From Desulfobacterales bacterium (GTDB taxonomy: Bacteria > Desulfobacterota > Syntrophobacteria > B119-G9): a stretch of 48,785 bases of DNA. Within the stretch, counting starts at the first letter, position 1, and each line of letters begins with the position of its first letter. The translations under genes were made by a program, and so were the position numbers. Below, piece by piece: positions 1 to 48,785 of the stretch. The notes below the pieces were generated by a model. That model made no database searches and was not told where the DNA came from. It saw only the letters and a list, made by a program, of their open reading frames with translations. The stretch is from positions 1 to 48,785 of the forward strand of contig JALSTM010000182.1 of assembly GCA_026983715.1 (NCBI GenBank), written 5' to 3'.

Positions 1-43
1 CCTCGTCTTCCGCCTTGGTCTTCTTTTTAAACCACTTAATCAT
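1..43 (-). CDS. Start of a protein, possibly FtsY (cut by window edge)
   Basis: Only the first 14 codons lie in the window, reading MIKWFKKKTKAEDE. A GGAGG ribosome-binding site sits five bases before the ATG, so this is a real start. A short basic/amphipathic beginning of this kind (a few hydrophobic residues, then a Lys run, then acidic residues) is common at the N-terminus of the SRP receptor FtsY. The identification rests on that alone and is weak. It may be co-transcribed with the gene ending at 194. Confidence 0.4.
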   Translation of the reverse strand, partial: MIKWFKKKTKAEDE

Positions 44-193
44 TCTAGCCTCCAATTGTACATGTCCCGACACCCTCCGGGTCGTCTACCTGCATCGCAT
101 CTTAGGCGTCATTGCCCGCCGGACACAGCGTACTATAGTCCGCCGGGCACTTCCTTGCATCTGCAGCCCAGGTAAACGATCACGGATCCAGGA

Positions 194-1183
194 TTATCTC
201 TTATTTTCAAGGTACTCTTCAACCAGTCTTCGACACTTATGAACACCTAATCTCCCTGAGGTCTGTTCAATTGATCTGATCTTTTCAAAAAGTGTTCGGC
301 AATCTTCCATATCCAATTTGGCAATCATTTTCAAGGTATTGATTTCATCCATCGTGTGCGGAAAGTCAAAATCGCCTTCAGGAATAAGTTCTTCTTTCTT
401 GATAAGTTTTACGTAAAGGATACTTCTTGCAGCTAAAAGGGCCTGTTTTTCATGGGGAAATTTACCCTTGAAAACGAAACCGAGCGTAAGCCTGTCACCA
501 GGGGATAAAACGAGCTTACCCCTGATTGACGACCTTACCACATCTCTCATGACATACAGTGGCTTTATAACGCTTCTCCCTCTCATCAATCGCACAAGGT
601 AAACAAAGAGGGCCATGTGGATGTAACCAGCTTCCACGTAAACTCTTACATCATCCGGTAGCGGTTTTATAACTTGTGATAACCTTTCCGCTCTCAACCT
701 GTCTCGGAGAACAATCCGGGCGGCATCGCTCCGGGCAAAGTCTATAACGGAATCGATCACCCGATAGAAGTTCCCTTTGACCGATTCTTTATAGAATCTT
801 ATTAGTGCCCCGGTGGCCTTTCTTTCCACTTCGTACACTTCTGCGAGGAGAGGATCGCTTGTCACCTGTTGCACAGTTTCTCCCTCGGCAAATTTCATCT
901 GGATTTTCAGTAGGCTCTCTAGGTACGGCTCGACCTGCAATATCGATTTTCCACGAAAGTACAAACCTTGAAGCAGCTCAATTAGGCGTTTACCGTATTC
1001 GTGGTATTCAATATCTGCAGACGCAAGGTATTGCGAAACGGGAATCTCTTTTTTCAAAACTTTTATGAAATCGGGGTTAAAGGGTTCTTCCAGGATGACA
1101 AGGTCTGCGTGAAGAATTTCATTCCGGGCAAGCAGAAGGGTCTCCGGTCGGTGTGTCGCAAAGGCTATAGTTATCATGGACAT
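194..1183 (-). CDS. Unrecognised protein, possible TraB/ChaN-like (TIKI) fold
   Basis: A 329-residue soluble protein with no signal peptide or membrane segment. I do not recognise its family. The N-terminus has an ATHRPE motif, followed about 20 residues later by a hydrophobic strand ending in an acidic pair (DLVILEEP). In the second half there is VYVEAGYIHM. An N-terminal His and Glu after strands plus a later G-x-x-H resembles the layout of the TraB/PrgY and EreA/ChaN superfamily, but this is a pattern-level guess. The start at 1183 has no strong ribosome-binding site, and the in-frame ATG two codons later is an alternative. It is divergent from the aldolase gene and upstream of the FtsY-like start. 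Confidence 0.6.
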   Translation of the reverse strand: MSMITIAFATHRPETLLLARNEILHADLVILEEPFNPDFIKVLKKEIPVSQYLASADIEYHEYGKRLIELLQGLYFRGKSILQVEPYLESLLKIQMKFAEGETVQQVTSDPLLAEVYEVERKATGALIRFYKESVKGNFYRVIDSVIDFARSDAARIVLRDRLRAERLSQVIKPLPDDVRVYVEAGYIHMALFVYLVRLMRGRSVIKPLYVMRDVVRSSIRGKLVLSPGDRLTLGFVFKGKFPHEKQALLAARSILYVKLIKKEELIPEGDFDFPHTMDEINTLKMIAKLDMEDCRTLFEKIRSIEQTSGRLGVHKCRRLVEEYLENKR

Positions 1184-1245
1184 AGTTTTAAGAGTAGTCT
1201 AAAAGTATTTCATATCAAATATCCCATCTAAGGAGGTTAAAAACC

Positions 1246-1878
1246 ATGTTAAGCATAAAGTCCATAAAAAAAGATATTATTGCAGTTTGCCGCCTGATGT
1301 ACGAAAAAGGTTACATAAGTGCAACTGATGGAAACGTAAGCGTGAGGTTCCAGAAACATGAGATGCTGATTACTGCCACCGGCACCCACAAGGGTCTCTT
1401 GAAAGAGGAAGATATAATCGTTACTGACCTGGAAGGAAACAGAATTTCAGGGCAGAAGAAACCGTCTTCCGAAATCATGATGCACTTAAAAGTTTACGAA
1501 AAATGCAAAGGGATAAGTGCCGTAATCCATGCTCATCCACCGATCTGCACAGCAATATCACTTACTAATAGTTCTATCCCTACAACCTTTACCCCAGAAG
1601 TATACATCTCCTTTGGAAGGAAGATACCCGTGGCACGTTATGCAACTCCGTCCACATCGGAAGTACCGGAAGCAATTTCTGAGTTTCTTCCCGATTTCAA
1701 GGCTTTACTGCTTGCACGTCACGGCACGCTGACAATGGGGAAAAACCTTTGGGACGCCTTTTATAGGCTGGAAAAGATGGAAAATGCAGCCCACGTGTTT
1801 CTCCTGGCAAAGCATCTTGGAGGTGCAGAACCCATTGCAGAGGAAAAGCTGAAATTGCTTGATCAATTATTCCACTAG
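1246..1878 (+). CDS. Class II aldolase/adducin family protein (fuculose-phosphate aldolase-like)
   Basis: A 210-residue cytosolic protein, normal length for bacterial L-fuculose-1-phosphate aldolase relatives. Visible family features are the N-terminal helix followed by TDGNVSVR, the substrate-phosphate region SSEIMMH with the catalytic-type Glu, the zinc ligands in HAHPP, and a third ligand in LLARHGT. Such enzymes cleave or form sugar phosphates through a zinc-stabilised enediolate; methylthioribulose-phosphate dehydratase and ribulose-phosphate epimerase belong to the same fold, so the exact substrate is open. The ATG is preceded by a perfect AAGGAGGT at 1230-1237. Its 3' end overlaps the convergent Hpt gene by 12 bases. 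Confidence 0.85.
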   Translation: MLSIKSIKKDIIAVCRLMYEKGYISATDGNVSVRFQKHEMLITATGTHKGLLKEEDIIVTDLEGNRISGQKKPSSEIMMHLKVYEKCKGISAVIHAHPPICTAISLTNSSIPTTFTPEVYISFGRKIPVARYATPSTSEVPEAISEFLPDFKALLLARHGTLTMGKNLWDAFYRLEKMENAAHVFLLAKHLGGAEPIAEEKLKLLDQLFH

Positions 1879-2196
1879 TTTTCTCTGTTCCTCAATTTCA
1901 GCAAGCAGGTGGGTAAGCCTTTTCAATAGATCTGGGATCGCTGAAATGTTGCCAAGTTTACAGGCTACTTCCATTTTATGTGAAATATCAGAAATTTCGG
2001 ACAATCCGATACTGCTTGCACCGCCTTTAATAAGGTGGCAGTGTTCGGCGGCTTCCAAGAGTGAGCCTTTACCCAGGGAAATGCGGATATTCTCAACAAC
2101 GGCAGGCGTATTTTCCAGAAATACGTCGAGAACTTCCAGGTACTCACTAACCTCAAATCCAAGATCATTAGCTATTTCTACGATTCCTGTTGCCAT
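1867..2196 (-). CDS. Single-domain histidine phosphotransfer (Hpt) protein
   Basis: A 109-residue all-helical protein consisting of one Hpt domain. The phospho-accepting His is H54 in HLIKGGASSIG, matching the HxxKGxxxxxG signature. Free-standing Hpt proteins relay phosphate between hybrid-kinase receivers and downstream response regulators. Possible partners in the window are the hybrid kinase at 9762-13013 and the orphan receivers, but nothing in the sequence assigns one. It is the last gene of the TatD-Maf-YggS run, 72 bases after yggS. An AAGGAG lies about 15 bases before the ATG, a rather long spacing. The 3' end overlaps the convergent aldolase gene. Confidence 0.85.
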   Translation of the reverse strand: MATGIVEIANDLGFEVSEYLEVLDVFLENTPAVVENIRISLGKGSLLEAAEHCHLIKGGASSIGLSEISDISHKMEVACKLGNISAIPDLLKRLTHLLAEIEEQRKLVE

Positions 2197-2268
2197 GATT
2201 CGGTTATTGTCACTCCTTGAAAAACTTCATAGAATTCCCAATGCACTCCGGTATACACAGGCTCAACT

Positions 2269-2982
2269 TCATGCTGGTCTCTTTCCGAAGATAGCAGTCC
2301 CTACTCTAATTATGGTTGCTCCTTCTTCTATTGCTACCTCAAAGTCGCCGCTCATCCCCATGGATAGATCTCGAAAGGTTAAGCTCGGAAATCTTTCCGC
2401 CATTTGATCTCTCAGTTCTCGAAGCCTCCTAAAGTAGGGTCTCGCTTGCTCAGGATCTTCAAAATAAGGGGGGAGCGTCATAAGTCCTCTGAATTCGAGG
2501 CTTGTATTTTTTGATATAAACTTCAGAAGTTCAGGCAAGTTCTCCGGAGAAATACCAGCTTTACTCTTCTCACCGGACACATTGACTTGAACCAGAACAG
2601 GTTGGATTTTTTTTATGCCTTCAGCCCGTTTTTGCAGTTCTGCAGCCAGTTTTATATTGTCCACCGTCTCCACCACGTCAAAAAGTCTAACAACGTACTT
2701 TGCCTTGTTTCTTTGAAGATGCCCTATGAAATGCCATTCCACAGGCTCGGTTATCGCTGATATCTTTTCTCTCGCTTCCTGGACGTAGTTTTCACCGAAT
2801 ACTCTTGCGCCAGACCGAATCGCGGCACGTATTCTTTCCAAGTCAACCGTTTTCGTCACAGCTACAAGGGTTACTTCATTCGGAGACCTGCCACATTTCT
2901 CGCACGCTTCTAATATGGCTCTCCGGACTTTTTCAATCCTCCGTGAAATTCGCTCCAGAACTTCTTCCCTTACCTCTGTCAT
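2269..2982 (-). CDS. yggS: YggS/PLPBP family pyridoxal-phosphate homeostasis protein
   Basis: A 237-residue alanine-racemase-fold protein of the usual YggS length. The PLP-binding Lys is in TLVAVTKTV. Other family marks are GENYVQEA, the WHFIGHLQRNKAK segment, VLVQVNVSGE, RGLMTLPP, the SMGMSGDFEVAI phosphate-binding region and the RVGTAIFG end. YggS proteins bind PLP without known enzymatic activity and buffer PLP and amino/keto acid pools. It lies 24 bases downstream of maf in an apparent TatD-Maf-YggS operon. The ATG start fits the conserved N-terminus. Confidence 0.95.
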   Translation of the reverse strand: MTEVREEVLERISRRIEKVRRAILEACEKCGRSPNEVTLVAVTKTVDLERIRAAIRSGARVFGENYVQEAREKISAITEPVEWHFIGHLQRNKAKYVVRLFDVVETVDNIKLAAELQKRAEGIKKIQPVLVQVNVSGEKSKAGISPENLPELLKFISKNTSLEFRGLMTLPPYFEDPEQARPYFRRLRELRDQMAERFPSLTFRDLSMGMSGDFEVAIEEGATIIRVGTAIFGKRPA

Positions 2983-3006
2983 AGCATCCTCTATGCTGTC
3001 GTTTGC

Positions 3007-3603
3007 TTAAGTCGGACACTGTACCTCAAAAGGCTTCGCCACATTCAGATCGATCAAGTGATCAATTACCTCTGCAAGGGGCAATCCGACAACATTGGTA
3101 TAAGACCCCCTGATCTCTTTAACCAGAAAGCTACCAATTCCTTGAATTCCATATGAACCTGCTTTATCCAGCGGCTCTCCAGTGGCTACATAACCGGTTA
3201 TTTCTCTTTCAGTCAAGATCTTAAATTTGACCTCGGTTTCAACGCATTCAACTATACTTTTGCCTTCCGTTTTCTTCACAAGACAAAAAGCACTTATGAC
3301 CCTATGCCTTCTGCCGCTCAGTTTCTTTAGCATTCGGACGGCATCACGGACATCTCGCGGCTTTCCGAGGATCTCCGAATTGATTACCACTATGGTATCA
3401 GCACTTAGAACCCATTTGTCAGGATACCTTTCGGAAATCTCCATAGCTTTTAACCGGGCACATTCGGAAACGAACTTGCTTGGTTGTTTTTCACTGACGG
3501 CGCTCTCTTCGATTTTACTCGGAATCACGGTGAAGCTAATTCCCACGTTTTTTAGCATTTCTATTCGCCTGGGGGAAGCAGAAGCCAAAATTAAATCAGT
3601 CAT
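3007..3603 (-). CDS. maf: Maf family nucleoside triphosphate pyrophosphatase
   Basis: A 198-residue cytosolic enzyme. It starts with the family signature LILASASPRRIEML and carries VLSADTIVVIN, LGKPRDVRDAVRML, LSGRRHRVISAFCLV and GSYGIQGIGS, in the expected order. Maf proteins hydrolyse dTTP/UTP or modified pyrimidine nucleotides to monophosphate and pyrophosphate, as house-cleaning enzymes or in septum control. Its ATG is three bases after the TatD stop, so the two are translationally coupled. Confidence 0.95.
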   Translation of the reverse strand: MTDLILASASPRRIEMLKNVGISFTVIPSKIEESAVSEKQPSKFVSECARLKAMEISERYPDKWVLSADTIVVINSEILGKPRDVRDAVRMLKKLSGRRHRVISAFCLVKKTEGKSIVECVETEVKFKILTEREITGYVATGEPLDKAGSYGIQGIGSFLVKEIRGSYTNVVGLPLAEVIDHLIDLNVAKPFEVQCPT

Positions 3604-3606
3604 TTT

Positions 3607-4386
3607 TCATAATCCTGTCAACCTAAATAACCTGACCGTGTTCTCCGTCAACCGCTCGCTTATCTCATCCAGAGGCATATTTCTCAATTCAGAAACCTTT
3701 TTTGCCGTAAACACCACGTAAGCCGGTTCATTCCTCTTGCCCCGGTAAGGGACAGGTGTTAAATAGGGTGCGTCTGTTTCCACCATGAGCCGTTCTAGGG
3801 GGCACTTCCGCACTACTTCCCTCTGTATCTCCGCATTCTTGTACGTAACCGTACCAGGTACAGAAATATAAAAACCTAGATCAAGGCACTTTTTTGCATA
3901 ATTCCAGTCCCCCGAAAAACAATGAATGACTCCTCCGACTTCTTGAGCAGATTCATCCTTTAGAATACGAATCACGTCGTCGTGGGCTTCCCTGTCATGA
4001 ATCACCAGAGGAAGCCTGCATTCCCTTGCCAGAGCAACTTGTTGTCTTAGACATGCTCGCTGTTTGTCTCTCGGAGCCCTGTCCCTGTAATAATCAAGGC
4101 CGGTTTCTCCCCAGGCAACTACCCTGGGGTCCATGGCAAGTTCTTTTAACCGAGACATTTCCTCGCCTGGTAGGTCGTGAGCACCATGAGGGTGACAGCC
4201 AACGGTTGAATAAATAAACGGGTACTTCCTGGCAATTTCTAGAGCCTTTTCCGAGGAGTCAAGACTTATGCCAACGGTGATCATGGCCACAACCCCCGAG
4301 TTCCTCGCTCTTTCTATCACCCCGTGTAGATCTTTTTGAAACTGCGGCATATCCAGGTGAGTATGACTATCAATAAGTCTCACCAT
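3607..4386 (-). CDS. tatD: TatD family metal-dependent hydrolase
   Basis: A 259-residue TIM-barrel metalloenzyme. Metal ligands are visible in order: DSHTHLD near the N-terminus, the GETGLDYY Glu, the VIHDREAH His, GVIHCFSGD, and the final Asp in VETDAPYLTPVP. TatD proteins act as 3'-5' DNA/RNA exonucleases and D-aminoacyl-tRNA deacylase-like hydrolases. It heads the minus-strand group TatD-Maf-YggS-Hpt and is divergent from fmdB, with the promoters presumably in the 118-base spacer 4387-4504. Confidence 0.95.
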   Translation of the reverse strand: MVRLIDSHTHLDMPQFQKDLHGVIERARNSGVVAMITVGISLDSSEKALEIARKYPFIYSTVGCHPHGAHDLPGEEMSRLKELAMDPRVVAWGETGLDYYRDRAPRDKQRACLRQQVALARECRLPLVIHDREAHDDVIRILKDESAQEVGGVIHCFSGDWNYAKKCLDLGFYISVPGTVTYKNAEIQREVVRKCPLERLMVETDAPYLTPVPYRGKRNEPAYVVFTAKKVSELRNMPLDEISERLTENTVRLFRLTGL

Positions 4387-4504
4387 CGCTTCCTTTCCTG
4401 TGAATATACAAATCTGAGCTCAATCTCCTCTTGCAATAATTGCATATCGTTATTAAATTGTTAAACGGTCAAAGTAAAGGATTTTATTACTAGCGAGGTG
4501 TGCT

Positions 4505-4753
4505 ATGCCCATTTATGAATATCGATGTCTCGGGTGCGGTCAAACATCAGAATTTTTGATCACCTCGAGGATTCAAAACAAGGACTTGGCATGTAAACAC
4601 TGTGGCAGCACAGATCTAGTCAAGATCATGTCTGCGGGTAATTATAAAATGAAACACGGTGGAGGAAACGGTAAAAGCAGTTCTCGGTGCAATAGAGAAC
4701 AACCATGTTGCGGAGCAAAGACTAGGTGTGAAACACCTCCCTGCAGAAGTTAA
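4505..4753 (+). CDS. FmdB family zinc-ribbon protein
   Basis: An 82-residue small protein beginning MPIYEYRCLGCG, the hallmark of FmdB-type putative regulatory proteins. Cysteines C8/C11 and C31/C34 form the zinc ribbon. The rest is a Gly/Ser/Lys-rich linker and a Cys-rich tail with four more cysteines. Family members occur widely in anaerobes and some were linked to formamidase/amidase regulation. The function here is unknown. A GAGGTG precedes the ATG. Confidence 0.9.
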   Translation: MPIYEYRCLGCGQTSEFLITSRIQNKDLACKHCGSTDLVKIMSAGNYKMKHGGGNGKSSSRCNREQPCCGAKTRCETPPCRS

Positions 4754-4979
4754 ACAACCCTAGTCTTTAAGGCGAAGGGCTTTACGACGGTTGTAAATTA
4801 GTTCCGGGGGCCGGTGAGATCTCGGTCGCCCCGGCGGTTCACTGTTCTGGCCAGGAGGCAGGCTTTGATGCTACATCCAGGATTTTTAAGCACATCAATC
4901 ACTGGATTCCCGCTTCCACGTGTATTACACGTCGCTTCGCCTGAAGGTGATTGGTTCAAGAAAACGGAAGAGAAGAAAG

Positions 4980-5915
4980 ATGGATAAAAAATGGGAACAT
5001 ATTTACGGTCCGGTGCCATCCAGGAGGCTTGGTCTGTCTTTGGGGATAGACCTGGTACCGTACAAAACCTGTAATTTTGATTGTATTTATTGCCAGCTTG
5101 GAAGAACGAAGGAGAAGACTGTTGAGAGAAAGGGTTATATCAGCGCTGGAACAATCCTGAAAAACCTTTTTCTTGCCCTGGAAACAGTAACCAAACCTGA
5201 TTTTTTAACTCTTGCCGGTTCCGGTGAACCCACTTTGAACTCAGAAATCGATATTATAATTAGCGAAATAAAAAAGAAAACTGATATACCAGTGGCCGTT
5301 TTAACAAACGGAAGCCTTTTGTCGGAGTTTGAAGTACGTAAGGCCTTGTTGAAGGCGGACGTGGTACTACCTTCCTTAGATGCTGGAGATGAAACCACAT
5401 TCATCAAAATAAATCGTCCCCATGAAAGTATTCACCTGGAGCAAATCATCGGTGGCATGACTGCATTCAGACAGGATTTTGAGGGTGCTATCTGGCTTGA
5501 GGTATTCTGTGTAGACGGTATTAATACTTCTGACAAACAGCTTCAAGGTTTAAAAGAAGCGATAGAGAGGATTCGACCCGATAAAATCCAGTTAAACACC
5601 GCAGTAAGACCCCCTGCGGAATCTTCGGTCCGGGCGGTAGACGATGAAACGCTGGGGAAAATCTGTGCCTTGTTGGGCAGCAAATGCGAGGTGATTGTTA
5701 AAAGGGACTTCCACATCGAGGGAAGAGATAGCATTATTGATCCTGATTCGATTATGGCAATTCTTTCACGACGCCCTTGCACCCTTTCAGACTTGACAGG
5801 TGCACTCAACACCAGTCCAAACCATATCTTGAAAACAATATCCGACTTGCTTGAAAAAGGTACCATCAGGTCCTACTTTCAGAACAGGGAATTGTTTTAC
5901 ACGAAGGCTAGCTGA
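4980..5915 (+). CDS. Radical SAM protein of the COG0731 type with C-terminal winged helix
   Basis: A 311-residue protein if the ATG at 4980 is used; the longer in-frame reading adds a basic stretch with no homology look. YGPVPSRRLG opens the domain, followed by the [4Fe-4S]/SAM motif CNFDCIYC (CxxxCxxC). LAGSGEPTLN is the GGE-like SAM motif, and VLTNGSLL and NRPHESI continue the barrel. The last 60 residues look like a small winged-helix domain (TLSDLTGALNTSPNHILKTI). COG0731 relatives are annotated as wyosine-synthase-like, but bacterial members are uncharacterised, so the substrate is unknown. Confidence 0.9.
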   Translation: MDKKWEHIYGPVPSRRLGLSLGIDLVPYKTCNFDCIYCQLGRTKEKTVERKGYISAGTILKNLFLALETVTKPDFLTLAGSGEPTLNSEIDIIISEIKKKTDIPVAVLTNGSLLSEFEVRKALLKADVVLPSLDAGDETTFIKINRPHESIHLEQIIGGMTAFRQDFEGAIWLEVFCVDGINTSDKQLQGLKEAIERIRPDKIQLNTAVRPPAESSVRAVDDETLGKICALLGSKCEVIVKRDFHIEGRDSIIDPDSIMAILSRRPCTLSDLTGALNTSPNHILKTISDLLEKGTIRSYFQNRELFYTKAS

Positions 5916-5965
5916 CCATTGCAGTGCGAAGGATGGGATCATTTGATAGATCAAGGAGGAAAAAA

Positions 5966-6247
5966 ATGGCAGTAAGCTATCCGAAATTTGGGGAGAAAGT
6001 TGTAGCGAAAGTTATCGACATGAAGGGTGATTGCACTATCGGAATGCAGAAAGGTGACGAGTTCGAACTCAGTATCCATAAATGTGGCGAATTCTGCGGA
6101 TATTTCTATCACAACATTTTTAATTGGATATCCTTACTGCAACTGGGTGGTAAATCTCCTTTTGGAGACGATCCGGACACCATAGTCTGGGAATGCCCAA
6201 ACGCTCAAAACAGGGTAAAAATTGAATTAAAACGCGTAAAAGAATAG
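5966..6247 (+). CDS. TIGR04076 family small protein
   Basis: A 93-residue protein. The start at 5966 is chosen because AAGGAGG lies at 5953-5959, and the upstream in-frame extension is unconserved-looking. It contains VIDMKGDCTIGMQKGDEFEL, a Cys pair in KCGEFCGYFYH, and CPNAQNRVKIEL near the end, which matches the TIGR04076 pattern (about 90 residues with conserved Cys and a GD motif). These occur in anaerobic bacteria, often beside redox genes; the function is unknown. It follows the radical SAM gene by 50 bases and may be co-transcribed. Confidence 0.8.
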   Translation: MAVSYPKFGEKVVAKVIDMKGDCTIGMQKGDEFELSIHKCGEFCGYFYHNIFNWISLLQLGGKSPFGDDPDTIVWECPNAQNRVKIELKRVKE

Positions 6248-6329
6248 TTGCAGGGCTTATTATGAGACGGATCCATCCTTCGCCTGCTTGTAAGCTCGAG
6301 TTCACACAGGAATTAATAGAGGGGAAAAA

Positions 6330-6989
6330 TTGAAAGACCCGATTGAGAAGGGAAAAACCGGTGATCAAAAAATCAAAGCTGTTATTTTTGACTGCGACGG
6401 TGTTTTGTTCGATTCAAGAGATGCAAACACACGTTTTTACAATAGCATTCTGGAACACTTTGGCAAGCCACCCTTAAAGGAAAGCCAAGTCGAATACGTT
6501 CACATGCATTCCTTGGCCGATTCCATCCGTTACCTGTTTCCCGGGGATAATATCGAGGATATATTAAAGTATTGTCGTAGTCTTGACTTTAAGGATTTCA
6601 ACAAGTATTTGAGGGTCCAGGAAGGTCTTATTGAATTTTTAAATTATCTTAGGCCACGATACAAAACAGCCATTGCGACGAATCGTACCGTTTCTATGGC
6701 TTTGGTGCTAGAAGAGTTTAATCTCCAGAATTATTTCGATCTCGTGGTAACCGCAGCAGACGTAAAAAGACCAAAACCACATCCGGAAACAATCGAAAAG
6801 ATACTTAACGCCTTTGCAATAAAACCTGAAGAAGCCGTTTTTATCGGCGATTCCGAGGTAGATAAGCAGCTTGCAGAAAATACGGGCGTTATTTTTATTT
6901 CTTACAAGAACCCTGATCTCGAGTGCCACTATCTGGTCAATAGTTTTGAAGAAGTTAGGCAAATACTAGAAGAGAACCTAAACAAATAG
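6330..6989 (+). CDS. HAD family hydrolase, phosphoglycolate-phosphatase-like
   Basis: A 219-residue HAD subfamily IA enzyme. Motif I is VIFDCDGVLFDS with the nucleophile and acid Asps. A four-helix cap follows, then motif II in AIATNRT, motif III Lys in RPKPHPE, and motif IV in VFIGDSEVDKQLA. It should dephosphorylate a small phosphorylated metabolite. The start is TTG at 6330 behind an AGAGGGG; a later start would sit only a few codons before motif I. Confidence 0.9.
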   Translation: MKDPIEKGKTGDQKIKAVIFDCDGVLFDSRDANTRFYNSILEHFGKPPLKESQVEYVHMHSLADSIRYLFPGDNIEDILKYCRSLDFKDFNKYLRVQEGLIEFLNYLRPRYKTAIATNRTVSMALVLEEFNLQNYFDLVVTAADVKRPKPHPETIEKILNAFAIKPEEAVFIGDSEVDKQLAENTGVIFISYKNPDLECHYLVNSFEEVRQILEENLNK

Positions 6990-7011
6990 GCCCCGGGAGC
7001 AACTATTCTCT

Positions 7012-7347
7012 ATGAAAAGGAAAACATCGCGGCCGGAAGAACTAGATTGGGCAAGAAAAACTCTTGGTCTGGGACGAAGAGCCACTCTGGAAGAGATTAA
7101 ATCAGCATATAGGGAAGCGTGCAAGAAATGGCATCCGGACTATAACCCTGACCATGATAAAAGTGATTTAACCAAGCATATGCAAGACATCAACAAAGCA
7201 TACCAGATTCTGATGGAATACATTGAGAATTACCGTTATCTCCTGGTGCCGGACGTTGAAGAGAACTTCGACCCCGAGTCCTGGTGGTGGGAAAAGTTCG
7301 GATCGGCTTTTGCCGGAAGCGTTAAAAGAAAGAAATCGAAGGACTAA
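7012..7347 (+). CDS. J-domain protein (DnaJ-like)
   Basis: A 111-residue protein made of one N-terminal J domain and a short tail. The domain shows [17 protein letters not shown] followed by KKWHPDYNPD, with the invariant HPD that stimulates Hsp70 ATPase. After about residue 70 there is no Gly/Phe region, zinc finger or client-binding domain. The tail is rich in Trp and acidic residues (PESWWWEKFG) and ends in Lys. It probably recruits DnaK to a specific partner. Confidence 0.85.
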   Translation: MKRKTSRPEELDWARKTLGLGRRATLEEIKSAYREACKKWHPDYNPDHDKSDLTKHMQDINKAYQILMEYIENYRYLLVPDVEENFDPESWWWEKFGSAFAGSVKRKKSKD

Positions 7348-7467
7348 AGAGAATGGCCGGACCACATTGGGCCGGTCACAATGAAGAGTGAAAGTCTCTC
7401 TGAAAGCCCATTTAGAGCCGGAAACAAAATAGCCTTTCACGCAATAGTTTTGCCGGAGGAACACCTC

Positions 7468-8214
7468 ATGGAGATCCTCCTTATAGCCTGCGTCCACGGG
7501 GATCCCCGTGGGAGGAAAAAACTTTTTGAACTTTTAGCCAAAGAAAAACCAACCCACGTATTTATAGAACTCAGCCCGTGGGGACTTTTCTTTAGAAAAA
7601 GGTATTCCCGGTTTTTGCTTTCCACGCTCAAAAAAAACCTACACCATGCTTCAGGCATTCTTAAAATTTCATACCAGAACACCCTCAAGCACCCGTCAAT
7701 CCAGTCGATAATTGTCAAGTTCTTGTTACCGTATGAATATCGAGCCGCCTGCGAATACGCCTCCCTTTACGGGGCAACTGTTTGTCTTCTCGATTCAACC
7801 CTTTTCAGCATTGAACACACCTCCAAGTGGTGGGAACTCATTGATACAAAAAATCTCACTTATCTACTCCAGCAGAACCACCCATCACTTTCCCGCCAAG
7901 TAACCTTTGAGTACATAATGGCCAGCCAGGCATGTTGCCAATCTCCAAAATTCCGGGGAGACAAGGCAATTCCCTCGCTTCCTGAAAATAAGGCAGATCT
8001 GAGGAGAGAAAAGTGGTTGCTTGAGCAATTGAAATTACATGTTGGAATCTACAATCCGAGAAAATGTGCCTACGTGGGTGGGTGGAGGCACTTCGTGCCA
8101 TCAAGCCCAGTTATCGAAAGCGTGGTTAGGACCAGAAACATCAAAAGTCAAATTGTTATCCTTTCTGATCCTCCCGAGTACATTCCGCCAGTGGTTGGCA
8201 GCCATTCAACATGA
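7468..8214 (+). CDS. Unrecognised protein with a possible TraB/ChaN-like core
   Basis: A 248-residue protein. The ATG at 7468 is preferred because GGAGGA lies at 7455-7460, while the in-frame ATG at 7381 has no such site. I do not recognise a family. The start LLIACVHGDPRG is followed by THVFIELSPWG, a His strand then a Glu strand, and near the C-terminus there is CAYVGGWRHF. This H...E...GxxH order resembles the EreA/ChaN/TraB superfamily. There are no clear membrane helices. The gene at 194-1183 has a similar pattern. Confidence 0.65.
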   Translation: MEILLIACVHGDPRGRKKLFELLAKEKPTHVFIELSPWGLFFRKRYSRFLLSTLKKNLHHASGILKISYQNTLKHPSIQSIIVKFLLPYEYRAACEYASLYGATVCLLDSTLFSIEHTSKWWELIDTKNLTYLLQQNHPSLSRQVTFEYIMASQACCQSPKFRGDKAIPSLPENKADLRREKWLLEQLKLHVGIYNPRKCAYVGGWRHFVPSSPVIESVVRTRNIKSQIVILSDPPEYIPPVVGSHST

Positions 8215-8265
8215 ACAACGGTCATGATTCCATCAACCGAAATCTACTGTGATTCTGATATCATG

Positions 8266-8300
8266 TAACCTTTCACATGTTAGATTAAAATAACCTTTCA
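8266..8300 (+). promoter_or_regulatory. Direct repeat upstream of sigma-54 promoter (possible activator sites)
   Basis: TAACCTTTCA occurs at 8266-8275 and again at 8291-8300, 25 bases apart. The first copy lies inside CATGT-N8-ACATG (8262-8280). They are about 45-75 bases before the predicted transcription start, a plausible though rather close place for an enhancer-binding regulator. The assignment is inferred. Confidence 0.4.
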
Positions 8301-8316
8301 GCAATATCCTGGTAAA

Positions 8317-8332
8317 TGGCTCGTATATTGCT
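8317..8332 (+). promoter_or_regulatory. Sigma-54 promoter of the receiver-PAS-HisKA gene
   Basis: The sequence TGGCTCGTATATTGCT has GG and GC exactly 10 bases apart and matches the -24/-12 consensus TGGCACG-N4-TTGCW with one change (A to T). Transcription would start near 8343, giving a leader of about 55 bases before the ATG at 8398. Confidence 0.65.
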
Positions 8333-8397
8333 TAACAAGATGATGCTGAGAGGAAAGTGTCTTCTCAGGACAAAAATTTTCTTTCCGAGGTAGAGGG

Positions 8398-9504
8398 ATG
8401 AAAAAGATACTTCTTATAGATAACGACCCTGTGATTTTAAAGATAGTGCGACAAATTTTTGAAGGTGAGGACTATAAACTTGTCACCACTGAGGGTGGCC
8501 TTGAGGCTTTAGAAAAACTGGAGGAGGAGAAACCAGACCTGGTAATAGTCGACTTGGTGATGAGTAACCTTTCGGGGAAAACGATATGCGAGGTGATTCG
8601 AAATAACAAGGAGTTTTCCCAGATACCCATTATAATTCTTTCTGCAGTACTGGCAGAAGAATGTTCATGGGAAATCATCGGTGCCGATGCCTTTGTGGCC
8701 AAGGGACCAGTTAATGAAATGAAGACAAACCTTCTCAAAGCAGTGAAAGAATTGCTTTCAAATAATTACCCCAAGGCCGCAACTTCTTCGTGTCGAAGGA
8801 TCTTTGGAATAGAAGATCAACATCCGAGACAGGTGGTAAAGGAACTCTTGGAAGCAAATGAAAGGCTTCTGAAAGTAATATCCCACATATCGGAAGGATT
8901 GATCGAAACGGATAAAGACTTCAGGATTTTGAACCCAAACGATACCTCGGCCAGGATACTTAACATGGACAGGCTTTCCATGGTTGGCAAAAATCTCCTG
9001 GAACTGTTGGACGTAGAAAACGACTTAAAGACAATGGAATTAATAAAACTCCTGAAAGAAAATGAAAAACCTTTCGTCGAGTTTCAAAAGTTTCAGGATG
9101 AGAGGGTTATAAACGTGATAATTAACCCTGTTTTTAACCAAATTGGACCAATATCGTACATCACGCTTTTGCAGGACGTAACAGACAAGAAAAGACTGCA
9201 TCAGGAACACTTAGAGAGGGCTCGATTGGCGGTTATGTTTGAAATGGCAGGCACAATTACCCATGAATTTCGTCAACCGTTAACAGTGATTCAGGGTCTC
9301 GCAGAACTGGCAGAAAGAAAATTAGGGTTTCTGGAGGGGTCGGTAAACATTAATTCCGTAACAAGGTACCTGAATAAAATCAAGGAAGAATGCAACAGGC
9401 TTAACCAGCTTACTATCAGGGTCGCAAACATCACCCAATACCAAACGCGGGACATAAACAAGGGAAGAATCGTGGAATTACCCGTGATAGAAATGACAAA
9501 CTAA
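8398..9504 (+). CDS. Receiver-PAS-HisKA protein without ATPase domain
   Basis: A 368-residue protein. Residues 1-120 form a receiver with IDNDP, the phospho-acceptor Asp in LVIVDLVMS, and a terminal Lys (FVAKGP, shifted from the usual KPF). Residues 150-270 are a PAS domain (LIETDKDFRIL to DVTDKKRL). Residues 275-350 are a HisKA dimerisation domain with the phospho-His in ITHEFRQPLT. The protein then ends near ITQYQTRDI: no N, G1 or G2 box is present. It therefore cannot autophosphorylate alone and may be a dimeric phosphotransfer protein served by another kinase. The stop codon coincides with the first bases of a mobile repeat at 9502, but similar ATPase-less kinases that end here are, as I recall, common in this group. 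Confidence 0.85.
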   Translation: MKKILLIDNDPVILKIVRQIFEGEDYKLVTTEGGLEALEKLEEEKPDLVIVDLVMSNLSGKTICEVIRNNKEFSQIPIIILSAVLAEECSWEIIGADAFVAKGPVNEMKTNLLKAVKELLSNNYPKAATSSCRRIFGIEDQHPRQVVKELLEANERLLKVISHISEGLIETDKDFRILNPNDTSARILNMDRLSMVGKNLLELLDVENDLKTMELIKLLKENEKPFVEFQKFQDERVINVIINPVFNQIGPISYITLLQDVTDKKRLHQEHLERARLAVMFEMAGTITHEFRQPLTVIQGLAELAERKLGFLEGSVNINSVTRYLNKIKEECNRLNQLTIRVANITQYQTRDINKGRIVELPVIEMTN

Positions 9505-9676
9505 TGGATCGATTCCCAAAAAACATTAGCAACGCTCTGTCATGGCGAGGAGTCTGCCTGCGGGCGACAGCGAAGCAATCTCCTTGGAATATTAGAGTCT
9601 TGGAGAATGTCTCGCTGCGTTCGCAATGACTCTGCCTTAGCTTTTTGTTTGGCACAACATTTGGGAAGCACCTACT
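9502..9676. repeat. Family 1 MITE-like repeat, copy A (175 bp)
   Basis: It starts TAATGGATCGATTCC and ends GGGAAGCACCTACT, near-inverted to each other. Inside is a degenerate GGCGAGGAG...GAAGCAATCTCC and CTCGCTGCGTTCGCAATGAC palindrome. Copies at 15799-15974 and 24164-24338 have almost the same length. It lies between convergent genes and supplies the stop codon of the preceding gene. Confidence 0.75.
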
Positions 9677-9761
9677 TACAAGGTAATTCTAAAAGGAAGT
9701 CTTTCAAAAATTTGACCCAAAGGTGAGAAGTTTGGCTTTTGGGTTTCTTTATGAAAAAAAA

Positions 9762-12700
9762 CTAGCTTGCTATATTTTGAACATCAAGCTCGGAGGTCGT
9801 TTCTTTGCACATTCTATCGGCCCCCATTATTTCATGTATCCTTTCCGACAAATGGTTAATGGTAAATGGTTTTGTGATATAGCCCACAAATCCTTCATCC
9901 AGGATATCCTGAGCGCTCTTGTTCATTGAAAATCCCGTTGCAAGCAATGCTCTTACGTTAGGATCGATCTTTTTAATCTTTTGAAATGTTTCCCTTCCTC
10001 CCATAACAGGCATGTTCATATCGAGGATAACAAGATCTATTTTCTCATGGTTTCTCTTAAAAACCTCGACCCCTTCTTTGCCATCGGCAGCCGCAAGCAC
10101 GCTGTATCCTAGTTTCTGCAATATCTCGCTCAACATGTTTCTTACAATATCTTCATCGTCCACGACAAGAATCGTTCCCGATCCCCTTGCCGGCTCATCA
10201 AACCCCATTTTTTCTTCTTTTTCGACCCTGGTACCCGCTGGCAACAATATGGTAAACACGCTACCCTTTCCGAGCTTGCTTTCCACGTGTATGCTTCCTT
10301 TGTGGTTCTTAACAATTCCGTAGACCATGGCCAAACCCAGCCCTGTGCCCTTCCCTACTTCCTTGGTTGTAAAAAACGGCTCAAATATTCTACGCCTGGT
10401 TTGCTCATCCATGCCACAACCGGTATCTGAAATTTCAAGCATTATGTATTTCTTCCCCTTCAGATCGTTGCTCTGAAAATACCTATTTATCCTTGAATCC
10501 CCGTTAGGTCTGTCAAGGTCTATCAAGCCGGTCTTGATGCGGAGTACACCCCCCTGGGGCATGGCGTCAGATGCATTTACACAAAGATTCATTATCATTT
10601 GTTCGAGTTGTCCTGAGTCTCCTATCACACCGGGCATATCTTCATCCAGTTCCAGGACGATTTCAATTCTCTTGTCAAGAGTTCTCCCGAGTAGATTCGC
10701 CACGTTTTTTATAGACTTGTTTATATCAAAACACCTTGTTTCAAGTTCATCCTTCCTAGAGAACATCAACAACTGCTTGGTGAGTTCTATCGCCCTCTTA
10801 CCAGCATTTTCAATAGTCATAAGTATTCGCTGTTGCTTACTCCCCGGCTCCATTTCCATTTTCAGAAGGTCAATATAACCCATTATTCCACCTAGAATGT
10901 TATTGAAATCATGGGCAATTCCGCCGGCCAGAGTTCCTATCGCTTCCATTTTTTGAGCATGTTGTAGTTGTGCTTCCAGCTGCCTTCTTTCGGTGATATC
11001 CCTGATAATGGCCTGAAGGTAAACTTCATCGCCCAGTTCAATTCGGTTAAGGTTAATTTCGGTATCCAGGACCTCCCCATTGGCTCTAATATGTTGCCAG
11101 TAATAAAACTGGGGCTTCCCATTCAAGGCCTCAGAAATCTTCTCACGGATTAAATCATCGGATTTTTTGCCATCAGGCTGAATTTTGGGTGAGAAATCAA
11201 GCATCGTCTTGCCGATTATCTTGCCCCTGTCACAACCGAGCATTTCACTTGCCTTAGCATTGCACTCAACAAATACTTCATCCTTTAGTATAAAAATCGC
11301 GTCCCCTGCGAATTCAAACAAACTCCTGAACTTCGTTTCACTACGCCTTAGTGCTTCTTCCAGTTCAGCCTTAGAAATGGTATTGGAAATCTGGTCCGAT
11401 AATATTTCAAGAAAACGAACTTCCAACTTGCCAATAAATCGAGACCTTCTGGATCCGAGAACCAATAATGCCCGCAATTTACCATCTGTCCTGACGGGTA
11501 AAAGAGCATCCACGGAAATACCATGTTCGGCAAGGTGCTTATCGAGTTCACTTCCTAGTTTAAAGGGGGGGAGCAAAACGGAGTGCGTCTTATCCAGAGC
11601 ATTCTTAAGATTGGGATCTAATTCGAGGGTCTCCCAGATACCTGATGATTCGAAGGGGCCTCCAAACTGGTACCTGCACTCTATTTTGCTATTTTCGTCT
11701 ATCAGTAACAGGGCACCAAAATCAACATCGATCCCCTTCACTGCCGCTCGCAAACATAGTGAGAGAGCCTTGTCCAAGGAATGTATGTTGCTCAAGGAAT
11801 ATGCGAGATTCCTGAATATATTCTGCTGTCTCTCTACTTTCTGCTTGCTGGTGATATCGTGAATACTTCCCCGGACGCCGTTGAAAACCCCGTTTTCCTT
11901 CACGATGGGTCTCCACGTGATTGCTACCCAGTGGGTTTGTCCTTCTTTATCTTTTATCTTGCACGGAAGTTCTTGGCCGCTGCCACCGCCCAAGGCATTA
12001 CCGTAAAAAGATTCCATTAATTTCCTGTCATCTGGGTGAGCAAGATCAATAAAGCTAACCTTTCCTTCGAGAAACTCTTCCTTGGTATACCCGGTTATCC
12101 TTTCGCAAGATGGGCTGCAATAGGCAAATGAGCCATCAGGGTTTAACCAGAACTCCCAGTTAAAGGTAAAATCTGCAACGGTCTGAAAGCACTCCCTCGA
12201 TTCCCTTAACTCCTGGGTTCTCTTCTCCAGCAGATCTTCAATCCTGAGAAGCGCTCTTTCGCGCTGGGTTTTGTAAGCAAGGTCTACCAGGTATTCAGGT
12301 TCAAAGGGTTTTTTCACATAAGCGTCAGCACCGAGCCTAAGGATTTTTACCGCCAGCTTGGTGGAAGGCTCTACAGTTATGAGGATTACTGATGCATGGG
12401 AAGGAGGTTCCTTGAACTTGGAAATCAACTTGTCACCAGTGACGTCTGGCAACTGGTAATCCAGTATCACAATGTCAGGCCTGACTTTTCGGAAAAGAGA
12501 TTCACCTTCGTTACCGGTAGCCGCTTCATAAACTTCAAAACCCGCTTTCTCAAAAGTCCTTTTTATGACGTGACGCTGTGAATTACTATCTTCAATCACA
12601 AGCACTCGCTTTTTGATTGAGTGGACCTTGCCCTGCAAGAGACTTTCAACTGTATTTTTCAGATCCTCGGTCTTAAAGGGGATAGGTAGAAAGGCATTGG

Positions 12701-13013
12701 CGCCAATGTCTCTTGTTATCCCTTCAGCGTCAACCCCGGAAAAGGTTGCCGATACCACCAAGAGAGGGGTTTTATTGTACTTTTTGAATTCCTCTGATCG
12801 AAGTAGTCTACAAAACCTCCACCCATCGATAACGGGCATATGTAGATCGGTAATTATCAGGTCGAAGGGTGGAGAAGCTTTCTCAATTTCATCGAGAGCC
12901 TTCTCTGTCTGCGAACAAGATATTACGTCCCAGCCCTCTTTTTCGAGGAAATTGGCTATCAACGAGAGCTGAAATACGTCATCGTTTACCAGTAAGATCC
13001 GGGCTTTTTTCAT
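9762..13013 (-). CDS. Large hybrid histidine kinase (REC-REC-PAS-GAF-PAS-HisKA-HATPase-REC)
   Basis: A 1083-residue cytosolic kinase with no membrane segment. Two receivers open it: LVNDD/IITDLHMP in residues 1-125 and VIEDS/VILDYQLP in about 137-260. A PAS domain (about 275-395, ITGYTKEEF), a GAF-like domain (about 400-560) and a second PAS domain (about 565-690) follow. HisKA carries the phospho-His in GGIAHDFNNI. HATPase boxes are NLCVNASDAM, DTGCGMD and GKGTGLGLAM. The C-terminal receiver has VVDDE and VILDMNMP. The layout implies cytoplasmic sensing with a multistep phosphorelay. Convergent with the gene ending at 9504; no dedicated output gene is adjacent, so the separate Hpt protein at 1867-2196 is a possible partner. 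Confidence 0.95.
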   Translation of the reverse strand: MKKARILLVNDDVFQLSLIANFLEKEGWDVISCSQTEKALDEIEKASPPFDLIITDLHMPVIDGWRFCRLLRSEEFKKYNKTPLLVVSATFSGVDAEGITRDIGANAFLPIPFKTEDLKNTVESLLQGKVHSIKKRVLVIEDSNSQRHVIKRTFEKAGFEVYEAATGNEGESLFRKVRPDIVILDYQLPDVTGDKLISKFKEPPSHASVILITVEPSTKLAVKILRLGADAYVKKPFEPEYLVDLAYKTQRERALLRIEDLLEKRTQELRESRECFQTVADFTFNWEFWLNPDGSFAYCSPSCERITGYTKEEFLEGKVSFIDLAHPDDRKLMESFYGNALGGGSGQELPCKIKDKEGQTHWVAITWRPIVKENGVFNGVRGSIHDITSKQKVERQQNIFRNLAYSLSNIHSLDKALSLCLRAAVKGIDVDFGALLLIDENSKIECRYQFGGPFESSGIWETLELDPNLKNALDKTHSVLLPPFKLGSELDKHLAEHGISVDALLPVRTDGKLRALLVLGSRRSRFIGKLEVRFLEILSDQISNTISKAELEEALRRSETKFRSLFEFAGDAIFILKDEVFVECNAKASEMLGCDRGKIIGKTMLDFSPKIQPDGKKSDDLIREKISEALNGKPQFYYWQHIRANGEVLDTEINLNRIELGDEVYLQAIIRDITERRQLEAQLQHAQKMEAIGTLAGGIAHDFNNILGGIMGYIDLLKMEMEPGSKQQRILMTIENAGKRAIELTKQLLMFSRKDELETRCFDINKSIKNVANLLGRTLDKRIEIVLELDEDMPGVIGDSGQLEQMIMNLCVNASDAMPQGGVLRIKTGLIDLDRPNGDSRINRYFQSNDLKGKKYIMLEISDTGCGMDEQTRRRIFEPFFTTKEVGKGTGLGLAMVYGIVKNHKGSIHVESKLGKGSVFTILLPAGTRVEKEEKMGFDEPARGSGTILVVDDEDIVRNMLSEILQKLGYSVLAAADGKEGVEVFKRNHEKIDLVILDMNMPVMGGRETFQKIKKIDPNVRALLATGFSMNKSAQDILDEGFVGYITKPFTINHLSERIHEIMGADRMCKETTSELDVQNIAS

Positions 13014-13182
13014 TGCTACCCTGTTTGTTACTAGAACATCGTCAGCCTATGGTTGAGGCTAAAAAGAAGTCAGGCAAACCGCTGTAAGTATTATAGCCAT
13101 CATACCGGGGAAAAATGCAACAAAAAGTCACCTATTTCGACAACATTTTGAGGTATAGAGCCTATAAGATAAGGGAAAATTG

Positions 13183-13218
13183 AAAGTAGTTGACAAGTAG
13201 CCTGCAGTTAACTACTTT
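13183..13218. promoter_or_regulatory. Inverted repeat overlapping a possible -35 region
   Basis: AAAGTAGTT (13183-13191) and AACTACTTT (13210-13218) are perfect inverted arms in the 302-base spacer between the divergent hybrid kinase and hpt genes. A TTGACA begins at 13190, with a weak -10 (TACTTT) 17 bases on. The element could be an operator or a hairpin. Otherwise I see nothing coding in 13014-13315. Confidence 0.4.
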
Positions 13219-13315
13219 TAGATCGTTTTTATAAACTTGCAATAATTGGCACATAAAATAAACTTAGGGATTGGCTTGATCCCAGGCCTAATAGAGCAGC
13301 TTCTGGAATAAAAAA

Positions 13316-13861
13316 ATGAGCGAGTATAAGCTAAGACCTGTTATTACCTATAACCGCATCCAATCCAAGATCAGAGAAATTGCCAAAACGATATCAGCCC
13401 AATACAAAGACAAAAACCTTGTCATGGTGGGAATCCTCAAGGGGGCTTTTATCTTTCTTGCAGACCTGGTAAGGGAACTTTCAATTCCCGTGGAAATTGA
13501 TTTCATCAGGCTTGCCAGTTACGGAACAAAGGCTGAAAGCAGCGGTTCGGTACAACTTACCAAGGATATCGAATTACCCCTCGAAGGGAAGGACGTTGTA
13601 ATAGTTGAGGATATCGTGGATACGGGATATACCCTTGAATTCCTGGTTGATCATTTGAAGAAAAAAAACCCCCGTTCAGTCAAAGTTTGTGCCCTAGTCG
13701 ACAAGAGTGAAAGGCGAACGTGCCCGGTAAAGATTGATTTTACAGGCTTTAAAATTCCCCGTGGATTCCTCGTGGGTTACGGTCTCGATTTTAGTGAAAA
13801 ATTCAGGTATCTTAAAGACGTGTACGAGATAATCTTTGAAAAGGAGAGTAATAAAAAATAG
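13316..13861 (+). CDS. hpt: Hypoxanthine phosphoribosyltransferase
   Basis: A 181-residue enzyme of normal length. VGILKGAFIFLADL is the pyrophosphate-binding loop and VVIVEDIVDTGYTL is the PRPP-binding signature. KIDFTGFKIP and FLVGYGLDFSEKFRYL form the purine-binding end. It converts hypoxanthine and guanine with PRPP to IMP and GMP in purine salvage. The ribosome-binding site before 13316 is weak. The next gene follows at 39 bases, perhaps co-transcribed. Confidence 0.95.
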   Translation: MSEYKLRPVITYNRIQSKIREIAKTISAQYKDKNLVMVGILKGAFIFLADLVRELSIPVEIDFIRLASYGTKAESSGSVQLTKDIELPLEGKDVVIVEDIVDTGYTLEFLVDHLKKKNPRSVKVCALVDKSERRTCPVKIDFTGFKIPRGFLVGYGLDFSEKFRYLKDVYEIIFEKESNKK

Positions 13862-13899
13862 CTCTTTTCACCGGAGCAGGGAAAGAGAGGGATTAGAGA

Positions 13900-14670
13900 G
13901 TGGTAGTCACTTGTGAAAGGTGCCATACAAGATTCCGCGTGGATGATAAATTAGTACCGGAGAAAGGTGTGAAGGCAAAATGCTCCAAGTGTGGCTATAT
14001 TTTTATGATTTATCCCGAGCGCCCTGAGGAGGACGATGACGGACCAGCCCTGAGCGTACTTGACGAGGATACGGATATTGATACTCAAAGCGTCCCGGCG
14101 ACAGGAAGAAGAAAGCAGGAAGTTAGGAAAAGTGAACCGTCGCTTATATCCAGGAAACTCTTTTTCGGGGCGTTTTTAGGATTGGTAATACTGTGCCTCT
14201 TCCTCCTGTTTGCATACATTAGAACATACAAAACATCACACGTGCAAAAAGAAGCAGATCCCGGAAACAAGCGAATAACGGTATCCTCTGAAACAAAGGA
14301 ATACTTCATAGATAACATTCATCTGGGGCAACTCTTCGTAGTACAAGGTATGGTACGAAATGAATATCCGCAAGCAAGGAGTTTTATTTTCTTAAAAGCA
14401 ACCCTTTACACAAAGCTGAATAAACCGTACCAAACCATAACTCTCTACTGCGGTAACCCTCTGACAAAAGAACAACTTCGGACAATGACTTTGGAAGAGT
14501 TATTAAAAGTAGTCAAGAATAAGTACGGGAAAAGTAGGTCAAACGTAAACATATTACCCCGCGCAGAAGTACCATTTACGGTTTTTTTCTATAATTTACC
14601 AGAACTTAGCAAGTTGACCAACTACAAGATAGAAGTGATAAGTTCTGAGCCTTACAAACCTTCAAGCTAG
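13900..14670 (+). CDS. Zinc-ribbon (MJ0042-type) membrane protein with DUF3426-like domain
   Basis: A 256-residue protein starting with GTG, so that the ribbon begins at residue 1. Cysteines C5/C8 (CERC) and C29/C32 (CSKC) form the MJ0042-type zinc ribbon. An acidic linker (about 45-65) and one membrane helix (about 88-110) follow. The extracytoplasmic part (about 130-256) has the FFVVQG-like pattern LFVVQGMVRNEYPQ and a VPFTVFFYNLPE ending typical of DUF3426. Such proteins are common in Deltaproteobacteria; their function is unknown. Confidence 0.85.
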   Translation: MVVTCERCHTRFRVDDKLVPEKGVKAKCSKCGYIFMIYPERPEEDDDGPALSVLDEDTDIDTQSVPATGRRKQEVRKSEPSLISRKLFFGAFLGLVILCLFLLFAYIRTYKTSHVQKEADPGNKRITVSSETKEYFIDNIHLGQLFVVQGMVRNEYPQARSFIFLKATLYTKLNKPYQTITLYCGNPLTKEQLRTMTLEELLKVVKNKYGKSRSNVNILPRAEVPFTVFFYNLPELSKLTNYKIEVISSEPYKPSS

Positions 14671-14700
14671 GAGAAGATAAGGTAGCAGGCCGCCTGTCCG

Positions 14701-15714
14701 ATGCTTCAAAAACGTCACATCACCGCACTTCTTTTCCTTCTGGCAATAGTTTTTATTGGAACGTGGGGATACGTACTCCTAGAAGGCGCAAATGTTCTTG
14801 ATGCTTTTTACATGACTATCATTACGCTGACCACTGTGGGTTTCAAAGAAGTCTTCCCTTTGGACCAGGGAGGACGTATATTCACGATATTCATCATTTT
14901 TTTCGGAATGGGCACCGTTTTATACCTTGCAGGTAGCCTAACCCAGATGATTATTGAGGGAGAATTGAGGAAGATTCTCGGGAGGAGGAAATTGGAAAAC
15001 AAGATAAAATCACTGAGGAATCACATTATAGTCTGCGGTTACGGTAGGATCGGGGAAGTGGTCTGCCAGGAAATCAGGGCACAAGGAGACATTGACATTG
15101 TTATCATAGAAAAAGACCCCCAAACTTTAACGAGGCTTGAAGAGGCCAATTTCCTTTACATTCCCGGAGATGCCACTGAAGACGATTGTCTTATTAGAGC
15201 CGGAATAGAGCGAGCCAGAGGCCTTATCTCTGTTCTGAACTCGGATGCAAATAATGTCTATATTACTCTAACAGCGCGCAACTTGAACCCAGACATACTG
15301 ATTGTGGCGCGTTCCAGTTCACCCATTTCTGAGAGGAAACTATTGCAGGCAGGAGCCAACAAGGTAATCAGTCCGCATTACCTGGGTGGCAAACGAATGG
15401 CTCAGATTCTTCTTCGTCCCACTGTTGCAGAATTTATTGATTTTGCCCTTCATGACCCGAACATAGAACTTAACCTCGGTGAAATTCCCGTAAAACAAAA
15501 ATCGGTGCTTGACGGAGTCACATTGATGGAATCCGGTATTCGGCAGCAACTGGACCTTATCATCGTAGCAATAAAGAAAGAAAGCGGAGAAATGTTGTTT
15601 AACCCCGGGTCGGATACGGTAATTGAGGCCGGGGATACCCTGATAGCATTGGGCAGGAAACCAAACCTAAAGGAACTAGAAAAACTCGGAGAACCCGTTG
15701 CTCAGGAGGGATAA
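14701..15714 (+). CDS. Potassium channel protein with RCK (TrkA-N/TrkA-C) domains
   Basis: A 337-residue inner-membrane channel subunit with the MthK-like plan. TM1 is at about 8-28, the pore helix and filter TLTTVGFKEV at about 43-53, and TM2 at about 60-82. The Rossmann TrkA-N domain starts HIIVCGYGRIGEVV and carries VIIEKDP and IPGDATEDDCL. TrkA-C occupies about 255-335. The filter reads TVGFKE instead of TVGYGD; Phe is tolerated in some K+ channels, but the Gly-Asp to Lys-Glu change is unusual. K+ flux would be gated by nucleotide or Ca2+ binding to the RCK ring. It lies 30 bases after the zinc-ribbon gene. Confidence 0.92.
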   Translation: MLQKRHITALLFLLAIVFIGTWGYVLLEGANVLDAFYMTIITLTTVGFKEVFPLDQGGRIFTIFIIFFGMGTVLYLAGSLTQMIIEGELRKILGRRKLENKIKSLRNHIIVCGYGRIGEVVCQEIRAQGDIDIVIIEKDPQTLTRLEEANFLYIPGDATEDDCLIRAGIERARGLISVLNSDANNVYITLTARNLNPDILIVARSSSPISERKLLQAGANKVISPHYLGGKRMAQILLRPTVAEFIDFALHDPNIELNLGEIPVKQKSVLDGVTLMESGIRQQLDLIIVAIKKESGEMLFNPGSDTVIEAGDTLIALGRKPNLKELEKLGEPVAQEG

Positions 15715-15716
15715 AC

Positions 15717-15790
15717 GGATATCCTGAATCCATGACGAGACTTTATGGCTAATTTGTCTAAGGTGAACGACCACGGATTCAGGAATATCC
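15717..15790. repeat. Long inverted repeat after the K+ channel gene
   Basis: GGATATCCTGAATCC at 15717-15731 pairs with GGATTCAGGAATATCC at 15775-15790 (one extra base), separated by about 43 bases. It begins three bases after the stop codon. No T-run follows, so a processing or stability hairpin is as likely as a terminator. Confidence 0.55.
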
Positions 15791-15798
15791 CCTTGTGC

Positions 15799-15974
15799 TA
15801 GTGTATTTAGTCCTAAAAAACATTTGCAATATTCTGTCATTGCGAGGAGTCCGCCAAGGGGAGACAAAGAAATAATCTACTTGGGATATCAAGTTCATGG
15901 AGATCGCTTCGCTGCGTTCACAATGACTTGGCATCAGCTTTTTGTTAGATACAACAATTAGGAAGCACCTACTA
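15799..15974. repeat. Family 1 MITE-like repeat, copy B (176 bp)
   Basis: The left end is TAGTGTATTTAGTCC and the right end is GGAAGCACCTACTA. The interior has TCATTGCGAGGAGTCCGCC and GATCGCTTCGCTGCGTTCAC. It aligns end to end with copies A and C. It lies between the K+ channel gene and the cysteine synthase fusion gene; 15975-16090 holds only an AT-rich stretch that could carry the promoter of the latter. Confidence 0.75.
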
Positions 15975-16090
15975 GACACGAGGTGGATTAATCCGTATGA
16001 TGCCTTCCGTGGTGATTACAGTGTATTGATCAAAACATTTTTTATATATATGCTTATAAAATACCAAGTCACAGCAAAAGAGAAATTACC

Positions 16091-18406
16091 ATGGGTCGAA
16101 TTTATAACAACATCCTTGAATGCATTGGTAAAACACCTCTGGTCAAAATAAACACCCTTAATGAAAATCACGGTGTAACTGTTCTGGCCAAGCTGGAATA
16201 CATGAACCCAGGGGGATCGGTGAAAGATCGTCCGGCTTTGAAGATGATTGAAGAGGCTGAACGGCGGGGTGAATTGACCAGGGAAAAGATAATTATTGAA
16301 GCAACCAGCGGCAATACTGGCATAGGTCTTGCCATGGTGGCAGCTGTAAAAGGTTACAAGCTGATTCTCGCGATGCCTGAAACAGCAAGCCTTGAAAGGC
16401 GAAAGATCCTTAAGGCACTTGGAGCAGAAATCTTGCTCACTCCCGGAGAACTCGGAACCGACGGCGCTATTGAAAAAGTATACGAACTGGTTCGTGCGCA
16501 CCCCAATCGCTATTTCATGCCTGATCAGTTCAACAATACAGACAACATGTTGGCCCATTACGAAACCACAGGGAGAGAAATATACGAAGATACCGATGGC
16601 CAGGTTAACGTTGTTGTTACGACCCTCGGAACAACTGGCACATCTATGGGAGTTGCCAGGATACTCAAAGAACTGAACCCTGAGATCAAGGTAATTGGAG
16701 TAGAACCTTACATGGGGCACAAAATCCAGGGTTTGAAAAACATGAAGGAGTCATACAGGCCAGGGCTCTTCGACCGGTCTATCCTGGATGAAATTATATT
16801 CATTGACGATGATGATGCTTTTGAGATGTCCAGGCAACTGGCAAGGAAAGAAGGTATTTTTGTCGGGATGAGTTCCGGGGCGGCAATGTACGTGGCACTT
16901 CAAGTTGCCAAAAAGATGGACACAGGGATTGTCGTGGCACTACTCCCTGACGGCGGAGAACGTTACCTGAGCACCAACCTTTTTGCCACCACCCTTGAAC
17001 CCGACTTTTCTTTTTACAATTTCCTTGCAAAGAAAAAAGAAAGATTCAAGACAATTGATGAAGGCAAGGTAAGTATATTAACCACAGGACCTACCCTGGA
17101 TAATCTCATGCACCTCGGGCATTGCCGCAGGTTTGTTTTTGCCGACACGCTGAGAAGATACCTCGAGTACAAGGGCTTTAAGGTTCGTCAGGTGGTGAAC
17201 CTAATTGACTTCGACGAGAGGACCATTCAGGGGGCGTCGCGAGAAAACATAGACCTTGTCGAATTTACATCTTTTTACCTCGACGCGTTTTTCGATGACT
17301 TGGAAGCCTTGAAGGTGCTGCCGGCAGACCAGTACGCTCGGGCCAGCGAACATAAGGATGATATCATACGAGTGGTGGATAAACTCTTTGAGAAGGGTCT
17401 CGTGTATGAAAAACTGAGATCGGTATACTTTGATATTTCGAAGTGCAAAACTTACGGGGAGCTGTCTCACGTAGACCCAAAGAACATAAGACCAGGGAAA
17501 ATAGTCGAGTTCGATAGTTACGAGAAGCTTAACCCTCGAGATTTTGCACTTCTCAAGCGAGCCTCCTTGGACGCTCTTAAACGTGGTTTCTACGTCAAAA
17601 CCAACTGGGGAAGTGTCATACCCACGTGGCATGCGTCCGCAGCGGCTATTGCTTTGAGCCTGATGGGAACAACTACCGATATCTACGCAAGTAGCACAGA
17701 TTTTTTGTTCCCTCACCTGGAAAACGTGCTTGCAATTGGCCAAGGGCTTACAGGCAAACTAATTGCAAACCACTGGATGTTGTGTGAAGTAATATTGCAG
17801 TCCGGCCGCCGAATGTCTCACGTCTCAAACAATGCCGTAATATTCAAACACCTGGTTGAAAAAGGGTACAAGGGAGAAGAAATCAGGTTCTGGCTCCTTG
17901 CAAGTCATTATCGAAATCCAATTCACTTTTCCTTTGAAAGCCTCGATAAAACAAGAAAGGCCCTAAAACGTGTCCAAGAATTTCTCAACAGGCTACACTT
18001 TTCCTCCACCGTTGAACAGGAAGACCCAAAGATTAAGGAAATAATATACCAATTCGAGCAGCGTTTCTTCGACGCCCTCGCAGATGATCTTAACATCGCA
18101 AAGGCTTTCGGGGCTCTTTTTCAATTCATAAGACAAATAAACCCGTACCTTGACAAAAATCGATTACACCAAGATCAGAAGCACAAAATTCTTAACATAT
18201 TCAGGGATATAAACTCCATCGTCCAGGTTTTTCACCTAGATTTCAAGCCATTAACGGAAGAAGAAAAAAAACTGCTCTCAAAAAGAGAGAAAGCCAGAAG
18301 AGACAAGAACTGGGCCGAAGCAGACCGATTAAGGGAGGAACTACTAAGACGAGGGATAAAAGTTGTGGACACTCCTCAGGGCACACGGTGGGAAAGGACA
18401 AATTAG
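16091..18406 (+). CDS. Cysteine synthase fused to a degenerate cysteinyl-tRNA synthetase
   Basis: A 771-residue two-part protein. Residues 1-310 are a CysK-type PLP enzyme: K45 in GGSVKDRP is the PLP lysine, with ATSGNTGIGLA, the phosphate loop GTTGTSMG, MSSGAAMY and LLPDGGERYLST. Residues about 322-771 follow class I CysRS over its whole length, including the NWAEADRLREELL and GTRW end. HIGH is kept as HLGH (341-344), but KMSKS is eroded to RMSHV (574-578). Three of the four CysRS zinc ligands are changed: Cys to T332, Cys to A517, Glu to V546; only H542 remains. The CysRS part is therefore probably not a normal tRNA ligase. It may activate another amino acid or act on a small acceptor, as the CysRS paralogue MshC does. 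A sequencing frameshift is excluded by the uninterrupted frame. The ribosome-binding site is weak. Confidence 0.9.
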   Translation: MGRIYNNILECIGKTPLVKINTLNENHGVTVLAKLEYMNPGGSVKDRPALKMIEEAERRGELTREKIIIEATSGNTGIGLAMVAAVKGYKLILAMPETASLERRKILKALGAEILLTPGELGTDGAIEKVYELVRAHPNRYFMPDQFNNTDNMLAHYETTGREIYEDTDGQVNVVVTTLGTTGTSMGVARILKELNPEIKVIGVEPYMGHKIQGLKNMKESYRPGLFDRSILDEIIFIDDDDAFEMSRQLARKEGIFVGMSSGAAMYVALQVAKKMDTGIVVALLPDGGERYLSTNLFATTLEPDFSFYNFLAKKKERFKTIDEGKVSILTTGPTLDNLMHLGHCRRFVFADTLRRYLEYKGFKVRQVVNLIDFDERTIQGASRENIDLVEFTSFYLDAFFDDLEALKVLPADQYARASEHKDDIIRVVDKLFEKGLVYEKLRSVYFDISKCKTYGELSHVDPKNIRPGKIVEFDSYEKLNPRDFALLKRASLDALKRGFYVKTNWGSVIPTWHASAAAIALSLMGTTTDIYASSTDFLFPHLENVLAIGQGLTGKLIANHWMLCEVILQSGRRMSHVSNNAVIFKHLVEKGYKGEEIRFWLLASHYRNPIHFSFESLDKTRKALKRVQEFLNRLHFSSTVEQEDPKIKEIIYQFEQRFFDALADDLNIAKAFGALFQFIRQINPYLDKNRLHQDQKHKILNIFRDINSIVQVFHLDFKPLTEEEKKLLSKREKARRDKNWAEADRLREELLRRGIKVVDTPQGTRWERTN

Positions 18407-18550
18407 AAACTAACCTGTAAACTACTATCTAGATCCATCCTTTCTATGTAGGTAAATAGCCTTCTGCAGGACGGCCTTCTTGGAACGAAGAGAGATTACC
18501 ATATTATATATTGACTTTGGCGCGGACTTTTTGTTATATGTTTAAAGCAT

Positions 18551-18627
18551 GGGGCTGTAGCTCAGTTTGGGAGAGCGCCTGAATGGCATTCAGGAGGTCG
18601 GCGGTTCGATCCCGCTCAGCTCCACCA
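18551..18627 (+). tRNA. tRNA-Ala (anticodon GGC)
   Basis: A full cloverleaf of 77 nt with encoded CCA. The acceptor GGGGCTG (18551-18557) pairs with CAGCTCC (18617-18623, one G-U), and A is the discriminator. The anticodon arm CCTGA/TCAGG encloses ATGGCAT with GGC at 18585-18587. The G-U in the acceptor is G3-U70, the alanine identity pair. The T arm reads GGTTCGATCCC. Confidence 0.97.
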
Positions 18628-18641
18628 ATAATTGTAAACTC

Positions 18642-18668
18642 AACCCAACCTGCGTGGTTGGGTTTTTT
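18642..18668 (+). terminator. Rho-independent terminator after tRNA-Ala
   Basis: AACCCAACC and GGTTGGGTT form a perfect 9-bp stem with loop TGCGT, followed by TTTT. It lies 15 bases after the tRNA and 19 bases before der. Confidence 0.85.
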
Positions 18669-18686
18669 ATTGATTGAAGAAACAAC

Positions 18687-20066
18687 ATGAACGAGTCAAC
18701 AAGGAAAAAATCCAGGAACATAGCTCGGGGGCTTCCCGTGGTTGCCATTGTTGGTAGACCCAACGTGGGAAAATCTACCCTGTTTAATAGGATCGTGCGC
18801 CAGCGAAAAGCTCTGGTCGACGATCAACCCGGTATAACAAGGGATAGGATCTATGCTCAAGCTTCCTGGGATGAGTATCCTTTTTTGGTGGTGGATACTG
18901 GCGGACTTCAGGAAAAGGGACGGAATCAGATTGACGAAGAGGTCTCAAGGCAAGCAATCCAGGCAATAGAAGAAGCCGACCTGATTATTTTTGTTGGCGA
19001 TGCCAAAACGGGCTCTACGGCTGAAGATCAGCTTATCTCCCAAATTCTCAGGAAAGGAAACAAGCCACTCCTCTACGTGGTCAACAAAATTGATGGCCCC
19101 GAACAAGAACAATTGCTATACGATTTTTATCAACTCGGGGTATCCGAGATTCTCCCGGTGTCTGCTGCCCATGGTCACGGATTTAAAAAATTGATGAATA
19201 GAATCGTTGATGAACTCATGATCCTTTTCGGGGAATCCCCAATTGAAGAAGAAACCGGTGAGATTATTCGGCTGGCTATTGTGGGAAGACCCAACGCTGG
19301 AAAATCATCCCTGATAAACAGGCTTGTAGGCGATGACAGGTGCCTGGTAAGCGAAGAACCTGGAACTACCAGGGATTCCGTAGACACCGAAATTGAGTTC
19401 AGAGGTAAGAAGTACCAGTTGATCGACACCGCCGGAATAAGACGAAAAGGCAAGACAAGGAAAAAAATAGAAAAGATAAGTGTTATCAAAGCTATTCAAA
19501 GTATAGAAAAATGCCATATTGCGATACTCATTATCGACGGTGAATTGGGTATTACAGATCAGGATTGCAGAATTGCAGGTTATATTTTCGAAAGAGGCAA
19601 GGCTTGCATCATCGCTATAAATAAAATAGATCTCGTCAAAAAAGATCCCTCCAGGCGAAAAAGATTACTTGAAGAAACTAGATATGCCCTAAAATTCATG
19701 CCCTACGCACCAACAATACCCATTTCTGCACTTACAGGAGAAAAAGTTCTCAAGATTTTTCCACTCGTTGATAAGATTTTCGAACAGTATCTGACACGAA
19801 TCCCCACGAGCAAGCTTAACCAGTTTTTCGAGGAAATTACGTTTAAGCACGAACCACCAATGTTTCGCAACAGGCGAGTAAAATTCTACTATGCCACCCA
19901 GGTTTCAACAGCCCCTCCAACAATAGTTGCATTCTGCAACTTTCCGGATGGAATTCATTTTTCTTATAAAAGGTACCTGGTGAACGAAATCCGGAAAAAG
20001 TTTTCTTTTGACATGATACCGGTAAGGCTAATTTTTAGAGCCAGAACCTCGAAGTACCACACATAA
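18687..20066 (+). CDS. der: Ribosome biogenesis GTPase Der (EngA)
   Basis: A 459-residue protein with two tandem GTPase domains and a C-terminal KH-like domain, the unique Der layout. G1 motifs are GRPNVGKST and GRPNAGKSS, switch regions are PGITRD and PGTTRD, G3 are DTGG and DTAGIRRK, and G4 are NKID in both. The KH part ends RLIFRART. Der acts in assembly of the 50S subunit. The first domain is preceded by a short basic tail. Confidence 0.97.
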   Translation: MNESTRKKSRNIARGLPVVAIVGRPNVGKSTLFNRIVRQRKALVDDQPGITRDRIYAQASWDEYPFLVVDTGGLQEKGRNQIDEEVSRQAIQAIEEADLIIFVGDAKTGSTAEDQLISQILRKGNKPLLYVVNKIDGPEQEQLLYDFYQLGVSEILPVSAAHGHGFKKLMNRIVDELMILFGESPIEEETGEIIRLAIVGRPNAGKSSLINRLVGDDRCLVSEEPGTTRDSVDTEIEFRGKKYQLIDTAGIRRKGKTRKKIEKISVIKAIQSIEKCHIAILIIDGELGITDQDCRIAGYIFERGKACIIAINKIDLVKKDPSRRKRLLEETRYALKFMPYAPTIPISALTGEKVLKIFPLVDKIFEQYLTRIPTSKLNQFFEEITFKHEPPMFRNRRVKFYYATQVSTAPPTIVAFCNFPDGIHFSYKRYLVNEIRKKFSFDMIPVRLIFRARTSKYHT

Positions 20067-20142
20067 ACCGATTTCACCCAACCAATCCCGACTTACCATC
20101 CCGACAAGGCCATTCTATTTCAAAATAAATTTAGGCAGGATG

Positions 20143-20171
20143 TTGACATCGAAATTCTGGATACTTAGATT
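20143..20171 (+). promoter_or_regulatory. Possible sigma-70-type promoter of the small heat-shock operon
   Basis: TTGACA (20143-20148) is followed after 17 bases by TAGATT (20166-20171). I see no CIRCE element. CTAGCC and GGCTAG lie as a wide inverted pair between the promoter and the gene. Confidence 0.4.
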
Positions 20172-20244
20172 GTTTATGAACCTAGCCTAAGGAATATACG
20201 GAATGAGGGGCTAGAATATAAAAAGTTTGAAAGGAGGGATACAA

Positions 20245-20706
20245 ATGTTAGATATAATTCCTTGGAGAAGAAAGCGTGAAGTAACAAGATATAGAGATGA
20301 AATAGATGAAATGTTCGAAAGATTTTTTAAGAGTTTCGGAAGTACTCTTCCTGATATATTTAGGGGTGAGGGAGAGATATGGCCATCTGTAGACGTACTG
20401 GAAGATAAGAAAAACATAATAGTTAAAGCAGAGATTCCTGGAATGGATGCATCTGATTTTGATATTAGCATCAGCGATAACATATTAACCATCAAGGGTG
20501 AGAAGAAACAGGAAAAAGAAGAAAAAGATAAGAACTTCTATCTTATGGAGCGTCAATACGGTACATTTACCAGAACTATTACTCTTCCAGTAGAAGTAGA
20601 CGAAGGTAAAGTCGATGCTTCCTACAAGAATGGAATCTTAAAAATAGTTATACCAAAACGTAAAGAAAGTAAGGAAAGCAAAATCAAAGTAAAAGTTAAG
20701 GAATAA
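20245..20706 (+). CDS. Hsp20/alpha-crystallin small heat-shock protein (first of three)
   Basis: A 153-residue sHSP. The ATG at 20245 is chosen because AAGGAGGG lies at 20231-20238. An N-terminal arm with DEIDEMFERFF precedes the alpha-crystallin domain (about 50-140): PSVDVLEDKKNIIVKAEIPG, then NILTIKGEKK and NGILKIVIPK (the A-x-x-x-n-G-v-L motif). The end is very Lys-rich. sHSPs hold unfolding proteins in an ATP-independent way. Confidence 0.95.
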   Translation: MLDIIPWRRKREVTRYRDEIDEMFERFFKSFGSTLPDIFRGEGEIWPSVDVLEDKKNIIVKAEIPGMDASDFDISISDNILTIKGEKKQEKEEKDKNFYLMERQYGTFTRTITLPVEVDEGKVDASYKNGILKIVIPKRKESKESKIKVKVKE

Positions 20707-20730
20707 GTAAATAAAAAGGAGGTAGATATT

Positions 20731-21195
20731 ATGGCACTTATAAGATGGACTCCAGGATTTATGGGTTGGGAAAGGGATCCCTTTGCTGAACTTGAAAGAA
20801 TGAGAAGGGAAATGGATCGTTTGATGGGAGCTTTTTTCCCAACGAGAGGTATCGGAAGAGCAGCCGGAGTATTTCCAGCGGTAAATATTTCTGAGGATAC
20901 AAACAACATTTATGTAAGAGCAGAGCTCCCCGGAATTAAAGCAGACGATATTGAGATATCTATTGAGGATAACAGCTTAATCATTAAAGGTGAGAGGAAG
21001 ATACCGGAAGAAGGAGAGAATGTAACTTACCATCGTCGAGAGCGAGAAGGTGGTATCTTCAGGAGAATTATAAGTTTACCGGCAAAAATAGATGTTGATA
21101 AGGTAACGGCTACAAGCAAAAATGGTGTTCTTGAAATCGTATTGCCGAAGGCAGCCGAGTCTAAACCGAAACAGATTGAGGTAAAGACAGCTTAA
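20731..21195 (+). CDS. Hsp20/alpha-crystallin small heat-shock protein (second of three)
   Basis: A 154-residue sHSP located 24 bases after the first, with AAGGAGGT before its ATG. The N-terminus MALIRWTPGF and the stretch RMRREMDRLMGAFF are typical of class A sHSPs. The crystallin domain runs from FPAVNISEDTNNIYVRAELPG to NGVLEIVLPKA, and the end EVKTA is common. It differs clearly from the first copy, so the two probably form distinct or mixed oligomers. Confidence 0.95.
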   Translation: MALIRWTPGFMGWERDPFAELERMRREMDRLMGAFFPTRGIGRAAGVFPAVNISEDTNNIYVRAELPGIKADDIEISIEDNSLIIKGERKIPEEGENVTYHRREREGGIFRRIISLPAKIDVDKVTATSKNGVLEIVLPKAAESKPKQIEVKTA

Positions 21196-21224
21196 AAAAG
21201 AATTAAATCCAGGAGGTGTTATAC

Positions 21225-21626
21225 ATGGCAGAAAAAGAAATGCAGGTAAAAGAAAAAGCCCAGATTGCTCCTGAAAGTGAGCAGCTTAAAGAAGGCCCGA
21301 TATTTTTGCCCAACGTGGATATATTTGAAACTCCGGAGGCAATAACGGTCATTGCTGACTTACCAGGGGTTTCACCGGATAAACTAAATATTGATCTGCG
21401 GGACAATGAACTCACCATTGAAGCAGAAGTAGATTACAACATAGGAGAAGACGAGAAATTCTTGCTCAAGGAATACGAAATAGGGAAATATTACAGGAAA
21501 TTCGCACTATCCAACGTGATTGATCAATCTAAGATTTCTGCTACAATGACAGATGGAGTCCTTAGACTAGTGCTCCCGAAAGTGGAAGCAGCAAAACCTC
21601 GCAAGATAGAAGTAAAGGCCGCATAG
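21225..21626 (+). CDS. Hsp20/alpha-crystallin small heat-shock protein (third of three)
   Basis: A 133-residue sHSP starting at ATG 21225 behind AGGAGGT at 21211-21217; the GTG at 21216 is inside that site. The N-terminal arm is short and charged (EKEMQVKEKAQ). The crystallin domain carries PNVDIFETPEAITVIADLPG and DGVLRLVLPKVEAAKPRKIEV. It completes a three-gene sHSP operon leading into a J-domain gene. Confidence 0.95.
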   Translation: MAEKEMQVKEKAQIAPESEQLKEGPIFLPNVDIFETPEAITVIADLPGVSPDKLNIDLRDNELTIEAEVDYNIGEDEKFLLKEYEIGKYYRKFALSNVIDQSKISATMTDGVLRLVLPKVEAAKPRKIEVKAA

Positions 21627-21631
21627 TAAGC

Positions 21632-21654
21632 AAACGGGGGGACTCCCCCCGTTT
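21632..21654 (+). terminator. Strong GC hairpin between hsp20 and the J-domain gene
   Basis: AAACGGGGGG and CCCCCCGTTT form a perfect 10-bp stem with loop ACT. No T-run follows. It may attenuate transcription or protect the sHSP message, and the downstream gene begins 32 bases later. Confidence 0.6.
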
Positions 21655-21686
21655 GAAATTGCTTGACATTCCGGAGGGATTCTGGG

Positions 21687-22319
21687 ATGGCGAAAGACTA
21701 TTATCTCATCTTGGGTGTCAGTCGAAACGCTGACCAGGAAGAGATAAAAAGTGCCTATCGTCGTGCCGTAAAGGATCACCATCCGGACGTATCCAAGTCT
21801 CCGGACAAGGAAAAGTTTATAGAAATACAGGAAGCATACGATGTACTGAAAGACCCGGAGAAAAAAAAAGCTTACGACGAGTCCCTTAAAAGGGCGGAAC
21901 GCAAAATCGGCCCAATCTTTAGAGGCTTTTCCCACCATTTCAGACCTTCGAGGCGTGATCCCTTTTTTTCTTTCTTTGACGAACTTTTCGAAGATATTAC
22001 CTCAGCTTTCTCGCATTCTTTTCATCCATCCGGAAGAAACTTGTATTCGGCAGAAATTATCCTATCCCCCAAGGAAGCGGAAAGAGGCGGCTATCTCCCT
22101 CTTTCGGTGCCTATACATCAAATCTGTTACCACTGCCAGGGAAGGGGAAGGTTAGCAATCTTTAGGTGTCCCGAGTGCTACGGGAAAGGATATCTGGTGT
22201 CCAACGTTGACGTCAAAATACGCATACCCCCGAAAATAAGGCACGGAACCATACTGGAAGTTGACCTTCACCAACTCGGAATTAACGCCATCGTTGAACT
22301 GCGAGTAATTATTTCCTAG
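21687..22319 (+). CDS. DnaJ-like protein with reduced zinc finger
   Basis: A 210-residue J-protein. The ATG at 21687 has GGAGGG eight bases before it. The J domain (1-66) has [20 protein letters not shown] and the DHHPDVSK motif. A short FG-rich linker ([11 protein letters not shown]) follows. Only two CxxCxGxG repeats are present (CYHCQGRG and CPECYGKG), against four in DnaJ, and one short beta domain ([12 protein letters not shown]) instead of two. It is thus a cut-down type I J-protein, placed with three sHSPs and likely handing their clients to DnaK. Confidence 0.9.
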
Positions 22320-22494
22320 GAGGACCATTCCCGAAAAACACCTGCCAATATGTAAATATCTTTGCGACGTGAAGCAGATTAACGAAGAACATAAGCCGCT
22401 TTTCAAGTAACACCAACGTGTTAAAGGACGAATCCCGCAAGGTAAAATATATTGAAATTACAGGCCAATTACATGTAACATAGAATTAAGGAAA

Positions 22495-22635
22495 CTCTTA
22501 TGAAATTGGATTTCTAAAACTAGTTCCTGAATCCGTGATTCTTCATCTGGACCGCACTGGATGCCGGATCTAGTCTGTCCCTGGGTACATCAGGGGCATG
22601 GCATGACGTACGAGAGACCTTGGTTAGCTGAAAAA
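22495..22635. repeat. Family 2 repeat, copy G (inverted, degenerate)
   Basis: In the 356-base spacer 22320-22675. Read on the minus strand it follows the copies at 27931-28101 and 35971-36134. It has TGGATGCCGGATCTAGTC and GGCATGACGTACGAGAG, split by about 24 inserted bases, then TTGGTTAGCTGA at its end. The rest of the spacer (22320-22494) shows nothing recognisable. Confidence 0.5.
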
Positions 22636-22675
22636 TTAATCAGGGGTCCCTTAAGTCCACTTGTGAGGTAATGCG

Positions 22676-23995
22676 ATGACACCAGAAAAAGAACTTCCTG
22701 TGATAGACCTAGATAAAAAGTTAAAAGAGCTAACATCCATGAGGCCTACCTTCTTCTACAAGTTATTCATGATTGTTAGCCTCGCGATTATTCTTTTCGC
22801 GACTTTTCTTGTCACGAAAGAATACAATACTAAGAAATGGCCTTCTGTCACAGGGAAGATACTGATGTCCAGGCTTGTGAGATCTGGCAGCAAATTGAAA
22901 CCCAAGATCGTCTACCAGTATTCGGTGGGTGATAGAACGTTCAAGGGGGAAAATATATATGCGGGAACACTTATACTCTCGTTATCAAGCCCCGCCAGTA
23001 CACTTATAAAACAATACCCGGAAGGGAAAAAGGTCACCGTTTATTACAATCCTAAAAATCCTCAAGAAGCTGTCCTTAAAAGAGGTATAAACATTGATGC
23101 CATGGTTCTATTAGGCGTGGGATTATTTATGTTTTTTATTGCTCTTTTTATTTATCGAAGCCAACAGGTGACCGAAATAAAACTCGACGGCTACACCGGG
23201 CGAGGTTTCAAACCCGAAGAACTCGGCCTGGCAGATCCCGCCAGAAGCTATCCCAGCAAAACGGAGGTTACGAGAGCGAAGGTAAAGAAATTCAAGTTCG
23301 CTATCAACATCATTGGTATACTTATCATGGTTTTATCTGGCTGGTTCATCTTTAGACCGCTACTTTTTAACACGAAAAAAGTAGAACGGTATCCAAAGAC
23401 TGCCATAAACAAGCATCACGAAAATGCCCATTCCACCCGCCAGGCTGCCACAAGCAAGGGAAGAAACACAAAGAACCAATGGAAGCGGGCAAAACAGCTC
23501 TTCTCCGAGGGGGGTACTTACTTAAGAAATAAGGAATACGCCAAAGCCGAGGAAAAATACCGTCAATCGTTAAGCATTTTAGACAAGATCGGCGGGACTT
23601 CTTTGCCTGCTTACCCCACAGTTTTAAACCTCATTGGGTACTCTCTCCATGCGCAAGGAAAACTGGGTGAAGCAGAAAAGTTCTACAAAGAATCAATATC
23701 GATCCTAGAGAAAAACGGGAAACCAAACGAAATTGCTGCCGCTAGGGCGTGTGAGGGACTCGCAAGGATCTATATGAAAGAAGGAAAATACAACCTTGTC
23801 GAACCGTTGTATAAAAGAGCCATTAAGATCTGGGACAAAGTAAGAGGTCCGAACAACGGAAACACTCTTTCTGTCAAGTCCAGGTACGCTTATTTGCTTG
23901 ATAAACTTGGCAGGCATGATGAAGCCCAGAAAATGCGTGAAGAGGTGATTGAAGCTCGCCGAAAGTGGCGCCAGAAAAGCAATCCCAAGCCTTGA
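22676..23995 (+). CDS. DUF3592 membrane protein with C-terminal TPR domain
   Basis: A 439-residue protein. TM1 lies at about 27-47, then a DUF3592 beta domain (WPSVTGKI ... VYQYSVGDRTFKGE ... VTVYYNPKNPQEAVL) and TM2 at about 140-160, which is the canonical DUF3592 layout. A third TM is at about 203-225. Residues about 265-435 contain four TPR-like helix pairs (AKAEEKYRQSLSIL, GEAEKFYKESISIL, NLVEPLYKRAIKIW, GRHDEAQKMREEVI), the kinesin-light-chain type. It is probably a membrane-anchored scaffold. Function unknown. Confidence 0.8.
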   Translation: MTPEKELPVIDLDKKLKELTSMRPTFFYKLFMIVSLAIILFATFLVTKEYNTKKWPSVTGKILMSRLVRSGSKLKPKIVYQYSVGDRTFKGENIYAGTLILSLSSPASTLIKQYPEGKKVTVYYNPKNPQEAVLKRGINIDAMVLLGVGLFMFFIALFIYRSQQVTEIKLDGYTGRGFKPEELGLADPARSYPSKTEVTRAKVKKFKFAINIIGILIMVLSGWFIFRPLLFNTKKVERYPKTAINKHHENAHSTRQAATSKGRNTKNQWKRAKQLFSEGGTYLRNKEYAKAEEKYRQSLSILDKIGGTSLPAYPTVLNLIGYSLHAQGKLGEAEKFYKESISILEKNGKPNEIAAARACEGLARIYMKEGKYNLVEPLYKRAIKIWDKVRGPNNGNTLSVKSRYAYLLDKLGRHDEAQKMREEVIEARRKWRQKSNPKP

Positions 23996-24163
23996 AGTTG
24001 ATATACCCGGAATAAACTCAGACTTTCCGTAGCGAATATGCTCCAACTGTGAATTTTTCTTGCAAAAGCTCCATCTTAAAGATATGTAGTCTCGATACTC
24101 GAGAAAGGGAACGGTTTTGTACCGGCGTATCGGGAATTCGCTCCGAACGATAACGTTTGAGAC

Positions 24164-24338
24164 TAGTGGGTCGATTCCTAAAAAACATCTGCAACATCCT
24201 GCATTGGTAGGGGGCCGCTAAGAGCATGCAACAAGAAATCTCAACCGAATATCAAAATCATGGAGATTTCTTCGCTGCGCTCACGATGACTCCGTCTTAG
24301 CTTTTTGGTTGACACAATATCATGGAAGTGTCCTACTA
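24164..24338. repeat. Family 1 MITE-like repeat, copy C (175 bp)
   Basis: The left end TAGTGGGTCGATTCC and the reverse complement of the right end, TAGTAGGACACTTCC, form an imperfect terminal inverted repeat. The interior is GAGATTTCTTCGCTGCGCTC. It fills most of the 386-base spacer 23996-24381. The preceding 24000-24160 has no recognisable feature. Confidence 0.75.
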
Positions 24339-24381
24339 CGTTTCGACAAAAGTTTGCATTGGAGAAAGATAGAGGATTGTT

Positions 24382-25956
24382 ATGATCACTTTGCTTGATT
24401 ATGGAGCTGGCAATGTCCGAAGCGTTATAAACGCGATTGAGGGCCTTGGAGAAAGGGTTTTGGAGGTAAAGTCGCCCGAAGATATTCTTAGCGCGGAAAA
24501 GCTCGTGTTTCCTGGGGTAGGTAATTTTGGGGAAGTAATGAGAGTACTTAACGAAAGGAATTTTCTGGGCCCTCTCCTGGAATACCTCAATTCAGATCGT
24601 CCATTTCTCGGGATTTGTCTTGGACTCCAGGTACTGTTTGACGGAAGCGAGGAAGCCCCCGATATTAAGGGACTTGGTTTCATAGAAGGTTCCGTTCGTC
24701 GGTTCCGGGTTGATCTTTCTATTCCCCACATCGGCTGGAACGGTTTCAAGCCAAGACAACCTTCTCGCATATTCAAGAATATTAATGGAACCGAAAAGGT
24801 TTACTTTGTTCACTCGTACCATGTCGTTCCCAAGGATCCCTCAGTTGTCCTGACAACCACTGATTACGGTTACGAGTTCGTGAGTGCCATCCAGAAAGGG
24901 AACATAATTGCAACCCAGTTTCACCCGGAAAAAAGCGGTAAAACGGGATTGAGACTCCTGGAAAATTTTCTCAAGGGTGAAACAGAAACCACTTTGCCCC
25001 CAAAATGTCTCGACCACACCAAGCTGGCCAAGAGAATCATCGCATGCCTGGACGTTAGGTCAGATGACGAGGGGAACCTGGTGGTTACAAAGGGTGACCA
25101 GTATGACGTGCGAGAAAAAGGACGGGTCCGAAACCTAGGGAAACCGGTAAGCCTAGCCCAACGTTATTACGAGGAAGGGGCAGATGAGATCACCTTTCTT
25201 AATATCACGGGTTTTAGAGACTTTCCCCTGGAAGACATGCCAATGCTTGAAGTACTTCGCCTGACGTCGGAAAATGTCTTCGTGCCTCTTACCATCGGCG
25301 GTGGAATCAGGAACTATACCGATAGGCACGGACGGTATTATAGTGCTCTTGAAGTTGCCTCGGAATACTTTCGATCAGGTGCGGACAAGATTTCCATCGG
25401 GAGTGATGCCGTTTACATTGTTGAAAATTACTTAAAGACAGGATCGCCATCCGGTAAGAGCGCAATAGAGGAAATTGCAAGGGTTTACGGAAGCCAGGCC
25501 GTAGTTATTTCGATAGATCCGAGACGGATTTATGTGAAAAGCCCTAATGAAGTTCCGTACCAGGTCATTGAAACTTCCATTCCGGGTCCCGAGGGAGAAA
25601 AATTCTGTTGGTATCAATGCACCGTAAAAGGAGGAAGGGAAGGACGGCCCATAGATGCAATAACTCTTGCGCGGGCATGCGAAAAGCTTGGTGCTGGTGA
25701 AATTCTCCTCAACTGCATAGATCGCGATGGTACCAATCTCGGTTTTGATATAGAGTTGATAGATGCTGTTAAAAAGGCTGTCAACATTCCTGTAATCGCT
25801 TCCAGCGGAGCTGGAAAACCCGAACATTTTTTAGAAGTATTTACCAAAACGGACGTCGAATCGGCTCTTGCTGCAGGCATATTTCACAGGAGAGAAGTCC
25901 CTATTAAAGACGTAAAAAAATGCTGCAGAGAGGGCGGAATAGAAGTGAGAGATTAA
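24382..25956 (+). CDS. hisHF: Imidazole glycerol phosphate synthase, HisH-HisF fusion
   Basis: A 524-residue bifunctional enzyme. Residues 1-205 are a class I glutamine amidotransferase: LDYGAGN, the nucleophile C79 in LGICLGLQ, and H181/E183 in QFHPEKSG. Residues about 215-520 are the HisF cyclase barrel with catalytic-type Asps D224 (CLDVRSDD) and D379 (ISIDPRR), GGGI, and IASSGAG. Ammonia from glutamine is channelled to PRFAR to make IGP and AICAR in histidine synthesis. The HisF part has the long insertions of eukaryotic HIS7 (VTKGDQYDVREK, YYSALEVASEYFRSGAD, CWYQCTVKGGR), unlike ordinary bacterial HisF. No other his gene is adjacent. Confidence 0.95.
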   Translation: MITLLDYGAGNVRSVINAIEGLGERVLEVKSPEDILSAEKLVFPGVGNFGEVMRVLNERNFLGPLLEYLNSDRPFLGICLGLQVLFDGSEEAPDIKGLGFIEGSVRRFRVDLSIPHIGWNGFKPRQPSRIFKNINGTEKVYFVHSYHVVPKDPSVVLTTTDYGYEFVSAIQKGNIIATQFHPEKSGKTGLRLLENFLKGETETTLPPKCLDHTKLAKRIIACLDVRSDDEGNLVVTKGDQYDVREKGRVRNLGKPVSLAQRYYEEGADEITFLNITGFRDFPLEDMPMLEVLRLTSENVFVPLTIGGGIRNYTDRHGRYYSALEVASEYFRSGADKISIGSDAVYIVENYLKTGSPSGKSAIEEIARVYGSQAVVISIDPRRIYVKSPNEVPYQVIETSIPGPEGEKFCWYQCTVKGGREGRPIDAITLARACEKLGAGEILLNCIDRDGTNLGFDIELIDAVKKAVNIPVIASSGAGKPEHFLEVFTKTDVESALAAGIFHRREVPIKDVKKCCREGGIEVRD

Positions 25957-26124
25957 CACACATCCTAATGGTCCTTTTCTCTAGTGACTTTCCTGCTAAC
26001 GAATCCCTACCCAAACACTAACCTTTTCTACACCCTTTAAGTCCGTCAAATTCAGCCTTTTGGTATAGGTGAAATACTCGCTATGGCGGATTACATGCCA
26101 AAAGTGCATATGCTAGTAAGTAGG

Positions 26125-26184
26125 TACCTCACAGGGCCGCAGTCATGTCTACCTGATTCAAGGGTAACTTACCCGGGTGAGGTA
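26125..26184 (+). promoter_or_regulatory. Possible structured leader upstream of the YeiH gene
   Basis: TACCTCAC (26125-26132) pairs with GTGAGGTA (26177-26184), enclosing a second hairpin GGGTA-ACT-TACCC (26162-26174). This could be a structured RNA or an operator. I cannot match it to a known riboswitch. The remainder of 25957-26373 shows a good Shine-Dalgarno before the gene and otherwise nothing. Confidence 0.35.
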
Positions 26185-26373
26185 GTTCAATCACAATAAC
26201 AGTTCGATATTTCTTCAGAGATTCCCTGGTTTCTTATTTGCGGGTGAGTCTTGTGGTTTGGATCTGTTCAACGATCATTTCCGCAACCAAAGCTTTTGTG
26301 CAAATTTTTAAAAAGGAAGGAGGTGAACAAGAGAAGACAATTAAACTAACAAACACGTTAAGGAGGGTTAAAA

Positions 26374-27744
26374 ATGGGAGAAAACGGAAAGGTAGAAAAA
26401 CATGGTTGGAAAGAGATGTATAAAAAAGAAGACTGGTGGGCAATATGGTTGTCGCTGCTAATAATCGGTGCCGCCATTGTGTTATATTACAGCGGCAGTA
26501 CCCTCAAACCATTAGCTGTAACTCCTGCCCGCTGGTCTAATTTTGGTCAACTCATGCAACATTTCAGCACACATATCCACTGGTACGTTTTCCAGTTTAT
26601 TTTCTGGCTGGCAGTTTTTTCTATTTCAGTGAAGATAATGGGATTTAAGCTATCTGAATTTATTCCTTCCTTTATTTTCCTGTACTTAGTATCGATCGTT
26701 ATATTTTCCATAGGTGCCTGGAAACACGCCCACCATTACAATCTAGAACCCCCATTAGTAGCCTTGGTAATCGGACTCATCATTGCAAACTTTCTTCCTC
26801 TTCCTAGGTGGATGGATACGGGGTTTCGAGTTGAGTACTACATAAAAACAGGAATAGTTTTACTCGGGGCAACCCTTCCCTTCACTCTGATAATATACGC
26901 AGGGCCTATTGCTATGGTCCAGGCAACGATCATTGCCGTAGCCACGTGTTTAACAGTTTACTTTGCGGCCACCAAGATCTTCAAGCTCGATCCGAGACTA
27001 GCGGCGTGTCTTGGTGCAGGGGCATCGGTTTGCGGTGTATCAGGAACAATTGCAGTGGCCGGCGCGGTTCGAGCCAAGAAAGAACATCCGGTGATTGCTA
27101 TTACTCTGGTTATTTGCTGGGCAATTGTGATGATCTTTTTCCTGCCCTTCGTATCCAAGCTTTTGAAACTCCACGCGGGGATCGCCGGAGCATGGATTGG
27201 AACATCCGAATTTGCAGATGCAGCAGGTTTTGCAGCAGCACAGGCATACGGGCTGATGGCCGGCATGGAAGAAATAGCGGTCCGAGCATTTACACTGATG
27301 AAAGTTATCGGAAGGGATATCTGGATAGGCGTATGGGCATTCGCTTTTGCCATTATTTCAGTAACAAAATGGGAAAAAGCCGATAATCTCGGGCAGAAAC
27401 CGACTGCAATGGAAATTTGGTGGCGTTTCCCGAAGTTCGTAATAGGCTTTTTCTTTGCATCGTTAATAATAACCCTTGTTGTCCACGCCATCCCCATGGC
27501 GCAATACCTCAAGGAGGTTAAACCTACTCTTGTAGCCCCGATAAAGGCAATGCGTACATGGTGTTTTATTTTTTGCTTCTTGAGCATCGGGCTTACAACT
27601 AGGTTCAGAGAGCTAGCGGCGGCAGGAGGTCCTGCTCTTAAAGCATTCTCAATGGGAGTAGTTGTAAACGTAATCCTAGGATTTATATTCTCTGTGATGG
27701 TATTCGGTCATTACTGGTCCACGGCCCTCTCGGTAGTTAAATAG
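26374..27744 (+). CDS. YeiH-family putative sulfate exporter (UPF0324)
   Basis: A 456-residue inner-membrane protein with about ten to twelve hydrophobic helices. The family core is visible: ALVIGLIIANFLPLP, TGIVLLGATLPFTLI, CLGAGASVCGVSGTIAVAGAV, the EFADAAGFAAAQAYG region, FVIGFFFASL, and a C-terminal SIGLTTRFRELAAAGG. Family members are usually near 340 residues, so about 100 residues are extra, mostly at the N-terminus. Transport of sulfate or sulfonate-type anions is a family annotation and not proven. AAGGAGGG lies seven bases before the ATG. Confidence 0.88.
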   Translation: MGENGKVEKHGWKEMYKKEDWWAIWLSLLIIGAAIVLYYSGSTLKPLAVTPARWSNFGQLMQHFSTHIHWYVFQFIFWLAVFSISVKIMGFKLSEFIPSFIFLYLVSIVIFSIGAWKHAHHYNLEPPLVALVIGLIIANFLPLPRWMDTGFRVEYYIKTGIVLLGATLPFTLIIYAGPIAMVQATIIAVATCLTVYFAATKIFKLDPRLAACLGAGASVCGVSGTIAVAGAVRAKKEHPVIAITLVICWAIVMIFFLPFVSKLLKLHAGIAGAWIGTSEFADAAGFAAAQAYGLMAGMEEIAVRAFTLMKVIGRDIWIGVWAFAFAIISVTKWEKADNLGQKPTAMEIWWRFPKFVIGFFFASLIITLVVHAIPMAQYLKEVKPTLVAPIKAMRTWCFIFCFLSIGLTTRFRELAAAGGPALKAFSMGVVVNVILGFIFSVMVFGHYWSTALSVVK

Positions 27745-27752
27745 TCGAAAGT

Positions 27753-27787
27753 AGCGGAATTCGTAGTAGGTAGCTACGGATTCCGCT
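27753..27787. terminator. Inverted repeat after the YeiH gene
   Basis: AGCGGAATTCGTAG (27753-27766) and CTACGGATTCCGCT (27774-27787) form a 14-bp stem with one mismatch, nine bases after the stop. No T-run follows. Confidence 0.55.
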
Positions 27788-27930
27788 CACAGACTGATCA
27801 GCACATAGCGAATCACCTTGGACCAGCCACAAAAACCGGTTCAAGGTTTCAATAAAGACCCATGTAGAGCCAAAGATAAAATAGACTTTCATATAGAGTT
27901 GAACATTTACACTTAAGGAACCTTATTAAA

Positions 27931-28101
27931 TACTCAAATAGCCAAGAGCCTTTCATACGTCATGCCGGACTCGATCCGGCATCCAATTAGGTATGTAAAT
28001 TCAGGCTGTAGCTTCGCTCCGGCCGGAATGACTGATTTTGAATTGTGCTCGTTCTATTTCTTTATTTGATTGGGAGCTTTTAAAAGTCTAATTTAGCAGA
28101 G
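27931..28101. repeat. Family 2 repeat, copy E (171 bp)
   Basis: It starts TACTCAAATA and ends at CAGAG. It contains CGTCATGCCGGACTCGATCC and CTTCGCTCCGGCCGGAATGA, two internal imperfect palindromes. It aligns along its length with copy F (35971-36134). It fills most of the spacer 27788-28159. Confidence 0.65.
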
Positions 28102-28159
28102 TTTCGTTAATGCATTAACTTTCGACTCACTGGATGTCTATCAGGTTAAGGAGAGAGAA

Positions 28160-28390
28160 ATGAAAAGATTTTCCTTTACTAATTCTTGCCTTGGATGTAG
28201 TTATTTTAGGAATGATTCTCACTTCTTGGAGGACGAATACGCGGGTTTGAAAACTCTGAGTTCGGGGTGGGGATGTGTGAGAGGGGATGCCGGAATCTGT
28301 GTTTTACACAATGTCTATCTGTTTCCAAGGGGTAAATGTAAAGATTTCAGGCAAGAAAACGTTTCGGTTTCCGTGGATACTTTGGGTTAG
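28160..28390 (+). CDS. Small Cys-rich protein of unknown function
   Basis: A 76-residue protein behind a good AAGGAGAG site. Six cysteines are present: C11 and C14 (CLGC), C39, C47, and C60 plus one more around the GICVLHN segment, spaced as in small metal-binding proteins. The core SCLGCSYFRND ... GWGCVRGDAGICVLHN looks like a four-Cys iron-sulfur or zinc site. I do not recognise the family. It stands alone between two repeat-rich spacers and before the sensor kinase gene. Confidence 0.65.
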   Translation: MKRFSFTNSCLGCSYFRNDSHFLEDEYAGLKTLSSGWGCVRGDAGICVLHNVYLFPRGKCKDFRQENVSVSVDTLG

Positions 28391-28539
28391 TCGTCACAGG
28401 CATTGGTGGTCACGAGACAGAAAATATAACCTACATTTAATAAAATTTGTTATACTTTTGTCTTTAAGAATGAAAAGACTAAATCACTAAGGCAGCGAAG
28501 CCGCAACCAAAAGTCAGGATAAAGATTAATGGTTTCGTA

Positions 28540-28790
28540 AAAAATCCTAAAAACCGGTCATTGCGAGGATCCCACACCCACTTTATGATAGTGTTTTCGA
28601 GTTAATGTCAAGATGTATGGTTTAAAGTGGGTGTGGGAGACGCGGCAATCTCATCAGTAAGGGATTGAGGATTAGGGATGAATTAGCTTCTGCTTTAGCC
28701 CGTAATCCATCAATCCCTACTCCATCCTTACCCGCCATAATCAGTGAGATTGCTTCGCTTCGCTTGCAATGACAAAACAGGAGATTTTTT
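28540..28790. repeat. Composite palindromic element
   Basis: Outer marks are GGTCATTGCGAGGATCCCAC at the left and GCTTGCAATGAC at 28763-28774. Nested inside are a perfect 16-bp inverted repeat, TCCCACACCCACTTTA (28570-28585) against 28623-28638, and a second imperfect one made of AGGGATTGAGGATTA and TAATCCATCAATCCCT (about 28662 to 28718). The spacer 28391-28841 holds nothing else. Confidence 0.65.
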
Positions 28791-28841
28791 GCGAGACTGC
28801 CATTAAAACACGCTAAAGTGTTACATGTTCATAAGGAAGTA

Positions 28842-31346
28842 ATGACGAAAATGAACAGGCGTAGCCTTGCCAAATTGTCCAATAGGTTATCTCTTCAGAA
28901 GAAGTTTTTTCTAGCTACAGCCACAATTTTGATGATCTTTACTCTGCTTGTCTCGGTTTTCGTGTACGTGAGTTTAAAGCACTTTTTGCTAGAGTATTCC
29001 TATGAGAAAACTAGACTTTTAATGGCAGAGGCAGAAGCAGCCCGCAAGTATGTTAAGGACATCCTCAGACCCAAGATGTACGCAATTTTACCCAAGGATT
29101 CCTTTGTAGTAGAAGCGATGTCGACGTCCTACGTTACCAGAAAAGTAATGGGAAAAGTTGCCTACATTTCGAAAGACATGATGTACAAGAGAGCAGCAAT
29201 GGACCCTCATAACCCCTCGAACAAGGCCGATGAATTCGAGAGGAAGATGATTCTTGAGTACAATAAGACCCACAGTAGAAGAGAGTGGCAGGGTATAATT
29301 CAGCGTAATGGCCGTAATTGGTTTGTTACAATTGAGCCTATATATACTGAGAAAACATGCCTAAGATGCCACGGATCACCATCAAACGCACCACTGGAAC
29401 TGACCCAACGTTACGGGACATCGTCAGGGTTTCACAGGAAGGAAGGGGAAGTGGCCGGGCTAGATGTTGTGGCCATTCCAGTAGATAATGCCCTGTCCCA
29501 GATTCACAGGGTCGCTTTAGTTATAATTGGCACAGGAATACTGACAGTAATTACACTCTTCGTATTCGTAGGTCTGTTTTTTGAGAAGCTTGTCCATAGG
29601 CCGCTTAAGTCTCTTAATAGCTTCTGTGAAAGCGTCGAAAAGGGCACGTGGAAAACAGATGAACCAATGCGGATGTGCGCGGATGATGAGATTGGTAGGG
29701 TAGCGGTTTCCTTCGAAAGGCTCGTAAGGCATCTACAAGACACTCAGAGAAAGCTCCAGAAATACTCGGAGAATCTGGAGACCCTTGTGGATTTGAGGAC
29801 AAAGGAACTTAACCAGAACAGGAAGTTTCTCGAAACATTAGTGGCCACATCTCCCATCGGTTTTCTCGTCATCAATGGCCAGGGCGAAGTTATTTTCTGG
29901 AATGATGCGGCTCAACAGATAACCGGCATACCTGCCCGCAAAGTTCTCAGACACTACATTGACAACCTTGACTTCCTTCACCCTTTGATCATAGACGTTC
30001 CGAAGAACATAAACAAGACAGAGTCGCATTCGAGCAAGGAATCGACATTTGTGCAGCCCGGGGGATCGACCATTCATCTCCTGGTTAACCAGGCTACCAT
30101 ATCAGGTGAAAACCCCGACGCGTTCATGACAATAATAAACTTTACCGATATATCTGAGATCAAAAGGCTTCACGAAGAACTAGACAGATACGCATCAGAA
30201 CTTGAAATCATAATCGATGAAAAGGTAGCGCTCTTGAGAGAATCCGAGCTTCGATACAGGGAGCTCTTTCAACATGCCAATGATGCTATACTTTTCCTTA
30301 GTGACAGGGATTTCAAAATTATCGACGTGAACCCTCGTTGGCTGAAACTTTCAGGGTACAAAAAGGAGGAGATTATCGGTGAGCCTCTCTACGACTTCCT
30401 TGAAGCCAAAGATAATCAGTGTGCGCTCAAGTGCCTCGAAAGAAGCTACAAAAAACCATGTACCCTAAAACTTAAGTCAAAGAAAAACAATCGCATCTAT
30501 ATTGAGCTGATTTCGAGTAGCTTCGCCATGAATAACAAGAGCTACATTATGAGTATTGTCAGGGACATTACTGCACGTAAACAGTTAGAAGAAGCGATAT
30601 TGCATACCAATATCGAGCTGAAAAAGAGAAATAAGGCGCTCCAGGACATGACCATCAAGCTCTCAAAGGTAGAAGAAAAAACGCGAAGAAAATTTTCTAC
30701 CATCCTTCATGACCAAATCGGACAAGACCTTGCAGCAATAAAAATCAATATTGGAATGCTGAAAAAACAAATGGAAAAAGAGAACATTAAGTTGTTTAAG
30801 GAACTTGCAAGGATGCAGGAGCTTTTGGACAAGGTTATCGCAACCACAAGAGATCTGACCCTGGAAATGTACCCGACAATACTTGATAATCTGGGTTTGG
30901 TGGCGGCATTGAGGTGGTACGCAGACTATTTCTCGGAAAAATTTGCCATGCAAGTGAGCGTACGAGAAAGGGGTACAATCAACAGACTTCCCTTAGATGT
31001 CGAAAACCTGCTTTTCAGGCTGGTCCAAGAAGCTCTAGTTAATTGCGCAAAACACTCCGGAGCCAAGGAAGCTATCCTTTCGGTTTGGGGAACGGACGCG
31101 AAAATTACTATTACAGTGGCTGATGATGGCAAAGGATTTGACCTCAAGAAATTGAACAGTACCTCCCTCCACTCAGGGGTAGGATTACACATAATACGGG
31201 AAAGAATGAACTATCTAGGAGGATCAATTGAAATTCTTAGTAACCCGGGAGCAGGGACAATAGTTATTTTTCAGCTTCCACTCCAGTGCTTAACTGACAA
31301 AAAAGCTGCTTCCGGCATCGATGATCTACCTAACTATTACGGTTAA
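28842..31346 (+). CDS. Sensor histidine kinase with haem-binding DUF3365-like domain (NarX/DesK type)
   Basis: An 834-residue membrane kinase. The ATG at 28842 is preferred; 28818 (GTG) and 28851 are alternatives. TM1 is at about 20-45 and the extracytoplasmic domain at about 45-215 carries CLRCH (173-177), a c-type haem motif within a Tll0287-like/DUF3365 fold. TM2 (about 222-245), HAMP (about 247-300), a coiled coil and two PAS domains (about 330-450 and 465-590) follow. HisKA_3 has the phospho-His H623 in ILHDQIGQDLA, and the ATPase domain has LVQEALVNCAKHSG and DDGKGFD. It should sense redox state or a gas ligand and signal to the NarL-type regulator 51 bases downstream. Confidence 0.93.
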   Translation: MTKMNRRSLAKLSNRLSLQKKFFLATATILMIFTLLVSVFVYVSLKHFLLEYSYEKTRLLMAEAEAARKYVKDILRPKMYAILPKDSFVVEAMSTSYVTRKVMGKVAYISKDMMYKRAAMDPHNPSNKADEFERKMILEYNKTHSRREWQGIIQRNGRNWFVTIEPIYTEKTCLRCHGSPSNAPLELTQRYGTSSGFHRKEGEVAGLDVVAIPVDNALSQIHRVALVIIGTGILTVITLFVFVGLFFEKLVHRPLKSLNSFCESVEKGTWKTDEPMRMCADDEIGRVAVSFERLVRHLQDTQRKLQKYSENLETLVDLRTKELNQNRKFLETLVATSPIGFLVINGQGEVIFWNDAAQQITGIPARKVLRHYIDNLDFLHPLIIDVPKNINKTESHSSKESTFVQPGGSTIHLLVNQATISGENPDAFMTIINFTDISEIKRLHEELDRYASELEIIIDEKVALLRESELRYRELFQHANDAILFLSDRDFKIIDVNPRWLKLSGYKKEEIIGEPLYDFLEAKDNQCALKCLERSYKKPCTLKLKSKKNNRIYIELISSSFAMNNKSYIMSIVRDITARKQLEEAILHTNIELKKRNKALQDMTIKLSKVEEKTRRKFSTILHDQIGQDLAAIKINIGMLKKQMEKENIKLFKELARMQELLDKVIATTRDLTLEMYPTILDNLGLVAALRWYADYFSEKFAMQVSVRERGTINRLPLDVENLLFRLVQEALVNCAKHSGAKEAILSVWGTDAKITITVADDGKGFDLKKLNSTSLHSGVGLHIIRERMNYLGGSIEILSNPGAGTIVIFQLPLQCLTDKKAASGIDDLPNYYG

Positions 31347-31397
31347 GAACAGCTAACACAGAATTTTTTACCACCAAGGTAAATCAGGGTTATTTCA

Positions 31398-32045
31398 ATG
31401 AAAGCAAAGATCTTACTCGCAGACGATCATAACCTCGTAAGGGAAGGATTCAAGGCAATAATATCACAGAACAAAGATTATATCATTGTGGGCGAGGCAA
31501 AGGATGGTAAGGAGGCCATTGATAAGTCGATACAGCTCGAACCTGATATCGTTATCATGGACATACTAATGCCTCACATCAACGGAATAGTTGCCACCGA
31601 AGAAATCAAGAAGAATCTCGAAAATACCAATATTATCATACTTTCGATGTATAAGGAAAAACAATACGTGCTAAATGCTTTTATTGCAGGAGCCAAGGGT
31701 TACCTGCTTAAAGATGCAGCAGTTGATGAACTCCTCGAAAGTATAGATAGAGTCTTGCATGGAGAAATTTATATCAGTCCTCCTGTTGCCAAGTACGTAA
31801 TCGAGGATTATTGTAACCTCCTCAATAGAAAAAAAAGCGTAGATCCTTTCAAGAAACTAACATCCAGGGAAAAACAGTTACTCCAGATGATTGCCGAAGG
31901 GAAAAGGACAAAGGAGATAGCTGATATCCTATGTATAAGCCCCAAAACTGTGAAGACCCACAGAAGCGCTCTTATGAAAAAACTCGACTTGCACGACGTA
32001 GCAAGCCTGACCAGGTATGCTCTCCAAAAGGGTCTAGTCACGTAA
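31398..32045 (+). CDS. NarL/LuxR-type response regulator
   Basis: A 215-residue regulator. The receiver (1-125) has ADDH, the phospho-Asp in IVIMDILMP, and the Lys in YLLKDA. The HTH (about 150-210) reads LTSREKQLLQMIAEGK and ISPKTVKTHRSALMKKL. It is the obvious partner of the HisKA_3 kinase just upstream. Its targets are not visible, though the DUF202-receiver gene starts about 200 bases downstream. Confidence 0.95.
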   Translation: MKAKILLADDHNLVREGFKAIISQNKDYIIVGEAKDGKEAIDKSIQLEPDIVIMDILMPHINGIVATEEIKKNLENTNIIILSMYKEKQYVLNAFIAGAKGYLLKDAAVDELLESIDRVLHGEIYISPPVAKYVIEDYCNLLNRKKSVDPFKKLTSREKQLLQMIAEGKRTKEIADILCISPKTVKTHRSALMKKLDLHDVASLTRYALQKGLVT

Positions 32046-32185
32046 TTCAACTATCATTCTGATCACTTGCTGAATAAGTATTTCTTATGGTTTTCCCTGA
32101 TGACGAGGAGTAACCAGGAGTTACCTGACAGTCTAGCGTACACCCTATCAAGATGTTCTTATTAGATAGGCTTATTGGAGAAAAA

Positions 32186-32203
32186 AGGATATAATGATAT
32201 CCT
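32186..32203. promoter_or_regulatory. Short palindrome upstream of the DUF202-receiver gene
   Basis: AGGATAT-AATG-ATATCCT, a perfect 7-bp inverted repeat 48 bases before the ATG. It could be a regulator site or hairpin. No further promoter is clear. Confidence 0.35.
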
Positions 32204-32251
32204 AATAACAACATCTATTAATACATCCCCCAACATACCTTGAAGGAGAAA

Positions 32252-33349
32252 ATGGATATGCAGCGTAAAACAATAGCTGGGAATAGCAATGATATCGAGA
32301 TTTCCCCACCCAGCGAATACACACCCATTTTAGGCCCCTTAGATGTTTACTTAAAGCATAAGAATCTTGCCGGGCGGAGGAAATCTTACATTGAGGAGCT
32401 TTACCTGTACAGGAAATCTTACATTCGGGAATTGAAGGAAGCCCTGGAAGACGTGCTGACAGAACTTGAAAAGGAAGAGTCACCCTCCCATCTCATGGCA
32501 CTCCTCAACACCAAGTATGCCCTGGAAAGGAATATTCTTGCAGAAGAGCGGAACCTGCTTTCAGAAGAAAGATCGCTTCTTGCAGAAAGGCGCACTTCGG
32601 AAGCTGTCGGAAGAACAGAATTGGCTGAAAACCGAAACGGTCTTGCAAGAATCAGAACACTCTTGTCGAAAAACAGGGGATTTCTGGCAGAAAAAAGGAC
32701 CATTATGGCGCAGCAACGCACCTTTCTGGCCAAGGCTAGAACAGAACTTGCTTTTATCAGGACCGGTGTCGCTTTTATAGCATTAGCCACAGGGCTCATG
32801 CGTTATTTCGGCATGGGCTGGTGGACAATCACCGACGCCATAATCTTTATCTTGGGAATAGCAATGGTTAGCACCGGCATTTATTACTACCTGCCCACTA
32901 GAAGACAGGAAGGCCGACTTATTGACCTGATCAGGCAGAAAGAAGAAGACCTGATGGGCAAAAAACCCAGAATAATGGTGCTCGACGATGATCCAAACGT
33001 GTGCAAGACGCTAAAACTATATCTCAAAAAAGAAGGTTACGAGGTCGAAGCATTCATCGATCCCCTTGCTGCCAAGGAACGGTTAGAAACCACCGAATTC
33101 GATGTCGTTATCACGGACCTCATGATGGAAGGAATGGATGGTTTTGAAGTACTAAAGCTGATAAAAAGACTATCTCCAAACACACAAGTAATTATGATAA
33201 CCTATATAGGAACTTCTCAACACATTCTTAAAGCCATGCGAGAGGATCTGTTCGACTACCTCGTAAAACCGGTCAATATTGAAGAGCTTAAAGACAGCGT
33301 AAAACGGGCTATTGAAAAGAAAAGACAAAAGTTAGAGAGGGCAGCTTAA
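32252..33349 (+). CDS. DUF202 membrane protein with extended heptad coil and C-terminal receiver
   Basis: A 365-residue protein. Residues 1-90 are helical with a near-repeat RKSYIEELYLY / RKSYIREL. Residues 92-175 are twelve consecutive heptads, each with Arg at position 2 and mostly xR(T/N/S)xLAx. The last three or four are the normal DUF202 motif (RTFLAKARTELAFIRTG). Two membrane helices follow at about 175-205 and 208-230. Residues about 245-360 are a receiver: VLDDDP, the Asp in VVITDLMMEGMDG, and the Lys in YLVKPV. AAGGAG lies just before the ATG. It ends one base before the next gene, so the two are translationally coupled. Confidence 0.88.
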   Translation: MDMQRKTIAGNSNDIEISPPSEYTPILGPLDVYLKHKNLAGRRKSYIEELYLYRKSYIRELKEALEDVLTELEKEESPSHLMALLNTKYALERNILAEERNLLSEERSLLAERRTSEAVGRTELAENRNGLARIRTLLSKNRGFLAEKRTIMAQQRTFLAKARTELAFIRTGVAFIALATGLMRYFGMGWWTITDAIIFILGIAMVSTGIYYYLPTRRQEGRLIDLIRQKEEDLMGKKPRIMVLDDDPNVCKTLKLYLKKEGYEVEAFIDPLAAKERLETTEFDVVITDLMMEGMDGFEVLKLIKRLSPNTQVIMITYIGTSQHILKAMREDLFDYLVKPVNIEELKDSVKRAIEKKRQKLERAA

Positions 33350-33350
33350 G

Positions 33351-35945
33351 ATGCTAAAGTTCTTAAAAATGTTAAAAAAAGAAAGGCGGAAAGGCTCTGA
33401 TGAAGAGGAGCATTTTCGAGAAAAATACGAAGCCTTTATGACAATTCTTGCAGAAAATGAACATGCGCTGGAATTGATGACAGAATTAGAAAAAAAATAT
33501 TACAGCAGCGAACTAACCAGTATCCCATATTTGAAAAACGTTATAAAGAACCTGTCCAAGAGTATTAGGTATGTTGTGGACAGCCTGGTTCAGCTATCAG
33601 GAGGAAAGTACAAAGAAGTTGTCGATGTATTCGAAGAAATAGAAGATGAGATTCGTGAGATAATTACTGGAAAAAAAGAGCCTTTATATACTCCCGTCAT
33701 CATTCCCATGGACCAGCTCACAAAAGAATTCATTGACAAAGCAGGTACCAAGATGGCTAACCTTGGAGAACTTCGCAATAAGGTAGGGCTGCGAGTTCCG
33801 GATGGTTTTGCCGTAACAGCCTGTGCGTATCAACAATTCATCGACTACAATTCGATAATCCCGAAGGCCGCAAAGATTCTTGAGAAACTCAACATAGACG
33901 ACAACCAGGAACTCATCAAGGCTGAAAAAGAATTAAAGAAGCTCGTCCTGGAGGCAGAAGTCCCACCCGAAATTTATTATCTTATAGAAAAACACTCAAA
34001 AGAATTGGAAAAACGTGCAGGTAAGCAGCTTTTCTGGGCAGTTAGGAGCAGTGCCCTTGGTGAAGATTTAGAAAATTCCTTTGCAGGCCAGTTCTCCACC
34101 GTTTTAAACGTACCCACTGACGAACTTGCTACCAAATACAAAGAAGTGATCTCAAGCAAATACAATGCTCGAGCAATCGTGTACAGGAAAATTAAGAATA
34201 TCAGGGATGATGATATAAGTATGAGCGTGGGAATAGTAGAAATGATCCACCCACTTTGTTCAGGGGTTTTATATACCACTGATCCGGTGAAACCCGAAAA
34301 ACAAGAGATTATTATCAATGCCGTATGGGGGTTGGGACAGCTACTTGTAGAAGGAGTGGTTTCGGCAGACATTTTCGTAATTGATCGATCTAATGGCTTT
34401 TCCATCAGGAAAGAAGAAATAGCGGAAAAACAGGTTTGCCTGGTGGAATGTAGAAGTGGGGGAACAGATTATGAAGTGGTTCCAGATGACAGATGCTCGA
34501 AACCTTGCCTTGATGAACGACAACTAGAAGAGCTTGCAGAAGTCGCCGTAAAGGTTGAAAAACACTTTTCGTGCCCCCAAGATATTGAATGGGTCTACGA
34601 CAAGAATGGCGAACTCTACCTTTTGCAGGCCAGGCCGCTACACGTAATTAAGGCTAGTTCAGAAGAAGAAGCAACGCACGTTTTGGACGCTCCCATAATA
34701 TCGAAAAAGGGTGAGCCCGTCAGCGCTGGAGTCGCAGTCGGTAAGGTTTTTAAGCTAGATGACATCCATGATCTCATTAATCTACCTCGGGGTGCAGTAC
34801 TCGTTACTCGCAGTTCTACCCCCAGGCTTGTAAAAGCTGTTGGAAAAGCTTCCGCAATACTGGCAGAGAGAGGTAATACGACGGATCATATGGCATCTGT
34901 CGTTAGAGAATTCAAAATTCCGTGCATGGTAAAAGTTCCCGAAATTTTTTCCAAGCTTCAAAATGGACAGGAGATAACAGTCGACGCTACGCTAGGTATT
35001 ATTTACGAAGGATGTTTTCCTGAATTGATTAAAGAAGAAACGGAACTCAAGGAAACCTGGATCGACGTAAAAAATACCGAGTCCTACCAGGTGCTTCAAA
35101 GGCTTTCAAAATTAATAATACCCCTTCATCTCACAGATCCTAGGGACCATAATTTCAGGCCTGAATGCTGCAAAACCTGGCACGACATTCTCAGATTTTG
35201 CCATGAAACTGCATTGAATGAAATGTTTTCGCTTACAGAGAAAGAAGAGATCAAGAAGATTAAGCAGGTATACAAGATAAAAACTAAGCTGCCCTTCCAA
35301 CTTTACGTACTGGATCTCTATGGTAATACCGTGCAAGTAAAAGAGCAAAAGACAATCGACCCGGAAACCGTCAATTCCCTCCCCTTTCAAGCCCTATGGA
35401 AAGGGATGTCTGCACCTTATGTCCCGTGGTCGGGTCCCCCGGTGGCGATGAGCATGAAAGATCTGCTTGGGGCAATGTCGCGAACGACATCTCTGGAAAG
35501 TGCACCAAAAGATACGAGGAGTCTGGCAGTAGTTACTAAGGACTACCTCAACCTGAGCTTGAGTATGGGATTTCATTACGTTATACTTGATGCCTATCTT
35601 TCAAGTCACCCGTTTAACAATTATATCTCTTTCTCCTTCAAAGGGGGAGCTGCAGAACTACGAAAGCGAGAACTGAGAGTAACACTTGTTGGAAGGATTC
35701 TCCAGCGCCTGGGGTTTGAAGTAAAGAAAACAAGAGACTTCCTAAAAGCAAGAATAAAGGCTGACACAGCAGAAACTCTGGCAAAAAAACTAAACACCAT
35801 CGGCAGAATGCTGGGGGTAACACGGCTCTTAGACATTGCCATGTCTTCGGAAGAAACTGTTGAACAGTACCTGGAACGTTTCTTTAACCAGGATTACTCA
35901 TTAGAAGCTGGAAACGATAAGACTGTCTCCCAGTCAAGCGGCTAA
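33351..35945 (+). CDS. PEP-synthase-like protein with unknown C-terminal domain (plus-strand copy)
   Basis: An 864-residue cytosolic protein. Residues 1-105 form a helical N-domain. Residues about 120-445 are the ATP-grasp PEP/pyruvate-kinase N-domain: MANLGEL, WAVRSSALGEDLENSFAGQ, SGVLYTTDP, QDIEWVYDKNGELYLLQARP. Residues about 465-560 are the swivelling His domain with catalytic His H513 in TTDHMASVVRE. The C-terminal PEP barrel of PpsA is not recognisable. Instead residues 590-855 form a domain shared with the 40343-42913 protein (RPECCKTWHDILRFCHETA). It can probably form phospho-His from ATP but cannot be a normal PEP synthase. Partner: the adjacent receiver. Confidence 0.88.
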   Translation: MLKFLKMLKKERRKGSDEEEHFREKYEAFMTILAENEHALELMTELEKKYYSSELTSIPYLKNVIKNLSKSIRYVVDSLVQLSGGKYKEVVDVFEEIEDEIREIITGKKEPLYTPVIIPMDQLTKEFIDKAGTKMANLGELRNKVGLRVPDGFAVTACAYQQFIDYNSIIPKAAKILEKLNIDDNQELIKAEKELKKLVLEAEVPPEIYYLIEKHSKELEKRAGKQLFWAVRSSALGEDLENSFAGQFSTVLNVPTDELATKYKEVISSKYNARAIVYRKIKNIRDDDISMSVGIVEMIHPLCSGVLYTTDPVKPEKQEIIINAVWGLGQLLVEGVVSADIFVIDRSNGFSIRKEEIAEKQVCLVECRSGGTDYEVVPDDRCSKPCLDERQLEELAEVAVKVEKHFSCPQDIEWVYDKNGELYLLQARPLHVIKASSEEEATHVLDAPIISKKGEPVSAGVAVGKVFKLDDIHDLINLPRGAVLVTRSSTPRLVKAVGKASAILAERGNTTDHMASVVREFKIPCMVKVPEIFSKLQNGQEITVDATLGIIYEGCFPELIKEETELKETWIDVKNTESYQVLQRLSKLIIPLHLTDPRDHNFRPECCKTWHDILRFCHETALNEMFSLTEKEEIKKIKQVYKIKTKLPFQLYVLDLYGNTVQVKEQKTIDPETVNSLPFQALWKGMSAPYVPWSGPPVAMSMKDLLGAMSRTTSLESAPKDTRSLAVVTKDYLNLSLSMGFHYVILDAYLSSHPFNNYISFSFKGGAAELRKRELRVTLVGRILQRLGFEVKKTRDFLKARIKADTAETLAKKLNTIGRMLGVTRLLDIAMSSEETVEQYLERFFNQDYSLEAGNDKTVSQSSG

Positions 35946-35970
35946 GCGGATTACCGAACTTCTGACTAAT

Positions 35971-36134
35971 GACTCAAATACCTAAAAACCACTAGCACGT
36001 CATGTCTGGATCGATCCGGCAGTTTAAAATAGACGTAGATTCCGGCTCTTCGCTTTGGCCGGAATAACGGATCTTGGATTGTTCTCGTGCTAGTTTTTTA
36101 AATTGATTGCTAGTTAAATCCGAATTTATCAGAG
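35971..36134. repeat. Family 2 repeat, copy F (164 bp)
   Basis: It starts GACTCAAATA and ends CAGAG, with CACGTCATGTCTGGATCGAT and GGCCGGAATAACGGATCTTG. It lies between the convergent PEP-synthase-like and kup genes. Confidence 0.65.
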
Positions 36135-36145
36135 TGTCCTTATCT

Positions 36146-38065
36146 CTAAAGTTTAATCTGTACTCCTATTTCAATAACCTGATCGGGGGGAATGCGGAAA
36201 AATCGGGTAGCATCCCTTGCATTTCTGGAGAGGAAAGCAAAGAGTTCTTTTCGCCATGTTTTCATTCCCCTGTCCCCTTTTATCAGTAAAGTTTCGCGCC
36301 CCAAGAAAAATGTTATTTCTGAAAGGTTTATATCAAGCTCTTCACTCTTTAGATGGCGCAAACCCCTTAGGACATTGGGATGCTCACTGAATCCATACCT
36401 GAGAATTACCCTGTAAAAACCTTCCCCTATCTCTTCGACTATTGATCTGTGCTTTCGCCTGACAAACGGTACTTCTTCTATCCGAACATGAAGAAGAATT
36501 ATCCTCTCATGAACAATTTTATTATGGTGAAAATTTCGAATAAGCGGAACAGGTGTACCTACAGGGTTACCAGTAAGAAAAATTGCTGTGCCGGGAACCC
36601 TGTAAGGTCTTTTTTCTTTGACTTGCTGCAAAAATTCTTTCAGGGGAACCACTTTCTCATCTATCCGTTTCTTTACCAGTTCCCGACCCTTTTTCCATGT
36701 CGTCATGAGGGTAAAAACGGTTAGGGCTACAAGAATTGGTACCCAGCCCCCTGAGGCAATCTTTGTAATATTGGAAGTGAAAAATCCCGTGTCAATGATC
36801 AGTAAAAATATTGTGAGCGGCAAAATTTGCCACAGTTTCCAGTTCCACAGGATGTGAGCCACTTCGAAGACCAGAAGAGTGGTAATAACCATGGTCGCTG
36901 ACACTGCAATACCGTATGCGGCGGCAAGATTGCCAGAATGGCGAAAACCAATAACCAGGCAAACAGTACCAATCAAAAGAATCCAATTGATACTAGGGAC
37001 ATAAACTTGCCCTATCTCTTCCCGTGAAGTATGCAATACGGTAAGGCGCGGGCTAAAGCCAAGCTGCATGGCTTGCCGTGTTAAGGAAAAAGAACCTGAT
37101 ATCACAGCCTGTGAAGCGATCACTGTAGCCATGGTAGCCAGTAGCACGAGGGGGTAAAGGGCCCACGAAGGAGCCAGTTTATAAAATAAGTTGTCCACAG
37201 CTTCCGGATGATCGAGAAGGAGTGCTCCCTGCCCAAAGTAATTCAAAAGGAGCGCAGGAAAGACCACAGAAAACCATCCTAACTGTATCGGCTTTCTCCC
37301 GAAGTGTCCCATGTCCGCATAAAGGGCTTCCCCGCCGGTTACTACCAGAAATACCGTCCCAAGCACTACAAACCCACGCCAGCCGCCTTTTGTAAATATA
37401 TGGATGGCAAATCTCGGATCAAACGCCATGAAAATCTTCGGGTCCTTGATTATTTCTTTAATCCCAAGGACGGCAAGAACAGAAAACCAGACGAGCATTA
37501 CCGGTCCAAAAATAGACCCTATTCCTGCAGTTCCGCGTTTCTGGAACATAAAAAGCGCTATAAGGATCGCAAGTGCTATCGGAATTACGTAAGGCTCAAA
37601 AAGCTTGGTTGCAACGTTAAGACCTTCAACGGCGCTAAGGACCGATATTGCTGGCGTTATCATGCCATCACCGTAAAGAAGGGCTGCCCCAAAAATCCCA
37701 AGGACAGTCATTAACAGTAACTTTGTTCCTCGTTTTTTCACACAGCTCGTGCCCAGCGTCATCAGGGCAAGAATACCACCCTCACCACGGTTGTCTGCAC
37801 GCATAACAAAGACCAGGTATTTAAAGGATATAACAATAACCAGGGACCAAAAAACAAGAGAAAGGACTCCTAAAATGTTGGCAGGAGTTACTGGGAGTGC
37901 ATCCCTACCTCGAAAACACTCTCTTACAGCGTACAAGGGGCTTGTCCCGATATCCCCGTAAACGATACCCAGTGCAGCAAGGGTTAATTTAAGTACGTAT
38001 GAAGAGTCTCTTCCGTTAGAGCCTTCTACACCATGATGTGCGCCTTCATTGTCTGTTTGTACCAT
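36146..38065 (-). CDS. kup: Kup-family potassium uptake protein
   Basis: A 639-residue transporter with about 12 membrane helices and a soluble C-terminal domain. The start region LAALGIVYGDIGTSPLYAV is the Kup signature, with ADNRGEGGILALM, GDGMITPAISVLSAVEGL, and a GGEALYADMGHFG segment. It drives H+-coupled K+ uptake in E. coli. It is the last gene of the minus-strand operon from 45102, 11 bases after the Usp gene, which suggests that K+ accumulation is part of the same stress response. Confidence 0.97.
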   Translation of the reverse strand: MVQTDNEGAHHGVEGSNGRDSSYVLKLTLAALGIVYGDIGTSPLYAVRECFRGRDALPVTPANILGVLSLVFWSLVIVISFKYLVFVMRADNRGEGGILALMTLGTSCVKKRGTKLLLMTVLGIFGAALLYGDGMITPAISVLSAVEGLNVATKLFEPYVIPIALAILIALFMFQKRGTAGIGSIFGPVMLVWFSVLAVLGIKEIIKDPKIFMAFDPRFAIHIFTKGGWRGFVVLGTVFLVVTGGEALYADMGHFGRKPIQLGWFSVVFPALLLNYFGQGALLLDHPEAVDNLFYKLAPSWALYPLVLLATMATVIASQAVISGSFSLTRQAMQLGFSPRLTVLHTSREEIGQVYVPSINWILLIGTVCLVIGFRHSGNLAAAYGIAVSATMVITTLLVFEVAHILWNWKLWQILPLTIFLLIIDTGFFTSNITKIASGGWVPILVALTVFTLMTTWKKGRELVKKRIDEKVVPLKEFLQQVKEKRPYRVPGTAIFLTGNPVGTPVPLIRNFHHNKIVHERIILLHVRIEEVPFVRRKHRSIVEEIGEGFYRVILRYGFSEHPNVLRGLRHLKSEELDINLSEITFFLGRETLLIKGDRGMKTWRKELFAFLSRNARDATRFFRIPPDQVIEIGVQIKL

Positions 38066-38076
38066 AGGGTTACCTG

Positions 38077-38967
38077 CTACCTCAGCACCAGTACGGAAGT
38101 GCTACAAGTTTTAATAAACCTGCCTATCGTGCTTTTTGAAAAGAATCGATCGAGGAGGGATTTTTTACCCATCCACAGAGCCAGAAGACCTTCTTTAACT
38201 TCGCTTTTTAGAAACGGCTCAAAATCACTTATTTCGTAGTACTTGAGAGACACTTTAATGTTTTTACTCTCAAGGTAGTCGTGTACCTTTTCAAGCCACG
38301 GATATACGTCCGCCTTAATTCCCATTCCTTTTGTTAATCCTATCAGGTCAACCTCAGCCCTGTGAATTGTAACCATCTGGTTTATCATCTCCAGAGATTC
38401 CTGGGTAATGTTTGTCTCGTCAAGGCACGCGTAAATCTTATTTATGGGGTGGGCTTCCTTGACTAGAAATACGGAACATTCCGCCTCGTTCACTATTTTC
38501 TCTGGTACGTACGGCACGTCTTCCCAGAGACACTGAGGGCCCTTGGTGCAACCCAGTATGATTAAATCGCTATCCGTTTCCCTTGATTCTGCGAGAATTT
38601 CCTTTACCACGTTACCAAATCGTACCTTCACTTTAAGATCCTTAAAACTGCCCCTGCATACCTTTATCTGTTCCCATACGGTCGATCTGGAAGTCAACCA
38701 CTCATACTTGCAGTTGCTTGCCTCATAGGGCGATTCACCCTTTTCCCAGTGACCCAAGAATATCTCCCTGTACCTGTCAAGTGCATTTAGCATCGGATCA
38801 TCCAACTTCAAAGAGCTGAACACACCACCTTGCACATCCCGGGATGGGCTACTTTTGGCAACCCCAACTATCGTGACACCTGCAAGGGTGTTTTCCGCAA
38901 GATTAACAAGCTCTTGAAGTGCGTACTCGCTGTATGGCATTGTGTCTGCAGCGAACAAGATCCTCAT
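38077..38967 (-). CDS. Universal stress protein, tandem Usp domains
   Basis: A 296-residue protein. The first Usp fold starts ILFAADTMPYSEYALQ and ends around SDLIILGCTKGP and ECSVFLVKEAHP. The second domain (about 165-296), KIYACLDETNITQESLEMIN ending TCSTSVLVL, is also Usp-like but has lost most of the ATP loop. A good AGGAGGG precedes the start. Such tandem proteins occur in stress and membrane-transport operons; the ligand is unknown. Confidence 0.85.
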   Translation of the reverse strand: MRILFAADTMPYSEYALQELVNLAENTLAGVTIVGVAKSSPSRDVQGGVFSSLKLDDPMLNALDRYREIFLGHWEKGESPYEASNCKYEWLTSRSTVWEQIKVCRGSFKDLKVKVRFGNVVKEILAESRETDSDLIILGCTKGPQCLWEDVPYVPEKIVNEAECSVFLVKEAHPINKIYACLDETNITQESLEMINQMVTIHRAEVDLIGLTKGMGIKADVYPWLEKVHDYLESKNIKVSLKYYEISDFEPFLKSEVKEGLLALWMGKKSLLDRFFSKSTIGRFIKTCSTSVLVLR

Positions 38968-39045
38968 ATTTCCCTCCCGAGTTCCTGGAACACTATGTTC
39001 TGCTCTCCATGTAATGCCATTTTTTGGCAGAAAAGCAGCGATCCG

Positions 39046-39816
39046 TCAAGCCCAGCATAAAAGAATAGGTGATGGAAGGTGCTGCACAAACTCAACCAGT
39101 GGCGCCTTGTCGATCTTGCCTCTATTAACGCCAATCGCTACTAGCCCGTAATCACGCAATCTTCCTACTTGGTGGGTGTTTTTTATCCTGTGTATATCTC
39201 CCACTTCGAAACCGCATTCCTTTAGGACTTCTTCAGCCTCCTTCTCATCCACGGATTTAACCAGGAATTCCGGTATCATTGCATCCATAGTCCATTTACC
39301 ACCCTTAAACAGGTTATTAAACATTGATAACATAGCCTTGGTAGTTGGCCGTTCCCTTATGACCAGCAAAACCTTATCAAGCGGTGTTAAATTCTGCACA
39401 AGGAGTATCGGGCAGGGAGCAGTCATGTACAGGGAACTCTGTAACTTTTTAGCAAGACCCTTGGACGAAAGAGGCCGCCGAATGCCTTCAACAAAAAGAT
39501 CGTACCCTCCCTTTTCGAGATGTTCCTGAATCTCTTTCTTGGGATCTCCCGCAAGAACGATGGGCTGGATAGAAACAGGACAGTACTGCTTTTCCGCCGT
39601 CAAAAGCTGTTCAATTTCCTTTTTACTCTCCTCCAGTTGAATCTTCTCCCAGGTTCTCCTTGCCCACCCTGCATGAACCATGTGTGAATGCCCCTCAGGT
39701 TGGTGAGCATGAATGGCCTGAATTTCCATGTCAAACATTCCCGCTAGATTACACGTGTATCTTAAGGCAATACTAGATGAGAGATCTGGATCAACATAAA
39801 CCAACGCTTTAATCAT
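39046..39816 (-). CDS. Universal stress protein-like, tandem domains
   Basis: A 256-residue protein. ATG 39816 is preferred over the upstream GTG (39822), since AAAGGAG is seven bases before the ATG. The first Usp domain has LVYVDPDLSSSIALRYTCNL and YDLFVEGIRRP ... CPILLVQNLTP. The second domain starts DKVLLVIRERPTT and ends LPSPILLCWA. The nucleotide loop is not well kept, so it may be a ligand-binding or structural Usp. Second of two tandem Usp genes after the receiver. Confidence 0.8.
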   Translation of the reverse strand: MIKALVYVDPDLSSSIALRYTCNLAGMFDMEIQAIHAHQPEGHSHMVHAGWARRTWEKIQLEESKKEIEQLLTAEKQYCPVSIQPIVLAGDPKKEIQEHLEKGGYDLFVEGIRRPLSSKGLAKKLQSSLYMTAPCPILLVQNLTPLDKVLLVIRERPTTKAMLSMFNNLFKGGKWTMDAMIPEFLVKSVDEKEAEEVLKECGFEVGDIHRIKNTHQVGRLRDYGLVAIGVNRGKIDKAPLVEFVQHLPSPILLCWA

Positions 39817-39907
39817 TGACACGCTCCTTTATCATTTTTAATTTTCTTTTTTTACGTCCGCCTCGTCCAATTATTCCCCCTATATTCTATACCCCTCTCT
39901 TTGACTC

Positions 39908-40318
39908 CTACCCTTTACCTTTCCCTGAAGCCTCACCGGCTTTTTTCTTCCTTTCCGCTTTTTTCACTACTTCTCGAATTTCGCTTATTTTAAAAGGTTT
40001 CGCCACGAAATCAAAAACGCCTTTCTGGAAAGATTCCTTGGCAGTTTCCATGGTTGCAAATCCTGTAATTACAATTACTTCAGTCTCAGGAGACCTTTCC
40101 TTCACAGCCGTAAGAAACTGCATTCCATCTACGCCCTCCATTTTGAGGTCGGTAATGACGATATCAAAATCTTGTTCCTGAACTCTTTCCATGGCCTCGG
40201 AACTGTTAGTGAAGGCTTCCACCTCGTATCCAAGCTTCTCAAATGCGGGTTTTAGCCTTTTACAGACGATAGGTTCATCGTCCAGAATTAAAATACGAGT
40301 CTTGCTCTCTTCACTCAT
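39908..40318 (-). CDS. Single-domain response regulator (receiver)
   Basis: A 136-residue receiver followed by a Lys-rich tail (KKAERKKKAGEASGKGKG), without output domain. ILDDE, the phospho-Asp in IVITDLKMEGVDG, and FVAKPF are intact. ATG 40318 is chosen because AGGAGG lies just upstream. It closely resembles the receiver of the DUF202 protein (VEAF..., VITDLxMEGxDG) and, like it, is next to a PEP-synthase-like gene, 24 bases downstream of it. Confidence 0.93.
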   Translation of the reverse strand: MSEESKTRILILDDEPIVCKRLKPAFEKLGYEVEAFTNSSEAMERVQEQDFDIVITDLKMEGVDGMQFLTAVKERSPETEVIVITGFATMETAKESFQKGVFDFVAKPFKISEIREVVKKAERKKKAGEASGKGKG

Positions 40319-40342
40319 AAAATTTCCTCCTTGATAAAGCAC

Positions 40343-42913
40343 CTATCTCAAAAGTCCGCCAATACGTTGTTTGAATTCTTCCTCGAAATGATTCACGTGA
40401 TCATCATGTTTCATGAGCACGTCAAGCTGGCGGGTATATGCTACAAGGCCTCCCAGTAAAACGACCCTTCTTTCCATTTCATCCCTTGGCAATTTCTTTA
40501 TCCGCCCAATGACCAGGTCACCCTTGATCTCGACCCTGAAATCATACTGTTCCAGGATGTTCGCTATAAACCTAGCCCTTCGGGATCTTCTGGTAATCTC
40601 TGTCACCCCTCCAAGGAAGCGGAAATACGCGTAGTTATCGTTTACGCTATCACTTATATAAACGTCGATTATGTTAAAATGATAGCCCAACCTAAGGCTC
40701 ATGTTCATGTATTCCTTGCTCAGCACCACGAGATTTTTCCCGACCTGTTCCGGGCTAGCCATGGAAGACGAAAACGTTCTTGTAAGACTAGACATAAAAC
40801 TTCCGAGATCAACCGAGACAGGCTCATTAGCCCACAACCCTGCATGGCAAAGACCTTTTACGAAGGCTATCATTGGTATGGAAGTAATCATGTCCATGGT
40901 AACGACGTTTTTATTTTCAAGTTCTTTTATTCCTCCCCCAATGTCAAGCACCGAAACACCAAGAGGTATATCAAGTTCAAGACGCTTAAGCCCTGATCTG
41001 AGCCACTTACTGGATCTTTCGCCGATTTGAATGAGCTCATCCACGGCCTTTTCATGTACGAAGCGAACAATATCGTGGTACGTCTGGCAGCCATCTGGCC
41101 TGAATCTTTCATCATGAGGATCAACTATGTTCAACGGAACCACCTTTCTCAATATCCTTCTCAAGAGGCGGTACTCGTATGATTCCTCAAAAACATCTTC
41201 TTGAATCAATTCGTAGAGGCACAACTCCTTGAATTTCCCCGCATATACGACATTTTGAGTTGCGTCAACCGTGATTTCATCGCCAGTCTTTAACATCTGG
41301 GTGGCAACACCGGTGTTAACTATGGTAGGAACCCTGAATTCCCTGGCAACCGTTGCCATGTGCCCGGTGGGAGATCCTATGTCGGTTAAAATAGCAAGTG
41401 CTTGCTTTATCGCCTTGGTCAATCTCGGAGAAGTGTGCCTAGCAACAACGATAGAACCAATAGGGACTTTGCCCACGTCATCGTCAGTCTCTATCACGAA
41501 TACCGTTCCGCATGCCACGCCTCTTTGAACAACGTCTCCCTTCCCTTCGAAAAGTACCTTCTGACCCTGGGTAATGTCGGGAAGCAGACAGAATTCTCCC
41601 ATGTATGGTAACTGGACTTTCAGGGGCCTAGTTTGAAGGATTATCAATTCATGGTTTTCGCCTATTGCCCACTCGATGTCCTGGGGCCTTTTATAATAAC
41701 GTTCAAGAACCATTGCCACGTGAGCCAGACGTTCAATATCTTCTGACGTCAGACAGGGTTTATGCTGGCGGTCTTCCGGGACATCCACTTCTCGTGTTCC
41801 GCCACCTTCTTCCGCCACAAGCATTTTCGCTTTGTGTACAATATTTAAGTGCTTTACCGTGTAGGGAGCATCCCTGCTTACGTGATACCTGTCCGCAGAA
41901 GCCTCACCGGAAACCACCGGAGCCCCTAGACCCCACGTAGCTGATATCACCATCAAATCTTTTTCTGGTGAAATAGGATCCATCGTGTAAAGGACACCAC
42001 TTGAGCGAGGATTCACCATAAGCTGGCACCCTACGGCCATGGAAATCTCGTGCTCAAGGAATCCCTTTTGCTGGCGGTACTCCCAGGCTGTGGGAGAGTA
42101 AGTACTGGCTATTACTTTCTTGTAATAATCCAACACCTCTTCATCCGGAACATTCAAAAAACTTTCATACTGGCCCGCAAAACTGTGTTCCGTATCTTCC
42201 TCTATGGCACTGCTTCTAACCGCAAAATAGATCCTTTCCTCACCGAGCTTGGACTTTAACTTTGTTACAGCACGTCTTATTTCCTTTGCCACACCGGTGG
42301 GAACCTCACTTTGGAGTATCTTGTCAGTAACCTCCTTAGAAATAGTTTCCAAGGAAGTGGCGCCGTGCCTGATATCGTTCTCAATATCTTTCAGGATCTT
42401 ATCAATCCCGCTTTCACCTAAGAACTCGTGGAAAGCCCTGGTGGTTATTACAAACCCATCAGGAGTAAGAAGTTCAAGCACGCTATTAATCTCACCAAGA
42501 TTGGCGTTTTTATTGCCCACGGATTCGATATCATCCATGGTAACTTCCTCGTAGAAAACAACCAGACGTTCATCTCCGTAGGCAGGTCTTCCTTCCAGTT
42601 CTGCCTGGATCTGCGACTGGATGCGCTCGTATGCATGGTAGAGGTCAACATATTTCTGAGATGTGAGCATGTTAAGGTCATAGATTATCTTATAGACCAG
42701 GTCGTTGAGCCTGTTACTTACATCAATTATGTACTGGCGATCAAATACGTAATCACCTCCGAGCTTGTCCCCCATGTCTGCCATGATCTCAAGTATTTCG
42801 TTGTTTCTTTTTAGTATGCTTTGAAACCTGGCAAACAGGACCGCAAAAGAAGTTGGATCCGTCCTGGTCCGCCAAAAGGCAAGCTTATGTTTTATGCGCT
42901 CAAAACTTCCCAT
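40343..42913 (-). CDS. PEP-synthase-like protein with unknown C-terminal domain (minus-strand copy)
   Basis: An 856-residue protein with the same plan as 33351-35945. A helical N-domain (1-110) precedes the ATP-grasp domain: NKNANLGEIN, FAVRSSAIEEDTEHSFAGQ, SSGVLYTMDP, QDIEWAIGENHELIILQTRP. The swivelling domain has H518 in SPTGHMATVAREF. The C-terminus (about 590-850) shares RPDGCQTYHDIVRFVHEKA with the other copy. No PEP-barrel motifs are seen. AAGGGG precedes the ATG. It is 15 bases from the TIGR02186 gene and 24 bases before the receiver. Confidence 0.88.
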   Translation of the reverse strand: MGSFERIKHKLAFWRTRTDPTSFAVLFARFQSILKRNNEILEIMADMGDKLGGDYVFDRQYIIDVSNRLNDLVYKIIYDLNMLTSQKYVDLYHAYERIQSQIQAELEGRPAYGDERLVVFYEEVTMDDIESVGNKNANLGEINSVLELLTPDGFVITTRAFHEFLGESGIDKILKDIENDIRHGATSLETISKEVTDKILQSEVPTGVAKEIRRAVTKLKSKLGEERIYFAVRSSAIEEDTEHSFAGQYESFLNVPDEEVLDYYKKVIASTYSPTAWEYRQQKGFLEHEISMAVGCQLMVNPRSSGVLYTMDPISPEKDLMVISATWGLGAPVVSGEASADRYHVSRDAPYTVKHLNIVHKAKMLVAEEGGGTREVDVPEDRQHKPCLTSEDIERLAHVAMVLERYYKRPQDIEWAIGENHELIILQTRPLKVQLPYMGEFCLLPDITQGQKVLFEGKGDVVQRGVACGTVFVIETDDDVGKVPIGSIVVARHTSPRLTKAIKQALAILTDIGSPTGHMATVAREFRVPTIVNTGVATQMLKTGDEITVDATQNVVYAGKFKELCLYELIQEDVFEESYEYRLLRRILRKVVPLNIVDPHDERFRPDGCQTYHDIVRFVHEKAVDELIQIGERSSKWLRSGLKRLELDIPLGVSVLDIGGGIKELENKNVVTMDMITSIPMIAFVKGLCHAGLWANEPVSVDLGSFMSSLTRTFSSSMASPEQVGKNLVVLSKEYMNMSLRLGYHFNIIDVYISDSVNDNYAYFRFLGGVTEITRRSRRARFIANILEQYDFRVEIKGDLVIGRIKKLPRDEMERRVVLLGGLVAYTRQLDVLMKHDDHVNHFEEEFKQRIGGLLR

Positions 42914-42928
42914 TAAAACCCCTTGCGG

Positions 42929-43723
42929 CTAGTGAGCTCCCTTGCCAGCACCAAATATCAGTCCCATAAGGAGCCCACCAAGAATGGCAACAATTGTGGC
43001 CAAAACACCGTAGAGCAAAGCATGCTTGAAGGCCATCTTGTATAAGAAAGCCGGCAGTCCTACCAGTTTTGCCTCTATTGGTATTACCTTACTACCTGTA
43101 ATGTTTCCGTCCGCAAGCGCGTAAACTTCCACGGCATAATTACCCGGAGTCAGCGATGACGGAACCTTCACGTGAGCTTCAAATGGCTCGATATCTCCAC
43201 CTTTCTGAGTAACCTTAACACCTTCGGAATTCTCAACGTAAAGGCCTTCGAGTTTCTTCATTTTTACAAGTTCCTTGACGAGGAAAGTTTTATCTTTGGG
43301 CTCAGGTTCGATATCTATCTGACTTTCAAGAGCCTCCAAGCTTAACCTCCACGCATCGTTACTGCTCCCACTGGCCTCCCTGGACCCAGAAGCGAGTTGT
43401 TTGTTTGAATAAATAAGACAAACGTTTGGAATACCTTTAAAAACAAAGGTATCCAGGTTCATCCAAAGCAACCCGAGTACTTTTCCCTTTTTCTTCAAGT
43501 GAAGATCTTTTTTTATACCCATGAACCTAACGACTACGTCGCTGCCTGCAGGAACACTCCCCATTACCTTGATGTCTGCACCCCTATAGAAGGTACCAAG
43601 CAATAAACTGGCGGGTTCAACCTTTACCTGGATCTTTTGAGTACAGTTTCCAAAACCCGGAAGCAAGAACAATAGACTGATAGTAACTATCACATTAAAT
43701 ATTATAACTTTTTTCCATCTCAT
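42929..43723 (-). CDS. TIGR02186 family membrane protein
   Basis: A 264-residue protein with an N-terminal signal/anchor (about 5-25), an extracytoplasmic beta domain, and one C-terminal helix (about 232-258). LLLGTFYRGADIKVMGSVPAG and the KKGKVLGLLWMNLDTFVFKGIPNVC stretch match the TIGR02186/Alph_Pro_TM pattern. In other bacteria such genes adjoin TauE/SafE permeases, as here (four bases apart), so it probably assists that permease. No enzymatic motif is visible. Confidence 0.85.
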   Translation of the reverse strand: MRWKKVIIFNVIVTISLLFLLPGFGNCTQKIQVKVEPASLLLGTFYRGADIKVMGSVPAGSDVVVRFMGIKKDLHLKKKGKVLGLLWMNLDTFVFKGIPNVCLIYSNKQLASGSREASGSSNDAWRLSLEALESQIDIEPEPKDKTFLVKELVKMKKLEGLYVENSEGVKVTQKGGDIEPFEAHVKVPSSLTPGNYAVEVYALADGNITGSKVIPIEAKLVGLPAFLYKMAFKHALLYGVLATIVAILGGLLMGLIFGAGKGAH

Positions 43724-43727
43724 TTTC

Positions 43728-44672
43728 TTAATGCCCTCCAGTATAAGCCAAGAAAACCTTAGGTGGCAGTAAAAGCCCCAGCAACATTTTCACCATTACC
43801 AAAAGCACCAGGATAGCCAAAAATATCTTGATCTGTTCTCCCTTTAGCTTTTTGCTTATCTTTGCTCCGAACTGAGCCCCCACGGTTGAACCTAAAAGCA
43901 GTAACAACGCGAGAACAAAATCAACGGTGTGGTTAGTGTATGCCTGCATTATGGTAACGTCAATGCAGGTAAAAAGTATTTGGAAGAGGCTTGTCCCCAC
44001 CACAACGTGCATGGGCATCCTCAACAGATACACCATGACCGGGACCATGATAAATCCGCCTCCCACTCCCATAATGGCAGCCAGGATACCCACGAATACC
44101 CCGAGCACCAGGGGCATAAGTATGGACAACCGTACTCCTGACCGCGTAAAATCAGTTTGGAAAGGCAGTTTTTTGACCAATTGTGCATATCTCGATTCCT
44201 TTGTCGGAATTGGGACTTCGGCAACCTCGATTTCTTTTTTACTTTTCTTTAATGATTGTAAACTTTCCAGGAGCATATAGCTTCCAATAAAACCCAGCAT
44301 AAGTACATAAGTAATTTTTATCAAAAAGTCGGCATTGCCAAGCTGCCTCAGTACCTTGATAATTTGAACTCCGACTGTACCTCCAATCACCCCACCTATT
44401 AACAGGAGAATCCCCATTTTGAAATCTACATTCCCTAGTCTGAAATGAGCGATGGTACCAGACGTAGATGCTCCAACTATCTGATTAGAATCCGAAGCGG
44501 CAGCAACTGTAGGAGGTATCCCTATCATGATCAGGAGTGGAGTCATAAGGAAGCCTCCTCCAACTCCAAAAATTCCTGACAAAAGCCCAACTAGAAGTCC
44601 TAGACTCAATACCAGTAAAATGTTAACACTGCTTCCTGCAATCGGTAGATATAAATACCACGGTAGATGCAT
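43728..44672 (-). CDS. TauE/SafE-family sulfite/sulfonate permease
   Basis: A 314-residue inner-membrane protein with about eight helices in two related halves. Each half has a glycine motif: GIFGVGGGFLMTPLLIMIG and IMGVGGGFIMVPVMVYLL. ATG 44672 (with GGAAGGA before it) is preferred over a longer in-frame start that would overlap the Usp gene. The family exports sulfite or sulfonates across the inner membrane; the substrate here is inferred only. Paired with TIGR02186. Confidence 0.9.
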   Translation of the reverse strand: MHLPWYLYLPIAGSSVNILLVLSLGLLVGLLSGIFGVGGGFLMTPLLIMIGIPPTVAAASDSNQIVGASTSGTIAHFRLGNVDFKMGILLLIGGVIGGTVGVQIIKVLRQLGNADFLIKITYVLMLGFIGSYMLLESLQSLKKSKKEIEVAEVPIPTKESRYAQLVKKLPFQTDFTRSGVRLSILMPLVLGVFVGILAAIMGVGGGFIMVPVMVYLLRMPMHVVVGTSLFQILFTCIDVTIMQAYTNHTVDFVLALLLLLGSTVGAQFGAKISKKLKGEQIKIFLAILVLLVMVKMLLGLLLPPKVFLAYTGGH

Positions 44673-44697
44673 AATCCCATCCTTCCCACGATGAAGT

Positions 44698-45102
44698 TTA
44701 AGTTCTCTTTTGCACAATCTCTATTCTACATTGAACACGATGTCTGATATTCTGGTGTGCTTTTAAACATTTTACACTCTCCTTGTAACCCTCATCCGCC
44801 TGTTCAACAATCAGGTGAGTTATCCCATGCTCTTCGACAAAACTTATCACCTCCTCTTCATAGGACCCTCTACAAACATAAAACTCTACGAAAATACCCT
44901 TTGATTCAGCATCTTCAAGCATTAACTCCAATCTTTCCCTTACCGATTCTTCCTCGTCACTTGCTACATTTTCTACCCATTGTTCCGGGTAAATAAGGAG
45001 CACAGACACGTGTGCACTCAGGCGTTCGGCAAGGTTGAACGCTCTATCCAGGGCTTCCCACGCCCCGCGCTGTGCTTCAACGCAAACAAGTATTCTTTCC
45101 AT
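44698..45102 (-). CDS. UspA-type universal stress protein
   Basis: A 134-residue single-domain Usp. ILVCVEAQRGAWEALDRAFNLA opens the fold, and HGITHLIVEQADEG holds the third strand. The C-terminal Gly-rich ATP loop (GS-x-T) is missing, so ATP binding is unlikely. The ATG at 45102 is preferred to a TTG two codons upstream. First gene after the sigma-54 promoter at 45128-45145. Confidence 0.8.
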   Translation of the reverse strand: MERILVCVEAQRGAWEALDRAFNLAERLSAHVSVLLIYPEQWVENVASDEEESVRERLELMLEDAESKGIFVEFYVCRGSYEEEVISFVEEHGITHLIVEQADEGYKESVKCLKAHQNIRHRVQCRIEIVQKRT

Positions 45103-45127
45103 GTGCAAAATACCCCGACCTTTGCCA

Positions 45128-45145
45128 AAGCAAGCATAGTGCCAG
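45128..45145 (-). promoter_or_regulatory. Sigma-54 promoter of the Usp-TauE-...-Kup operon
   Basis: The minus strand reads CTGGCACTATGCTTGCTT: TGGCAC and TTGCT with GG and GC exactly 10 bases apart, an almost perfect -24/-12 element. Transcription would start near 45118, about 16 bases before the Usp ATG. Confidence 0.85.
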
Positions 45146-45208
45146 AAATTACATTATTGAAATGCCAGCACAATTTCACCAAACAGAATCACTGAAGAGC
45201 TAGATTTG

Positions 45209-45221
45209 TTTCATTATGAAA
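45209..45221. promoter_or_regulatory. Upstream palindrome 1 (possible NtrC-type activator site)
   Basis: TTTCATTATGAAA, a perfect palindrome about 97 bases before the predicted start site. Its 5-base arms match palindrome 2 (TTTCAnnnTGAAA). Confidence 0.6.
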
Positions 45222-45249
45222 TAAATTGAGATATTGCAAACAAATGCTA

Positions 45250-45262
45250 TTTCAAAGTGAAA
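45250..45262. promoter_or_regulatory. Upstream palindrome 2 (possible NtrC-type activator site)
   Basis: TTTCAAAGTGAAA, centred 41 bases (about four helical turns) from palindrome 1 and about 138 bases before the start site, the usual distance for an enhancer-binding protein. It lies just before the end of the regulator gene at 45267. Confidence 0.6.
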
Positions 45263-45266
45263 CCCG

Positions 45267-46649
45267 CTAAAATGTTTTTTTCAGCGACCTTCCGGATACG
45301 AGGGATGATTCAAGCCCGTACTTTTTTAATTTTCGCCATAAAGTTGTTCTAGGCACTTTTAGTATTTGAGTTGCCATGGCTTTGTTGTGTCCAGTTTTCT
45401 CTAGAACTTTCATTATGTAGCGTTTCTCCACTTCTTCCAGAGGCAACAGTCCTTCCCCTTCAAAGGTATCGAATTCGAGCTCCCTAAGATCCGCCGGGAG
45501 GTCGTCCACTGTCAACATATCCTTTTCAGTCAGCGCCACGGCCCTTTCAATGATATTTTCCAGCTCCCTCACGTTCCCCGGAAAACTGTAATTCAGAAGG
45601 ATATCCTTTGCCAGTTTGTCTATTCCTCTAACTTTTTTGCCAAAAAGGGTACTGTATTTATCGATAAAGTGGGAAATCAGGAGAGAAATATCCCCATTGC
45701 GCTCGGTTAAGGGGGGAAGTTTTATGGTCACAACGTTTAGGCGAAAGTAAAGGTCTTCCCTGAAGTTACCGAGGGAAACCTCGTGTTTAAGGTCCTTGTT
45801 GCTGGCAGCAATAATTCTGATATCCAGATTAACGGGCTCTATGCCACCCACCCGCAGGATCCTTTTTTCCTGAATAACGTGCAGAAGTTTTACCTGCATT
45901 GAAAGGGACATCTCGGTGACTTCGTCTAAAAAAACCGTCCCCCCCGATGCCGCTTCCATCAATCCAATCTTCGTTGCATGGGCACCTGTAAAAGCACCCT
46001 TTTCATAACCAAAAAGCTCACTGGTAATCAATTCTTCCGTAAATCCTCCACAGTTAAATGCAACGAAGGGTCGATTTTTCCGAGGGCTCAACTCATGGAT
46101 AGCCCTGGCCACAAGTTCTTTCCCGGTCCCGCTCTGCCCAAGAAGCAGTACATTGCAGTCCACCGCAGCAACCTTGTAAATAAGTTTAAAAACTTCCTGC
46201 ATGGCGGGACTTTTTCCAACTATTTGCTTTATTACATCCTTGCCCTTGAGCATTTCCCTAAGTTTACGATTTTCCTTTCGGAGTTCAATCTTCTCGTGCG
46301 CTCTATTTACCAGGGATGCCAGTTCGCGGATCTTGAATGGTTTTGTTACGTAGTGAAATGCCCCAAGCTTAATAGCCTTGATTGCGGTTTCAATAGAACC
46401 GTAGCCAGTAACAAGGATCACTTCCGTATCAGGATTCAACCGTTTTACCCTCGTTAAGACTTCAAGTCCGTCAACATCAGGTAGCCTGAGGTCCACCAGG
46501 ACGATGTCGAACGATGTTTGCCTTATTCGCTGAAGAAATGCAGAAGCCGAACCGAAGGTTTCAACATCGAAATCATCTTTAGAAAATACATGGGCAAGAC
46601 GACGACAAATTGTTACTTCGTCGTCTACAACAGCCAATCTACCCTTCAT
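45267..46649 (-). CDS. NtrC-family sigma-54-dependent response regulator
   Basis: A 460-residue regulator. The receiver (1-125) has VVDDE, the Asp in IVLVDLRLP and a YVTKPF Lys. The AAA+ domain (about 140-375) has GQSGTGKELVARAIH, the sigma-54 loop EKGAFTGA, and GTVFLDEVTEMS. A C-terminal Fis-type HTH (about 420-450) reads NKAMATQILKVPRTTLWRKL. It overlaps the kinase gene by four bases (ATGA). It probably activates the sigma-54 promoter at 45128-45145 by binding the two palindromes. Confidence 0.96.
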   Translation of the reverse strand: MKGRLAVVDDEVTICRRLAHVFSKDDFDVETFGSASAFLQRIRQTSFDIVLVDLRLPDVDGLEVLTRVKRLNPDTEVILVTGYGSIETAIKAIKLGAFHYVTKPFKIRELASLVNRAHEKIELRKENRKLREMLKGKDVIKQIVGKSPAMQEVFKLIYKVAAVDCNVLLLGQSGTGKELVARAIHELSPRKNRPFVAFNCGGFTEELITSELFGYEKGAFTGAHATKIGLMEAASGGTVFLDEVTEMSLSMQVKLLHVIQEKRILRVGGIEPVNLDIRIIAASNKDLKHEVSLGNFREDLYFRLNVVTIKLPPLTERNGDISLLISHFIDKYSTLFGKKVRGIDKLAKDILLNYSFPGNVRELENIIERAVALTEKDMLTVDDLPADLRELEFDTFEGEGLLPLEEVEKRYIMKVLEKTGHNKAMATQILKVPRTTLWRKLKKYGLESSLVSGRSLKKTF

Positions 46650-48070
46650 TTTTTATCAACTTCCCCCTTTTCTGCACCGCTTTTTGGAAGATAAACAGAA
46701 AAAGTTGTTCCTACGCCAACCTCGCTTTCAACTTCTATGTAACCGCCGTGTTTTTTAACCAGTCCATAGGTTACCGCAAGCCCAAGGCCAGTTCCACGTC
46801 CTACTCCTTTCGTGGTATAAAAAGGCTCAAAAATATGTTCAAGGTCCTCTGGCTTAATCCCATGACCCGTGTCTGATACGTCAATTCGCACAAACTTATC
46901 GGAATAATCGTAGGCCTCTATGGAGATCTTGCCACCATCAGGCATGGCCTGTATGGCGTTAAGGAGAAGGTTCAAGAAAACCTGCTGCAAATTTCTCAGG
47001 TGCCCCCTTATTACAGGAAGATCATCAGGGATTTCCACCTTAAGTTCAATCCCAGTTAACATTACCTGGTTTTTGACAAGTTTAACTGTTTTGTTTATTA
47101 CATCCGAAACGGAAAGTTCCTCAAACGAAGGCTTGTCTTTCCTGGAAAAGTCAAGAAGATTTCTGACTATCTCACCCGCCCTGTCTGCTTGGTTCAGTAT
47201 ATCAAGTATCAACTCCTTTTCCTCGGGGTCGAGCTTGTCCCCAGACTCATCTAGCAGAGTCTCGGCGGAAAGGTATATATTATTGAGGGGGTTATTTAAT
47301 TCGTGGGCAATCCCGGCGGAAAAGGTCCCAATAGCGGCAATCTTCCTTGACTGTACTAATGCTTCCTGCTGGGTTTCTAGTTCCTCGGCCATCCTGTTAA
47401 AGGCATGTATCAATTCACAAATTTCATCTTTCGTGTGACATTCGTAAGGGATCGGGCTGAAGTCCCCCCGGGCAACCCTCTTTGTTGTTTCTTTAATGAG
47501 GGAAAGAGGTTCTAGTAACCTTGACAATAACTGGAGGATCAGGAGTTGCAACGCCAGCACAATAGCAAAAAACAGAAAAGGAATAACCGTGGTCCTGTTT
47601 ATCGCTTGGTGGATATGCTTTCTTTTTGTTTCTAAAAGGTTGATCGCAAAGTCCACCAGTGCTTTACCGGAACCCCTAACTTTTTCCAAGCCCGCGGCAT
47701 CCCTGGAACTGCTAACTTTAAAAGAAGACATGAGAAGTCTGTACTCTTTAAGACTCTTTAGGAATTTATCACACTTTCCTTCCCCAACAATCCTTCTAAT
47801 GTCTTCCTGGTATTGATCTACAAATTTTTCAACCTTGGAAAGATATTCCAGGTTTTTATCCAAGTCCTCCATGTCATGGTACAAAAGAAAATTCTTTTCG
47901 AAACGCCTCACTTCCAGGATGTCATTTAGAAGATCTTCGAAATGCTCTCCAAGAGCCATTTTATACTTTATGGATCTTACGCTACCCCAGTAAAGAAGTG
48001 CCACTATGCAGGTAAAAAAAAGACTTATTACGAAAATTCCGATGGTTTTGCTTCGGATGGTCTTAAACAT
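46646..48070 (-). CDS. Membrane sensor histidine kinase partner of the NtrC-type regulator
   Basis: A 474-residue kinase. TM1 is at about 8-28, an extracytoplasmic helical domain at about 30-155, and TM2 at about 157-182. HAMP follows (LSLIKETTKRVARGDFSPIP). HisKA has GIAHELNNPLNNI, and the ATPase boxes are LLLNAIQAM, DTGHGI and GRGTGLGLAV. The periplasmic part looks like a four-helix bundle, a ligand-binding type seen in chemotaxis and NtrB-like sensors. The signal is unknown. Operon with the regulator. Confidence 0.95.
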   Translation of the reverse strand: MFKTIRSKTIGIFVISLFFTCIVALLYWGSVRSIKYKMALGEHFEDLLNDILEVRRFEKNFLLYHDMEDLDKNLEYLSKVEKFVDQYQEDIRRIVGEGKCDKFLKSLKEYRLLMSSFKVSSSRDAAGLEKVRGSGKALVDFAINLLETKRKHIHQAINRTTVIPFLFFAIVLALQLLILQLLSRLLEPLSLIKETTKRVARGDFSPIPYECHTKDEICELIHAFNRMAEELETQQEALVQSRKIAAIGTFSAGIAHELNNPLNNIYLSAETLLDESGDKLDPEEKELILDILNQADRAGEIVRNLLDFSRKDKPSFEELSVSDVINKTVKLVKNQVMLTGIELKVEIPDDLPVIRGHLRNLQQVFLNLLLNAIQAMPDGGKISIEAYDYSDKFVRIDVSDTGHGIKPEDLEHIFEPFYTTKGVGRGTGLGLAVTYGLVKKHGGYIEVESEVGVGTTFSVYLPKSGAEKGEVDKK

Positions 48071-48253
48071 AGTTTATCACTTCTGTCAGGTTCTGTGTAT
48101 CATTTTGGAATTGTGAAAGGTTTCTCCTTCACAGATTTCATTAAACTCACCGGTTGGAGGCAGAGTTTTAAACAATAAATCACAAACCAGATCTAAATAT
48201 ATTTCTATATTCTTCCGGAAGCAACACAAAACTGCCCCAACCTTCCAAAGAAT

Positions 48254-48760
48254 TCACAAAATTCCTTCCCGCCTTTCCCTTTTGAACCTCTCGGATAGCC
48301 ATCCCAGCTTAACCTTGGCGCCGACTTTTTCTGCAAGATCCTTGGCTTCGTCAAAAAGTGGAACGTAGGGCTTGATGTCCAGAAGAGGGGTACCATCGTA
48401 CATGTCTACCCTTTTGATATGCAACCTTGGACCATCAATTCTTACAAGTTCTACCACGGAGCATCCGATGGGATTAGGGCGCCGTGGACTTCTAGTAGCA
48501 AATACCCCTCTTAATTGGCTGCTTCCTCTCGGATAACATAACAGTTCGTAATCGGAAGACAGGTGGAAATGGAAGAGCAGGATAATGTGGGAAAATCCTT
48601 CCAGGTCTTGAAGACCTTTTACAAATTGTGGGTAGATATCCACATAGCCAGAGCTTTCCGGATCATATATCCCTTGGGGAGGCGGAGCCTTTTCTCCCTT
48701 CCTGAAAGGGCTGTGGATAATTCCTATCGGTTTGTAAAGAATCGAAAATACTTTTTCCAT
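48254..48760 (-). CDS. trmO: TrmO/TsaA-type tRNA m6t6A methyltransferase
   Basis: A 168-residue protein from ATG 48760. PIGIIHSPF starts the fold, with DIYPQFVKGLQDLEGFSHI, then GVFATRSPRRPNPIGCSVVEL, the invariant SAM-binding segment, and a DGTPLLDIKPYVP ending. TrmO methylates N6 of t6A37 in tRNA-Thr. The C-terminal extension seen in E. coli TrmO is absent, as in archaeal and many other members. The spacer 48071-48253 shows nothing. Confidence 0.9.
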   Translation of the reverse strand: MEKVFSILYKPIGIIHSPFRKGEKAPPPQGIYDPESSGYVDIYPQFVKGLQDLEGFSHIILLFHFHLSSDYELLCYPRGSSQLRGVFATRSPRRPNPIGCSVVELVRIDGPRLHIKRVDMYDGTPLLDIKPYVPLFDEAKDLAEKVGAKVKLGWLSERFKRERREGIL

Positions 48761-48785
48761 TGAAATTACCTGCAATTATGTTTTA

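Follow-up and report, generated by a model that had tools for sequence, protein, structure and literature searches.

The window analysed here, a 48,785-nucleotide stretch of a Desulfobacterales contig, carries two modules in which a PEP-synthase-like gene (PPS_A, PPS_B) directly adjoins a receiver gene (Table 1). The gene order is opposite in the two, the receiver preceding PPS_A in module A and following PPS_B in module B. The receiver of module A is fused to DUF202 (Pfam: PF00072, E 1e-27, and PF02656, E 8e-6); its likely ATG lies at 32252, with AAGGAG ahead of the start, and PPS_A begins one base past its stop. That of module B, RR2, is a free single domain with a likely ATG at about 40318, preceded by GGAGG and 24 bases past the PPS_B stop, the mechanical start of the open reading frame being 40342. 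The adjacency of each PEP-synthase-like gene to an intact receiver, DUF202-fused in one case and free in the other, is thus as the first-pass annotation had described it. The DUF202 part gave no match in a viral-contig search. Module A further lies in the vicinity of a PF03601 protein, whose family we take to be that of the PSE putative sulfate exporters, and of a sensor histidine kinase whose probable partner is the NarL-type response regulator.

Table 1. Genes and features in and around the two PEP-synthase-like modules.
Feature	Position	Strand	Domains and remarks
PF03601 (Cons_hypoth698) protein	26374..27744	+	Pfam E 1e-40; module A context
Sensor histidine kinase	28818..31346	+	Tll0287-like, PAS, HisKA_3, HATPase_c (Pfam)
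NarL-type response regulator	31398..32045	+	Receiver; LuxR-type C-terminal end read off the sequence
DUF202-REC fusion protein	32252..33349	+	LAxxRT-type repeats, DUF202, receiver (245-354 of longer ORF)
PPS_A	33351..35945	+	N-terminal helical domain; ATP-grasp 130-442; His swivel domain H513; new C-terminal domain
Kup-type K+ transporter	36146..38065	-	NCBIfam TIGR00794 above cut-off
Universal stress protein USP1	38077..38967	-	PF00582; operon position conserved
Universal stress protein USP2	39046..39822	-	PF00582; position conserved
RR2, free single-domain receiver	39908..40318	-	PF00072 E 3e-31; all phosphorylation residues
PPS_B	40343..42913	-	Three-helix N-terminus ~15-116; ATP-grasp 130-434; His swivel H518; new C-terminus ~570-848
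TIGR02186-like membrane protein	42929..43723	-	PF09608 E 9e-40
TSUP/TauE-type anion transporter	43728..44717	-	Operon position; similar to TauE (PF01925) protein of another locus
USP3, small universal-stress-type protein	44698..45108	-	First gene of the operon
Sigma-54 promoter TGGCACTATGCTTGCT	45129..45144	-	Perfect; upstream of USP3
NtrC-type sigma-54 activator	45267..46649	-	With receiver (Pfam)
Histidine kinase, NtrC partner	46646..48070	-	HAMP-HisKA-HATPase (Pfam)

Both PPS proteins are encoded by intact open reading frames and are 34% identical to each other. They match the ATP-grasp model PPDK_N (E 2e-90 for PPS_A, 1e-89 for PPS_B) and the mobile His domain PEP-utilizers (Pfam: PF00391; E 3e-16 and 3e-20, respectively), and H513 of PPS_A corresponds by alignment to H518 of PPS_B, both lining up with the segment that holds the catalytic His in PEP synthases of known structure, in agreement with the domains and His residues first proposed for them. 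The ATP-grasp catalytic residues K135, R233, E239, D240, E414, Q427 and R429 are present in both, and H518 is kept in 196 of 197 relatives. The PEP/pyruvate barrel (PEP-utilizers_C, Pfam: PF02896), already reported as missing, has no Pfam match in either protein; the same model does match a true PPDK elsewhere in the genome. With PEP synthase (pyruvate, water dikinase; TIGR01418/PRK06464) the two proteins share the ATP-grasp and swivelling phospho-His domains, in the same order and at ~33-35% identity over them, but in place of the barrel they have a new C-terminal domain, to which an extra N-terminal helical domain is added. PEP synthase models are their best NCBIfam matches, with scores of 352-368 that stay far below the cut-offs of 598-740, and weaker matches are found to RPH and PigC models.

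The C-terminal domain, about 270 residues long and conserved in the family of PPS_A and PPS_B, had no match in Pfam, in PDB sequence and profile searches or in Foldseek (pdb, viral), and RPH structures gave none in this region by PDB sequence and fold comparison. AlphaFold models it as an alpha/beta domain (pLDDT 86) without a barrel match, and weak resemblances to YbjN/RecJ-like folds (TM ~0.2) were set aside. In PPS_B it carries H613, D614, R617, H620, E621, H745, R779 and D831, and the His/Asp/Arg set H613/D614/H745/R779/D831 is invariant in nearly all of the 197 relatives. Judged by its residues, this set looks like an active site, and the domain may offer an alternative acceptor site to the receiver. 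At the other end of the protein, the three-helix bundle was considered as an HPt-like domain and found no credible match, so that an HPt-like identity is not established; the longer N-termini of some relatives are apparent extensions that look like start artefacts. Neither of these terminal domains, nor the nearby histidine kinase/NtrC genes, figured in the first-pass annotation.

The family is found in many sulfate-reducing and related bacteria, with up to 12 copies per genome; the window's own genome has four, all with strong PPDK_N matches, and plasmid records match the ATP-grasp/His part only, mostly under the annotation PEP synthase. In 13 paralogues, K135, R233, E239, E414, Q427 and R429 are lost to varying degree, with H518 and the new domain kept in 13/13 (conservation is 33%, versus 45-46%, in the ATP-grasp domain, 59% in the His domain and 54% in the C-terminal domain). 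These paralogues form a single clade (support 99/94) and sit in operons that also bear intact copies, in most loci directly after a receiver gene; no member was seen among the four copies of the window's genome. Because this clade still keeps the His without the ATP-grasp residues, charging of the phospho-His between proteins is suggested, and the His of the ATP-grasp-dead copies is probably charged in trans.

The acidic pair, phospho-Asp, Thr and Lys are kept in both receivers of the window and in all 106 of the 106 receivers that adjoin relatives. The motif DLxMEGxDG, first noticed as common to the two window receivers, recurs in 54 of 93 PPS-adjacent receivers versus 12 of 197 other receivers of the same loci. 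In operons of the TSUP-TIGR02186 type the receiver lies directly downstream in 75 of 77 relatives and, reciprocally, 29 of 30 RR2 orthologues adjoin this dikinase gene family, the closest RR2-type orthologues being 60-78% identical. The pairing of dikinase and receiver is no accident. The conservation across genomes that had been expected of it thus holds within this operon type but is looser beyond: outside it, 71 of 107 relatives have no adjacent receiver by gene call, and a receiver is therefore not required as universal acceptor. Five apparent receiver losses proved to be gene-calling misses. Among the 140 loci fetched we found adjacent genes only and no receiver-dikinase fusion. A mirror-tree signal of co-evolution between receiver and dikinase C-terminal domain (partial r 0.48) was rejected as evidence, since that of TSUP (0.44) is nearly equal and the signal hence non-specific.

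The sigma-54 site upstream of USP3 is the sole zero-mismatch site in the window, and sites with at most one mismatch occur in 24 of 69 related operons, where 0.2 would be expected. A histidine kinase is encoded within 10 genes of 88 of the 106 receiver-paired copies. PPS_B-type receivers resemble the NtrC receiver of their own locus more closely at the kinase-contact segments (0.473; shuffle p 0.0005) than over the rest of the domain (0.359; p 0.044). An anion transporter lies at most five genes away in 44 of 63 other loci of the family, and anion transporter genes are more frequent near the family (52/517) than in the background (12/423). A 235-aa protein at the equivalent position in TSUP-long loci was considered as a TIGR02186 relative and discarded (hhalign probability 0.4%).

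Because a histidine kinase/NtrC pair is adjacent, a sigma-54 promoter is present and the receivers are NtrC-like at their contact segments, we favour an explanation in which a kinase acts through the receiver to control a dikinase that, under oxyanion-transport stress, would pass phosphate from ATP by way of its His to an acceptor located at the new domain. PPS_A and PPS_B would belong to an undescribed phosphohistidine dikinase family of the PEP-synthase/RPH type: the ATP-grasp domain would phosphorylate the swivelling His, and the phosphate would be handed on at the C-terminal domain that replaces the barrel, a swap of acceptor domains with precedent in this enzyme class (RPH, HpeHI; PMC4844700, PMC12167813). 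The PPS_B operon, with its anion transporter, TIGR02186 protein, dikinase, receiver and universal stress proteins, would be under the adjacent histidine kinase/NtrC pair, and the same kinase would most likely also phosphorylate the single-domain receiver. The phospho-receiver may then act as an on-off switch for the dikinase itself or for its interplay with the transporter and the stress proteins, the physiological signal being presumably oxyanion-transport stress. Underlying this model are the observed domains, catalytic residues, reciprocal pairing, sigma-54 promoter, anion-transporter link and NtrC-like contact segments, and we give it, as one joint judgement that takes in the family assignment and the hand-on at the new domain, about an even chance of being right. 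The receiver beside the dikinase could also serve as phosphate acceptor.

Several known systems come close to parts of this arrangement. RPH, HpeHI, CreHI and PpsAB follow the same dikinase logic with another acceptor domain in the barrel's place (PMC4844700, PMC12167813), but their acceptor domain differs from that of the PPS proteins, their His domain is C-terminal rather than central, and it is the PPS proteins that have a receiver partner. REC-PPDK fusion response regulators, which are Bacteroides-like and also reported from Heimdallarchaeota (Asp-less receivers being enriched with PPDK outputs), join a receiver to a PPDK-type enzyme, and an association of the two domain types has therefore been noted before (PMC5847659, PMC4395418); PPS and its receiver, in contrast, are separate adjacent genes, and the receiver Asp is intact. 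In D. vulgaris, the DVU0540/DVU0539-DVU0542-0545 genes, with molybdate phenotypes, comprise a histidine kinase, a sigma-54 NtrC-type regulator, two universal stress proteins and an anion exporter (PMC10102598, PMC3333781, PMC4641369), and a PSE exporter belongs to the DVU0539-0545 molybdate cluster (PMC10102598). This cluster shares kinase, NtrC-type regulator, stress proteins and anion exporter with the window, whereas its listed genes include no PEP-synthase-like protein or free receiver.

The best-surviving rival, compatible with the explanation we favour, is that phosphate is passed between paralogues, in a chain gated by the receiver in which an intact PPS charges the His of a copy with a dead ATP-grasp. 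The 13-member dead clade speaks for it, as does HpeI/HpeH, where a separate ATP-grasp protein is known to charge the His in trans (PMC12167813), but no dead-clade member was seen in the window's genome and the His might be retained for structure, and we regard such a chain as somewhat unlikely. A wider version appears a little less likely still: the swivelling phospho-His, charged by ATP, would be a mobile phosphocarrier among PPS-like proteins, dead paralogues included, and a dedicated receiver would gate it or trade phosphate with it, which would join dikinase chemistry to two-component control of oxyanion transport.

On a par with this last, and likewise rather improbable, is a plain metabolic dikinase that phosphorylates a small molecule, perhaps aromatic or linked to the transported anion, the receiver being only a co-regulated neighbour. 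RPH, HpeHI and PpsAB apply the same domain set to small molecules (PMC4844700, PMC12167813), and the RPH and PigC matches, the active-site-like C-terminal residues and the nearby anion transporters are in line with this; however, there are up to 12 copies per genome, set amid kinases, receivers and sigma-54 activators, and a one-to-one receiver partner with such closely similar orthologues is unusual for plain metabolism.

More doubtful is the phosphorelay first proposed, from ATP through the swivelling His to the receiver Asp with no need of a histidine kinase. The conserved pairing, the conservation of the His and of all receiver residues, and a dead clade that keeps its His and is mostly encoded right behind a receiver make direct transfer from His to receiver possible. 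Its kinase-independence, however, finds no support, given the histidine kinases near most receiver-paired copies, the NtrC-like contact segments and the sigma-54 promoter beside NtrC, and the invariant C-terminal domain as another acceptor, together with the many relatives that have no adjoining receiver, further weakens the proposal. That the proteins are ordinary PEP synthases with a hidden barrel, as their best NCBIfam matches might suggest, is scarcely credible in view of the missing PEP-utilizers_C match, the alpha/beta C-terminal model and the true PPDK elsewhere in the genome.

PEP synthase models score this family best, but the third domain is of a different kind, and its invariant His/Asp/Arg set provides a defined target in the search for the acceptor. 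The pairing with receivers suggests that a metabolic-type phosphotransfer enzyme and two-component signalling are connected in a way that has gone unrecognised. If the receiver indeed controls the dikinase or exchanges phosphate with it, this would be a two-component output or input of a previously unknown kind, and in sulfate reducers a kinase would be linked to anion transport and to stress proteins by a route open to testing.

The two PEP-synthase-like proteins of the window, PPS_A and PPS_B, are intact reading frames sharing 34% identity in pairwise alignment, and both comprise an N-terminal helical part, a PPDK_N (ATP-grasp) domain, a PEP-utilizers domain with the swivelling His, and a C-terminal stretch of ∼270 residues (Pfam). 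H513 and H518, which the first-pass annotation had named as the swivelling-domain His of each, line up with the segment that carries the catalytic His in PEP synthases of known structure, and the barrel it had reported as missing is indeed absent from both, while the identical search does detect PEP-utilizers_C elsewhere in this genome, in a true PPDK encoded on a different contig. Against the NCBIfam PEP-synthase models, the two proteins score at about half the cut-offs. Modelling gives a three-helix bundle for the N-terminal domain, and no credible match to this model was found.

Features of the two modules in the window
Feature	Position	Strand	Description
PPS_A	33351-35945	+	PEP-synthase-like protein, intact ORF
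PPS_B	40343-42913	-	PEP-synthase-like protein, intact ORF
Sigma-54 promoter	45129-45144	-	Perfect site, just upstream of the first gene of the USP3-TSUP-TIGR02186-PPS_B operon

The C-terminal ∼270 residues gave no match in Pfam and no credible match in the PDB, by sequence or by profile. AlphaFold with 75 relatives predicts an α/β domain (pLDDT 86, pTM 0.79), for which Foldseek returned nothing under E 0.001 in the PDB and viral models. As H613, D614, H745, R779 and D831 (PPS_B numbering) are invariant across 197 relatives, and H620, like the swivelling His H518, is kept in 196, the domain has the profile to be expected from a putative active or acceptor site. Swaps of the acceptor domain are already known in this dikinase class (RPH, HpeHI).

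A search with the PPS_B copy of this domain found it in 78 of 198 genomes from the phylum, with at most 12 copies per genome and four in that of the window; the loci are related and many come from MAGs, so that counts are of copies and not of independent events, and gene calls are mechanical. Relatives by name include Desulfatibacillum, Desulfacinum, Solidesulfovibrio, Desulforhopalus and Desulfogranum, as well as MAGs labelled Nitrospirae and Myxococcota. In the tree, PPS_B clusters with copies from same-type operons and PPS_A with another copy from its own genome, where one of two further copies lies with TauE, a histidine kinase (HK) and a receiver, and the other with a Ser/Thr kinase, phosphatases, HK and NtrC. 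On contig C128 of the window's genome (L056, 2798-8211), the genes behind a PPS-like copy encode a dual-specificity phosphatase and a PP2C phosphatase, Ser/Thr kinases that carry FGE-sulfatase domains, and then HK and NtrC; on contig C119 (genome G000, L180), PPDK_N and PEP-utilizers domains stand behind a large unassigned N-terminal half in one long ORF. One copy (L137, 8315-10876) has Pro for the swivelling His, with operon and receiver retained, which could be a MAG error. In the window itself, an ORF at 16091-18406 joins a PALP (cysteine-synthase-like) domain and a cysteinyl-tRNA synthetase. A search of open-access papers found no description of the dikinase family, its C-terminal domain or its receiver pairing; fusions of a receiver with PPDK have been reported before (PMC5847659, PMC4395418).

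The pairing with receivers holds in other genomes. Among 77 distinct copies 3' of a TIGR02186 gene (140 fetched loci plus the window), which come mostly from a PPS_B-seeded search and represent that operon type rather than the whole family, a receiver lies directly downstream in 70 by gene calling and in 75 with five more by tblastn; conversely, a genome search for receiver orthologues places 29 of its 30 best matches next to the dikinase gene. The genome of the window has 94 listed receiver matches, ∼20 of them in short single-domain ORFs, and chance adjacency is therefore of the order of one per cent. Outside the TIGR02186 type, 36 of 107 copies have an adjacent receiver. Phosphorylation residues are kept in all 106 receivers adjoining dikinase copies, and the motif noted earlier as common to the two window receivers is enriched beside dikinases (54/93 vs. 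12/197). The fusion of DUF202 to a receiver next to PPS_A is a local variant: stretches related to this DUF202 turn up in 13 of 198 genomes, the best matches lie in reading frames mostly too short to hold an added receiver, and no second fusion was seen beyond the window. DUF202 proteins do recur within six genes of 22 of 184 dikinase copies. At 32480-32780, a run of LAxxRT-type 7-residue repeats precedes the DUF202 domain in the fused protein.

Thirteen paralogues lack most or all of K135, R233, E239, E414, Q427 and R429 (L103, L106, L109, L115, L121, L129, L131, L137, L140, L143, L146, L151, L154), typically as the middle one of three copies arranged PPS1-receiver-PPS2*-PPS3. They form a single clade (support 99/94) across several families, and in all 13 H518 and the C-terminal residues are retained, except that R617 has become His. 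ATP-grasp domains of the clade are 33% alike, where intact copies from these loci reach 45-46%; conservation persists in the His (59%) and C-terminal (54%) domains. Since the His is retained without an ATP site of its own, it may be charged in trans, as demonstrated for the split dikinase HpeI/HpeH (PMC12167813).

The usual gene order is HK, NtrC, universal stress protein (USP), TauE-type anion transporter (TSUP), TIGR02186, dikinase, receiver, USP, USP. The promoter of the PPS_B operon is the sole zero-mismatch sigma-54 site in 48.8 kb, and sites with at most one mismatch occur in 24 of 69 related operons (0.2 expected from shuffles). Of the 106 receiver-paired copies, 88 have an HK no more than 10 genes away. 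Receivers of the type of RR2, the free receiver beside PPS_B, are more like the NtrC receiver encoded at the same locus in the α1 and β5-α5 segments, established as the kinase-contact segments by work on kinase specificity, than over the rest (0.473 vs. 0.359); pairing shuffles attain these values in 0.05% and 4.4% of trials, respectively. Because the resemblance is specific to these segments, the simplest reading is that RR2-type receivers and NtrC would share one kinase. At loci of other types, 44 of 63 copies have an anion transporter (TauE, CitMHS, DASS) no more than five genes away, and each window module has one nearby, with a PF03601 protein upstream of the first and the TSUP inside the second. 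In L081 (7726-8445) and related loci, a 235-residue family with no Pfam match and no recognisable relation to TIGR02186 takes the position of the latter, with a long TSUP transporter on one side and a PPS-like gene on the other. A D. vulgaris cluster that combines HK, an NtrC-type regulator, USPs and a PSE exporter has molybdate phenotypes (PMC10102598) and belongs to a sigma-54 regulon (PMC3333781, PMC4641369).

Direct phosphate transfer from the dikinase His to the receiver Asp, as first proposed for the two modules, is not needed and seems improbable to us. The ATP-grasp-dead paralogues support a general phosphocarrier role and do not single out the receiver as recipient. Co-evolution analysis of which dikinase domain meets the receiver gave no specific signal. 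Most likely, with an even chance in our estimate, is a mechanism whose genes, residues, pairing, promoter and anion-transporter association are observed; what we infer is its chemistry throughout, the binding, the direction in which control runs, the acceptor and the signal. In this mechanism, one kinase would phosphorylate both NtrC, giving transcription, and RR2, which would gate the dikinase, and the dikinase would pass phosphate from ATP via its His to an acceptor at the new C-terminal domain.

Follow-up and report, generated by a model that had tools for sequence, protein, structure and literature searches.

Introduction

DUF202 domains are widespread in bacteria, and among the publications mentioning DUF202 that our literature search returned, judged mostly by title and abstract, none concerns its bacterial function. 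The stretch of DNA analyzed here (the window, 48,785 nucleotides of a Desulfobacterales contig) encodes a DUF202 protein in which an arginine-bearing heptad is repeated twelve times before the chain enters the membrane, and which ends in a receiver domain. What might an arginine-striped stalk of this length do, and to what does the receiver connect it?

Results

Twelve arginine heptads lead into a predicted membrane hairpin

The stalk gene and its surroundings comprise the following features, with the basis of each assignment in parentheses.

28818 to 31346, + strand: Tll0287-PAS-PAS-HisKA_3 histidine kinase, upstream of the stalk gene (Pfam)
31398 to 32045, + strand: NarL/LuxR-type response regulator, upstream of the stalk gene (Pfam)
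32252 to 33349, + strand: DUF202-receiver protein, 365 aa with the stop included (open reading frame listing; Pfam DUF202 and Response_reg above cut-off; six other full-length orthologs)
32363 to 32524, + strand: helical N-terminal region preceding the heptads, residues ~38 to 91, with a helix at 43 to 74 and then the start of helix 78 to 186 (AlphaFold)
32525 to 32776, + strand: twelve exact heptads of the pattern xR(T/N/S)xLAx, residues 92 to 175 (direct counts; gap-free in seven orthologs)
32759 to 32809, + strand: first transmembrane helix (TM1), residues ~170 to 186, continuous with the stalk helix and carrying the in-phase residues R170, A177, and R184 (AlphaFold helix 78 to 186; alignment of stalk proteins)
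32825 to 32953, + strand: second transmembrane helix (TM2) and following linker helix, residues 192 to 234 (AlphaFold; Pfam DUF202 at 155 to 217 of the 364-aa query)
32972 to 33301, + strand: receiver domain, residues ~241 to 350 (Pfam Response_reg, E 1.2e-27; Foldseek receiver matches)
33351 to 35945, + strand: dikinase-like protein of 864 aa with PPDK_N and PEP-utilizers (swivelling His) domains and its own conserved C-terminal region (Pfam)
39911 to 42913, - strand: second copy of the module, lacking the stalk, with a stand-alone receiver (39914 to 40342) and a paralogous PPDK-like gene (40349 to 42913) (Pfam)

The stalk gene starts at the ATG at 32252, with a second ATG at 32258 as an alternative and AAGGAG close upstream. 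Elsewhere in the window, a 524-aa open reading frame (24382 to 25953, + strand) matches HisH over residues 2 to 198 and HisF over 215 to 523, as a fused imidazole glycerol phosphate synthase.

The heptads read, in order, ERNILAE, ERNLLSE, ERSLLAE, RRTSEAV, GRTELAE, NRNGLAR, IRTLLSK, NRGFLAE, KRTIMAQ, QRTFLAK, ARTELAF, and IRTGVAF. Position 2 is arginine and position 6 alanine or serine in all twelve, position 3 is T, N, or S in eleven (glycine in the remaining one), and position 5 is leucine in nine; E, N, and K are frequent at positions 4, 7, and 1. In 20,000 shuffles, whether the whole protein or helix 78 to 186 alone was shuffled, the longest chain of arginines spaced by seven reached 6, versus 12 in the real protein. 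These counts substantiate the sequence-only reading, which had described twelve uninterrupted heptads with arginine at the second position throughout. That reading had also derived the array from the DUF202 motif in a protein linking DUF202 to a receiver, and Pfam agreed, with DUF202 (PF02656) passing its gathering score at 26.6 versus 23.4 bits.

Structure prediction with AlphaFold, from the alignment of seven orthologs, gave a helix spanning residues 78 to 186, a second helix from 192 to 234, and the receiver, at moderate confidence (mean pLDDT, 69.5; pTM, 0.33). Because a single helix is predicted from 78 to 186, the stalk and TM1 are taken to be continuous, in agreement with the long helix from cytosol into membrane proposed from the letters; the proposed length of roughly 12 nm likewise corresponds to 84 residues, each adding 0.15 nm. 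The RT motif is followed by two apolar helices, one ending at 186 and the other at 192 to 234, which form a predicted membrane hairpin; both ends of the hairpin presumably lie on the cytosolic side. The phase of the array is carried into TM1 in 13/13 aligned stalk proteins, with alanine or serine in the A177 column one heptad on and an invariant arginine at R184 two heptads on.

On an alpha helix, xRTxLAx places the arginine between leucine (i+3) and alanine (i+4), that is, on a packing face. By arithmetic, a stripe with exact seven-residue spacing turns by 20 degrees with each heptad if the helix is straight, and 12 to 38 units, the range discussed below, would wind 240 to 760 degrees unless the helices supercoil, which favors a left-handed coiled coil; coiled coils accommodate exact seven-residue spacing, whereas flat surface helices do not. 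Searched by sequence against solved structures, the stalk region of the window protein gave no meaningful match. Receiver folds were among the Foldseek matches listed for its model. A role in anti-phage defense was considered and set aside, the matches being to generic receivers and coiled coils only.

Extended stalks form a class found in two phyla

We compared the window protein with its six other orthologs, which are 49 to 85% identical to it. In the alignment of the seven, which is gap-free across the array, 11 of the 12 heptad arginines are invariant, and the arginine column is the most conserved of the heptad (mean identity, 98.8%, versus 73 to 88% at the other positions). Exactly twelve contiguous units occur in 6/7; in the L006 ortholog the displacement of one arginine by one residue leaves 9. 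Of 30 DUF202 loci drawn from 148 genomes of the phylum, 4 were extended or multi-module, 1 was without a readable motif, and the remaining 25 were ordinary. The 25 ordinary proteins have 2 to 4 contiguous units, as expected from the earlier estimate of about three. The run thus exceeds the usual length for the family, although run length is a habit of DUF202 and not part of its Pfam definition.

A single search of 395 genomes of the home phylum, followed by sorting by reading the proteins, yielded extended or multi-module DUF202 in 21. The number of contiguous units up to TM1 is 38 in G322, 30 in G360, 29 in G158, 22 in G126, 17 in G169, and 11 to 15 in others. Nine strong cases with 15 to 20 units were found among 396 genomes of the phylum to which the Acidobacteria metagenome-assembled genome (MAG) of L020 belongs; the distribution given here covers the home phylum and this Acidobacteria sample. 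The comparison of repeat number among relatives that the sequence-only reading had called for therefore gave twelve in six of the seven orthologs and 11 to 38 across the class, and the idea that the array is unique to the window genome is ruled out by extended stalks in two sampled phyla. The window protein is the receiver-fused branch of a broader extended-stalk DUF202 class. The long-stalk proteins (those of G322, G360, G158, G126, G169, and the nine genomes of the Acidobacteria sample) have in common with it the heptad, the transmembrane domain, and the in-phase arginine at the end of TM1, but their chains lack a receiver.

In G322, G360, and G126 the gene next to the stalk gene encodes a HisKA kinase, followed in G322 and G126 by a separate receiver gene; in G158 the stalk gene is followed by open reading frames of corresponding size. 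Other receiver-less stalk genes sit after a Cytidylate_kin2-BON gene, which lies directly upstream at L106:4398-5201, L097:9268-10092, and L154:5624-6454 (home phylum and an Aminicenantes MAG). A genome of the same genus (G001) holds a partial copy near a contig end (L116:7611-8177) that contains one stop and continues into a fragment of PPDK-like sequence; either the gene is broken or the contig is chimeric.

In seven genomes (G029, G300, G339, G153, G370, G306, and G105) a gene with three DUF202 copies adjoins one with two. These pairs, at L097, L098, L099, L100, L101, L102, and L103, have five DUF202 modules in total; in G055 one three-copy and one two-copy gene each lie close to a contig end. 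On the evidence of gene content, the 3 + 2 arrangement hints at pentamers. The modules of these MshEN-DUF202x3 and MshEN-DUF202x2 proteins are related to that of the window protein, with ~5 to 8 heptads each, and the genes have kinase and receiver genes nearby, joined in some genomes by PPDK-like ones, as at the window gene. Unlike the window protein, they have several modules in each chain, together with an N-domain resembling the c-di-GMP-binding domains of MshE and PilF. Foldseek with a model of the three-module protein returned c-di-GMP-type N-domains and weak helical matches, from which Vtc1 was absent, an absence that carries no information; ExbB pentamers and designed toroids were also matched, at Z scores of ~7 to 10, too low to be of use for helical bundles.

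The array is maintained at the protein level

The sequence-only reading had also seen the repeat in the DNA, as 21-base units. Tandem Repeats Finder (TRF) reported just 2.5 copies of a 21-base unit (32535 to 32587; 72% matches), and the twelve 21-base units have a mean identity of 0.460, no higher than that obtained by shuffling synonymous codons (0.463 +- 0.006; 617 of 1,000 shuffles at or above the real value). The long-stalk relatives gave a picture much like that of the window protein, the biggest excess being that of G169 (0.617 versus 0.602). Similarity between the units is therefore only what the amino acids impose, a DNA-level tandem repeat is ruled out, and we conclude that the array is kept by selection on the protein.

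Arrays of short units can expand through slippage, and the 2.5 copies found by TRF would fit such a history; neutral expansion or an assembly artefact is nevertheless refuted, and in our judgment has next to no chance of being correct, by units whose DNA has diverged as far as synonymous shuffling permits, by the array running without gaps through seven orthologs, and by similar arrays in two phyla. In particular, an assembly error, which had been named as a way in which the reading could fail, is excluded because the orthologs align across the array gap-free and with 11 of the 12 arginines kept.

The heptad arginine aligns with the pore register of Vtc1

We compared a profile of the DUF202 core with the PDB. 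The four best matches were all Vtc1 chains, with E values of 0.5 to 0.8 that are weak alone; the Vtc1 segment itself matches the DUF202 model with an E value of 1.2e-16. In the profile alignment (a weak match; E, 0.5), the RT of the heptad aligns with the ERT of Vtc1. Cryo-electron microscopy of the yeast VTC complex has shown a pentamer of three Vtc1, one Vtc3, and one Vtc4, in which K24 and R31 of Vtc1 and K622 and R629 of Vtc4, each pair seven residues apart, line the channel wall together with K694, K698, R705, and R709 of Vtc3 (PMC9911596). By this alignment the heptad arginine is in register with the basic residues lining the VTC pore, a profile match that would be weak without the Pfam link. 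If the stalk protein assembles as VTC does, its arginine stripe would therefore be an outward continuation of the pore-lining stripe.

The window protein has in common with DUF202 proteins at large (PF02656), Vtc1 and ordinary bacterial members included, RT heptads that run into TM1 and a TM2 that follows; it differs in its twelve contiguous heptads in place of 2 to 4 and in the C-terminal receiver. With yeast VTC (Vtc1, Vtc3, and Vtc4) it shares a homologous membrane domain and basic TM1 residues spaced by seven in the same register. The window system differs from VTC in its long arginine stalk, its receiver, and its PPDK-like partner, and its genome has no VTC polymerase domain; most stalk genomes, moreover, lack polyphosphate kinase.

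We also surveyed polyphosphate enzymes in 20 genomes carrying extended or multi-module DUF202. PPK1 was found in 1/20, PPK2 in 1/20, and the VTC polymerase (PF09359) in 0/20; both positives are the same genome, G105, and all three families are missing from 19/20. Each polyphosphate kinase occurs in 11/148 genomes of the phylum, so that their absence is usual there and no specific loss in the stalk genomes. A channel for polyphosphate fed by the known kinases is thus not supported, and these gene contents do not support polyphosphate as the cargo; another anion or polyanion, or none, is possible.

The receiver is associated by gene context with a PPDK-like enzyme

The receiver of the window protein has the motifs DDD, ITD, and KP, which supply the acidic pocket, phospho-Asp, Thr/Ser, and Lys of PF00072. 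In the L113 ortholog an Asn is aligned at the phospho-Asp, and phosphorylation may thus not matter everywhere. A PPDK-like gene (~855 aa) lies directly downstream in the operon in every ortholog that could be read at this point; in L003 the contig end cuts the copy. The enzyme shares PPDK_N, an ATP domain of phosphate-transfer enzymes, and the swivelling His domain with the PEP synthase/PPDK family, and 10/10 of the aligned members keep the catalytic His of the swivel; it differs from that family in having its own C-terminal region and in falling below the PEP synthase equivalog cut-offs (368 versus 598 and 352.5 versus 739.75 bits). Our literature search found nothing direct on this enzyme.

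Among the nearest non-orthologous receivers fetched, 16/17 adjoin a PPDK-like gene, and the 17th (L059) lies in the DUF202 cluster of G029. The receiver of the window protein therefore looks like a dikinase-partner receiver that, to judge from these relatives, became fused to a membrane stalk. The C-terminal region of the enzyme occurs in 146/395 genomes; it accompanies extended or multi-module DUF202 in 21/21 and is found in 125/374 of the remaining genomes (Fisher p, 3e-10, with the relatedness of genomes ignored). Within the window, the stand-alone receiver of the second module copy is closely related to the receiver of the stalk protein, and its PPDK-like partner is 33% identical to the first enzyme (tblastn). 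Genes in the neighborhood of this second pair encode three Usp-domain proteins, a TauE-type protein, a Kup-type K+ transporter, and a HisKA/sigma-54 two-component pair.

Discussion

We tentatively favor a model, which we regard as plausible while stopping somewhat short of calling it probable, in which an oligomeric, probably pentameric, coiled-coil stalk extends the arginine-lined DUF202 pore helix by ~12 nm into the cytosol and recruits the PPDK-like enzyme through the receiver, with the histidine kinase as the switch. The two transmembrane helices of each chain would form the Vtc1-type membrane domain of DUF202, and TM1 would be prolonged by twelve heptads, forming a left-handed coiled coil that reaches ~12.6 nm into the cytosol. 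One core position in each layer would hold an arginine, continuing the Arg/Lys stripe of the VTC pentamer pore. Five chains may assemble into a cytosolic tube or bundle with ~60 inward arginines above the membrane pore, suited to hold or conduct an anion or polyanion as its ligand. On the cytosolic side, the C-terminal receiver would dock the neighboring enzyme at the stalk, under the control of the histidine kinase. A point against this model is that a bare arginine in every core layer would be unstable without counter-ions.

Its main rivals are a plain spacer and an outward-facing, polyanion-binding rod. As a rigid spacer or scaffold, an ordinary coiled coil would set the distance and stoichiometry of the receiver and enzyme from the membrane, no anion would pass, and the arginines would serve salt bridges between helices with the E, K, and N positions. 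Such an arrangement would explain why the number of units is fixed within orthologs and varies between subfamilies, as in molecular rulers, and E, N, and K are indeed common at the appropriate heptad positions; the arginine stripe, however, is much more constant than a scaffold requires, shares its phase with the pore residues of Vtc1, and reaches the invariant arginine inside TM1, and we consider this explanation rather unlikely, though it deserves serious attention. Were the stripe to lie on the outer face, the rod could bind nucleic acid, anionic lipid headgroups, or another polyanion, a role for which 12 to 38 arginines in register and a membrane anchor placing the rod close to the inner leaflet would be fitting. 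Given the 20-degree drift of each strict heptad along a straight helix, a flat surface would meet the arginines along part of the rod only, and the flanking leucine and alanine indicate that their face is used for packing and is not free. We therefore hold this reading to be unlikely.

Two further proposals take the likeness to VTC literally. A bacterial polyphosphate channel would be in keeping with a membrane domain and a basic-residue register like those of Vtc1; the stalk genomes nevertheless have no known source of polyphosphate, given the counts of PPK1, PPK2, and VTC polymerase above, and such a channel seems improbable to us. Equally far from what we expect is a bacterial VTC counterpart in which the dikinase-like enzyme would make or handle a phosphate-rich polyanion through its phospho-His swivel, a novel route in place of PPK or VTC, the pentameric arginine tube would take it up and conduct it through the membrane, and the receiver would replace the SPX switch.

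The extended-stalk class is widespread and little known, and both the Vtc1 pore register and the PPDK-partner family of the receiver had escaped the sequence-only reading. The class bears on whether the channel architecture of VTC has a bacterial parallel, and a pore-lining heptad that is repeated up to 38 times and tied to a dikinase-like enzyme offers a testable handle on the role of DUF202 in bacteria.

Follow-up and report, generated by a model that had tools for sequence, protein, structure and literature searches.

A sigma-54 circuit with paired palindromic sites, predicted to control a Usp–TauE–PEP-synthase-like operon that recurs across Desulfobacterota

As far as the text of two accounts of D. 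vulgaris regulation goes (Rajeev 2011, PMC3333781; Kazakov 2015, PMC4641369), the NtrC-family regulators of this organism recognize palindromic sites with arms of 4-6 bp and spacers of 3-8 bp, and one of them, DVU0539, is described in parts of PMC3333781 and PMC10102598 as activating the DVU0542 promoter in E. coli. A second described system of interest is the Desulfovibrio 'nitrate cluster' (DVU0251-DVU0245 / Dde_0597-Dde_0605), in which mutants of two Desulfovibrio strains showed strong nitrate resistance and for which a leaky thiosulfate transporter was proposed (Korte 2014, PMC4001038). Permeases of the TauE/TSUP family, for which transport of sulfur compounds is predicted, are abundant in sulfate reducers, and their functions are not yet predictable (PMC5840216). 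Here we describe an operon with such a permease, found in a 48,785-nt window (the whole stretch of DNA analysed) from a bacterium of the sulfate-reducer type, together with the regulatory circuit that very likely controls it.

All genes of the operon lie on the minus strand. The first, Usp1 (44698..45102, PF00582), has its ATG at 45102 and is followed by a TauE/SafE (TSUP) permease (43728..44672, PF01925; about 70-95% identity in cassette relatives), a TIGR02186/Alph_Pro_TM membrane-anchored protein (42929..43723, scoring above the cut-off for PF09608 and below the curated cut-off for TIGR02186), a PEP-synthase-like (PPS-like) dikinase (40343..42913; PF01326, PF00391), a stand-alone receiver (REC; 39908..40318, PF00072; median 74% identity in cassette relatives), Usp2 (39046..39822) and Usp3 (38077..38967), both PF00582, and, as the last gene, a Kup potassium transporter (36146..38065, above the cut-off for TIGR00794). 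Pfam thus agrees with the gene names of a first-pass annotation made from the sequence. That annotation also spoke of an eight-gene operon, which is true of the host genome (G000) and of a sibling species (G002), the only other genome with Kup in this position; as Kup belongs to the operon in this genus only, the unit found elsewhere is the core Usp-TauE-TIGR02186-PPS-like-REC. The intergenic gaps are short except for 85 bp before Usp2 and 78 bp before Usp3, and internal promoters are possible, chiefly in these two gaps; co-transcription of Usp1 through Kup is predicted.

The dikinase carries the ATP-grasp and phosphohistidine domains seen in PEP synthase and rifampin phosphotransferase, and these are followed by a C-terminal domain that structure models and searches left unassigned. 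These 283 C-terminal residues (window 40346-41194, minus strand) are strongly conserved, had no Pfam match above cut-off and no sequence match in PDB, and in fold comparisons gave no convincing match: the top VIA-align Z was 6.1 for an alignment of 64 residues, and Foldseek returned nothing at E <= 0.001. This make-up suggests an enzyme acting on an unassigned phosphate acceptor. The window also encodes another PEP-synthase-like dikinase, 864 aa long and with PPDK_N and PEP-utilizers domains, at 33351-35945 on the plus strand, convergent to the operon, and a homologue of this second protein (52% identical) adjoins a receiver gene in another locus (L150).

Upstream of the operon, also on the minus strand, Pfam confirmed the NtrC-type regulator and kinase that had been read from the sequence. 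The response regulator (45267..46649) consists of a receiver (PF00072), a sigma-54 AAA+ domain (PF00158) with an intact GAFTGA in its translation, and a Fis-type helix-turn-helix (PF02954, HTH_8) containing ...VPRTTLWRK; the membrane sensor histidine kinase (46646..48070) has HAMP, HisKA and HATPase domains, and its extracytoplasmic sensor region matched no Pfam family. The regulator fell below the NCBIfam curated cut-off of every named equivalog among the matches listed, namely AtoC (441.5 vs 714), NtrC (416.4 vs 558.6), NtrX (357 vs 600) and ZraR (385.3 vs 760).

Between the regulator's stop codon and the Usp1 ATG lie a sigma-54 element and two palindromes. The element, TGGCACTATGCTTGC (45130..45144, minus strand, read from 45144 to 45130), had been called near-perfect; it matches the -24/-12 consensus at 10/10 positions, is the sole exact match within the window, and keeps its position in cassette relatives. 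The genome encodes rpoN (PF04552, E 1.7e-65). The proximal palindrome TTTCATAATGAAA (45209..45221), which is kept in relatives, and the distal palindrome TTTCACTTTGAAA (45250..45262) are predicted regulator sites; both are exact copies of TTTCAnnnTGAAA, the only two in the window, and they differ in register by 41 bp as originally noted, a tandem arrangement also seen at cassettes from other families. Their starts precede the element by 77 and 118 bp and lie at -119 and -160 from the Usp1 ATG. With a predicted start site at ~45118, 12 nt past the -12 GC, the palindrome centres fall at ~-97 and ~-138, which bears out the positions first assigned to them; the distance of 16 bases before the Usp start, which had been given for the -24/-12 element, is correct for this predicted start site only, the element itself starting at -42 from the ATG.

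The 3.39 Mb genome holds 14 exact matches to TTTCAnnnTGAAA, as against 2 to the reversed pattern; two of the 14 are at the locus, and the other 12 have no -24/-12 element within 400 bp. A palindrome followed after 50-140 bp by TGGCAY-N5-TTGC occurs once genome-wide, at the locus; the search for palindromes ahead of -24/-12 elements that the first-pass annotation had proposed as a check returned this one instance. A wider regulon in the host genome was considered and set aside, since among the 14 exact palindromes only the locus pair is near a sigma-54 element.

From these components we propose, with a probability of roughly 0.87, that the operon is controlled by a dedicated circuit running from kinase to enhancer-binding regulator to a two-site sigma-54 promoter. 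In this circuit the membrane kinase (46646-48070) would sense a signal and phosphorylate the receiver of the adjacent regulator, dimers of which would bind the two TTTCAnnnTGAAA palindromes, 41 bp or about four helical turns apart. The bound regulator would then loop onto sigma-54 RNA polymerase and open the promoter by means of its AAA+ GAFTGA domain, giving transcription of Usp1-TauE-TIGR02186-PPS-like-REC-Usp2-Usp3 and, in this genus, of Kup as well. Phosphorylation, binding, start site and co-transcription are predicted here from what is usual for these protein families; binding of the regulator to the two matched sites is, on the sequence comparisons below, very probable.

Whole genomes and named GTDB contigs supplied the cassette relatives; nearly all of the named records belong to Desulfobacterota. 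The core order in the relatives is kinase-regulator, Usp, TauE, TIGR02186, PPS-like and REC, often with two further Usp genes after it, and the regulator pair is mostly upstream of the cassette, co-directional at 50 loci and divergent at 34. We scanned 100 distinct upstream regions of homologous TauE cassettes in Desulfobacterota for palindromes with at most one mismatch located 25-313 bp upstream of a sigma-54 element. An element with at least one palindrome was present in 80/100 regions, as compared with a mean of 0.48 in dinucleotide-preserving shuffles, and with at least two palindromes in 55/100 (shuffle mean 0.0), though the regions are related rather than independent, and the statistics make the independent events look more numerous than they are. 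The consensus over 140 sites was TTTCAwwwTGAAA, with T2, C4 and G10 invariant, and the spacing between neighbouring sites peaked at 41-42 bp and 80-82 bp. Among the distances from site to -24 the dominant periodicity was 10.5 bp, with a power of 20 when all 140 distances were taken and 4.8 when each of the 75 distinct values counted once, a pattern like that of an enhancer that keeps to one face of the helix; as the list of site-to-site spacings has its peak at a period of ~13.3 and not 10.5, we claim helical phasing for the promoter distance only.

Scans that were not anchored on the cassette led back to it. Exact tandem palindromes 41-42 bp apart were found at four places in 395 genomes of the phylum, 4/4 of them at the cassette (reversed control 0), and when up to two mismatches were allowed in 55 genomes of the class, 8 of 11 tandem-pair places were at the cassette promoter. 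These results bear on the simplest alternative, that AT-rich intergenic palindromes happen to stand beside a coincidental -24/-12 sequence. It is true that within the window one-mismatch palindromes are no commoner than in shuffles, but neither the excess over shuffles in homologous regions nor the convergence of all four exact pairs on one promoter would be expected of chance, which we regard as an exceedingly improbable explanation. In one genome (G029, L154 3983-8891) two palindromes 41 bp apart, with a -24/-12 element of their own, precede a DUF202/MshEN-kinase-receiver operon; given the matching layout of this second promoter, the regulon can include more than the cassette, with this operon as another target. 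The sibling species G002 (L043 7948-8113), which is the nearest relative, has kept both palindromes, 39 bp apart and one with a mismatch, and has no recognisable -24/-12 element (best score 7/10), so its promoter is either unrecognised or lost.

Presence of the sites also follows presence of the regulator. Sites were found in 75/84 regions with a regulator and in 5/16 regions in which none was detected, all five on truncated contigs; among regions with ample flanks the figures were 52/59 and 0/4 (Fisher p 5.5e-4). Nine regulator-bearing regions had no sites at the strict cut-off, and some of these retain versions with two mismatches. In two loci, L049 (6435-6640) and L051 (6730-7063), the regulator gene has been deleted almost completely, with remnants left, and Usp1, the sites and the promoter are gone alongside it. 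Cassette-linked regulators show hardly any variation in their recognition helix, PRTTLWR(K/R).

It might still be argued that the palindromes serve some other activator of the enhancer-binding type, or a repressor, and that the adjacent two-component system controls something else. The five site-bearing regions with no visible regulator gene could be read in this way, were they not contig truncations, and genomes of this group do encode many NtrC-type paralogues. The paralogues that share a genome with the cassette regulator differ from it in the recognition helix (DRVSLWRK and TRATLHKK, for example), and near their genes there are no paired palindromes, only scattered one-mismatch matches. 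As the cassette regulator is adjacent at nearly all loci, in both co-directional and divergent arrangements, and as the sites vanish where it is deleted, we consider control by another protein unlikely.

A further alternative is that the palindromes work at the RNA level, or form part of the regulator gene's terminator, and are not protein-binding sites. The distal palindrome does end 4 bp from the regulator's stop codon, and the two palindromes could pair with one another in a transcript. Against this, the predicted fold is ordinary (z -1.37, with 26/200 shuffles folding as well), shuffles contain terminator-like sites at least as often as the region does, and in the divergent arrangements the sites are not downstream of the regulator gene, all of which makes a role in RNA very improbable, more so than that of another protein. 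The kinase-regulator-sites-promoter circuit of the first-pass annotation, by comparison, is supported by footprinting across relatives, regulator-site co-occurrence, natural deletions, promoter phasing and unbiased scans, and the recurrence of switch, sites and operon across Desulfobacterota indicates that the wiring is real. The recurring regulator, site and promoter offer a direct handle on what switches the module on, and therefore on its purpose, and other genomes can be annotated by looking for TTTCAwwwTGAAA sites that are spaced 41-42 or 80-82 bp apart and lie in phase with a -24/-12 element.

Among published systems, the nitrate cluster has a similar gene content; it shares a TauE permease, a receiver and a dikinase-like protein (PPDK_N + PEP-utilizers) with our operon, the comparison being of gene content only. 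A PtxB-like protein, a phosphatase and a kinase of its own set this cluster apart from the operon, as does the lack of a Usp in the published table; the paper makes no mention of sigma-54 (PMC4001038). Since TSUP permeases are predicted for sulfur compounds and in view of the nitrate-cluster phenotype, the operon probably serves in handling a sulfur oxyanion or a similar anion under stress. Literature searches found nothing directly on TIGR02186 or on this gene set, and, in published text, no description of the regulator-site pair. More tentatively, and with the balance of our judgment against it, we speculate that this is a phylum-wide Desulfobacterota regulon with a dedicated, nearly single-target sigma-54 regulator, in which the dikinase-like enzyme, with its unassigned acceptor domain, and the highly conserved REC act on the TSUP anion permease, a form of post-translational transport control that has not been described before.

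With regard to the switch itself, the likeness to the D. vulgaris set, in so far as the text of PMC3333781 and PMC4641369 describes it, extends to a receiver-AAA(GAFTGA)-Fis HTH regulator with an adjoining kinase gene and to short palindromes upstream of a -24/-12 promoter beside the regulator gene. The same text, as distinct from the motif logos and supplementary tables, includes no regulator with these sites and this operon, and it may be that an orthologue has already been assigned this motif. The kind of switch is thus a familiar one, and the specific unit of regulator, site and operon appears undescribed in the literature outside the motif logos of the D. vulgaris papers. DVU0539/DVU0540 with DVU0542-DVU0545, by theme the nearest arrangement on record, is, in the portions of PMC3333781 and PMC10102598 that deal with it, likewise a kinase-regulator pair over a Usp-transporter-Usp operon, the transporter being of the PSE family, unlike the TauE/TSUP permease here. 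In related genomes the regulators of PSE-linked kinase and NtrC-type regulator pairs (L274-L279) are 35-41% identical to the window regulator, and their loci mostly have a sigma-54 element and no TTTCAnnnTGAAA pair; judged by these relatives rather than by DVU0539 itself, identity of the two systems is unlikely. Finally, the general stress system DVU3305 / DVU3302-3298 has, according to the part of PMC3333781 concerned with it, an NtrC-type regulator over membrane and UspA-domain proteins, as in our locus, and differs, as the corresponding part of PMC4641369 describes it, in its linked receiver-Lon protease gene and in having GAFSGA where the window regulator has GAFTGA.
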